DNA of 36,550 bases, taken from the NCBI GenBank assembly GCA_018663505.1, contig JABJQG010000044.1, forward strand, positions 1 to 36,550, read 5' to 3'. The DNA is from Pseudobdellovibrionaceae bacterium (lineage in GTDB: Bacteria; Bdellovibrionota; Bdellovibrionia; Bdellovibrionales; UBA1609). Shown here one piece after another: positions 1 to 36,550 of this stretch. The position numbers and the translations under genes are program-made. Within the stretch, counting starts at the first letter, position 1. Every line of letters starts with the position of its first letter. The notes below the pieces were generated by a model. It was not told the DNA's origin. It worked only from the letters and a program-made list of their open reading frames with translations, and did not search any database.

Positions 1-46
1 CGCTTTTTTTTGTGTTTAGACACAGGGAAAGTGATTGAGAAACCCA

Positions 47-82
47 ATAAAAAAGGCCATAAGGAAGTGGATCCTATGGCCT
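47..82 (-). terminator. Rho-independent terminator, leftward
   Basis: An 8-bp perfect stem (54-61 with 75-82) is followed, when read on the minus strand, by a run of six T (47-53 on the plus strand is A-rich). It lies downstream of the leftward tRNA-Leu remnant and probably once terminated that transcript. A second hairpin (94-101 with 107-114, loop TTTTG) lies between them and could also act. Confidence 0.6.
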
Positions 83-134
83 CTGAAATAAACCCCACTT
101 TTTTTGAAAGTGGGTGTTCGAATAGCTTGACTAA

Positions 135-201
135 TGGTGCCCTCGGGGAGAATCGAACTCCCACTCCCTTACGGGAACTGGATTTTGAATCCGGTGCGTC
201 T
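135..201 (-). pseudogene. 3' fragment of tRNA-Leu(CAA), probable att scar
   Basis: On the minus strand the sequence reads as the end of a class II tRNA: the end of the D arm (AGACGC), an anticodon loop TTCAAAA (anticodon CAA, leucine), a long variable arm with stem CCC/GGG, the T arm GGGAG-TTCGATT-CTCCC, acceptor strand CGAGGGC, discriminator A and encoded CCA. The 5' acceptor strand (expected GCCCTCG) and most of the D arm are missing. Sequence above 201 is unrelated, so it is not a functional tRNA. Integrases often use tRNA 3' ends as attB, so this is likely one boundary of the island. The orientation puts chromosome to the left and element to the right. Confidence 0.75.
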
Positions 202-397
202 GGGAACATTTATTCAGTCCTTTGATAAGTAGTTAAAGTAATAAGGTACTATAATTACTAACATTTGAAGGATCAATCCTTTTAGTAAATTACTGAAACC
301 TCAGCTTTTTTTAACCTTAAACCTACGTCTCGAATACCTTGAAAATACGTTGTACTGACCAAGCGTTTGTTGCGTATCTGTTGCGGAATTAACAAGT

Positions 398-433
398 AAA
401 ATCTTGTTGCGCTCCAAACCGCAACAAGATTTT
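398..433. terminator. Bidirectional-type hairpin terminator
   Basis: A perfect 14-bp inverted repeat (398-411 with 420-433, loop CTCCAAAC) is flanked by a T-rich run on the plus side (431-442) and ends in TTTT on the minus strand. It sits directly after the leftward toxin-antitoxin operon, whose antitoxin stop codon is at 482, and is its likely terminator. No gene is supported in 202-481. Confidence 0.7.
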
Positions 434-481
434 TCATTTTTTTTATAGGGCTGCACAGATAATCCAAATAAAATTCTTATT

Positions 482-856
482 TTACTTCTTTAAAAACAAT
501 CGGTGGTCAGTGTTCAGAGCTTTGGAAAATCTTTTGGCTATGTTTTCAGAAATTTCTAGAGTTCTATTCTCGTACTTAGAGATGTTAGAAATTGAAATCC
601 CTGTTTTTTCACTAAGTTCTTTTTGAGAAAGATTTTCTCGTCTTCTGGCAGCTTTAAGGTGTCCAGCACCTACAGATTTACCTTTATAAAACCCTCTAAA
701 AGCCTCTTTTGTGCTGAGGCTTTGTTGTTCTTTATTAGGCTCAGATGAAAATTCTTTGATCAGCGAGAGAATAAGCTTTTTACGTCTTTGGGGCATATTA
801 AATTCTTCGCCATCAATATTAATTTTAGTAAGGGGCTTTTTCATGTGTACCGACAT
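482..856 (-). CDS. HigA-like HTH (XRE) antitoxin
   Basis: A 124-aa protein with a C-terminal Cro/C1-type helix-turn-helix: the segment running LSQKELSEKTGISISNISKYENR has the canonical Q-x3-A/S-x3-G-x4-I-S-x-E spacing. The basic N-terminal half is not assigned. The start at 856 is supported by a GAGG Shine-Dalgarno 6 nt upstream; a second Met at codon 5 (844) is an alternative. It overlaps the 3' end of the upstream RelE-like toxin by 32 nt, giving the toxin-first order of HigBA modules. It is expected to neutralise the toxin and, with it, repress the shared promoter at 1108-1136. Family call good; the specific partnership is inferred from context. Confidence 0.8.
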   Translation of the reverse strand: MSVHMKKPLTKINIDGEEFNMPQRRKKLILSLIKEFSSEPNKEQQSLSTKEAFRGFYKGKSVGAGHLKAARRRENLSQKELSEKTGISISNISKYENRTLEISENIAKRFSKALNTDHRLFLKK

Positions 857-1100
857 AGTTTACCTCAATAAGTTTCATTTTTTTATTAATTACAATCCAA
901 CAAGCTATATAAGTTGGCCTTCCTTTTTTAAGGTGGCAGTGATATAAGTTTTTCCCGTGTTGTGAGAAGTTAGGCCAATTACCTCTAATGGGTCCGTTAA
1001 GTTCCATTTCTTCTATTAAAAGATAAAGCTGCTCCTGAATTATCCGGTTGAGCTTTTTTCTTTTTTTATCTGCTTTTTTGCTTATCTCAACTTGCCACAT
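825..1100 (-). CDS. RelE/HigB-family toxin
   Basis: A small basic protein of 91 aa from the Met at 1100 (an upstream in-frame ATG at 1139 would give 104 aa). The pattern of basic helices, then a compact sheet with GNWPNFSQHGKNLYHCHLKKGRPTY-type residues and the ending VNYVGTHEKAPY, is typical of RelE-fold ribosome-dependent mRNA interferases. YVGTHEKAPY resembles the HigB/RelE C-terminal strand with a conserved histidine. I chose the start at 1100 because the predicted -10 box lies at 1108-1113, which places transcription initiation at about 1100-1101 and excludes the upstream ATGs. The mRNA would then be essentially leaderless. The antitoxin gene follows with overlap. Confidence 0.78.
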   Translation of the reverse strand: MWQVEISKKADKKRKKLNRIIQEQLYLLIEEMELNGPIRGNWPNFSQHGKNLYHCHLKKGRPTYIACWIVINKKMKLIEVNYVGTHEKAPY

Positions 1101-1107
1101 ACTTATC

Positions 1108-1136
1108 ATAATAAGCGTTTTTAACAACATTGTCAA
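1108..1136 (-). promoter_or_regulatory. Sigma-70-type promoter of the toxin-antitoxin operon
   Basis: On the minus strand there is a perfect -35 TTGACA (1136-1131), a 17-bp spacer and a -10 TATTAT (1113-1108). The predicted transcription start at about 1101 abuts the toxin ATG at 1100, so a leaderless transcript is expected. Confidence 0.75.
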
Positions 1137-1149
1137 CAAGAATGTTGTT
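1123..1149. promoter_or_regulatory. Palindromic operator over the TA promoter
   Basis: A 9-bp perfect inverted repeat AACAACATT (1123-1131) and AATGTTGTT (1141-1149), spaced by 9 nt, brackets the -35 box. This is the expected position for an autoregulatory operator bound by the HTH antitoxin. Binding itself is inferred. Confidence 0.6.
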
Positions 1150-1405
1150 GAAGGCGATGATAAGAAAGAGCCTAAGAAAATCTACCAGGAAGAAGAGGCG
1201 GGTTACCCAAGTGACACTTTTTGATACGTTTACTTGGCAGAAATAGAGAAAATCTCATTTTGTAGTGGTAATAATTGAGACTTTCTAATAAAAGGCTCAA
1301 GCCTTAGGTATAGATTACGATACAATAAGGTAGTGTGAAATTATGGTTAGCCGTTTTTTAAATGGATGTTTTCTATATGTTGAACGTTACGTGGAGATTT
1401 TAAAA

Positions 1406-2053
1406 ATGTATTACAAGAAAAAATATCGTCGTTATTTTGTTTGGAATCAAATAGTATTCTACAAAAAATCTATATGTAATAATAAGGAATCTGTATTTTA
1501 TATTTTTAAAAAAGTCGCTTTTGTACTTTCGGTACTGTTCTTAACAGCCTGTAATGTCAATAATCAAATTCAAGGAACATTTAACCCCACAACAGAGCAA
1601 GATTTTCAAAAAACAGAAATTATAGCTAACGGGCCAGTGCCAGCGAATGGTACGTCACCGCTTTTGGTGGCCGTTCACCTGAAAAATTCAAATAATACAT
1701 CTGTACCCGATTTTAAACCCACATATTCTATATCTAGCGGTGCCGGAGTAACGAGTAGCGACTGTACTACAAGTGACAGCAATGGTGTTTCAGCTTGTAT
1801 TTTAAAAGCTGTGGTTTCGGGTACAAAAACATTTACCTTAACAAACGCCTTAGTGGGTTTAAGTAAAAATATAGTTTTTGATGCCGCAGCCGGAACAGAA
1901 AAAACAGAAATATTAACAGGAGCCACGGCTAATGGCACCACAGGTTCTGGGTACAAAGTGCAAATGGCATTAGGTCATCCGTTAAAAGGTAATTATAAAA
2001 CTACATCAGGTGGCTATAAAGTAAAATTTTCAGGACAGGGGGTTGTCCAATGA
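1406..2053 (+). CDS. Ig-like (Big_1) surface lipoprotein upstream of DGR target
   Basis: From the ATG at 1406 (GTGGAG Shine-Dalgarno 9 nt upstream) the protein is 215 aa. An alternative ATG at 1343 has weaker spacing. A long basic N-terminal stretch precedes a hydrophobic segment ending in the lipobox LTAC (Cys49), so it should be a lipoprotein. The mature part carries a Big_1/invasin-type Ig-like domain, recognisable by the PVPANGTSPLLVAV strand and the SDSNGVSACILKA strand. The start of a second similar repeat (TEILTGATANGT) is followed by a truncated end. It overlaps the DGR target gene in an ATGA junction, so the two are translationally coupled. An anchoring or partner role for the variable protein is inferred. 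Confidence 0.75.
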   Translation: MYYKKKYRRYFVWNQIVFYKKSICNNKESVFYIFKKVAFVLSVLFLTACNVNNQIQGTFNPTTEQDFQKTEIIANGPVPANGTSPLLVAVHLKNSNNTSVPDFKPTYSISSGAGVTSSDCTTSDSNGVSACILKAVVSGTKTFTLTNALVGLSKNIVFDAAAGTEKTEILTGATANGTTGSGYKVQMALGHPLKGNYKTTSGGYKVKFSGQGVVQ

Positions 2054-4035
2054 ATGATTTAATAAAAAGTAAACCAAATTCCTACAAAATGCTCAATCAT
2101 AGTTTTTGGGTGATAAGCATTATGTTGCTATTAGTTCAGGGGCATAAAGTCCAAGCTCAAGTGCTGTCCCCTCAAGGTATAACCCTACAGGGTACAATAC
2201 TAGATGCAGGTAGCTTTCCAGTAGAAGAAGCACTAGTAGCCTTTACATTAAAAATAAAATCCGCAGGTGTGGAAAATTGTTTGTTATATGAAGAAACCCA
2301 AAACTTAAATATGACAAGTTCTGGCGGTGCTTTTTCTTTAACTCTAGGTCAGGGTACACGATCTGGGGCCAACTTTGAAGATATAAGTACACTGGCTCAA
2401 GTTTTCAATAATAATTCAAGTGCCATGACGGTATTAACTTGTGATAGTGGTACCACATATACCTCAGCTAGTACAGATACCAGAAAAGTAGAAATTACCT
2501 TTGATGATGGTACGGGCTCTGGCCCACAAACCTTAAGTCAAATGTTAAGTGTGCAGTCAGTGCCCTATGCTTTAAATTCAGATACCCTAGAAGGCAAGGC
2601 GGCCTCACAGTTTGTGCAAACTGTAGATGGCAATACTCAGACCCGTGTGGCAGATATTTTAAATACACGTTGGACAGCTTTAGATGCTTTAATAAATGGA
2701 ACCTCCACGCTTTATGCCGGAGATAACGGAGCGAACTTCTCACCATCAGGCAGTGTAAATTTTAACTCTCAGGCTTTAACCAATTTAGCAGCTCCCTCTA
2801 GTGGGACAGATGCGGCTAATAAAACTTATGCCGATGGCAATATAGGTGGTGTAACAGCAGATACTACGGCTATTGGAAGTCTAGGTAATGTAGTTGGAGA
2901 TATTGGTAAAAATCTTTCTTGGGACGGTACACAGTGGACCGCAGGGGACAAGCAATGGGTGACCACGGGCAGTGATGTTAATTATGATTCAGGAAATGTA
3001 GGTGTTGGGGTGGCCGTGGCGCCAGTTACAAAGTTGGAAGTTAATGGTACACTAAAAGTTGGAGATGGTGGTGAAACTTGCGATGCCAGCAAAAAAGGTT
3101 CTATCCGTTATAACAATACCAGCAGTGTCTTGGAATACTGTAATAGTTCTGTTTGGGTGGGTATCGAGGCCGGTACTTGCAGTGACGCAAACCCAGTGTC
3201 TTTCTCTTTTAATAACGAAGCTAATGCAAGCCTTTCAACGCTTTATACTTCAAACATTCTACAAATTACAGGGGTTAACTGTACAGTGCCGTTAAGTGTT
3301 TCCGGCAATGGAAGTCCACAGTTTAGAACTTGCTCTGATGCCAGTTGTATGGGAGTAGTTCAAGATTGGACTACTGGTCCAAGCTCTATCAGTGTAAATG
3401 AGTATTTACAGGTAAGACTGACTAGCGATGCAGCGGGGGGTTCAAATTTTCAAGCTACATTAATATTAGGAGCAGGGGCCTCTGTTTGGAGCGTAACGAC
3501 TACTGGTAGTTGTGCAAGTTCTCCAGTACCAGGAACAGTGTGCGCAGATGGTACTATATATGCGGGTGACAGTCCTGATGGCAGTGTTCCTATGTACACT
3601 ACCCGTTGTGACCGTGGTCAAACTTGGGATGGTTCAAACTGTACAGGTACACGTTTATCTTTAAGCTGGAATGATGGTGGCACAGCTTATATATCCACAG
3701 GTTATACGAACCCTATCCCGGGTCAGTCGAATTCATCAGGTTTAGCAGCAATCTTGGATGGAGCCAATGCTGATGCTCCATTTTATGCAGCTCAAAATTG
3801 TGAGAGCTTAAACCAAGAAGGATTTACGGATTGGTATTTACCAGGACGTACAGAGCTAGGTGTTTTATACACCAATAATGCGGCTATTAGAAATTTTGCA
3901 AATAGCACCTATTGGTCTTCCACGGAGAGCAGTAATGGTAATGTTAGTAGTGCCTACAGGCGGGACTTCTCTAGTGGTAGCGACAGTAACGGTAATAAGA
4001 ATAACACTTACTATGTTCGTTGTGTGCGGAGATAA
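2050..4035 (+). CDS. DGR target protein with C-terminal DUF1566 variable domain
   Basis: A 661-aa secreted protein. A signal peptide with hydrophobic core WVISIMLLLV is followed by VQA at residues 34-36 (predicted cleavage 36/37). Next come tail-fibre- or adhesin-like repeats rich in Gly, Ser and Thr (about residues 40-480), then a Cys-containing linker and a DUF1566 (Lcl_C, C-type-lectin-like) domain from about residue 540. That domain contains the GFTDWYLPGRTELGVLY and YWSSTES signatures. The last 42 codons form the variable region (3907-4031), which ends just before the stop, as in known DGR targets. The start overlaps the upstream lipoprotein stop (ATGA). It probably acts as a cell-surface receptor whose ligand-contact residues are diversified; the ligand is unknown. 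Confidence 0.9.
   Translation: MNDLIKSKPNSYKMLNHSFWVISIMLLLVQGHKVQAQVLSPQGITLQGTILDAGSFPVEEALVAFTLKIKSAGVENCLLYEETQNLNMTSSGGAFSLTLGQGTRSGANFEDISTLAQVFNNNSSAMTVLTCDSGTTYTSASTDTRKVEITFDDGTGSGPQTLSQMLSVQSVPYALNSDTLEGKAASQFVQTVDGNTQTRVADILNTRWTALDALINGTSTLYAGDNGANFSPSGSVNFNSQALTNLAAPSSGTDAANKTYADGNIGGVTADTTAIGSLGNVVGDIGKNLSWDGTQWTAGDKQWVTTGSDVNYDSGNVGVGVAVAPVTKLEVNGTLKVGDGGETCDASKKGSIRYNNTSSVLEYCNSSVWVGIEAGTCSDANPVSFSFNNEANASLSTLYTSNILQITGVNCTVPLSVSGNGSPQFRTCSDASCMGVVQDWTTGPSSISVNEYLQVRLTSDAAGGSNFQATLILGAGASVWSVTTTGSCASSPVPGTVCADGTIYAGDSPDGSVPMYTTRCDRGQTWDGSNCTGTRLSLSWNDGGTAYISTGYTNPIPGQSNSSGLAAILDGANADAPFYAAQNCESLNQEGFTDWYLPGRTELGVLYTNNAAIRNFANSTYWSSTESSNGNVSSAYRRDFSSGSDSNGNKNNTYYVRCVRR
3907..4031 (+). 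repeat. DGR variable repeat (VR)
   Basis: 125 nt homologous to the template repeat at 4733-4848. Outside two AAY tracts the copies are identical. Within the tracts (3928-3951 and 3985-3996) every difference sits at a template adenine: AAT to AGT, AAT to GGT, AAT to GTT, mostly A to G with one A to T. VR is 9 nt longer than TR, because its first tract has eight codons where TR has five. Confidence 0.93.
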
Positions 4036-4060
4036 ATTATTTAAACATTTAATTATTTTT

Positions 4061-4087
4061 TTCACGCCGTAGGCGTGAAGTTTTTTT
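4061..4087 (+). terminator. Hairpin 30 nt after VR; DGR hairpin and/or terminator
   Basis: An 8-bp stem TTCACGCC (4061-4068) and GGCGTGAA (4072-4079) with a 3-nt loop is followed by GTTTTTTT. DGRs commonly carry a short hairpin just downstream of VR that aids retrohoming target recognition. The T-run also makes it a good Rho-independent terminator for the target operon. The sequence cannot decide between the roles. Confidence 0.7.
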
Positions 4088-4100
4088 AAGGGTATTCATC

Positions 4101-4460
4101 TTGGCGCAGTATAAACATCTTCCCATATATCGTTTAACCTATGAGTTATTGCAAAGAGTGATGCGTGTAACTAAAGAATTCCCCAGAGAATATAAATTTT
4201 CATTAGGGCAAAAGATAAAAGACGAAGTTGTAGAGCTTGTGGTGTTGATTTACAAGGCCAACTCATCAGAGGATAAGGTCAAATACATAAATACTCTTTT
4301 AGAGCGTTTACAAGTAGTAGGTCTTCTCTTACGATTGTGCCACGATTTAAAAATAATGCCATCAAAAAATTATGCAAGTATTGTAGAGATGGTAGAGTCA
4401 TTAGGGCGGCAGGCTCAGGGTTGGAAAAAATCAAATAGTAAATCTAAACCAAATAGGTGA
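4101..4460 (+). CDS. avd: DGR accessory variability determinant (Avd, S23-like four-helix bundle)
   Basis: A basic, all-helical protein of 119 aa starting at TTG, with AAGGG 8 nt upstream. It matches the bAvd/23S-rRNA-intervening-sequence family: an N-terminal LPIYRLTYELLQRVMRVTKEFPREYKFSLGQ pattern, a middle helix with IYKANSSEDK, and a C-terminal SLGRQAQGWKKS motif. Avd forms a pentameric barrel that binds the DGR reverse transcriptase and the TR RNA and is required for mutagenic retrohoming. It lies between VR and TR, the usual place in DGR cassettes. Confidence 0.9.
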   Translation: MAQYKHLPIYRLTYELLQRVMRVTKEFPREYKFSLGQKIKDEVVELVVLIYKANSSEDKVKYINTLLERLQVVGLLLRLCHDLKIMPSKNYASIVEMVESLGRQAQGWKKSNSKSKPNR

Positions 4461-4732
4461 TGCTGAAATTAGAGGAGTACAATAAGTAAAAAAAATAGAT
4501 TTAATGATTGTATGAGTTTTGATTATATTATATTTTTCCAACGAGTGGGGAGAGGTAGCGAGAATAAGAAATGTTACGGTATTTTTTAGAGGGCGACTTC
4601 CGATCTCGGGACAGATACGGTTAACGTAAATAAAAGTTTAACCAGTTTCACAAAACAATACTTTAGAAAGAATTGTTTTGTGGTTAGAGCGGCTGAGTAT
4701 TCGGTGATTTTAGCAAGAAGATATCTGTCGCA
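4461..4732 (+). other. Leader of the TR RNA, no gene
   Basis: 272 nt between avd and the template repeat without a credible reading frame. It should form the 5' part of the TR-containing RNA. It holds one strong inverted repeat (4649-4682, listed separately) and AT-rich sequence around 4517-4540 that could contain a promoter, which I cannot define. Confidence 0.5.
4649..4682 (+). ncRNA. 11-bp hairpin in TR RNA, 50 nt before TR
   Basis: A perfect stem CACAAAACAAT (4649-4659) and ATTGTTTTGTG (4672-4682) with a 12-nt loop. It sits immediately upstream of the template repeat within the predicted template RNA. It may be a structural element recognised by the RT-Avd complex, or may protect the RNA. 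Confidence 0.5.
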
Positions 4733-4848
4733 ACCTATTGGTCTTCCACGGAGAACAATAATAATAATGCCTACAGGCGGGACTTCTCTAGTGGTAGCGA
4801 CAATAACAATAATAAGAATAACACTTACTATGTTCGTTGTGTGCGGAG
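4733..4848 (+). repeat. DGR template repeat (TR)
   Basis: 116 nt, the invariant donor copy for VR. It contains two adenine-rich tracts (4754-4768: AAC plus four AAT; 4802-4822: AAT/AAC/AAG codons) positioned over the residues that vary in the target. The final GTTCGTTGTGTGCGGAG is shared with VR and corresponds to the homing-initiation side. TR ends 45 nt before the reverse transcriptase start. Confidence 0.93.
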
Positions 4849-4893
4849 TGGAAGACCTCTCCTCTCTTTTTTTTGACTATGTGGGTATTCATA

Positions 4894-6015
4894 ATGAATT
4901 TAAGCTTTGAGGAGGTGGTTAAGGCTTATATTGACTGTCGTCGACATAAGAGAAATACCCATCATGCTCTTGTCTTTGAGTTTGATTTAGAGAAGAATTT
5001 ATTTGATCTTTATGAAGACCTTATTAATGGATCTTATAAGATTGGAAGAAGCATTGTTTTTATGGTTGATCAGCCTAAGGTTCGTGAAATTTGGGCTGCT
5101 GAATTTCGAGACAGAGTTGTTCACCACATAATTTATAATCGTTTGTATCCACGTTTTTATCCTGGCTTTATAAGAAATACCTTTGCGTGTATTCCAAATA
5201 GAGGCTCCCTGGATGCTTCAAATAGATTAGGGTCGGGGTTACGTTCTATTACTCAGAACTGGCAAAAGCCCTCTTATTTTTTAGGTGCAGATGTGAGGAA
5301 TTTTTTTATTAGTATTCACAAGCCAACACTTTTTGAAATTTTGCAAAAAAAAATTACAGAACAGTGGTTACTTCACCTAGTAGAAATGGTGATTTTTCAC
5401 GACCCAAGAAAAGACTGTTGGATGAAATCAAAAAAGGAAGCCTTTAATCGTGTGCCAAGACATAAAAGCCTTTGGCATACGCCGCTTGAGCGAGGCTTGC
5501 CTATAGGTAATTTAACAAGTCAGTTTTTTGCTAATGTTTATTTAAATGAATTAGACCAGTTTGCAAAACATAAACTTAAAGCTAAATATTATTATAGATA
5601 TGTTGATGACTTTATAATATTAAATGACTCACCTGATTACTTAAATGATTGTTTTAAAAGATCTGAAGAATTCCTCGTAGAACGTTTAAAAATAGAATTA
5701 CATCCTTTTAAGAAAAGGCTACGTACAATAGATCAAGGCGTTGATTTTGTGGGATACTTTCATAAACCCTACAGAAGGTATACACGCAAGAGAACTGTAA
5801 ATCGTTTAAAAAGTGTTGCTCATCAATGGAACACAAGTTCAAATGCATTTTCTGAAAACAACCTTAAAGATTTTCGGGCATCTATGAATTCCTATTATGG
5901 CCTTCTTCGCCAGTCTTCTAGCTATAACTTAAGAAAAAATCTAGCAAAAAAAATAGACTCTTTATTTTTACGGTCTGACGAGGGGTATACAAAATTTCAG
6001 ATAACAAAATCCTAA
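4894..6015 (+). CDS. DGR reverse transcriptase
   Basis: 373 aa from the ATG at 4894. An in-frame ATG at 4879 and a TTG at 4837 inside TR are less likely starts; no start has a strong Shine-Dalgarno. RT motifs in order: VREIWAAEFRDRVVHHIIYNRLYP (motif 1/2 region), TFACIPNRGSLDA, FLGADVRNFFISI (first catalytic Asp, motif A), the DGR hallmark IGNLTSQ at residues 204-210 in place of the group II-type QG-x3-S, and YVDD at 236-239. Then comes a short thumb; there is no maturase, HNH or integrase domain. It copies TR RNA into adenine-mutated cDNA that replaces VR at 3907-4031, together with Avd. Confidence 0.93.
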   Translation: MNLSFEEVVKAYIDCRRHKRNTHHALVFEFDLEKNLFDLYEDLINGSYKIGRSIVFMVDQPKVREIWAAEFRDRVVHHIIYNRLYPRFYPGFIRNTFACIPNRGSLDASNRLGSGLRSITQNWQKPSYFLGADVRNFFISIHKPTLFEILQKKITEQWLLHLVEMVIFHDPRKDCWMKSKKEAFNRVPRHKSLWHTPLERGLPIGNLTSQFFANVYLNELDQFAKHKLKAKYYYRYVDDFIILNDSPDYLNDCFKRSEEFLVERLKIELHPFKKRLRTIDQGVDFVGYFHKPYRRYTRKRTVNRLKSVAHQWNTSSNAFSENNLKDFRASMNSYYGLLRQSSSYNLRKNLAKKIDSLFLRSDEGYTKFQITKS

Positions 6016-6048
6016 GTTAACTGCTCTGCCAACTGGGTAGCTTTGAAT
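6016..6048 (-). pseudogene. Degenerate tRNA 5'-half fragment abutting the DGR
   Basis: On the minus strand the sequence reads AGCTACCCAGTTGGCAGAGC followed by AGTTAAC. This is the D-arm consensus AGCTCAGTTGGCAGAGC of many tRNAs with a 3-nt insertion, plus the first half of an anticodon stem. Anticodon, T arm and acceptor 3' strand are absent. It begins at the base after the reverse transcriptase stop codon and is probably a scar of an earlier insertion. It differs from the tRNA-Leu fragment at 135-201. Confidence 0.4.
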
Positions 6049-6051
6049 CAA

Positions 6052-6306
6052 CTAATCTTGGCCTTTTTGAGTTAATGCGCTTAGAGCCTCAAGGTGCTTC
6101 TCTTTATTATATCCCTCGTAATAACAAATCTCTGGAACGCCAAGTTTTTTCCAAAGCTTTGCTAAGTTACACATTGGTGTGCGGTAAATATCAAAATCGT
6201 AAGGTATGTTGCAAGCCTCAAGAATTTCTCTATATTGACCTTGTGAAAGTTCAAGAGTTTTTGTTGCAGATTTTATAGCATTATTAATATTGTCAGCAAA
6301 TTCCAT
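6052..6306 (-). CDS. Hypothetical protein (84 aa)
   Basis: Not recognised. A small acidic/aromatic protein with no signal peptide or membrane segment. A helical N-terminus (FADNINNAIKSATKTLELSQGQYREILEACNIPY) precedes a Cys- and Tyr-containing middle. The start is supported by AAAGGAGC 5 nt upstream of the ATG. It lies tail-to-tail with the DGR reverse transcriptase, 36 nt away, and 22 nt downstream of another leftward hypothetical gene, likely the same transcript. Confidence 0.6.
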   Translation of the reverse strand: MEFADNINNAIKSATKTLELSQGQYREILEACNIPYDFDIYRTPMCNLAKLWKKLGVPEICYYEGYNKEKHLEALSALTQKGQD

Positions 6307-6328
6307 TGCAGCTCCTTTCTTTTAAATA

Positions 6329-6778
6329 TTATTCAATTATTTTTTTTGCCCTTCTTAAGGCTGATGTTCTTTTTTTCTTAACAGCTTTTTTCAGATGCCC
6401 TTCTATTCTTGAAGACGTACCTATTATTTTATTATTAGCCGCAATTTGATTTTTTAAAGCCAAACGCACCTTGGGAATAAAATCACAATATTCATCAAAA
6501 TACTTTTTGGTTAACTTTGCTTTCGTATGTGGATTGTTTTGAATAGCTTTAATTGGAATTATTAACTCAATAACCCTTTCGTTGTCTGGGTAGTGAAATT
6601 CCTGCTGTCTTCCATTGAGCTTAAACTTTACTCGAAATTTATTGGGAGATAGTTTATCAAGCTTATCAGAGTTGGAAAATTCAAAATAAACTTCATATTC
6701 ATGAATATCCTCAAAGACCTTCTCTAAGATATAGCTACCTGTAATGTCTTTAATTAAGCTCTTAGGTTTTTTGTTCAT
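6329..6778 (-). CDS. Hypothetical basic protein (149 aa)
   Basis: Not recognised. A soluble protein with a mixed N-terminal part (VYFEFSNSD, FRVKFKLNG, VIELIIPIKA strands) and a strongly basic C-terminus (KKAVKKKRTSALRRAKK) that suggests nucleic-acid binding. An AAGG Shine-Dalgarno precedes the ATG by 11 nt. First gene of a two-gene leftward unit with the 84-aa protein. Confidence 0.6.
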   Translation of the reverse strand: MNKKPKSLIKDITGSYILEKVFEDIHEYEVYFEFSNSDKLDKLSPNKFRVKFKLNGRQQEFHYPDNERVIELIIPIKAIQNNPHTKAKLTKKYFDEYCDFIPKVRLALKNQIAANNKIIGTSSRIEGHLKKAVKKKRTSALRRAKKIIE

Positions 6779-6962
6779 ATATAAATTACCTTAAAATGAT
6801 GTGACTATTAATATTTTAGCGTCGCATCAACTTAATACCATTCGTCAAAAAAGTGAAGCATAATTTTAGCAGGTTACTGGTTTTTTCCGTAAAAGTGTGC
6901 AAGTGGCATCACCTTGAAATTAAAGGGAAAAATTAATAATTAGCTTTGGAGGTACGGAAAAA

Positions 6963-7310
6963 ATGGAAAAAGAAGTTAAAAAAATATTGATGAAGCTCAT
7001 TGAGGATCTGGCCCCTGATGATATGCCTCGAAATGAGGTTGGCAAATTAGTTAAAGCTACTAAGCTTGGTGAATCTACGATCAGAACCGCAAAAAAACGT
7101 GAAAGAATAAGCGCAGATACCCTTATGAGATTACTTCTTGCTCATGGCGTTGATTCTCAAGATATAATTAATCTGCCTAGGAAGAACTCATCTAAGGTTT
7201 GCCCTTCAATAACCAAGTGGCATAATCTTGGGTTGAAACTGAATAAACAAGAAAGAGAAGCTTACATTTCACTTGTAGACTGGAATCGAAAAATATTTAA
7301 ACCAAAATAA
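6963..7310 (+). CDS. Small putative HTH-containing protein (115 aa)
   Basis: 115 aa with a helical region resembling a helix-turn-helix: EVGKLVKATKLGESTIRTAKKRERISADTLMRLLLAHGV has the shape of a regulator in which the T-x2-G-x-S-T-I turn leads a recognition helix. No wider family is recognised. GGAGG lies 12 nt before the ATG. Divergent from 6778, convergent with 7660. A regulator is inferred, not shown. Confidence 0.6.
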   Translation: MEKEVKKILMKLIEDLAPDDMPRNEVGKLVKATKLGESTIRTAKKRERISADTLMRLLLAHGVDSQDIINLPRKNSSKVCPSITKWHNLGLKLNKQEREAYISLVDWNRKIFKPK

Positions 7311-7315
7311 ATTAA

Positions 7316-7660
7316 TTAATTAGAATCTTCTCTTGTGGGTGCTCCCCACATTTTCTTTATTAAACCGTTTTCGATATAATATATAAAAGTGATTGTAGAT
7401 TTAATTTTTCCATCATCTTTTATTTCTGATGTTGTAACAAATTGACCATTAGAGCTTATATCAACCAATTTTGCGGTAAGAAACTCACCTGACTCAATTT
7501 GTTCAGTCATATGCCGTCGAATATCATCTTTAGAAGAGGCAATTAGGGTCTCTTCTGGAAGAACTACAACTTTCAGATCATCAGCAAAGTATTGAAGACA
7601 TCCTTCGACATCTTTCATATTGAAAGCTTCAATCTGTTTTTTAACAATATCTTCTGACAT
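7316..7660 (-). CDS. SnoaL/NTF2-like fold protein
   Basis: 114 aa, the usual size for a single NTF2-like (cone-shaped alpha+beta barrel) domain. Diagnostic features are the N-terminal helix VKKQIEAFNMKDVEGCLQYFADD, an RRHM helix, and the late strands ITFIYYIENGLIKKMWG, which match SnoaL-like ketosteroid-isomerase relatives. The substrate is unknown; no catalytic pair can be assigned with confidence. GGAGGAATT directly precedes the ATG. Stand-alone gene and probably cargo. Confidence 0.75.
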   Translation of the reverse strand: MSEDIVKKQIEAFNMKDVEGCLQYFADDLKVVVLPEETLIASSKDDIRRHMTEQIESGEFLTAKLVDISSNGQFVTTSEIKDDGKIKSTITFIYYIENGLIKKMWGAPTREDSN

Positions 7661-7882
7661 AATTCCTCCAGATAAAATATTACACCTAAGTTGCTATAAA
7701 AACAATTAATGAAAGTTTATGATTTTTTTTTGGTTTTAAAAAATATTTAAAAAGTATTTAAAAAAATTAATTCATCAATTAAACAAGATATAGGAAGAAC
7801 ACATTCAAATTCTTTAAAGCAAAGATTAATCGTCGTTATAATAGTATGTAAGTTATTCATATTTTTGCATTAAGGTAGTCTT

Positions 7883-7898
7883 CTACAAAAATTTGTAT
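7883..7898. promoter_or_regulatory. Upstream activating palindrome, site 1
   Basis: CTACAA-AAAT-TTGTAT, one mismatch from the CTACAA-N4-TTGTAG consensus seen six times in the window. Centre about 320 bp upstream of the predicted transcription start at 8211. Confidence 0.6.
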
Positions 7899-7972
7899 AA
7901 ACAAAATTTAATGTATTTACTAAGTGATTCCACACGCTTAATTTAAGAGTACAAAGTATTTAATAAATTACT

Positions 7973-7988
7973 CTACAAAAAGTTGTAG
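7973..7988. promoter_or_regulatory. Upstream activating palindrome, site 2
   Basis: A perfect CTACAA-AAAG-TTGTAG palindrome, about 230 bp upstream of the predicted start. Confidence 0.7.
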
Positions 7989-8073
7989 AAATTGTGCGCA
8001 TAGTCAGATATAAGGGTTAAGCCAGTCTTATCAATCGCTTACTGGCTTCTATAAGAATGGTAATTTTGGAGGG

Positions 8074-8089
8074 CTACAAAATTTTGTAG
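8074..8089. promoter_or_regulatory. Upstream activating palindrome, site 3
   Basis: A perfect CTACAA-AATT-TTGTAG palindrome centred about 129 bp upstream of the predicted start, a typical enhancer distance for NtrC-family activators. Confidence 0.7.
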
Positions 8090-8184
8090 AATATCTACCA
8101 CCGCAATGACTTTCACAACTAGCTGTACATCAGCCCTCAAACTAAAAAGCTTACATTTCAAGTAGTTGCCACAAAAAAATAAAC

Positions 8185-8200
8185 TGGCACATACATTGCG
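8185..8200 (+). promoter_or_regulatory. Sigma-54 (-24/-12) promoter of the sensing operon
   Basis: TGGCAC, 5 nt, TTGCG: the invariant GG (8186-8187) and GC (8198-8199) doublets are separated by exactly 10 bp, matching the RpoN consensus at all key positions. The predicted start is about 8211, 37 nt before the activator gene, which encodes a sigma-54 activator (positive autoregulation inferred). Confidence 0.85.
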
Positions 8201-8247
8201 ATATAGGCTTTCGAGCACTGTTGCTCTAACTAAAGGGGGAGATCTGT

Positions 8248-9651
8248 ATGAAACCAAGAGTTATAGCCATTGATGATGATGAAATGTACCTGAAGGGTAC
8301 AGAAACACTATTCAATGAAAAGCAAATACCAATAGCTACATTTTCTGATTCATCAAAGGCCATCCGCTCTATTGAAGAAGCAAAAAGAAGTGGCTCACCT
8401 TATAAAATGGCAATTGTTGACTTTGATATGCCTATTAAAGGTAATGAGGTCGTCAGGTCCATCAAACAAATTGATGGAAGCATCCACACTGTAATTTTAT
8501 CCTCTTCTCTTTCAAAAGAAGAAGCTGCACTTTGCAATAAGGCAGGTGCCGATCACATTTATTTTAAACGTAAAAGCAAAGAAATTATTTTACTTCTTTC
8601 TGAAATTGCATCTTTAAAAGTTAAAAGAGGAAAACTTTCAAGTGAAGAAAAAGTGGCTAATTATGAATGGATAAAAAAAATATTAAGCTTAAGAGGCCAT
8701 TCCGCAGCCTTGGCGAAAGTGGCTAGTGAAGTCAGTAAATACGCCCTTGCAGGAGAGAGCGTTTTAGTTACTGGTCAATCAGGCGTTGGAAAAGAACAAG
8801 TTGCACGTTCAATTCATTCAAACTCTAAAAGGCCTGGAAGCTTTATAGCTGTAAACTGTGGAGCCATTTCAAAAGACCTTGTTCAAAGTGAACTCTTTGG
8901 ACATTTAAAAGGATCATTTACGGGGGCAATGAATAATCAAACAGGTAAGTTTGTAGCAGCTCATGGTGGAACTATTTTTCTCGATGAAATAGGTGAAATG
9001 CCGCTGGAGTCACAAGTAAAACTATTAAGAGTACTACAAGAACGAGAGGTTTACCCTGTGGGGAGTACAAAACCGACAAAGATAGATGTAAGAATTGTTG
9101 CCGCCACTAATAAAAACCTGCAAGAAGAGGTTAGAAAGGGAAACTTTCGTGAAGATTTATTTTACAGGCTGAACATACTTCCAATTCAAGTACCCACGTT
9201 ATCAGAAAGAGTAGCGGATATTGAACCAATTGTTAAATTTATTATTGAAGAAAAAAATCGTGAAACAGGAAGAAAAAAATATATTACTGATGATGCTATT
9301 CAATTGTTAGAAACATTTGCTTGGCCTGGGAATATTCGAGAACTAAGTAACAAAATCAGAAAAGCGTATACGCTCGCTGACGACATTATTGATCGTGCCT
9401 TATTTTCAAGTCAGGTAATCAATGACGATTTAGAGAGCATGATTAATGGTATAAAAAAACAAGAAGATTTTATTAGTTACAATGACTTTGTTGAAAGTGT
9501 AAGAAATAGAATTGAGCGTTTATATTTAGAAAAAGCAATGGTACTTGCAAATGGAAAAAGAGCCGATGCCGCTCGACTTACAGGTTTACCATACACCACT
9601 TATATACATAAAAGAAAAAGTTTAGGACTAACTTTAAACCAAGATAAATAA
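8248..9651 (+). CDS. NtrC-family sigma-54-dependent response regulator
   Basis: 467 aa. An N-terminal receiver domain has the acidic cluster D9-D11, the phospho-acceptor Asp58 in VDFDMP and a conserved Lys in FKRKS. An AAA+ domain follows: Walker A GQSGVGKE (176-183), the sigma-54 contact loop GSFTGA (222-227, a variant of GAFTGA), Walker B FLDE (244-247) and the downstream arginine-finger region NFREDLFYRLNILPI. A C-terminal Fis-type HTH (KRADAARLTGLPYTTYIHKRKSLGL) binds DNA. It is the first gene of a five-gene operon that also encodes a histidine kinase, its likely partner. It probably binds the CTACAA-N4-TTGTAG palindromes and activates the promoters at 8185 and 15209. Confidence 0.93.
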   Translation: MKPRVIAIDDDEMYLKGTETLFNEKQIPIATFSDSSKAIRSIEEAKRSGSPYKMAIVDFDMPIKGNEVVRSIKQIDGSIHTVILSSSLSKEEAALCNKAGADHIYFKRKSKEIILLLSEIASLKVKRGKLSSEEKVANYEWIKKILSLRGHSAALAKVASEVSKYALAGESVLVTGQSGVGKEQVARSIHSNSKRPGSFIAVNCGAISKDLVQSELFGHLKGSFTGAMNNQTGKFVAAHGGTIFLDEIGEMPLESQVKLLRVLQEREVYPVGSTKPTKIDVRIVAATNKNLQEEVRKGNFREDLFYRLNILPIQVPTLSERVADIEPIVKFIIEEKNRETGRKKYITDDAIQLLETFAWPGNIRELSNKIRKAYTLADDIIDRALFSSQVINDDLESMINGIKKQEDFISYNDFVESVRNRIERLYLEKAMVLANGKRADAARLTGLPYTTYIHKRKSLGLTLNQDK

Positions 9652-9670
9652 TTTAAAAAGGGGAAATAAA

Positions 9671-10153
9671 ATGAAAATAACTAAAAAAGAAATAATTATA
9701 TTAGCCGCTCTTGGCCTCGTTCCAGTAAAAGAAGTTTTAGCTTCTGATTTTGAAAATGGGATAAATTTAAACCCAGATAGCCCAAGCTTAAGAGCTGAAA
9801 ATTTACAAATCAATCCTGATACTCTTCGAGTGCTTAAAATGTTTTCTCAAATGAATGCAATAAATTTTGACAATGATGCCCATAAAATATTAATTAAACC
9901 AGAACAACTTCCTAATATATTAATTATACAACTACATAACTCAAAAGAAGTTGAATTTGATGAGGAAGCTAACGTATTTTTTTTGAAAGAAGAGTTTATA
10001 AATACATTGGCTAGGGATCATGCCTTTTCTCGCTTAGGGACAGTGCCTTCAATTGAAACAAATAAAGAAATTTTAAAAAGATTAAAAGAAAACTCAACTC
10101 CAGTTTTAAGAGAAGATCAAATTTTATATTCTCGCCATAGCTTTATAAGGTAA
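9671..10153 (+). CDS. Secreted 160-aa protein, candidate signal-peptide precursor
   Basis: Not recognised as a known family. A clear Sec signal peptide (basic start, core IIILAALGLVPV, cleavage expected after VLA near residue 24) exports it. The mature part is charged and helix-prone, without cysteines, ending in a Tyr/His/Arg-rich tail (ILYSRHSFIR). GGGG-type Shine-Dalgarno 7 nt before the ATG; 19 nt after the activator gene. Its neighbours, a peptide-binding protein and a HExxH peptide-modification-like enzyme, make a role as precursor or carrier of a modified peptide signal plausible. That is inference; a periplasmic accessory protein is equally compatible with the sequence. Confidence 0.65.
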   Translation: MKITKKEIIILAALGLVPVKEVLASDFENGINLNPDSPSLRAENLQINPDTLRVLKMFSQMNAINFDNDAHKILIKPEQLPNILIIQLHNSKEVEFDEEANVFFLKEEFINTLARDHAFSRLGTVPSIETNKEILKRLKENSTPVLREDQILYSRHSFIR

Positions 10154-10159
10154 TTAAAA

Positions 10160-11680
10160 ATGAAAATTTTATTTTATATCATATTAGGAGTCATTATGCT
10201 TGAAACACAAACAACAATTGATAATTCTGCTTTTGCAATAACCAAGTCAAAAAAAATAATTCGTGTTAAGTTGCCATTGGGGAAAGAGGTTCCATTTAGT
10301 AAAAATGCTCCTGTTGATACAATTTATGCAACAATAGCCCCTATCTTGGGACAGCTTATATACACCTCTAACTCTTATGACCTAGAGGCTGGATTACTGA
10401 GATCGTTTAATTGGGATTTTGAAAACAGTGCTTATATTCTTAAGCTCAAATCTGGATTAAAGTTTCATAATGGTAGGGCTGTAACTTCCAAAGATTTAGA
10501 ATTTTCCATTACAAGAGGGTTTTATTCTTCAAAGCCATCATTTTTTTTGGCTTTTCTAAATAATATCCAGGGAATTAATGCGATTAAAGGTAAAAAGGTA
10601 TTTGTAAGTGGAAAAGTCAGTGGCATCAAAATCATAGATGAACAAACAATTAGCGTAAAGCTTAATGAGCCAAACCCTTCATTCTTACATTCCCTTGCTC
10701 GCTCCTATTTTTCAGTAGTGCCCATTGAGGCGCTTGAACCAGACTATGAAACCTGGAAAATATTTCCGGTGGGTGCTGGTGCATACAAAGTGGTAAAATT
10801 TAGTGCAAAAAATGACGAAATAACTTTAGTAAATGTTAATAAAATTGATTCGTCTGTTGATGAGCTTATTTTTTATTATAAAAAAACAGATACACCTATG
10901 GATATTGAAATATCAAGTCATGGAAATAATAAGAAAGTAGTATTATCAAAAAGGTCTGCAAGCTTAACAGGAATATATTTTAACTTTAATAATTCTATTG
11001 CTCGCAATATACAGTTTCGTAAAGCCCTTGATTTAGCTATTGATCGTAAAAAGCTTACTGAAGGAGTCGAAATTTATACTCCAGCTAATGAGTTTCTTGC
11101 AAATCATTTTTGGGGTCGGATAAAACCAGATAAAAAAACTGATATTAATAAAGCCAAAAAGCTTTTAAAAGAGGTTAAGCAACTTGATTTATCAAAAATA
11201 TTTCAAATCCCTGTGTTTAATGGAAAGCTAACAGATCCAAAATATGGGCTTTATGCATCAAGACTCGAAGAACAACTTAGAAAAATTGGCTTAAATGTAA
11301 AGTTTATTGAATCAGAGGAGAAAATATTTCCAAGTACCGACAAAGAAACTTTATTCCGTCTAGCTTCTTTGGGTGCTGATGTAGCAGATCCTATAATACT
11401 CTTTGGACTTTTGCGTGGTAAAAACTCTCCTTTAAGCCCACACTTTCCATTGAATGATAAAAGTTATGAAAACTTATTTTCAAAAGCACAACATACAACG
11501 ACTTTAGATCAAAGAGTAATGGCTGTAAAAAAACTATCATCATATATTCACGAAAACACTTGGACAGTGCCACTTTTTGAAAAGAAACTATTAGTTTCGA
11601 TTAATCCAAATAGGATTAAAGATATTGGGTTACAAGATGGAGGGCTTACTTTTTTTGTTGAGAGAGCAACATTAAAATAA
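10160..11680 (+). CDS. Extracellular solute-binding protein, family 5 (peptide-binding)
   Basis: 506 aa, usual size for SBP_bac_5 (OppA/DppA-like). The signal peptide ends near NSAFA (residue 26), with no lipobox Cys, so it should be free in the periplasm. The family pattern is clear: the ILKLKSGLKFHNGRAVTSKDLEFSI signature of cluster 5 binding proteins, then VKLNEPNPSFLHSLA, PVGAGAYKVVKF, and the late QFRKALDLAIDRKKLTEGV. These proteins bind oligopeptides. No permease or ATPase gene is nearby, so it may serve as a receptor that reports to the kinase encoded two genes downstream rather than as a transporter part, compare PrgZ-type pheromone binding. Starts 6 nt after the secreted protein gene. 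Confidence 0.85.
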   Translation: MKILFYIILGVIMLETQTTIDNSAFAITKSKKIIRVKLPLGKEVPFSKNAPVDTIYATIAPILGQLIYTSNSYDLEAGLLRSFNWDFENSAYILKLKSGLKFHNGRAVTSKDLEFSITRGFYSSKPSFFLAFLNNIQGINAIKGKKVFVSGKVSGIKIIDEQTISVKLNEPNPSFLHSLARSYFSVVPIEALEPDYETWKIFPVGAGAYKVVKFSAKNDEITLVNVNKIDSSVDELIFYYKKTDTPMDIEISSHGNNKKVVLSKRSASLTGIYFNFNNSIARNIQFRKALDLAIDRKKLTEGVEIYTPANEFLANHFWGRIKPDKKTDINKAKKLLKEVKQLDLSKIFQIPVFNGKLTDPKYGLYASRLEEQLRKIGLNVKFIESEEKIFPSTDKETLFRLASLGADVADPIILFGLLRGKNSPLSPHFPLNDKSYENLFSKAQHTTTLDQRVMAVKKLSSYIHENTWTVPLFEKKLLVSINPNRIKDIGLQDGGLTFFVERATLK

Positions 11681-11690
11681 GTAATTTATT

Positions 11691-12524
11691 ATGAAAGACT
11701 CATGGTTTTTTGGAAATGCTGGTGTGAATAACTTAAAAGAAGTAAATGAGTCTTTTAAGTTAAAGACTTTGAAGCATATAAATTTAATTTCAAAAAATAC
11801 ATTTTCTACTTATTCACCTTGGATGAGTAATTTAGATAAAATTACTGAATTAGAAGACGAATTTAAGTCTAATAAGTTAATCATAACTTCAATTAATTCG
11901 CTTGAAACTTTAGAGCAATTTTACTCACCACCAGAGGATGAAAACAACAGTGTATCCTTTTTCAATTTTTCTTCTGATAAACTCCTTGAAGGTGCTGTTG
12001 ATATTATTAAATCTCAGGGAAATGACATATCAAATATATTTGAAAATACAGTTAGACATATTGTACCTTTGGAGACAGCAAAAGGTGATTTTCAAAATAT
12101 TGGAATTGGATTTAGCAGTCATTTAGCTAAGGGTGCTATTTTTTTAAATTCACCTTTTTTAAATGAAAACTCTGCACTGCAACTAGCCATTAACATTGCT
12201 CACGAAACAGGGCATCAGGCTCTTTACATTTATCAGACAGCAGACCCCATCATTGAAAATGGCATAGATACTCCTGTTTATTCATATGTAAGAAAAATTG
12301 ATAGACCAGCTATACAGTCTTTTCACGCATCAGTAGCCCTAGCATTTATGGTTAGATTTTTAACACAACTAAATAAAGGGTATCACAGTGATTACCATCA
12401 AAAGGTGTTGGAAAAATTAGTGCATGATTTTACTCAATCCCTGAATAGTTATAAAAATATTCAGTTTACAGAATTTGGGGAATTACTTTTAGAAGATTTA
12501 AGGTGTTACGCCTGTGAACTCTGA
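11691..12524 (+). CDS. HExxH protein, putative RiPP-type peptide beta-hydroxylase
   Basis: 277 aa, no signal peptide, so cytoplasmic. HETGH at residues 171-175 sits in NIAHETGHQALYIYQTADPI, followed by VYSYVRKIDRPAIQSFHASVALAFMVRFLTQL. This HExxH, then DP, then Y-S-x2-R-x3-RP, then F-H-A arrangement is that of the HEXXH-motif proteins of RiPP clusters. Some of these are 2-oxoglutarate-dependent peptide beta-hydroxylases rather than proteases. The substrate could be the 160-aa secreted protein encoded two genes upstream, before export. The start (ATG 11691) has no strong Shine-Dalgarno. It overlaps the kinase gene by 11 nt. A zinc peptidase is the alternative reading. Confidence 0.65.
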   Translation: MKDSWFFGNAGVNNLKEVNESFKLKTLKHINLISKNTFSTYSPWMSNLDKITELEDEFKSNKLIITSINSLETLEQFYSPPEDENNSVSFFNFSSDKLLEGAVDIIKSQGNDISNIFENTVRHIVPLETAKGDFQNIGIGFSSHLAKGAIFLNSPFLNENSALQLAINIAHETGHQALYIYQTADPIIENGIDTPVYSYVRKIDRPAIQSFHASVALAFMVRFLTQLNKGYHSDYHQKVLEKLVHDFTQSLNSYKNIQFTEFGELLLEDLRCYACEL

Positions 12525-14349
12525 AAAAAGCCAATCTATCTCATCTTATGCAAAATCAAAAGCGAAGTCTCTTTCGATCAAGATATTTATTGTTGGTGTA
12601 ATAAGTGTATTTTTAATAGGCGCACTAATTGGGACTTATTACTACAGAGGGCAACTGCTTCAAACTACCAGTGTTGTAACAAGAAGTCTTAGTCAGCCCA
12701 TGGGTTTGGGTGGAGAATTTTTGCCTGCGCAAATTATTAACACTTTAGTTGATTCAGGAAATTTCAAAGACGTTTGGGTGACAACAAATAAGAAAAATAT
12801 TCATGTTGAATCTCACTTCTATGATGCATTTCCTTTATTTAGTAACATTAAAGAAAAAAGTATTTATTGGAACAAAGGTCTGCCACATATAGTAATTACT
12901 AAACCTATTTCATATAACCAACAAAACGTTGGATTACTTTTTGTTGGTTACCAAATTCCAATAATCACTATTTTAGGATTTACAGCAACTGTATGTGTTT
13001 TATTTAGTTTGATTTCTCTTTATTTGTATTCAACGATTTTGGGGCTTGCAAAAAATGTTACTACGCCTTTTAGTGAATATTCTAATTTTTTAAAAGATAA
13101 TGTAGGAAGTGAGTATTTTTTCAATCAAGCTAATAAATGGGATAGCTTTTCTGAAATTAATTCTTTCAATAATATTTTAACCAATTATATTTTAAAAGCA
13201 AAAGAAAGCGAAATCATTGCACGTAAGGAAATCTCTAAAGCTCAAATTGCAAAAGTTGCTTTTAGAGTAAAACATGATGTTATTGCCTCCCTGGTTCTTG
13301 GGGAATCAGCATTAGAACTACTAGATCAAGATAATGAACAAGTGGAAAGATTAAGAACTATCTTTGAAAGAATTAATGATACTGTTGAGGATATTCCAAA
13401 AATTGGATCACTTACAGAGGTTGAGATAAAAATTGCTGCTAATAATGAAAATCAGTTGGACCAAGATTTACAAGAAAATAGTAAAGTTCGTAAGTGCCAT
13501 ATTGCTTCATTTATATATCAAATTGTTGGTGAAATAAAATTATCAAAAATTGCACATGCGAAAAAAATTAAATTTAAAATATACTCTGATAATGCAGCCT
13601 ATGAAACCTTTTCAGAGGTAACTCCAGGAAAACTAAAACGAAATTTACTAAACCTATATAAAAATGCAATTGAAGCCATTGGCGAAGACGGCATAATAGA
13701 AACTAAACTAAAATTAGCTGACGAAAATCTAATTATTGAAATAAAGGATAATGGACGAGGAATACCTCAGGAAGTATTACCTTTGCTTGGAAAGCGAGGT
13801 GCAACTTTCAATAAGGAAAATGGAACAGGCATAGGGCTTGCGGCAACTATAGAAGACGTTGAGCTGTGGAATGGTAATCTCGAAATAGAGTCACAAGAAA
13901 ATGTAGGTACAGTAATCAGAATTATTTTACCAAAATCAGAGGTGGATTACTTATATCCAACAACTTTATACCTAGCTCCTAGTATGAATATTATAATCGT
14001 TGATGATGACCCAATTATACACAAAATATGGGAAAGAAAATTTCAAAATGAACAACTTAGTAAAAACTCTATTGAAATAATATATTTTTATGACTTAGAT
14101 TCCGCCGGAGAACATATTTCAAAACTTGAAAAAAATGATATTGATTACATTTTACTGATGGACAATGACCTACGCCACAAAGAGCTAACGGGTCTTACCT
14201 TTGTTCAACAACAAAAAATTGAATCAAAATCTATTTTGGTGACTACAAGTGGAAACAGCAATTGGCTATATGACGAGTGCTCTAAGCACAACCTAGCTGT
14301 AATACCCAAACCAATTCTAGAACGTATACCTGTTCAGATTCTTTTATAA
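12514..14349 (+). CDS. Membrane hybrid histidine kinase with C-terminal receiver
   Basis: 611 aa from GTG, overlapping the preceding gene by 11 nt with AAGGTG upstream. Transmembrane helix 1 spans about residues 21-45. A periplasmic sensor of about 100 residues follows, then helix 2 (about 149-172), a cytoplasmic linker and coiled coil, and a DHp helix with phospho-accepting His254 in RVKHDVIASL. The ATPase domain has its N box at N384 (NLYKNAIEAI), G1 DNGRGIP and G2 GTGIGLA. A C-terminal receiver shows VDDDP and an acceptor Asp (D550 or D552 in LMDNDLRH) and KPI. It likely phosphorylates the NtrC-type regulator of the same operon. The sensor could contact the periplasmic peptide-binding protein. 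Last gene of the operon. Confidence 0.9.
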   Translation: MNSEKSQSISSYAKSKAKSLSIKIFIVGVISVFLIGALIGTYYYRGQLLQTTSVVTRSLSQPMGLGGEFLPAQIINTLVDSGNFKDVWVTTNKKNIHVESHFYDAFPLFSNIKEKSIYWNKGLPHIVITKPISYNQQNVGLLFVGYQIPIITILGFTATVCVLFSLISLYLYSTILGLAKNVTTPFSEYSNFLKDNVGSEYFFNQANKWDSFSEINSFNNILTNYILKAKESEIIARKEISKAQIAKVAFRVKHDVIASLVLGESALELLDQDNEQVERLRTIFERINDTVEDIPKIGSLTEVEIKIAANNENQLDQDLQENSKVRKCHIASFIYQIVGEIKLSKIAHAKKIKFKIYSDNAAYETFSEVTPGKLKRNLLNLYKNAIEAIGEDGIIETKLKLADENLIIEIKDNGRGIPQEVLPLLGKRGATFNKENGTGIGLAATIEDVELWNGNLEIESQENVGTVIRIILPKSEVDYLYPTTLYLAPSMNIIIVDDDPIIHKIWERKFQNEQLSKNSIEIIYFYDLDSAGEHISKLEKNDIDYILLMDNDLRHKELTGLTFVQQQKIESKSILVTTSGNSNWLYDECSKHNLAVIPKPILERIPVQILL

Positions 14350-14436
14350 GTTTTAGTGAGCATTATTGTCCAAAGAAGTGTCATGGTTGCTTTGGTAGAT
14401 CACAAAAAAAATCATAAATCAAAAGAATAATTTAAA

Positions 14437-14805
14437 CTAAACTTGTTGTAAAAATTCAATTCTGTTACCAAATGGATCGCGAGCATTACAACGAATAAAG
14501 CCTGGTATTGGTTTATTCATAACAGTATTAATTTTATGGGAAGATAGTTGCTTCTTTAGTTCATCAAGGTTTTCAACTTCATAGGCAATATGAGCTTTGG
14601 TTTTAATAGGATTCACCCCTTCTTCCTTCTCAATACTCAAGTGAATTTGAAACAAGCCTAGTTCCAGCCATAAGCCGCCATTTCTCTTTAAAAGATCAGG
14701 TTTTTCAATTTCTTTTAGACCTAATACTTCACAATAAAACTTTCGAGCTTTGCCTTCACAGCCTCTTGAAATAATAATATCTGCATGGTGTATTCGTTTA
14801 ATCAT
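14437..14805 (-). CDS. VOC-family (glyoxalase/bleomycin-resistance-like) protein
   Basis: 122 aa, one vicinal-oxygen-chelate module pair. The start IHHADIIISRGCEGKARKFYCEVLGLKE and the end NARDPFGNRIEFLQ are the classic beta-alpha-beta-beta-beta signatures. Candidate metal ligands are His6 or His7 and Glu near the C-terminus (IEF). A dioxygenase, glyoxalase or antibiotic-binding role cannot be chosen from sequence. AAGGTGAG precedes the ATG. Single leftward gene, facing the kinase gene tail-to-tail; probably cargo. Confidence 0.85.
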   Translation of the reverse strand: MIKRIHHADIIISRGCEGKARKFYCEVLGLKEIEKPDLLKRNGGLWLELGLFQIHLSIEKEEGVNPIKTKAHIAYEVENLDELKKQLSSHKINTVMNKPIPGFIRCNARDPFGNRIEFLQQV

Positions 14806-15010
14806 AACTCACCTTACTCTCAATATAGATGATATTCAAGGGTGTATAGAAACCTAATGGGCTGTGGGTTAACTTTTAAAGAAGACCTGTGAATTAAGTT
14901 ATTTTTAGGTAATTTGTGCCTTATTTTGAATAATCAAAGTGCTTTAGCGACCAAATTATCAATTATTAGTGATTCTAAATGTAATTGATATTTTGAAATT
15001 TATTTTTTTG

Positions 15011-15026
15011 CGACAACCTATTGTAG
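15011..15026. promoter_or_regulatory. Upstream activating palindrome, site 4
   Basis: CGACAA-CCTA-TTGTAG, one mismatch from consensus, about 216 bp upstream of the predicted start at 15235. An extra half site CTACAA follows at 15033-15038. Confidence 0.55.
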
Positions 15027-15052
15027 CCGCAACTACAATATAAAGAATACTT

Positions 15053-15068
15053 CTACAATATTTTGTAC
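15053..15068. promoter_or_regulatory. Upstream activating palindrome, site 5
   Basis: CTACAA-TATT-TTGTAC, one mismatch from consensus, centred about 174 bp upstream of the predicted start. Confidence 0.6.
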
Positions 15069-15108
15069 TCCTATAATTACTTAGAATAATTACACTTATT
15101 AAAATGAG

Positions 15109-15124
15109 CTACAACTTTTTATAG
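15109..15124. promoter_or_regulatory. Upstream activating palindrome, site 6
   Basis: CTACAA-CTTT-TTATAG, one mismatch, centred about 118 bp upstream of the predicted start, close to the 129 bp seen at the other promoter. Confidence 0.55.
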
Positions 15125-15208
15125 AATCAAATTTTAATATTTTATAAAAACATCGCTATGAAAAATCAAAACTCATAGATTACAAGCCTTTAACTCAAAC
15201 GCCTGTTC

Positions 15209-15224
15209 TGGCACAAGTCCTGTA
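15209..15224 (+). promoter_or_regulatory. Sigma-54-like promoter of the transfer operon
   Basis: TGGCAC, 5 nt, CTGTA. The -24 element is perfect and the spacing matches the promoter at 8185, but the -12 doublet is GT instead of GC, so this may be a weak or tightly activator-dependent promoter. Predicted start about 15235. Confidence 0.5.
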
Positions 15225-15263
15225 TTAACAAACACTGAAAACATCCTCTTACTATTAAGAGGG

Positions 15264-15307
15264 AATCGTTGCCCTTGTTACCCTATAGGGCAACAAGGGC
15301 AACGATT
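15264..15307 (+). promoter_or_regulatory. 44-bp near-perfect palindrome in the leader of the transfer operon
   Basis: Arms 15264-15280 and 15291-15307 pair at 16 of 17 positions around a CCC-TATA-GGG centre, then TTTTAACTA follows. It lies between the predicted start and the first gene, so it could be an attenuator/terminator or a protein-binding site. Its 3' arm and following leader recur at 15956-15993. Confidence 0.6.
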
Positions 15308-15325
15308 TTAACTATAGATAAGGAG
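15288..15325 (+). repeat. Leader repeat copy A
   Basis: 38 nt, about 32 identical with copy B at 15956-15993, including GGCAACGATTTT and ACTATA. Both copies end in the Shine-Dalgarno of the following gene (15333 and 16000). Confidence 0.6.
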
Positions 15326-15332
15326 TTAAATT

Positions 15333-15923
15333 ATGAAAACAAAAGATAAACTAAAACCCTGGTTAGATGATGATGGAAAAGAACTAGCTGAAGAGAAACT
15401 ACACCTCGTTAGCAGGTCTTGGTCGCCTGAAACATGGGAAGAATATTTAGCTACTATTGAAAAGGAGCAGGAAGAAATAAGTTTTGAAACCCCATTTGGT
15501 TCAGAAAATTATTCTCAAGAAAAACATGAAAAATTTTATAAAAATATTTTCAAACAAAAAGATCTGCCTAATATTGAAAAAAATATTTGCTCCATACTTA
15601 GAGAGTTATCAAATAAGCAGCAAGCTGTGATTTACTTACTCTTTTGGGAGGGAAAAAGTCTTGGTGAAATTGGAAAAAAACTAAGAATTAATAAAACCTC
15701 TGTAATGAAGTTAAAAAGTCGTGCTCTCAGCTATATGGCTGAAAGGATTATAAATGCGACCTTTCAAAAAGCTCCTGTTTGTATGAGTAATTCAGAAGAG
15801 GACGTTTTTGTGTCGTTGCCATGGGGAACCATAGAAAAAACACCTAGTTTTATAGATCACTCAGAGAACACAAAAAATATCGAAAATGAAGTGGTAGAGA
15901 AAAATATTTCAACAGGGATTTGA
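15333..15923 (+). CDS. Sigma-70 region 4-like HTH regulator (196 aa)
   Basis: First gene after the putative sigma-54 promoter. The middle of the protein (ELSNKQQAVIYLLFWEGKSLGEIGKKLRINKTSVMKLKSRALSYM) matches the region 4 HTH of sigma factors: a helix ending in a x-F-x-E-G turn, then S-x2-E-I-G and a recognition helix. There is no region 2, so it is not a complete sigma factor. It more likely works as a DNA-binding regulator of element genes. The acidic N-terminal and the polar C-terminal thirds are unassigned. AAGGAG lies 7 nt before the ATG. Confidence 0.75.
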   Translation: MKTKDKLKPWLDDDGKELAEEKLHLVSRSWSPETWEEYLATIEKEQEEISFETPFGSENYSQEKHEKFYKNIFKQKDLPNIEKNICSILRELSNKQQAVIYLLFWEGKSLGEIGKKLRINKTSVMKLKSRALSYMAERIINATFQKAPVCMSNSEEDVFVSLPWGTIEKTPSFIDHSENTKNIENEVVEKNISTGI

Positions 15924-15955
15924 AGAAACGTATTTTCTCATTTGGTTGCCCTATG

Positions 15956-15993
15956 GGGCAACGAAGGCAACGATTTTCACTATAAGTAGGGAG
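15956..15993 (+). repeat. Leader repeat copy B
   Basis: Second copy of the leader sequence, before the 55-aa gene at 16000. A 7-bp hairpin (15945-15951 with 15956-15962) overlaps its start. The long palindrome of copy A is not conserved here. Confidence 0.6.
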
Positions 15994-15999
15994 GAATAA

Positions 16000-16167
16000 A
16001 TGAAAAGAAAAAAGAACCACAGATTTTGGAGACATTATTTTAAAAGAAAATTTCGGCAAGTACGTTATTTTTTATTTGAAGCTCAAATTAATGAAAAAAG
16101 ACTTGAAGAAATCAAACAACAGGGTCTTGAAATGCAAATCAGGTCAGGTTACTGGCCTCATCTTTAA
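16000..16167 (+). CDS. Small basic protein (55 aa)
   Basis: Not recognised. 55 aa, very basic and aromatic at the N-terminus (MKRKKNHRFWRHYFKRKFRQ), with a helical Glu/Lys/Gln middle and ending SGYWPHL. GGGAGGA lies 5 nt before the ATG, and the gene follows leader repeat copy B. It sits in frame order between the sigma-region-4-like gene and the next hypothetical gene, with short gaps. A nucleic-acid-binding role is possible from charge alone. Confidence 0.6.
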   Translation: MKRKKNHRFWRHYFKRKFRQVRYFLFEAQINEKRLEEIKQQGLEMQIRSGYWPHL

Positions 16168-16182
16168 TAGCTGGAGAAATTT

Positions 16183-16584
16183 ATGAAATCTATATTTTTT
16201 AAATTAAATAAAATCATGCCACCAATAATTACTTGCCTTGGCAGTAGGTATGAATCGACAAAAGAGATGTGTTTTGGAGAACTGGTACTTTCTATTGATC
16301 GTGAGTTAATGAAACTTTCGGAAGAGCATTTTGAATTGAATTTAAAATTCCATGTTAATGCTGAAATTGCCAAGGATAGAGAAAAACAAATCTCTGTAGT
16401 TGTCCCCACTCACGATATTTCTAGTTACCTTCAATTAAAAAATGCGATTGAAGAAGTTCTTTGGAGTTTTAATAAACAAGTTCTTCACCAAAGTGGTGGT
16501 CAATTTTATACGCATTATATTCGATTCACCTATGTAATAAAATTAGAATTTATCAATGAGAATACAATAAAATATGCAAGTTAG
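16183..16584 (+). CDS. Hypothetical protein (133 aa)
   Basis: Not recognised. Soluble, mixed alpha/beta: LVLSIDRELMKLSEEHFELNLKF, a VVVPTHDISSYLQLKNAIEEVLWSFN helix region and a C-terminal strand TYVIKLEFINENT. No signal peptide or transmembrane helix. CTGGAGAAA is upstream of the ATG at 16183. It lies between two regulators at the head of the transfer operon. Confidence 0.65.
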   Translation: MKSIFFKLNKIMPPIITCLGSRYESTKEMCFGELVLSIDRELMKLSEEHFELNLKFHVNAEIAKDREKQISVVVPTHDISSYLQLKNAIEEVLWSFNKQVLHQSGGQFYTHYIRFTYVIKLEFINENTIKYAS

Positions 16585-16596
16585 ATTAGGAAAAAA

Positions 16597-16974
16597 GTGG
16601 ATATGGGAAAAATAAATATTATGTATGTAGATGATCGGCAATTAGAGAAGTTTACTGATAAACAGGAGGCAGAACAATATATGAATAATAATCCAATAAT
16701 TGAGTTAGACAATTCAGAAATGAAGAAAATATATGATGATTTAAAAGGCTGTCCTATTGCTATTTCCTTACTTAAACCAATGGTGGACAAATTACCCAGC
16801 TTACAAAGGAAATTAGTTCGTCTTCGTTTTTGGGAAAATAAGAATTACGATGAAATTGGTTATGAGTTGGGATTAACAAGAAGAAAAGTTCAATCTTTAT
16901 TAGAAAAAAGTTTTACTCAAATTCGAGAAGAACTTGTTTCAGAATTATATGAAGAAGTGCCTATCACGGCATAA
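16597..16974 (+). CDS. Second sigma-region-4-like HTH protein (125 aa)
   Basis: Starts at GTG 16597 with AGGA upstream; ATG 16603 is an alternative. The C-terminal half (LPSLQRKLVRLRFWENKNYDEIGYELGLTRRKVQSLLEKSFTQIREEL) is a sigma region 4-type HTH like that of the 196-aa protein encoded at 15333, with which it shares the F/R-F-W-E pattern. The N-terminal part is acidic and lacks region 2. Probably a regulator or an antagonist partner of the first protein. Confidence 0.7.
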   Translation: MDMGKINIMYVDDRQLEKFTDKQEAEQYMNNNPIIELDNSEMKKIYDDLKGCPIAISLLKPMVDKLPSLQRKLVRLRFWENKNYDEIGYELGLTRRKVQSLLEKSFTQIREELVSELYEEVPITA

Positions 16975-16985
16975 AGGGGGAATAA

Positions 16986-17237
16986 ATGGATTCAATTCAA
17001 TTGTTATCACAACAAATTACTATTCTTGATGCGAAGACTACTCGCATTGAGAATAAAATTGATATGTCTATGCCATTAATTCTTGAAGCAAGAAAAATTG
17101 TTGCTCTAGAAAAAAGGATTGATACGGTGGATAAAAAAGCTGATGAAGGCGTGAAAATGAAATGGCAATTAATGGGTGGTTTTGCTGTTGTTGCAATACT
17201 TATTCAATTTACTTTTTTGTATCTGAGAAAATTCTAG
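16986..17237 (+). CDS. Small coiled-coil membrane protein, XhlA/holin-like
   Basis: 83 aa. An N-terminal amphipathic coiled coil (about residues 5-53, LSQQITILDAKTTRIENKIDM to VALEKRIDTVDKKADEG) is followed by a single transmembrane helix (about 58-78, WQLMGGFAVVAILIQFTFLYL) with a basic end. This layout is that of XhlA-type proteins found beside phage lysis and transfer genes. AAAGGGG lies upstream of the ATG; 11 nt after the previous gene. Function here unknown. Confidence 0.6.
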   Translation: MDSIQLLSQQITILDAKTTRIENKIDMSMPLILEARKIVALEKRIDTVDKKADEGVKMKWQLMGGFAVVAILIQFTFLYLRKF

Positions 17238-17301
17238 ACGTACAAATTAAATTTAAAACTTAGTTATTTTTTAAATATATTTTTATATTGGAGGCAATGC
17301 T

Positions 17302-18336
17302 TTGGGCTATCAAAGAAAAAAATATAAGTACAGCCAAATAACCGTGTGGTTATTACTTGGGGTTACACTTACTTTATACAAACAATCAATTGCCCTGGCT
17401 TCTCCCACTGTTTGTAGTATTATTAAAGCGCCAAGTTTTAGAAGCTGTTTAGGAATGAGCATATCACCTTCTATGTGTGGTTTCCCACCTCGCCCTTGTA
17501 TGCATTTTAGTTATCTAGTACCACAATACTACACGGAAGTTACAGGTACAAAACAAACATTTTTTAAAGATTTACCTCCGGCTCAATCTCAGCTTCAAGC
17601 GACGGAAGGTTTTCTTCCAATTGCTGTTGAAGATGACGAGGGAGCGTTTTCATATCATGGCAGAACAATTAATGTTCCTTTTGCAGCAATGACATTTAAT
17701 GAGCTTCCCTGTGGTGGTGCCATGTGGGATCGTTTTTGTTTTTCCTCTATGAGTGAACACTTAGGAAGACTTTGGAAAACGGGGGAAGCCGATCTTTTAC
17801 AGCCAGCTTTTATGGCATGGAGTTTAAGCCCGAAAGCATGTTTAATTAAAGGAGCTTTATCAGGAGCTACGGGGGAGTCTAGGCCAAGTGGCTATCCCAA
17901 TATAGGAATGTGTTCTGTTGATAGAAGCATGGTGACAATATTCCCACCTTCTAGTGCGCCTGTTTGTAGCGCATGGGGAATAAATTTTCCTAGAACGGGC
18001 ACCGTTACTTCGTCCGACCAAACTACTGCATCGCTAGTAATTGCTTCGAGAATGAAAAGTTTAGGTTCCGAAGTATTTCAGTCAGTTCCAAGTAATGCTG
18101 GTGAAAAAATGCAGATGATATTTCCACAAAGTTCATCTTGCTTTTCGGAAGGGCAAAATATTGGCTTGCTCAGATTAAAACGAGTGAATGAAATGGGCCG
18201 CCTTTGGTCTGGAAAATCAAGAAACTACCTCTATGCTACATGGAAGCGCGTTAGTTGTACGCGAGACATTCCTTGGGCCTACTTTACTAAAATGTGGCTA
18301 GGCGTATTAGAGGGGGCTTGCAGTGGCAGAGAGTAG
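17302..18336 (+). CDS. traU: TraU-like conjugative transfer protein
   Basis: 344 aa, starting at TTG with GGAGG 7 nt upstream. Signal peptide ending near ALA (residue 33). The mature protein is cysteine-rich (about 13 Cys). It contains PRPCMHFSYLVPQYYTEVTG, the PxPC-x-x-F/V-S-Y-x-x-P signature of TraU and the related ICE PFL_4710 family, and ends in a Cys-rich CSGRE tail. TraU is a periplasmic protein needed for mating-pair formation and DNA transfer in F-type systems, and needs disulphide formation. The TraF-like thioredoxin encoded at 20000 fits this. Confidence 0.85.
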   Translation: MGYQRKKYKYSQITVWLLLGVTLTLYKQSIALASPTVCSIIKAPSFRSCLGMSISPSMCGFPPRPCMHFSYLVPQYYTEVTGTKQTFFKDLPPAQSQLQATEGFLPIAVEDDEGAFSYHGRTINVPFAAMTFNELPCGGAMWDRFCFSSMSEHLGRLWKTGEADLLQPAFMAWSLSPKACLIKGALSGATGESRPSGYPNIGMCSVDRSMVTIFPPSSAPVCSAWGINFPRTGTVTSSDQTTASLVIASRMKSLGSEVFQSVPSNAGEKMQMIFPQSSSCFSEGQNIGLLRLKRVNEMGRLWSGKSRNYLYATWKRVSCTRDIPWAYFTKMWLGVLEGACSGRE

Positions 18337-18382
18337 CCATACAAAAAACTGTGACCCAATAACTTAAATAGTGGAGGTTGCC

Positions 18383-19981
18383 ATGTTTGGAGACTATTTA
18401 GTTTCAAAGCAAACTGTTACTTTAAATCAGTTGAACGAAGCTCTTAGATTACAAAAATTTAAAAAATCTAAAATTGGCCGTCTTTTGGTTGAACTTGGAT
18501 ATATAAATCAAGCTCAACTAGATTCTGCTTTGTTTGACTATATTAAGCCAAAATGCAATTTAAAAATTACTGAACTGATTGAATTAAAAAAAATAGTAAT
18601 TACTCCAGAGGATATCAAAGAACTTTTAATTTCAAATCAATCATACGTTATTAAGAGCACTTCAAAAGTAGTTGTTTTTTTAACAAAGGTTTTTAGTGAC
18701 AAATTCATTCAAGAGGCAGAGAGTCTTTTATCTCAAAAAGTTATTCTTTGGGTTGTTGAGCCTGATATTTTCTCACTTGTTGATGTTGAAAATAGAGTAT
18801 CTAAGGAGCATCAAAGTTCAATTATAGTTTCTCAAAATAAAACAGATGAGCAGAAACTAAAAGAAGAAAATCCGTATGCAAAGCTTATACGAGAAAGTGT
18901 CGATGAAGCATTAATAATTGGTGCTAGTGACATTCACTACGAACCATTCGATACAGGCTACATTATCAGATTTCGCGTTCATGGGATACTGAGAGAATGG
19001 AAAGTATTAGAAAAAAATCATATTGATGCAATTACAGCAAAATTAAAATCCATAATAAATATGGATTTAGCAACAATCGGTAAGCCTCAAGATTCAAGGG
19101 CTACTTTCAAGAATAGGCTTCTTGATATTCGAGCGAGTTCATTTCCCGTAGTTGGTAGTTCAGAAAAAATAGTTTTACGTTTACAAAGACAAGATCAAAA
19201 ATTTGTTTTAGAAGAATTAGGTCTTTCAGAATCTTCTTATCAATTGGTTATGGATGCAATTCAAAAGCAAGATGGTCTGATTTTAATATCTGGCCCTACA
19301 GGAAGTGGCAAAACAACAACTCTATACTCTCTACTTAGTAAAATGGATAAAGTTGGAAAAAACATTTCTACTCTGGAAAATCCTGTTGAAATGAAACTTG
19401 ACCGAATAAACCAAGCAAATGTGGGCGACTATAATTCATTTGCAGACTTTCAACGGGCATTAATGAGGCAAGACCCTGATATAATTCTTGTTGGAGAAGT
19501 TCGAGACAAAGAAAGTGCAGAGCTTTGTATGAAGTTGTCAGCCACAGGACATTTAGTTTTGTCCACTATACATGCAAACGGAGCCATTGAGGTTGTGGAG
19601 AGGCTAAAGAACTTGGGTGTTGATGAATACTCCATCAGATCAAATTTGCGTTTGTCGGTTGCTCAAAGATTAGCAAAGAAGCTTTGTCAAAAATGCTCAA
19701 TAAAAGCTAATGACAATATTGTAACTAAAACACTTAAATTTTGTGAAAGCGATAGGGAAAAATCTCATAAGTTTAAAGTTACAAATACCTCTGGCTGCGA
19801 ACATTGCCAAAGTGGAGTTGTTGGTCGAGTCGCAATAATTGAGTATCTTGAAAAAGAAGAAATTTCTAATTTTATTCTTTCGACCGAGCAATTCACAAAG
19901 GGAATTTCACTTAAAGGTGAAAGCCTCAAGTTAGCCACTCAAGGAATTATTGATATAAACGAAGTTTTACAATTTACATAA
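18383..19981 (+). CDS. GspE/PilB-type secretion ATPase
   Basis: 532 aa from ATG 18383 (GGAGG 5 nt upstream; an in-frame GTG at 18371 lies in the ribosome-binding site). N-terminal MshEN-like region (GDYLVSKQTVTLNQLNEALRLQ, IGRLLVELGYINQAQLDSAL). The C-terminal T2SE ATPase domain has ASDIHYEP, Walker A GPTGSGKT (304-311), an Asp box TLENPVE, Walker B DIILVGEVRD (366-375), a His box TGHLVLSTIHAN and a CxxC...CxxC zinc site (CQKC, CEHC). Such ATPases power type II secretion and type IV pili. It is unexpected inside an F-type T4SS, which normally lacks a VirB11-like ATPase. Confidence 0.93.
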   Translation: MFGDYLVSKQTVTLNQLNEALRLQKFKKSKIGRLLVELGYINQAQLDSALFDYIKPKCNLKITELIELKKIVITPEDIKELLISNQSYVIKSTSKVVVFLTKVFSDKFIQEAESLLSQKVILWVVEPDIFSLVDVENRVSKEHQSSIIVSQNKTDEQKLKEENPYAKLIRESVDEALIIGASDIHYEPFDTGYIIRFRVHGILREWKVLEKNHIDAITAKLKSIINMDLATIGKPQDSRATFKNRLLDIRASSFPVVGSSEKIVLRLQRQDQKFVLEELGLSESSYQLVMDAIQKQDGLILISGPTGSGKTTTLYSLLSKMDKVGKNISTLENPVEMKLDRINQANVGDYNSFADFQRALMRQDPDIILVGEVRDKESAELCMKLSATGHLVLSTIHANGAIEVVERLKNLGVDEYSIRSNLRLSVAQRLAKKLCQKCSIKANDNIVTKTLKFCESDREKSHKFKVTNTSGCEHCQSGVVGRVAIIEYLEKEEISNFILSTEQFTKGISLKGESLKLATQGIIDINEVLQFT

Positions 19982-19999
19982 ACTAAAACGGAGGACTTT

Positions 20000-20761
20000 A
20001 TGAGAACAATTATTTTTGTTATTTGTTTCTCTGTGTTTCCTAGTACTATACTTGCTTTTGACTATTTTAATGGTTCAATTGATTACTGGAATAAGAAAGA
20101 GGTTAATCAGCCAAAGTCAAAGTTACCTGTTAAAAAACAAGAGAATGCAAAAAAAGAGAATGCAAAAGAAAAATTCAATTGGGATCGTTACATTAACCCC
20201 AAAACAACATCAGATTTAAAGGAAGTATTTCGGGAAGGAAAACATACGCCCCCAGCCCCACTTTTAGAGGCTGCACAAAATCCGACGGATGAAAATATTA
20301 AAAACTGGTTTGCTGTGGTGAAAAGAAAGAATCAGTTAATGTCTAGGCTTAATAAAAGAATGGCAGAATATCTAAAAAAATCTAAAGGCATAAAACCAGC
20401 CGAAAGAAATTTGATTGTAGCAAAACAAAATAAATTACAACGTCAACAAGTCGATTTTAAAAGATTTCGTTTTAGAATGTATTTTGAATCTTCTTGTCCA
20501 CACTGCAAGAGAATGATGAGTGAACTTGCTACTCTTCAAAACATGGGTTTTTTTGTTGAACTCAGGCAGATTGACAACAATAAAAAGTATGCAAAAGCAC
20601 TTCCTTTTGTTGTGAGCCAAGCAGCAAAAGTAGAACTTAAAGAGAAAAAAATAGACGCATGGCCTGTGCTTTTCATTGGTGATACTAAAAAGAAATTAAT
20701 CTATCGAATCAATGGTTATCAAAGCGCCAATGACATCCTTCTCACTCTACAAAGTAAATAA
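20000..20761 (+). CDS. traF: TraF-like periplasmic thioredoxin-fold protein
   Basis: 253 aa with a signal peptide (FVICFSVFPSTILAF, cleavage near residue 19). A basic, charged middle section and a helix-rich part precede a C-terminal thioredoxin-like domain with redox motif CPHC (166-169) and a cis-Pro loop AWPVLFIG. This matches TraF/TrbB of F-type systems, which assist disulphide bonding of TraU, TraH and TraN. The active site retains both cysteines, unlike F-plasmid TraF, so an oxidoreductase function is likely. GGAGG 6 nt before the ATG. Confidence 0.85.
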   Translation: MRTIIFVICFSVFPSTILAFDYFNGSIDYWNKKEVNQPKSKLPVKKQENAKKENAKEKFNWDRYINPKTTSDLKEVFREGKHTPPAPLLEAAQNPTDENIKNWFAVVKRKNQLMSRLNKRMAEYLKKSKGIKPAERNLIVAKQNKLQRQQVDFKRFRFRMYFESSCPHCKRMMSELATLQNMGFFVELRQIDNNKKYAKALPFVVSQAAKVELKEKKIDAWPVLFIGDTKKKLIYRINGYQSANDILLTLQSK

Positions 20762-20806
20762 ATTAAAAAAGTAAATCCAATAAAACCAAAAAAATGGAGG
20801 TTCATT

Positions 20807-21211
20807 ATGAACACAGCTGAAAATCTTACGAGCATTGACTCTTCTGTACGGCGGTTGCCTATGTTAGCAATATTTATAGCCACGGCAATTGTACTCTTTG
20901 TTTCAATTGATGCTCTTGCAAATATCCCTCGCTTGCCAGGTTCAGATCAAATGGACAAATTAACGGCGGCTGGTGATCTACTCAGGTTAGTCGATAGCTT
21001 CCTATTTAAGTTTGGCGCAAGACTGATGGCTGGACTTGCAGTGTTAGCGGCAGGGTGGAATTTAAAAGAACAGCGTTTTGGTGTAGCCGTGGTTTGTATT
21101 TTGGGAGCTATCGTCTTGGGAACGGCTCCGATGTGGGTAAAAAATATCTTCGATTTTGGGGGAGGAACACTTTTCTCATATATCTCTGAAATTGGATCAA
21201 GATATGTATAG
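20807..21211 (+). CDS. Conjugative pilin-like protein (TraA/VirB2-like)
   Basis: 134 aa. A long leader ends in hydrophobic LAIFIATAIVLFVSIDALA, with probable leader-peptidase cleavage after DALA. Two further hydrophobic helices follow (around FKFGARLMAGLAVLAAGW and FGVAVVCILGAIVLGTAPMWV), separated by a short basic loop (NLKEQR). This is the VirB2/TraA pilin layout, though it is longer than F pilin. Gene order (directly before traL) supports the call. GGAGG upstream of the ATG. Confidence 0.7.
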   Translation: MNTAENLTSIDSSVRRLPMLAIFIATAIVLFVSIDALANIPRLPGSDQMDKLTAAGDLLRLVDSFLFKFGARLMAGLAVLAAGWNLKEQRFGVAVVCILGAIVLGTAPMWVKNIFDFGGGTLFSYISEIGSRYV

Positions 21212-21515
21212 CTACGAATCTATGCGTGAAAAGCATGGAAGTCGAGTTAGCCAAACAATTGATTCTCCAATAATGGTTTTTGATTACTTTGAAATATCTG
21301 AACTATTTGTTGCTTTATTAGTAATTCTAATTTTTGGAGTAGTTTTTTATTCATGGGGATTAATGATTATTCTCTTAATCATAACGCTTGGGCTAGGGCC
21401 AGTTATAAGAAGAAGAAACAAAAAAGGAATCTTTTTTCATTGGCCATACCGCCATTTCAAAATGACTCTACCAGGAATCATCAACCCCAAAGGTAATAAA
21501 AAATATTCTGATTAA
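21204..21515 (+). CDS. traL: TraL-like (VirB3-like) membrane protein
   Basis: 103 aa from ATG 21204, which overlaps the pilin-like gene by 8 nt; a longer frame from 21156 lies within the pilin gene and has no Shine-Dalgarno. SQTIDSPIMVFDYFEISELFVALL resembles the TraL start (IDxPxxxxxxxxxEL). Two close transmembrane helices (LVILIFGVVFYSWGLMIILLIITLGLG) are followed by a basic stretch RRRNKK and an aromatic HWPYRH. TraL helps assemble the pilus at the inner membrane. Confidence 0.8.
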   Translation: MYSYESMREKHGSRVSQTIDSPIMVFDYFEISELFVALLVILIFGVVFYSWGLMIILLIITLGLGPVIRRRNKKGIFFHWPYRHFKMTLPGIINPKGNKKYSD

Positions 21516-21581
21516 AAGTTAGATTATTTTCACTTCAATCATCTCTAAATCAAAAAAATAAACACTCTATAAGGGAACTCA

Positions 21582-22454
21582 ATGGATATTCAACCGAAAC
21601 TCAAAGAATTGAGGGAAAGACTCACAAAGGGCATAAAGGTTTTGCAAATAATTCTCAAGACAATCTTTAAAAAAATAGAAAAGAAAAAACATGAAATAGG
21701 AGCAAAAATGATTGGCCCAATTGAAAAAGGATTTAACAAAGCCGAACTGGTGGCTCCCCCTCAAGGTAGCTTTGAGGGGGTTGATTTAAGTATACTTCCT
21801 AAATATATTGCCTATAAATCTGCTCTTTTAAAAGAAAAAATGATTTTGAATTATGTGGTAGCAATTATTTCAGTTCTATTTTTTTCTCATTATTTAGTTT
21901 CAAGATTAGAGATATCTAAGCTACACGGTCAACTCAGAGAAAAAGAATATATTTTAGCTCCAGGTGTACTGGATTTTACAAAAGCATCACCTCAAATGAT
22001 TCCCAATTCATATATACATGATGCAGCCACAGACTTTCTTTCTAGTTTAGGAAATATTAGTGCATCTAACATTGATGAACAATACTCCTCATTAAAGCGT
22101 TTTATGAGTAAAGAATTAAGGGTTCAGTTTTCCGTAGATACGGCTGATTGGATTGAACAAGTTAAAACCGATAATATTTCACAGATTTTAAAAGTTACTG
22201 ATGTTGAGATTACTTCAAACTCTAGCGGAGCGTACCAAGTCATCGCACTAGGTCGAGTTAGTTTTTACTCAGAACAACAATTTTTAGGACATGAAGATCA
22301 GGTAATTAAAATGATCTTAAAACTAGTGCCTCCTGAAAGCGGCAAAAGGTGGTATCTGCAAATTGGTTCCTTATCCTGGGAAAAAGCAGAAACGTTTAGA
22401 GCAAAATCAAATCTTTCAAAACCGAACTCAAAATCAAAACAAAATTCAAAATAA
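21582..22454 (+). CDS. traE: TraE-like (VirB8-fold) inner-membrane T4SS protein
   Basis: 290 aa, longer than usual TraE (about 190) because of a basic N-terminal extension of about 85 residues. One transmembrane helix (MILNYVVAIISVLFFSHYLVS) is followed by a periplasmic domain. Signatures of the TraE/VirB8 fold include LAPGVLDFTKASPQMIPNSYIHDAATDFLSSLGNISASNIDEQYSSLKRFMS and the late strands GRVSFYSEQQFLGHEDQ and WYLQIGSLSW. It forms the periplasmic inner-membrane part of the channel. The order traL-traE-traK-traB matches F-type operons. AAGGGA is upstream of the ATG. Confidence 0.82.
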   Translation: MDIQPKLKELRERLTKGIKVLQIILKTIFKKIEKKKHEIGAKMIGPIEKGFNKAELVAPPQGSFEGVDLSILPKYIAYKSALLKEKMILNYVVAIISVLFFSHYLVSRLEISKLHGQLREKEYILAPGVLDFTKASPQMIPNSYIHDAATDFLSSLGNISASNIDEQYSSLKRFMSKELRVQFSVDTADWIEQVKTDNISQILKVTDVEITSNSSGAYQVIALGRVSFYSEQQFLGHEDQVIKMILKLVPPESGKRWYLQIGSLSWEKAETFRAKSNLSKPNSKSKQNSK

Positions 22455-22472
22455 ATAAAATTGGAGATTCTT

Positions 22473-23333
22473 ATGAATATTAAAGACTATAAATATCTTA
22501 CCGATGTACTGTCGTATTTAAAGCCTTTTGTCTTACTATTTTGTAGACTTGTTACAATTGGACTGACGGTATTAATTTACTTCCTAATTGGTTTCTTTTT
22601 TGGAGCAAAAACTTGTCATGCAAGGACCATTTATTATGGGTCAGAGGTTGAAACGATCACTGTTGCTTATGGTGGCCCAACAATCTTTAGGTTCAATGAG
22701 GAAGTGAAAACAATTTCACAAGCCTCGAAGTTTAGTATTAAACCCGCAGACAATAACAACCCGAATTATACTACGCTTTCTGTTACGCCCCGATTTACAA
22801 AGGGGAAAACAAAAGTTTCATTTATCTTGGCAAATGGTGTGGTGGTGAATACTAAAATTGTCATTGTATCGAAATCAATTCCTGAGAAAACTGACTCGTT
22901 CTATGATTTGCAGCCAAAAGAACGACTTATTGAATCCTCTCAAAACTCAAAAGGGGCCAATATTTCAGAGCTTGAATTAATGAAATCTATGATTCGTTGG
23001 GATAATGTTGTTGGTTACAACATAAGAACTCTGGTGCGAAAAGTTAATACAGGAATCAAAGGGCTTTCAGCTAAACTTGTGCGTGTTTATACAGGGCCAA
23101 AATATAATGGATATATTTTTAAAGTTCGCAATAAATCACGTAAGACCTATGCCATTGATTTAAAAAGCCTGACTCTGGGTGTGCCAAATGTGGCTTTACT
23201 TACTCAGGTAGATCATAAAATTTTAAAATCATCAAAAACAAAGAGAAATATTACTTTTCTTAGAATAGTAGCAAAGCCAACATCAGTTTATTACAATATT
23301 ACGATTCCAATAGCTCCAATCGAGAAAAAATAA
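22473..23333 (+). CDS. traK: TraK-like (VirB9-like) secretin-domain protein
   Basis: 286 aa from ATG 22473 (TTGGAG 6 nt upstream; an in-frame TTG at 22461 is the Shine-Dalgarno region). A hydrophobic segment up to about residue 48 (LVTIGLTVLIYFLIGFFFGA) acts as signal. The mature protein begins with beta strands ETITVAYGGPTIFRFNEEVKTISQ, typical of the TraK/VirB9 N-terminal domain. The C-terminal half has YIFKVRNKSRKTYAIDLKSLTLG, a TraK-type beta-sandwich. It is expected to form the outer-membrane core ring with TraV and TraB. Confidence 0.82.
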   Translation: MNIKDYKYLTDVLSYLKPFVLLFCRLVTIGLTVLIYFLIGFFFGAKTCHARTIYYGSEVETITVAYGGPTIFRFNEEVKTISQASKFSIKPADNNNPNYTTLSVTPRFTKGKTKVSFILANGVVVNTKIVIVSKSIPEKTDSFYDLQPKERLIESSQNSKGANISELELMKSMIRWDNVVGYNIRTLVRKVNTGIKGLSAKLVRVYTGPKYNGYIFKVRNKSRKTYAIDLKSLTLGVPNVALLTQVDHKILKSSKTKRNITFLRIVAKPTSVYYNITIPIAPIEKK

Positions 23334-23364
23334 AATTCAACTAAATTTAATAAGGAGTATTGCA

Positions 23365-24615
23365 TTGAAGAGTATTCAAAGAGAATTGGTACGACTAAAA
23401 GGACTGGTAAGTAAGTTAGGAAAAGAAAAATATCTAATTTATATCAGTATACCTCTTACAGTAATGGGGCTGATTTACCTAGTTGGTAAGTTTGCAGACA
23501 ATAAAGTTCAAGTTTTTCATAAAACATCTGAACTAAGTTTCGCAGGAGGTAAGGTATTAAATAATAATGGTAAAAGTTTATATAAGAGAAAAGAAAAGAT
23601 ATTCTCTAAAAAATTTCAGCATATTAATACTAAAATGGGCAAGTTTGATGAAAGATTTGATAAAGTTAATGAATCACTAAACTTAATAAAAGAAGCATTA
23701 GATAAAAAAACAAAACTCGAAGAAGGCAAGAGTAAACCTCCTGACTCACAACAAACTAATGATGTGACATTTGGTATGCCAGCTAACGATCTAACAGCTA
23801 ATAAAGTTTCACCAAAAATTGTTAATGGCATGAAGGTCATAGGATCAGGTGCTAGGAAGCGAAATTTTGGGCGAAAGATCCGTGGGCCTTCAATTATTTC
23901 ATTTCCAGTGCAAACAAAAAATAAAACAAAATTAATGACGGTTAAACTTCCCCCTGGTTCATTTTTACGAGCAAAATTACTAACAGGTGTAGAAGCCCCA
24001 GAAGGAAAAGCTCTGCCCGTTTTATTACAGGCAGATTATGCATTTGTTGGCCCAAACAAAAGTCGAATAGACTTAACAGGTTGTTTTTTGATTGCTAAAT
24101 CAACGGGTAATATGTCCATTGAGCGAGTTGAAATGCAAGCAACAAAAATCTCATGTGTTGCTAAATCTGGCCGTATGTTTGAAAGAAAGATGAACGGCTT
24201 TGTGGCTGATGCCAAAGATAATTCATTTGCAGTGATGGGTCATGTTAATTCAAAACAAGATCGTGTGGCTGCCATGGCCTTTTTATCCTCAGTGGTAGAA
24301 GGCGTTGGTAAAGCTATTCAGCAAGCACAAACTACAACTCAGACTAATGCATCTGGTGGCTCTAGTTCAATGATAACTGGTAATCAAGGAAAGTATATTG
24401 CGGCTGGTGGTGTAGGAAATGCCGCCTCACAAGTTACTCAATGGTATTTAAAACATGCTCAAAATCTACTCCCAACAATTAATGTGGGGTCAGGTCAAGA
24501 CGTTTGGATTGTAAATCAAGATACTATTGATCTTCCAAATTGGTATTTCAGAGAAGAAAAGAAAAAATCATTAAAGAAAGATTTTTTATATTTTAGTCGA
24601 TTCCTCGACAACTAA
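23365..24615 (+). CDS. traB: TraB (VirB10-like) channel scaffold
   Basis: 416 aa, starting at TTG with AAGGAG 7 nt upstream. A single N-terminal transmembrane helix (YISIPLTVMGLIYLVGKFA) is followed by a coiled-coil (about residues 80-120) and a proline/charged linker. The VirB10/TraB beta-barrel core contains VKLPPGSFLRAKLLTGVEAP, PVLLQADYAFVGPN, GCFLIAKSTG and RVEMQATKISCV. Near the C-terminus the antenna segment AAMAFLSSVVEGVGKAI and the VNQDTIDLP end fit. It bridges inner and outer membranes in the T4SS. Confidence 0.92.
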   Translation: MKSIQRELVRLKGLVSKLGKEKYLIYISIPLTVMGLIYLVGKFADNKVQVFHKTSELSFAGGKVLNNNGKSLYKRKEKIFSKKFQHINTKMGKFDERFDKVNESLNLIKEALDKKTKLEEGKSKPPDSQQTNDVTFGMPANDLTANKVSPKIVNGMKVIGSGARKRNFGRKIRGPSIISFPVQTKNKTKLMTVKLPPGSFLRAKLLTGVEAPEGKALPVLLQADYAFVGPNKSRIDLTGCFLIAKSTGNMSIERVEMQATKISCVAKSGRMFERKMNGFVADAKDNSFAVMGHVNSKQDRVAAMAFLSSVVEGVGKAIQQAQTTTQTNASGGSSSMITGNQGKYIAAGGVGNAASQVTQWYLKHAQNLLPTINVGSGQDVWIVNQDTIDLPNWYFREEKKKSLKKDFLYFSRFLDN

Positions 24616-24647
24616 TTAAATCAACAAAACATAATAGGAGAAATCTA

Positions 24648-24989
24648 ATGAGAAGTATTCTTATACTTTTGGTCGCTATATTGTTGTCAGCTTGTTCGAC
24701 GACTAGGGCACCAAGTTTAAATATGCTGGAAAAGCGAAGTGACTACAGTGGGGTTGGACAAATTGAAGATGCCTTATCAAGTGTAAACTCACCCTTACTT
24801 GTTCCTCAAAGAACAAAACCAATAGTTACAGATATTTGGGTTCATCCACATGAAATGCCAACTGGTGATTATTTTAGAGGTGGGTGGATTAGAACCGTAA
24901 TTTCAAAAGCAAGATGGGAAGTAGAAAAAAAGCGGAGCCCATTAATTATCAGAAAGAAAAAATCAGTAAAAAAACGTAAGCGCAAATAA
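24648..24989 (+). CDS. traV: TraV-like lipoprotein (VirB7-like)
   Basis: 113 aa. The signal peptide ends in the lipobox LSAC (Cys16), so it should be an outer-membrane lipoprotein. The C-terminal segment VPQRTKPIVTDIWVHPHEMPTGDYFRGGWIRTVI follows the TraV pattern of Arg-x-Pro followed by an I-W-x-x-P stretch and a dipeptide D/G-Y. The tail is highly basic (RKKKSVKKRKRK). It lies in the standard position between traB and traC. ATAGGAGAAA is upstream of the ATG. Confidence 0.8.
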   Translation: MRSILILLVAILLSACSTTRAPSLNMLEKRSDYSGVGQIEDALSSVNSPLLVPQRTKPIVTDIWVHPHEMPTGDYFRGGWIRTVISKARWEVEKKRSPLIIRKKKSVKKRKRK

Positions 24990-25026
24990 TTCAAATAAAC
25001 ATTTTTTTCAACTTGGAGGTTTAATT

Positions 25027-27612
25027 TTGCAATCTCAACGAATCCCTATGCCTAAATCTATCGAAGAAGCTCTTTGTAAAAGAGAACTTTTCACAAAATC
25101 ACTATTTTCAAGGCCTGAATCTCTATCGAGCTTAATGCCTTATGACGGTTTTATTGAAGAAGAGAACATATTTCAGATGAAAGATGGCTCACTTGGAGCC
25201 GTTTTTGAAGTCGATCTACTAGAGCATGAATCAATAACAGAAAAACAGATATTAAGAGCCATTGCTTCAACAAAAAACTGGTTTTCCCTTCCTGAAAACT
25301 GCGTATTGCAAGTTTTGTATGAGCAATCTGCATATTCACAATTTGATAAAACCATTCAGCAAATTGAAGATAGTTATCAAGAGGCTCATTCAGTATCAAA
25401 AGTGCTTTTTTCAGAAAAGATTAAAAATTTAAAAAAATCATGTAAGAAAACAGACGACAAAACGCCGCTAAAACGTCGAACCATTTTGTCTATTCGTTAT
25501 TTCCCTGAAGTTAAAACCAAAATAAAGGCTAGTGAGTATTGCAAGAGAAGTGAGGCACTACTTCATAGGGAAATGAGTAGCTTTGTCCATGAGCTGCAAA
25601 CATTTCGGCATATCCTAAAAAATATTGAATCAAACTCCGAGCTAAATCTTAAATCGTTTAATGGTTCTGATCTTTTAGACTTTCTAAGGAAATTTTTTAA
25701 TCCAGCAACTTTTTATAAACGTGAATTTGCTCCTTATAATAAAAGAACTTCTTTATCAGACCAGTTTCTTTTTAATTCGCCAAAGCTAAATTATTCAGGA
25801 TTAGATCGAGAAGGTGTAAAGACTAGAACCCTAACACTCAAAACGTCACCGCTATATGCCTATGACGGTGGGATGGCGTATTTTGTAAGCCTTGATTTTC
25901 CATTTAAGCTTTCTTTGAATTTTTCATTTCCTTCTAAAACAAATGTGAAGAAATTTTTTGGAATTAAAGAATTTTTTCTTGAGAATACTTTGTCGGCAAA
26001 GGGAAAGATTCAAAAAGAAGAAATTAAAGAAGTTCAAGAAAAGCTTGCTAGGGATGATCGCTGCTTACAATTAACTTTTAATGTGATTGTTGAGGGGAAG
26101 TCTGATGAGGAATTAGACGAAAGAACAAGAAAAATCTGTCAAATCTTTCATAATAAACTTGAGTGTGAGATTATAGAAGAAGATGACATTGGGCTTGGGC
26201 TTTGCCTAAATTCATTACCGCTAAACTATACCCCCGATGCGGATTACTCAACGCAAAGATCTATTCGAGTTTTACGCTCTGATGCGTTGAAGTTTATCCC
26301 GATCTTTGATTCTTTCCGAGGTTTGAAAAAGTCGTTATCTTTTTTTCTTTCCAGAGAAAATAATATCGTTCCATTTTCTTTAACTGAAAACGAAACTTCA
26401 AACCATTCTGTACTTTTAAGCGACACAGGATCGGGTAAATCTGCGTTCGTGATTGAGTGCATTCAGGCAGCAAAACGTATGTCCCCTGAACCTATCGTAT
26501 TTATCATTGATAAAAAATCTAGCTACTCAATGCTGAGTGAATATTACGACGGAGAATTAACGGTCTTTGATCGAAATAAAAAAGTTCCATTCTCACCGTT
26601 TCGTGGAAAGTATGACGAGGAAAAAATAGCATTTTTGACAAAGATCATATCATTGGCAGTGAAACTAACCTCACCCTCTTACGAATTAGAAAGCGAACAC
26701 CAGACAGCAATAACTAAAGCCTTGAAACTGGCATATATAAAAAAATGTAATAGACAAGGGTTGTCTTATGTTGAAGGTGAGCTATTTAAGCAAGATGTGG
26801 ACGGCGACGTAGAGTTGTCTATGGAAGATTTTGTCGTAGAACTAGGTTCATTAGTTGACGACGGAAAAAACAAAACTAGAGAAGTTGTTGAATCGCTAAT
26901 TTCTAAGCTTAAACCTTTTTATGGTGATGGAATTTATGCAAAATTTTTCTCTGCCACTAACTCTGATTCATCAAGTAGTGAAAAACTTTTTTACATTTAT
27001 GATTTAGACGCTTTAGATGGCGACCCTGTGCTTCAAACTTTAATGACAATGAGTGTGATCGAAGAAATTAGATGTATTATTTCTCTTCCCTCCAATCAAG
27101 GCCGAACAGGTTTTCTTGTCATGGAAGAGTTTGCAATGCTAGGACGAAACAATCCTGCCTTTAGAGACTTCGCTATTGATTTTTGCGAAACCATGCGAAA
27201 AAAAAATTGTTGGCTATTAAGTTTGACACCAAGGCCACAGAATTACTTTGAGCTTGAAACAGGCAAAGCTTTTTGGGGAACAGCTAGTAACTATATTTTT
27301 CTCCAAATGAATCCAGATTCTTGTGATTTTATTGCAAAAAACTCATCTCTAATTGATGAGGCAAATAGTGAAATCATCAAATCACTTAGGACAAAAAATG
27401 GCGAGTATGCAGATGTTTTCTATATGAATAAGGAAAAATCGAAACAAGGAGCCTTTCGGTATAGACAAACATCACTTGATCGCTGGATGAGTCCCACTAA
27501 TGCGCTAGATGCAAGAGAAGCACTTAACGCTCTACAAACCCATGAAAACAAGTGGGAGGCATTGAAGTATTTAGCTGAAACCTATCCCAAAGGTGTGCCT
27601 CCTAAATCATAA
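25027..27612 (+). CDS. traC: TraC (VirB4-like) T4SS ATPase
   Basis: 861 aa, starting at TTG with TTGGAGGT about 8 nt upstream. The N-terminal TraC/VirB4 domain starts at YDGFIEEENIFQMKDGSLGAVFEVDLL. The C-terminal ATPase domain has Walker A DTGSGKS (466-472), the PIVFIIDKKSSYSML strand, Walker B GRTGFLVMEEFAMLG, and the NCWLLSLTPRPQNYF and NYIFLQMNPDS motifs of conjugative VirB4/TraC proteins. It energises pilus assembly and substrate transfer at the inner membrane. It is the largest and best conserved gene of the transfer region. Confidence 0.95.
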   Translation: MQSQRIPMPKSIEEALCKRELFTKSLFSRPESLSSLMPYDGFIEEENIFQMKDGSLGAVFEVDLLEHESITEKQILRAIASTKNWFSLPENCVLQVLYEQSAYSQFDKTIQQIEDSYQEAHSVSKVLFSEKIKNLKKSCKKTDDKTPLKRRTILSIRYFPEVKTKIKASEYCKRSEALLHREMSSFVHELQTFRHILKNIESNSELNLKSFNGSDLLDFLRKFFNPATFYKREFAPYNKRTSLSDQFLFNSPKLNYSGLDREGVKTRTLTLKTSPLYAYDGGMAYFVSLDFPFKLSLNFSFPSKTNVKKFFGIKEFFLENTLSAKGKIQKEEIKEVQEKLARDDRCLQLTFNVIVEGKSDEELDERTRKICQIFHNKLECEIIEEDDIGLGLCLNSLPLNYTPDADYSTQRSIRVLRSDALKFIPIFDSFRGLKKSLSFFLSRENNIVPFSLTENETSNHSVLLSDTGSGKSAFVIECIQAAKRMSPEPIVFIIDKKSSYSMLSEYYDGELTVFDRNKKVPFSPFRGKYDEEKIAFLTKIISLAVKLTSPSYELESEHQTAITKALKLAYIKKCNRQGLSYVEGELFKQDVDGDVELSMEDFVVELGSLVDDGKNKTREVVESLISKLKPFYGDGIYAKFFSATNSDSSSSEKLFYIYDLDALDGDPVLQTLMTMSVIEEIRCIISLPSNQGRTGFLVMEEFAMLGRNNPAFRDFAIDFCETMRKKNCWLLSLTPRPQNYFELETGKAFWGTASNYIFLQMNPDSCDFIAKNSSLIDEANSEIIKSLRTKNGEYADVFYMNKEKSKQGAFRYRQTSLDRWMSPTNALDAREALNALQTHENKWEALKYLAETYPKGVPPKS

Positions 27613-27626
27613 AATTGGAGGTAAAT

Positions 27627-28940
27627 GTGATCTTTAGGTATCTTACGCTTGGAGTTTTAATTGTCAGCCTGAGTAATTTTGCTCAGGCTGACTCAGGGAA
27701 TATCGACTACCGATCAACAAATGAATTTTCACCAAATGACTATCTTTTTGGTTCACATGGAAACCTTAAAGACCCTGTGTTTGATGTGTATAGAACGATT
27801 GATTTAAGTGTCGATATTGGTATTGGATCAGATTGTGGAAGAATAGATTTTAAAAATACTCTCAAGTCAGCCTTTACGAATGTTCTTGATGAAAAATATC
27901 TGGAAGGGATGGGCAAAGATATTTTAGCTGCAAGTCCAATGCTTTTAATTTCATATTTTTCGCCCACTTGGGCGGCAATTATTAAGCACACTAGGATTCG
28001 AGCTAATTTTTTGGCTCAACTTCGTTTGAATCAGTGTAAGGCAATTAACAAATTCGTAGACAACCGTGTTTCTGATTATTACGAAGAAAGATCAAGTTGT
28101 ATTCAAAAATCAATGAAAAGACATAACAACGATTTTGAAAAGGCAATGGAGGGTTGTAAGAACTATGCAGATTACAATATTTCAAAATGGGCTGGAGATG
28201 GTAAATCAGGAGAGAATAAACTGATTGAGTCAGCCGCAAAATGGGCTGGTTTTAAGGGTGAAAGTGCTGATCGAATTGTTGGTCTTACAAAGGCTTTTAT
28301 CGGTGATACAGTCATCAAGAAAGGAAGTGTCAGTGTTGATTTTGGGCCAAGAAGAGTCCAGTTAACACCACGTACTTACCTTATGGAAGTTAAAAATAAA
28401 ACTTATTCAAGACTCTGTAAAGGGTTACTAGGAAAGTTTGTTCGGTCAGGAGGGTACAAAGCAAATATTTATCGTACAGTGTCCGATGATGACTTAAAAG
28501 CAGTTAGCGGTACTGATAAAACTCTAATAGATAGACAAACAATTTTATCCCTTGCATATCTACCCTATAAAAAACGACGAGTAGCTTGTCGGAAGTTATC
28601 AGATGCAATTGCAATGAATAAATACTCTGATGATATGGGTAAAACTCTTGATTTTATTTCTTCTAAAATGGGTGCCAATCCACACTATCCAACAAAAAGA
28701 AAAGCTGAAATTGATCGTAAAAGAAGGTCGTTCAAAGACCAGACCGAGTTAACTCTAGCATTTGAAAAAAATAATACTGACCCATTGAATAAAGTTCTTT
28801 ATCAAATCAATTCAGAAGGAGCTAAATATATGGGGGCGGCTTCTGAAAGAGAGATGCAGTCTGACTCTGACATTCACCAATCGGAGCGTGTTGAGAATAT
28901 CTTTTTTGATTGTGCCGATGATATTGGTTGTTCTGAGTGA
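27627..28940 (+). CDS. TraH-like / ICE PFL_4711-family conjugation protein
   Basis: 437 aa from GTG 27627 (GGAGG 5 nt upstream; the frame opens at TTG 27615 inside the Shine-Dalgarno). The signal peptide ends at FAQA. Conserved features are the early IGSDCGRIDF motif, the KYLEGMGKDILAASPMLLISYFSPTWAAIIKHTRIRANFLAQLRLNQCKAI stretch, and Cys-containing segments (SSCIQ, EGCKNYA, RLCKGLLG). Such proteins are periplasmic or outer-membrane factors of mating-pair formation. The assignment between TraH and the PFL_4711 group is from memory of motifs. Confidence 0.72.
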   Translation: MIFRYLTLGVLIVSLSNFAQADSGNIDYRSTNEFSPNDYLFGSHGNLKDPVFDVYRTIDLSVDIGIGSDCGRIDFKNTLKSAFTNVLDEKYLEGMGKDILAASPMLLISYFSPTWAAIIKHTRIRANFLAQLRLNQCKAINKFVDNRVSDYYEERSSCIQKSMKRHNNDFEKAMEGCKNYADYNISKWAGDGKSGENKLIESAAKWAGFKGESADRIVGLTKAFIGDTVIKKGSVSVDFGPRRVQLTPRTYLMEVKNKTYSRLCKGLLGKFVRSGGYKANIYRTVSDDDLKAVSGTDKTLIDRQTILSLAYLPYKKRRVACRKLSDAIAMNKYSDDMGKTLDFISSKMGANPHYPTKRKAEIDRKRRSFKDQTELTLAFEKNNTDPLNKVLYQINSEGAKYMGAASEREMQSDSDIHQSERVENIFFDCADDIGCSE

Positions 28941-29546
28941 CTATTTTGAACTATCGGCCAATTCGTGTTCGAGAAAGCTCAGTCTCTCCAAAACAAGGAA
29001 AGCGAAGGTAGCAATCAAAGCAGGTATTTTTTCATTGTTATTTATGTTGGATTCCTCAATTATGTTAAAATCATTTTCTCTTTGCTCTTTAATATACTTG
29101 AAAGTGGTGGCTAATTCGGATCGTTCAATATTATTTTTTGAAAAGTTGTGTGCAAATTGATCTCTGATTTTCTTAACTTCTTGGAGAGCAGGAATGAACT
29201 GCCTGTAATCATCGCAGTCACCATCAGGATCAATTTCTTCTATTCGTTTTAGTATTTTTTTATAAAAATCAATTTTCTGGCCAAGCATCAATTTATTTTT
29301 TTCAGGGTCTACTTTTTTGATAATGTTTTCTAACGCACTTTCAATGAGTAAAACAAGACTGAGAAAACGCCCAATAAAAATGTGATCTTCTGTTGTTCTC
29401 TCTCGATATTTCCCCCCGTTCTCAGCTAAAATTTTTATGACATTCTTTGAGTTTTCTGTTGGATCATCTAAATCACATTTGAATACAACATTCAGATGTT
29501 CTTTTTTTCTATTTTTTGAACAAAAAATATTTTTAATTAATTGCAT
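28941..29546 (-). CDS. HEPN-like protein with R-x4-H motif, inverted cargo
   Basis: 201 aa, all-helical. KKIRDQFAHNFSK places Arg128 and His133 in the R-x4-H arrangement typical of HEPN RNases; relatives include MltR-like and abortive-infection proteins. The N-terminal part (NVIKILAENGG) and the IESALENIIKK helix are consistent with a HEPN bundle. It is the only opposite-strand gene inside the transfer operon, lying between the traH-like and traG-like genes. It ends immediately next to the traH-like stop codon, so it is probably acquired cargo. A toxin or defence role is inferred; no antitoxin is seen. Confidence 0.6.
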   Translation of the reverse strand: MQLIKNIFCSKNRKKEHLNVVFKCDLDDPTENSKNVIKILAENGGKYRERTTEDHIFIGRFLSLVLLIESALENIIKKVDPEKNKLMLGQKIDFYKKILKRIEEIDPDGDCDDYRQFIPALQEVKKIRDQFAHNFSKNNIERSELATTFKYIKEQRENDFNIIEESNINNNEKIPALIATFAFLVLERLSFLEHELADSSK

Positions 29547-29635
29547 GTCTAACTTACTTCTTTCAATTCAAGTTTTTTTCTATTAATTAAATACCCAGCT
29601 ACCCAAAAAATCAATTCAAAATATAAGGAGCCTAT

Positions 29636-31144
29636 ATGTTTTCTTCTACCGCCTATGAAGCGTTCTATACCTATATCGGTATCTATCTACATGAGGCTTC
29701 AATCAAAATTATCACCTCACAGGAAGTTCTTGTCGGTCTTTTAATGCTCATTTTGGGTATTTGCTTTCTAATGGCAACTTGGAGGTATTTTTCAAAATAT
29801 ATGCCTAGTTTTCTTGGAAAAGGAAGAAGTGTTGGTGCCAGTGCGATTTTTAGAATATTTGTATGTTTTATTATTGGCGTATCAATCCTAAAAGTCGATT
29901 CCCCCTCCAGAGTTAAGAATTATAAACGCATGTCATGGCATACCAATAAATATATTGAATCACGTTTTCCATCTATAGAGGAATCATACCAAGTAAGTTT
30001 TATTTTTGACTTGTTTACTAGATCAGCAGAAGAAATTTCTCGATTAGCTTCGGTTCTCGTTGATGAATTGTTTAAAAAAACAAATTCAGAGCTTGATGCG
30101 CCCTCCGCATTTTATAAAGCCGTAATGTATGCAGGTTCAATGACAATTGATGATCTTGAATTAAAAGATAAAATTGATGTTTATACTAATAGTTGTTTTG
30201 CCAAAGTTATTCCATTATTGGGAGCTGCAAAGAAAAAAGATAAACTCGATGAATTTTTTAAGGCCAATGGAGTTGTTGATCAAGAATTAAATTTAATACC
30301 AATTCAACTTGAAGGTGGTCAGAAAATAACTTGTCTAGATTTAAAAGAAGAAGTTAGAGCGCATCTATGGAAATACTCTGAATCAAAAGGAGCGACTTTT
30401 ACACGTCACTATTCTGGACGCTACGGCATCCCAAGGGACAGGGAGATTACAGCCGAAAAAGAAAGAAATATGATTGCTTCCAGCGCACTTGTGAATCACT
30501 ACCTTTCAAAAACTGAAGATGTTTTTGGTACTCAGCGTGGTTCAGAAGTAAATGGAGCATTTACAAAATTTTTAATGGGATGGAAGAAGTTTAGGTCGTT
30601 CGACGGTTTCTTAACCCTTACTGACCCTCTATTTGGTATGAGAGATCAAGTTGGAGCAGCGTTAACAGCACAGAGGGCTGAAAAATTTTCTGAATACTTA
30701 CAACGTGCGCCTCACCTAAAGGGAATGGTTAAATTATTTTTAATAGCCCTATTCCCGTGGCTTGTCTTTTTTATAATTGCAGGAAGATGGAAAGTTTTAG
30801 TGTCATGGTATGCAATCTATGTGTCAGTCTTGCTTTGGACACCGATATGGACGCTGCTCTATCACCTGATGACTAGTATCGCACTTTCAACAGAGACAAT
30901 GTACGAATTTGGAAAGCTTTCTGATGGTATATCTCTCTATGGATCAAGTTTTGTTACAGCTAAACTTTATCAGTTCTATGCGATTTATTCATGGCTTCAG
31001 CTAATAGCAGGGCCACTACCAACTTTAATTCTAGGGTTTGGTCTATTTAGCTCTTTGCTAAAAGACTCTCAAGAAGAAGGCACCCCTGAGCCTGTATCAG
31101 CAGCTAAAGATGTGGGTACAACAGCCGTTAAAGCCGCCCTCTAA
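29636..31144 (+). CDS. TraG N-terminal-domain-like mating-pair membrane protein
   Basis: 502 aa. The N-terminus has transmembrane segments LVGLLMLILGICFLMATW and FRIFVCFIIGVSIL. A large soluble region follows, then a C-terminal membrane block (LFLIALFPWLVFFIIAG, YAIYVSVLLWTPIWTLLYHLMTSIAL and LIAGPLPTLILGFGLFSSLL) with W-T-P-I-W, which recalls the TraG-N/TrbL-like pattern of F-type systems. The C-terminal part of F TraG (entry exclusion, mating-pair stabilisation) is missing. GGAG 5 nt upstream of ATG. Confidence 0.72.
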   Translation: MFSSTAYEAFYTYIGIYLHEASIKIITSQEVLVGLLMLILGICFLMATWRYFSKYMPSFLGKGRSVGASAIFRIFVCFIIGVSILKVDSPSRVKNYKRMSWHTNKYIESRFPSIEESYQVSFIFDLFTRSAEEISRLASVLVDELFKKTNSELDAPSAFYKAVMYAGSMTIDDLELKDKIDVYTNSCFAKVIPLLGAAKKKDKLDEFFKANGVVDQELNLIPIQLEGGQKITCLDLKEEVRAHLWKYSESKGATFTRHYSGRYGIPRDREITAEKERNMIASSALVNHYLSKTEDVFGTQRGSEVNGAFTKFLMGWKKFRSFDGFLTLTDPLFGMRDQVGAALTAQRAEKFSEYLQRAPHLKGMVKLFLIALFPWLVFFIIAGRWKVLVSWYAIYVSVLLWTPIWTLLYHLMTSIALSTETMYEFGKLSDGISLYGSSFVTAKLYQFYAIYSWLQLIAGPLPTLILGFGLFSSLLKDSQEEGTPEPVSAAKDVGTTAVKAAL

Positions 31145-31146
31145 AC

Positions 31147-31183
31147 TTAGGAAGTGATGTGTGCTCTGCACACCACTTCCTAA
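31147..31183 (+). terminator. Strong hairpin between traG-like and ftsK-like genes
   Basis: The outer stem is 10 bp (31147-31156 with 31174-31183). After an AT bulge, a further 5 bp (GTGTG/CACAC) closes a loop of CTCTG. No T-run follows, so it may be a processing or pausing element rather than a full terminator. Confidence 0.45.
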
Positions 31184-31232
31184 ATCTATTCCTTAAAACA
31201 CATTAAAAAAATAAAAATAATGGAGAATATTA

Positions 31233-32807
31233 ATGAGTATATCTACTGGGAAATATCCCAACAATAAAGATCAGTTTAAAAACAAAAATACAAATAAACC
31301 TGATGCTTTTGGGGAAGCCATAAATGAGTTTCTACAAGAAAGCATTATGGTTTCAGCAATGGGAACATGGGCTTTAATAAAGTCTATTTTTTCACGCTAC
31401 TGTCCACTTACCCTTGTTTCCATTGCGGCAAGTGTTTATGCGGGATATTGGATTGCAAGTGAAGCGCACCACATTAGGTTTTTACATGAATTAGAACCTA
31501 ATTATTTAACATACAAACTTTTAATGCCGATGTATAAAATTCACCGAAATTACTATTGGGCCGGAATTTCATCACTACTTTATTTCCCTGTATTGATTAT
31601 GGTTGGACTCCATGTACGAAGTGTTAGAACAAAATTCCAGGCACTTTTTTATAAGATTGGTTTACAAAATGGTGTTGGTGATACGCCAAAACTTATTAAG
31701 AAAAAGCGAATCGACAAATACCGCATAAACTACATTTTTGATGCCAATGGTATTGGTCTTTCTGAGTTTGAAACAAAAAGAGAGAGGCTAGAGTCACACT
31801 TCCATCAAAATGTTGAATCCATCAAATATGGAAAGCATAAGGGACGAATTGAGTTATCTCTTAATAAGCAAGACTTTCCCGAAAAACTTACATATTTAGA
31901 AGTTGCAAAGAGAAACCCTTTACCAGCAAATAGTTTTTTTATTGGTCATTCGATGAACGGTGTTTTAACTCAAAACTTAGCAGAACTTCCTCACATATTA
32001 ATAGCTGGTGCAACTGGCTCTGGTAAAAGTGTATTTTTCAAACAAGCACTTGTTGGGCTTTTAGAGTCCACGCCAAATATTCAAATGTATCTTATTGACC
32101 TTAAAAGTGGTCTTGAAATGATCGACTTTGTGAAGGCTCCGAATGTTAAGGTTGTAAAGACTATGGAGGAAGCACTGAAGCTCTTAAGGCAGGTTGAAAG
32201 GGAAATGAAGTCTCGCTTTAAGTATCTTGAAAAGAGTGGGCGGAAGCAAATTGTTCCAAGCGTAGATAGAAAGGAGCGTATAGTTGTCGCTGTAGATGAA
32301 GCCTCAGAGTTGTATATGAATAGAAGTAGCTATGACCCCGATAGAGCTAATGCTATTGAAGCACGAAAGCTCGCAGATTCCATAGCAAAGCTTTCTAGGG
32401 CCGCAGCTATTCATTTAATGCTTGCAACACAAAAGCTCGAAAAACAGGTTATTCCAACCTCTGTTACTGAAAACATATCTGGGCGAATGGTATTCAAGGC
32501 CAACTCGTTCCAAGGAAGTAATCAAATGATTGGGTCTAAAGATGCAATGATGCTACCTGAAATTCCAGGAAGAGGAATATGGAGCTATGGTACAAAAAAG
32601 TTAACTATTCAGGCCCCATATATTGATGAGAAAATAATTAAAGCCAAATGTATTGAAATTGCAAAAGACTTTGAAATAGGACGACGAAAAAACTTCAATC
32701 CCATGATAGGTGCAGTAGAAAGAAAGCGAGCAACGGGCAGCCAAAGTATTGCCTATAGCGATCTTGAAAATTCAAAAACTGAAAAAAATAAAGGCAATAG
32801 AAAATAA
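31233..32807 (+). CDS. FtsK/SpoIIIE-type DNA translocase, probable coupling protein
   Basis: 524 aa. Two N-terminal transmembrane helices (about 65-80 and 110-128) precede an FtsK-type motor: Walker A GATGSGKS (259-266), the QMYLIDLKSGLEM strand, Walker B IVVAVDEASELY, AIHLMLATQKL and IPGRGIWSYG. The LATQ element, in place of the F-type TraD equivalent, marks the FtsK/Tn916-Orf21 group. As no VirD4/TraD gene is present, it is the likely type IV coupling protein, pairing with the replication-relaxation protein encoded next. GGAG 7 nt before ATG. Confidence 0.88.
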   Translation: MSISTGKYPNNKDQFKNKNTNKPDAFGEAINEFLQESIMVSAMGTWALIKSIFSRYCPLTLVSIAASVYAGYWIASEAHHIRFLHELEPNYLTYKLLMPMYKIHRNYYWAGISSLLYFPVLIMVGLHVRSVRTKFQALFYKIGLQNGVGDTPKLIKKKRIDKYRINYIFDANGIGLSEFETKRERLESHFHQNVESIKYGKHKGRIELSLNKQDFPEKLTYLEVAKRNPLPANSFFIGHSMNGVLTQNLAELPHILIAGATGSGKSVFFKQALVGLLESTPNIQMYLIDLKSGLEMIDFVKAPNVKVVKTMEEALKLLRQVEREMKSRFKYLEKSGRKQIVPSVDRKERIVVAVDEASELYMNRSSYDPDRANAIEARKLADSIAKLSRAAAIHLMLATQKLEKQVIPTSVTENISGRMVFKANSFQGSNQMIGSKDAMMLPEIPGRGIWSYGTKKLTIQAPYIDEKIIKAKCIEIAKDFEIGRRKNFNPMIGAVERKRATGSQSIAYSDLENSKTEKNKGNRK

Positions 32808-32822
32808 GTTTAGGGGAGCAAT

Positions 32823-33569
32823 ATGAAGCAACTATTAAAAGGAATGTTTCTGCATGAAATCGACATTCGATTTATTAAATACCTACATGCCATGAAGGTT
32901 GCAACATACGCACAGGCCACTAGAGATATATATTTGGGTTATCATCAAGATAGTGTTGGTAAGCGAATTAGAAAGATGGAAAGCAATAAGCTACTACAAA
33001 GTAGTAGAGCTAGAGTCCTACTTAATGGTAAGTGTGTTGTGCATTTATCAAAAAAAGGATTTTTACAGTTTGTGCGAAGAGGTGATGAACAGAGAGTTGA
33101 ATTAAAAAGTGATTCTGTAGCGCATGACCTTACATTAGTAGATTTACGAAATGCTTTTTTAAAGTCAAAGCAAGTTAAGCGGTATCTTTCAGAAAATGAA
33201 CTTCAGACATGGGGCCACTCTTTATGTGATGCTGCTTACTCTTCCTTTGTTAATCTAAATTCAGATGCCGTAGTAGACATTCAATTTACAAAGGGCATCT
33301 TGAGAGTGCCTGTTGAGTACGAAGCTCATCAAAAATCTGATGAACGATATGAGAAAGTATTAAATAAGTATTATAACAGTGATGAAACAGAAGTTGTTCT
33401 TTTTGTATGTGGTTCTAGTCAAATAATGAACAAAGTTATTGGATTAGAAAAATTAAAATACAAAGTCGAGCAACCAAAGTTCTTTTACTCTTTGGCTGAT
33501 AATATTTTAAAAAATGGATCTATGAGTTTCATTAACTGTAGAGATATTCTACTTACACTCGATGCATAA
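32823..33569 (+). CDS. Replication-relaxation family protein
   Basis: 248 aa. An N-terminal winged-helix region (IDIRFIKYLHAMKVATYAQATRDIYLG to GKRIRKMESNKLLQ, then a VVHLSKKG strand) is followed by the Replic_Relax core with VDIQFTKGILRVPVEYEAHQKSDERYEKVLNKYYNSDE, the family's E-x-D/H-x(3-5)-R-Y-x2-K-x3-Y pattern. These proteins act in plasmid/ICE replication initiation or DNA relaxation. It is the best relaxase or oriT-binding candidate, since no classical MOB relaxase is encoded. TAGGGGAG before ATG; coupled to the FtsK-type gene (15 nt apart). Confidence 0.8.
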   Translation: MKQLLKGMFLHEIDIRFIKYLHAMKVATYAQATRDIYLGYHQDSVGKRIRKMESNKLLQSSRARVLLNGKCVVHLSKKGFLQFVRRGDEQRVELKSDSVAHDLTLVDLRNAFLKSKQVKRYLSENELQTWGHSLCDAAYSSFVNLNSDAVVDIQFTKGILRVPVEYEAHQKSDERYEKVLNKYYNSDETEVVLFVCGSSQIMNKVIGLEKLKYKVEQPKFFYSLADNILKNGSMSFINCRDILLTLDA

Positions 33570-33575
33570 ATAAAG

Positions 33576-33591
33576 TGGCCGAAAGGTTGCA
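33576..33591 (+). promoter_or_regulatory. Sigma-54-like element with direct repeats
   Basis: TGGCCG, 5 nt, TTGCA: GG and GC doublets spaced 10 bp, -12 perfect, -24 one off consensus. It overlaps GAAAGGT direct repeats (33581-33587 and 33592-33598), spaced one helical turn. No intact CTACAA-N4-TTGTAG site lies upstream. Confidence 0.35.
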
Positions 33592-33908
33592 GAAAGGTGG
33601 TCGGAACATGATACCTACAAAACTATCTATACTATTGAAATCATTAACTACTCGAAATAAAATTTTTAAGACTGTATGTACTTTTCGACAATCTCACTGT
33701 CACATTGCCCTCACTCCATATCTATCCTCTATCTGCTGAATATACTCTATCATCACCCACTCAAGCACCTCGGCTGGCTCCACTCACGAATAGAAAACAA
33801 ATCTTTGATTGCTGTAGAACAATTGAAAGCACTTCTTTTGACTGTAAAATATGAGGGGTAATTTAACAAATTTTTACCAGGTGATTTCACAAAAAATTCA
33901 AAATTAAT

Positions 33909-33933
33909 AGGGGGCGTTCAGCCCTCTTTTTTT
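33909..33933 (+). terminator. Rho-independent terminator
   Basis: Stem AGGGGGC and GCCCTCT (one G-T pair), loop GTTCA, followed by seven T. It separates the transfer region from the right-end gene block. Confidence 0.75.
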
Positions 33934-33958
33934 AATCAAAAAAAATGGAGGATCAAAT

Positions 33959-34279
33959 ATGTTCTTTTCGGACGAGCAATGGGCAGAGTTATGCCCACTT
34001 TTACCGATGTACCAACTATCACTCAAAGGAGGCAGGCCAAGATTAGATAAAAGAAAAATACTTGAAGGTATTATATTTGTTTTTCAAAATCGAATACCTT
34101 GGAAGGGAGTTCCAAAGGTTTACGGGTCAGGAACCGCATTAAATAATTACTTTAGAGAGTGGGCGGAAAATGGAGTTTTTCACGATCTAAAAGAACATCA
34201 GTTTTCAATCATTCATTGTCTCGACTGGGACAAGATCAACGCAATCAAAAAATCCACTGAGCAACCTGCTCAAAACTAA
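33959..34279 (+). CDS. Stand-alone IS5-type transposase N-terminal domain (DUF4096)
   Basis: 106 aa covering the DUF4096 DNA-binding region: SDEQWAELCPLLP, KGGRPRLDKRKILEGIIFVFQNRIPWKGVPKVYGSG and FREWAENGVFHDL. These are the start of IS5/ISL2-type transposases. The DDE catalytic domain is absent and the frame ends cleanly in a stop (34277-34279), with a good Shine-Dalgarno (TGGAGG 9 nt upstream) and no IS ends visible. It may be a domesticated DNA-binding protein. The alternative is an IS remnant, though the intact start signal and syntenic spacing argue for a retained gene. Confidence 0.75.
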   Translation: MFFSDEQWAELCPLLPMYQLSLKGGRPRLDKRKILEGIIFVFQNRIPWKGVPKVYGSGTALNNYFREWAENGVFHDLKEHQFSIIHCLDWDKINAIKKSTEQPAQN

Positions 34280-34301
34280 TTACCAAAGGATATTTAATAC
34301 T

Positions 34302-34667
34302 ATGGAAGATTCAATTAAGAATGAGGGCATTGCTACGCCTAAAAAGAAAGTGGTGAACAACACAACTCCAATTCGAGTACGAAAAGCTACATCTAGGACT
34401 ATTCGGACAGTTTTAAACAAGCTTAATAGAAAACAGCTCGGTAGGCGAGTCACAGTGGATGATGTAGTGGCAAAGGCATTAACTATGTTAACAGATGAAT
34501 CCTTAGAGGAGGTTAAGCAGTCTACTTTTTCAAGCAAGGATCACCTTGAATTACAGTACCAAGAATATTGTCAAAAAAACGGACAAGTTACCAAAGAAAA
34601 ATTTCTTGATATGCTGCTTAAAGCTGGTTTACCCACTCTGAAGAAATCGCCAGAAAGCGACTCATAA
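34302..34667 (+). CDS. Small basic protein, possible DNA-binding accessory factor
   Basis: 121 aa. A basic N-terminal half (TTPIRVRKATSRTIRTVLNKLNRKQLGRRVTVDDVVAKALTML) has the look of a short strand followed by two helices, compatible with ribbon-helix-helix relaxosome or partition factors but not diagnostic. The C-terminal half is polar and helical. AAAGGA is upstream of the ATG; 22 nt after the DUF4096 gene, likely the same transcript. Confidence 0.55.
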   Translation: MEDSIKNEGIATPKKKVVNNTTPIRVRKATSRTIRTVLNKLNRKQLGRRVTVDDVVAKALTMLTDESLEEVKQSTFSSKDHLELQYQEYCQKNGQVTKEKFLDMLLKAGLPTLKKSPESDS

Positions 34668-34750
34668 AATTCTTAAAACTCAACGACATCACTGAATAAA
34701 TTTTCTTGGCGTTCCGCCATTTTTCCGTGATTTTCCCTGGAGAAAATGCT

Positions 34751-35035
34751 ATGTTTAATGAAGATAAAAAAGTTATTAGTATGCCGTCTTGTGCGTCTAC
34801 TGATGACAAGCTCTTTGATAATAAAATAGAAGTAATAATGGCGTTAAACCATCATGTGTTTAACGAAAAAGAAGCAGCTTTTTACTGTAGGTGCAAGGTT
34901 GATAGCATACGTTATCATGCACTGAGGTCAAGAAAGCTGACGTTTTGTGATTTTACTAAAGATGGATTGGTCTTTCTCAAATCTGACCTTGATTCGTTTC
35001 TGCAACTTTCTAGAAAGCAGGGCTATCGAGGCTAA
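34751..35035 (+). CDS. Excisionase-like HTH protein
   Basis: 94 aa from ATG 34751, with CTGGAG 8 nt upstream; the longer frame from TTG 34706 lacks this signal. A compact winged-helix/MerR-type HTH (VFNEKEAAFYCRCKVDSIRYHALRSRKLTFCDFTKDGLVFLKSDLDSFL) has the E/K-x-A-A-x-Y-C-x-V turn and VFLKSDLDSFL end of HTH_17 excisionases. It lies 12 nt before the integrase gene. Likely the recombination-directionality factor. Confidence 0.7.
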   Translation: MFNEDKKVISMPSCASTDDKLFDNKIEVIMALNHHVFNEKEAAFYCRCKVDSIRYHALRSRKLTFCDFTKDGLVFLKSDLDSFLQLSRKQGYRG

Positions 35036-35047
35036 AGGAGAAAAACT

Positions 35048-36406
35048 ATGAATGAATTAGTACAAATTGATGTATCTATAGAGTATGCCCCAAAAGTTTA
35101 TGTGCATAAACGCAAATGGGGTTGGTACTGGAAGTTTGAGCTTCCTAATGGGAAATGGTTTTATGGTCGTGCTCCTGGCGATGATGAACAGTCAGCCAGG
35201 AGAAATGCTAGTAAAAAGGAAAGAGAACTTGCTAAAGGACTTTTCAATAAAAAAGAAGTTGAAAAACTTCAACAAAGTTCTAATAAGCTTTCGACTTTTG
35301 AAATGGCAATTAATGATTATATAGACCATCTTCAAGCTGAAGGAGTTTCACCCAACTATATTAGCAGTGAGAGGGCTACGTTAGCTCCTTCCGCTACGAT
35401 TTTAGAAAGTAAGTTTAGAGTGAAGTATGTTCATAAACTTACTGAGGATGAAGCCTATACTTTTCGGAGACATTTACTTGAACGTGTAAAAGCTGAAGAA
35501 ATTAAAAGAGTAACTGCTTTTAATAATCTTAATGCGATGAAACGCTTGTTTAAATGGCTAAAGAAAAGAAAAATGATCCTTCAAAACCCTTGGTTGGAAG
35601 TCGAAGCCATTCCAGTACCGAAAGAAGAAAGGGCAAGAACAGTTGCCCCTTCAAGTGAGATACTTCCTCAATTGTTATCTGCAAACTATACACATCGCTA
35701 TGAGTTCCCAATAAAAGAATTTGCTTATGGGCTTTTTCGGACGGGAGCACGTAAAGAAGAGTTGTTGTATTTAGAAGTGGATGATGTGAATTGGGAAACA
35801 GGGCTATGGATTATTCGACCAAAGGAATGTCCTATTAAGCATGGAATGAAATGGTCGCCCAAATATGGAAAGACCAGAGAAACAATTATTCCTGCTGATG
35901 TTTTGGAGATGTTGAAACCTTTAGTTGAAAGGGCCATTAATCACCGAGTTGTCGGTTATACTCCAAATAAAAAAGGTAAAATGATTCCGGTTGATGCGCG
36001 ATTTATTTTTACAATGATTGATCGTCGTTTATCTAGCCAGAGCCAAGAACCTATTTACAGGAGATCCGACTCAGTTCGGGGTGCCTGGGGAGCCTTATTT
36101 GTGGCTGCTGGTTTAGCAGAGGCCAAAGAAAGTTCAAGTCCAAGCACAAGGAAGTATAAAGACGGTAAAAAGATGCGGACAGACTACAGTGTACCATTTA
36201 CAAGGCATGATATGCGAAGAGGATTTAACCTAGCGGCAAAAGAAGCTGGTATGTCTTTAGATGAGAGATCATCAATTCTTGGGCATGGTCGTGAAGTAAA
36301 TGAAAATCATTATTGTGGAAAACCGAAACTAGATACCAAAAAAATTGCAGAAATACTTAACGAGCGAATGTGGAAAAATGAAAATGGACTGAAGGGTGTG
36401 GGGTAA
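35048..36406 (+). CDS. int: Tyrosine recombinase (ICE integrase)
   Basis: 452 aa. An N-terminal Arm/SAM-like part (residues about 20-170) precedes the catalytic domain: first Arg at 235 (FRTGARKEELLYLEVDDV), box II HxxR His387 and Arg390 (TRHDMRRGF), His413 (LGHGREVNENHY) and nucleophile Tyr422. All catalytic residues are present, so the enzyme looks active. AAAGGAGA lies 8 nt before ATG. The gene ends 144 bp from the window edge, so the matching attachment site could be just outside. Confidence 0.93.
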   Translation: MNELVQIDVSIEYAPKVYVHKRKWGWYWKFELPNGKWFYGRAPGDDEQSARRNASKKERELAKGLFNKKEVEKLQQSSNKLSTFEMAINDYIDHLQAEGVSPNYISSERATLAPSATILESKFRVKYVHKLTEDEAYTFRRHLLERVKAEEIKRVTAFNNLNAMKRLFKWLKKRKMILQNPWLEVEAIPVPKEERARTVAPSSEILPQLLSANYTHRYEFPIKEFAYGLFRTGARKEELLYLEVDDVNWETGLWIIRPKECPIKHGMKWSPKYGKTRETIIPADVLEMLKPLVERAINHRVVGYTPNKKGKMIPVDARFIFTMIDRRLSSQSQEPIYRRSDSVRGAWGALFVAAGLAEAKESSSPSTRKYKDGKKMRTDYSVPFTRHDMRRGFNLAAKEAGMSLDERSSILGHGREVNENHYCGKPKLDTKKIAEILNERMWKNENGLKGVG

Positions 36407-36550
36407 ATGTTGGTGCCCACGGTCCTAAGGTAGTCGAACACCCAATGCTTGTAAAGCGGGTGTGCTCGGCGGAGTGGAAACGACCTAATTTGGATTTAAC
36501 GGAGCTGGCAAGACACCGTTGGGTGCTGAAATGGTCTATTTCAAAACTTA
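36407..36550. other. Right-end non-coding sequence, possible att region
   Basis: 144 bp without a gene. It contains a hairpin ACACCC...GGGTGT (36438-36463 region) and the octamer TGGTGCCC (36411-36418), shared with the tRNA-Leu fragment at 135-142. Further on, TCGAACACCC resembles a T-arm complement (TCGAACTCCC in the left fragment). A complete tRNA cannot be folded. Confidence 0.35.

Follow-up and report, generated by a model that had tools for sequence, protein, structure and literature searches.

Coupling proteins of the VirD4 type have been described in a 2025 review as serving all T4SSs of gram-negative bacteria, with TcpA limited to a subset of gram-positive systems (PMC12857230). TcpA-type coupling proteins have been described in gram-positive FA-type systems, together with MOBT or MOBM relaxases (PMC12857230, PMC5357655); the relaxase of Tn916, Orf20, is of the MOBT (Rep_trans) type (PMC12857230). 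A further relaxase superfamily, MOBC, corresponds to the Replic_Relax family (PF13814) and is related to PD-(D/E)XK nucleases (PMC5357655). In its prototype, TraX of pAD1, mutagenesis confirmed a PD-(D/E)XK-type active site, and a covalent intermediate was not seen (PMC12857230). Among streptococcal integrative mobilizable elements (IMEs), TcpA is reported never to occur with MobC (PMC5357655). The MOBC system of the plasmid CloDF13 pairs MobC, a nuclease of about 243 aa, with the coupling protein MobB, which is of the VirD4 type and has a TraG-D_C domain; the plasmid is mobilizable and lacks a channel of its own.

The DNA analysed here (the window) is the entire contig C55, 36,550 bases of the 3.78-Mb draft genome of a Pseudobdellovibrionaceae bacterium; no overlap between its ends, as a circular contig would show, was found. 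Among named genomes, its closest relatives are a Halobacteriovorax metagenome genome (locus L004, in genome G047) and an Oligoflexales one (L005). An operon for an F-type mating channel occupies 17302-28940 on the plus strand, identified by Pfam and NCBIfam matches of which several are weak, and its order is kept in G047 and on contig C49 of the same genome. The operon comprises TraU, a GspE/PilB-like ATPase, a thioredoxin-like protein, TrbC-like and TraL-like proteins labelled by position only, TraE, TraK, TraB (TrbI), TraV, TraC and TraH. A TraG-N-like channel protein follows at 29636-31144 on the plus strand (TraG_N, E 7e-5, under the cut-off; 77% identical to its G047 homologue) and lies directly upstream of the two genes considered below. 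Seven members of the MPF type F set are therefore present in the window (TraC, TraU, TraH, TraV, TraE, TraK and TraB, some under the cut-offs), and TraN, TraW, a TraI-like relaxase and TraD gave no match there, in keeping with the sequence-only reading, which had described an F-type channel without these four proteins. The PilB/GspE-type ATPase inside the operon (18371-19981), conserved in G047 and C49, carries an MshE-like cyclic di-GMP-binding domain (NF053729, 49.2 bits, cut-off 38); to our knowledge, no F system with a cyclic di-GMP-binding ATPase of this type has been described.

The element carries several other modules. On the 3ʹ side of the gene pair lie, in order, a DUF4096 protein, a 121-aa protein, an excisionase-like protein and a tyrosine integrase. 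The first of these (106 aa, 33959-34279) consists of the DUF4096 domain alone, which is the N-terminal part of IS4/5 transposases; it is 69% conserved in G047, where it also precedes the integration genes, and is possibly a domesticated DNA-binding protein. The 121-aa protein (34302-34667, plus strand) may, from a reading of its sequence, be a ribbon-helix-helix relaxosome accessory. Family searches gave no significant match for it, and its homologues lie beside the MOBP module of C49 (37% identity) and near the motor-nuclease pair in loci L044 and L045. The integration module at the end of the element (34706-36406, plus strand) consists of a 109-aa protein, labelled excisionase-like by position and sequence reading, and a 452-aa tyrosine integrase (35048-36406, plus strand; Phage_integrase, E 1.2e-6), the G047 homologue of which abuts a tRNA-Leu gene. 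A stretch at 136-201 on the minus strand resembles the 3ʹ part of tRNA-Leu (CAA) and is a possible att remnant; ARAGORN found no tRNA and Rfam no match in the window, and a search of G047 for direct repeats marking att sites found none. A diversity-generating retroelement at 2050-6015 is carried with the element and includes an Lcl_C variable-type protein (2050-4035), bAvd (4101-4460, E 1.9e-20) and a reverse transcriptase (4837-6015). Additionally, a sigma-54 response regulator, a solute-binding protein of family 5 and a hybrid histidine kinase accompany the element (8248-14349), are inverted in G047 and perhaps form a sensing module for transfer.

The first gene of the pair (31233-32807, plus strand) has an open reading frame for a 524-aa motor that matches Pfam FtsK_SpoIIIE with an E-value of 8.5e-22. 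The protein has hydrophobic helices at its N-terminus, a Walker A motif (GATGSGKS) at residues 259-266 and a Walker B motif ending in DE at 355-356 (VDEA). Members of its family are about 460-530 aa long, whereas chromosomal FtsK proteins of the same genomes are about 700-850 aa. When a profile of 19 members was compared with solved structures, the best matches were 6O1W-Z (E 2.8e-60), deposited as "DNA translocase coupling protein" and which we take to be the TcpA entries of pCW3, ahead of FtsK (1e-40) and the ESX ATPases; VirD4/TrwB chains were absent among the structure matches at E 0.001. Likewise, TrwB, TraG-D_C and T4SS-DNA_transf domains were not matched in the motor, whereas they were matched in four VirD4-type proteins from the same bacteria. 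By these comparisons, the motor is an ATPase of the FtsK/SpoIIIE fold, and TcpA of pCW3 is the solved structure nearest to its family; the earlier claim of an FtsK-type rather than a VirD4-type coupling motor is upheld. Because it stands with an F-type operon here and with VirB-type operons in relatives, and with no gram-positive FA-type system, the motor is called TcpA-like rather than a member of TcpA. In the motor tree, the single Bacillota TcpA row sits on a very long branch without a firm placement, and a structure prediction of the motor (pLDDT 37) was too poor for a fold search.

The second gene (32823-33569, plus strand) starts 15 bases after the motor gene and encodes a 248-aa protein with a winged helix (residues about 1-90) followed by a PD-(D/E)XK-type core with H101, D148, E165 and K171. 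The NCBIfam model "MobC family replication-relaxation protein" (NF041423) matches it with an E-value of 6.7e-6 and 25.6 bits, far under the 200-bit cut-off, and matches 12 of the 21 partners in the family. Pfam PF13814 was not matched in this protein or anywhere else in the genome; a remote paralogue on contig C6 scores 22.1 against a cut-off of 25.3, which suggests that the profile misses this clade. An 11-member nuclease profile aligns with a CloDF13-type MobC (hhalign, E 4.9e-8, probability 94.8), and in this alignment the motif D-A ... E-x-E-x(3)-K-S-x-x-R-Y falls in register. That MobC was taken from a close Klebsiella plasmid because mobC is not intact as a reading frame in the reference record of CloDF13. 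Across the aligned proteins, MobC included, H101, D148 and E165 are identical in all 33 and K171 in 28. An AF2 model of the 248-aa protein (pLDDT 74.7) shows the winged helix, after which the secondary structure follows the nuclease-fold order alpha-beta(3)-alpha-beta, and the sole PDB match under E 0.001 for the whole chain is the restriction endonuclease BsaWI (E 5.6e-4). However, whole-chain fold matches were dominated by the winged helix, which is MarR-like, and a second-look structural alignment listed winged-helix proteins alone, so that the nuclease core was barely tested there. Taken by its sequence, the protein is homologous to MobC of CloDF13-type plasmids and is a candidate for a divergent MOBC-type relaxase. 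This changes the conclusion drawn from the sequence alone, that a replication-relaxation protein stood in for a missing MOB relaxase: Replic_Relax is itself a MOBC relaxase family, so the protein is a relaxase candidate and not a substitute for one. The same reading had called the processing module Tn916-like. The motor does resemble the TcpA/Orf21 side of such elements, but the relaxase does not fit, since that of Tn916 is MOBT and PF02486 (MOBT, Rep_trans) gave no match in the 248-aa protein at E-values up to 1.

Each half of the pair thus recalls a different known system. As in CloDF13, a coupling protein gene is followed immediately by that of a MobC nuclease, and the two nucleases have the D, E-x-E and K-S-x-x-R-Y motif in common; unlike MobB, the motor of the window is of the FtsK/TcpA type, and unlike CloDF13, the element encodes a channel. 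With TcpA of pCW3 and the coupling proteins of the Tn916 superfamily, the motor shares the FtsK-type ATPase and the N-terminal membrane part, but the window and its relatives have F-type or VirB-type channels and a MOBC-type partner. The same order of two genes, overlapping, is also found in FtsK/replication-relaxation pairs of Bacillus phages (Pony/Page type) and Bacillota plasmids, although these proteins are shorter (about 390 and 190 aa) and no T4SS is adjacent. PF13814 was matched in the proteins of the Bacillota plasmid pairs; a comparison by hhalign with one of these plasmid partners gave no significant match, which leaves it unproven that the two kinds of pair descend from a common ancestor. 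The TcpA-like motor, the MOBC-type nuclease and the gram-negative channel are a new combination of known parts, with a function in transfer that is proposed from sequence, and the description of the locus as an unusual hybrid, in which such a pair would serve an F-type channel, is apt.

The two genes are one co-inherited unit that is conserved and widespread in the phylum. The nuclease gene lies directly 3ʹ of the motor gene in 21 of 21 family loci, starting between -16 and +29 bases from the motor end, and directly downstream on the same strand in all 30 of the best-scoring phylum loci, a set that is not random, overlaps the 21 and includes two loci with a called start more than 60 bases off. 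Of ten chromosomal-length FtsK genes checked, none has a nuclease neighbour. Moreover, motor and nuclease protein distances are correlated over 40 loci (r = 0.89, with no shuffle above 0.16), and the pair keeps its order in relatives at identities of 70/48% and 55/45%. Counted from the rows of the phylum search, the short motor occurs in 73 of 369 genomes from about 15 families, and the E-values leave a gap between the short motors, below 1e-67, and chromosomal FtsK, above 1e-50. No relative of the motor or nuclease was found among viral contigs, and none of the group B nuclease among plasmids; a search of open-licence papers found nothing on conjugation modules of Bdellovibrionota.

A sister F-type element on contig C49 of the same genome has the same gene order (TraC 55-58%, TraH 45% and TraG 43% identical). 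There, a VirD4-type coupling domain is naturally fused to the N-terminus of TraU (L071:5853-8108), a domain that TraU of the window lacks, and a NikA-like protein and a MOBP relaxase (PF03432, 1.3e-21) lie between TraG and the homologue of the 121-aa protein with its integrase-like gene. The relaxase slot that these two genes fill in C49 is filled in the window by the motor and nuclease. Elsewhere in the family, the genes before the pair are of the VirB type at most loci, and its immediate upstream neighbour is VirB10-like; the VirB-type label rests on the VirB10 profile, and L044, which has no such match on its contig, was labelled through its near-identical sister L045. In the motor tree, which is rooted for drawing only, all six motors that have TraG upstream group in a single clade (100/99), and two changes are needed for the VirB-type ones, the pattern expected from one acquisition of the cassette by an F-type element out of a VirB-type lineage. 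Most likely, the cassette was taken from a VirB-type element. A still smaller setting is provided by contigs C51 and C52, which share a 5.9-kb block, 85% identical and present twice in one genome (L026:5931-11840 and L030:2200-8104), in which the motor and nuclease are accompanied by a serine recombinase, a sigma-like protein and a 72-aa protein, and from which tra genes are absent. By analogy, this block has a layout like that of an IME, and its compact order of coupling protein, MOBC relaxase and serine recombinase resembles class 8 of the streptococcal IMEs, except that VirD4 and MobC accompany the serine integrase there and a TcpA-like motor takes the place of VirD4 in C51 and C52. Related nucleases also lie near VirD4-type proteins in genomes G041, G021 and G047; the nuclease thus turns up beside either type of coupling protein, as a relaxase would be expected to do.

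From gene content, homology, conserved residues, linkage, the exchange of slots and the tree, we infer, with a probability of roughly 0.76, that the pair is inherited together as the coupling-and-processing cassette of an integrative conjugative element, with a MOBC-type protein as the nicking enzyme and a TcpA-like motor in the place of VirD4/TraD on an F-type channel. The winged helix of the 248-aa protein would bind the oriT of the element and its PD-(D/E)XK-type core would nick it. The 524-aa membrane motor, in place of VirD4/TraD, would then dock the processed DNA to the channel (TraC, TraG, TraU, TraH and others) and pump it through. The cassette would in this way fill the role of the VirD4-TraU fusion and the NikA/MOBP set of C49. 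No oriT was recognised in the element. The segment just downstream of the pair (33570-33958), which had been put forward as the target DNA, has no blastn similarity to G047; this is not decisive for an oriT, and it leaves the proposal unsupported. Repeats in 33500-34310 of the window are short and unremarkable, and none in the intergenic DNA of the C51 mini-element was convincingly oriT-like. In G047, four 21-nt AT-rich palindromic repeats (L004:12857-12957) lie upstream of the gene for a DUF3560 protein; none was seen in 33500-34310 of the window.

A different version of the transfer hypothesis, which seems rather unlikely, is that the motor and MOBC nuclease form a portable cassette that is common in Bdellovibrionota, can be fitted to unrelated gram-negative channels (VirB-type and F-type) and moves duplex or otherwise unpiloted DNA through them. 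It draws on the proposal that TcpA moves duplex DNA, and on the lack of an observed covalent relaxase-DNA intermediate for MOBC.

The main rival reading is one of DNA maintenance: the pair would be an FtsK-type module that segregates or maintains the excised circle, or serves replication, and conjugation would use a relaxase and coupling protein supplied in trans, such as MOBP and VirD4 of C49. Pairs in the Bacillus phages poppyseed and 268TH007 and in Bacillota plasmids have no T4SS genes nearby and may have another DNA role there, and the genome of the window does possess a MOBP relaxase and a VirD4 domain. However, a genome-wide search for MOBP relaxases found no match in G047 (4.9 Mb), which holds the intact relative, nor in G009, G015, G024 and G041. 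Within the element, neither VirD4/TraD nor an HUH relaxase was found. The earlier description would have been undone by a canonical relaxase and TraD located beyond the window, and these were sought in the long-flanked relative G047: in the stretch bounded by the histidine kinase gene and the integrase beside tRNA-Leu, there is no other relaxase or coupling candidate among genes mostly identified by BLAST to window proteins rather than each by profile search, and the sole unmatched sizeable gene encodes the DUF3560 protein. The cassette also sits in the exact NikA/MOBP slot of the sister element, and after VirB10 in VirB-type operons. A maintenance function is judged unlikely.

Less probable by a good way is a regulatory role, in which the 248-aa protein is a transcriptional regulator of tra genes, with a winged helix and a dead nuclease fold, and the true relaxase has gone unrecognised; the tyrosine recombinase at 35048-36406, for instance, would then act in the manner of TcpM of pCW3. 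TcpM, the partner of TcpA, is indeed a tyrosine recombinase (PMC12857230), the fold matches are mostly to MarR-like winged helices, and the paralogue on C6 stands alone, without an adjoining coupling-protein gene. Against this, the catalytic-type residues D148, E165 and K171 are retained, the C51/C52 mini-elements pair the cassette with a serine and not a tyrosine recombinase, and C49 has a 401-aa gene in the integrase slot in addition to its MOBP relaxase. That the element has decayed and the cassette is no longer under selection is highly improbable: the contig is a draft and stop codons interrupt the motor gene in some distant relatives, but both genes of the window are open, the operon retains 65-81% protein identity to G047 and the motifs are kept.

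As a coupling-and-processing cassette, the pair would be an exception both to the rule that VirD4 serves all gram-negative systems and to the pattern in streptococcal IMEs, where TcpA is never found with MobC. The presence of two F-type elements with different processing modules in one genome makes the exchange of coupling protein and relaxase directly testable. Furthermore, elements of this kind would seem to lack both a MOB relaxase and a coupling protein when searched with standard profiles, as PF13814 finds nothing in the genome of the window; part of the class of "MOBless T4SS" may therefore be conjugative.
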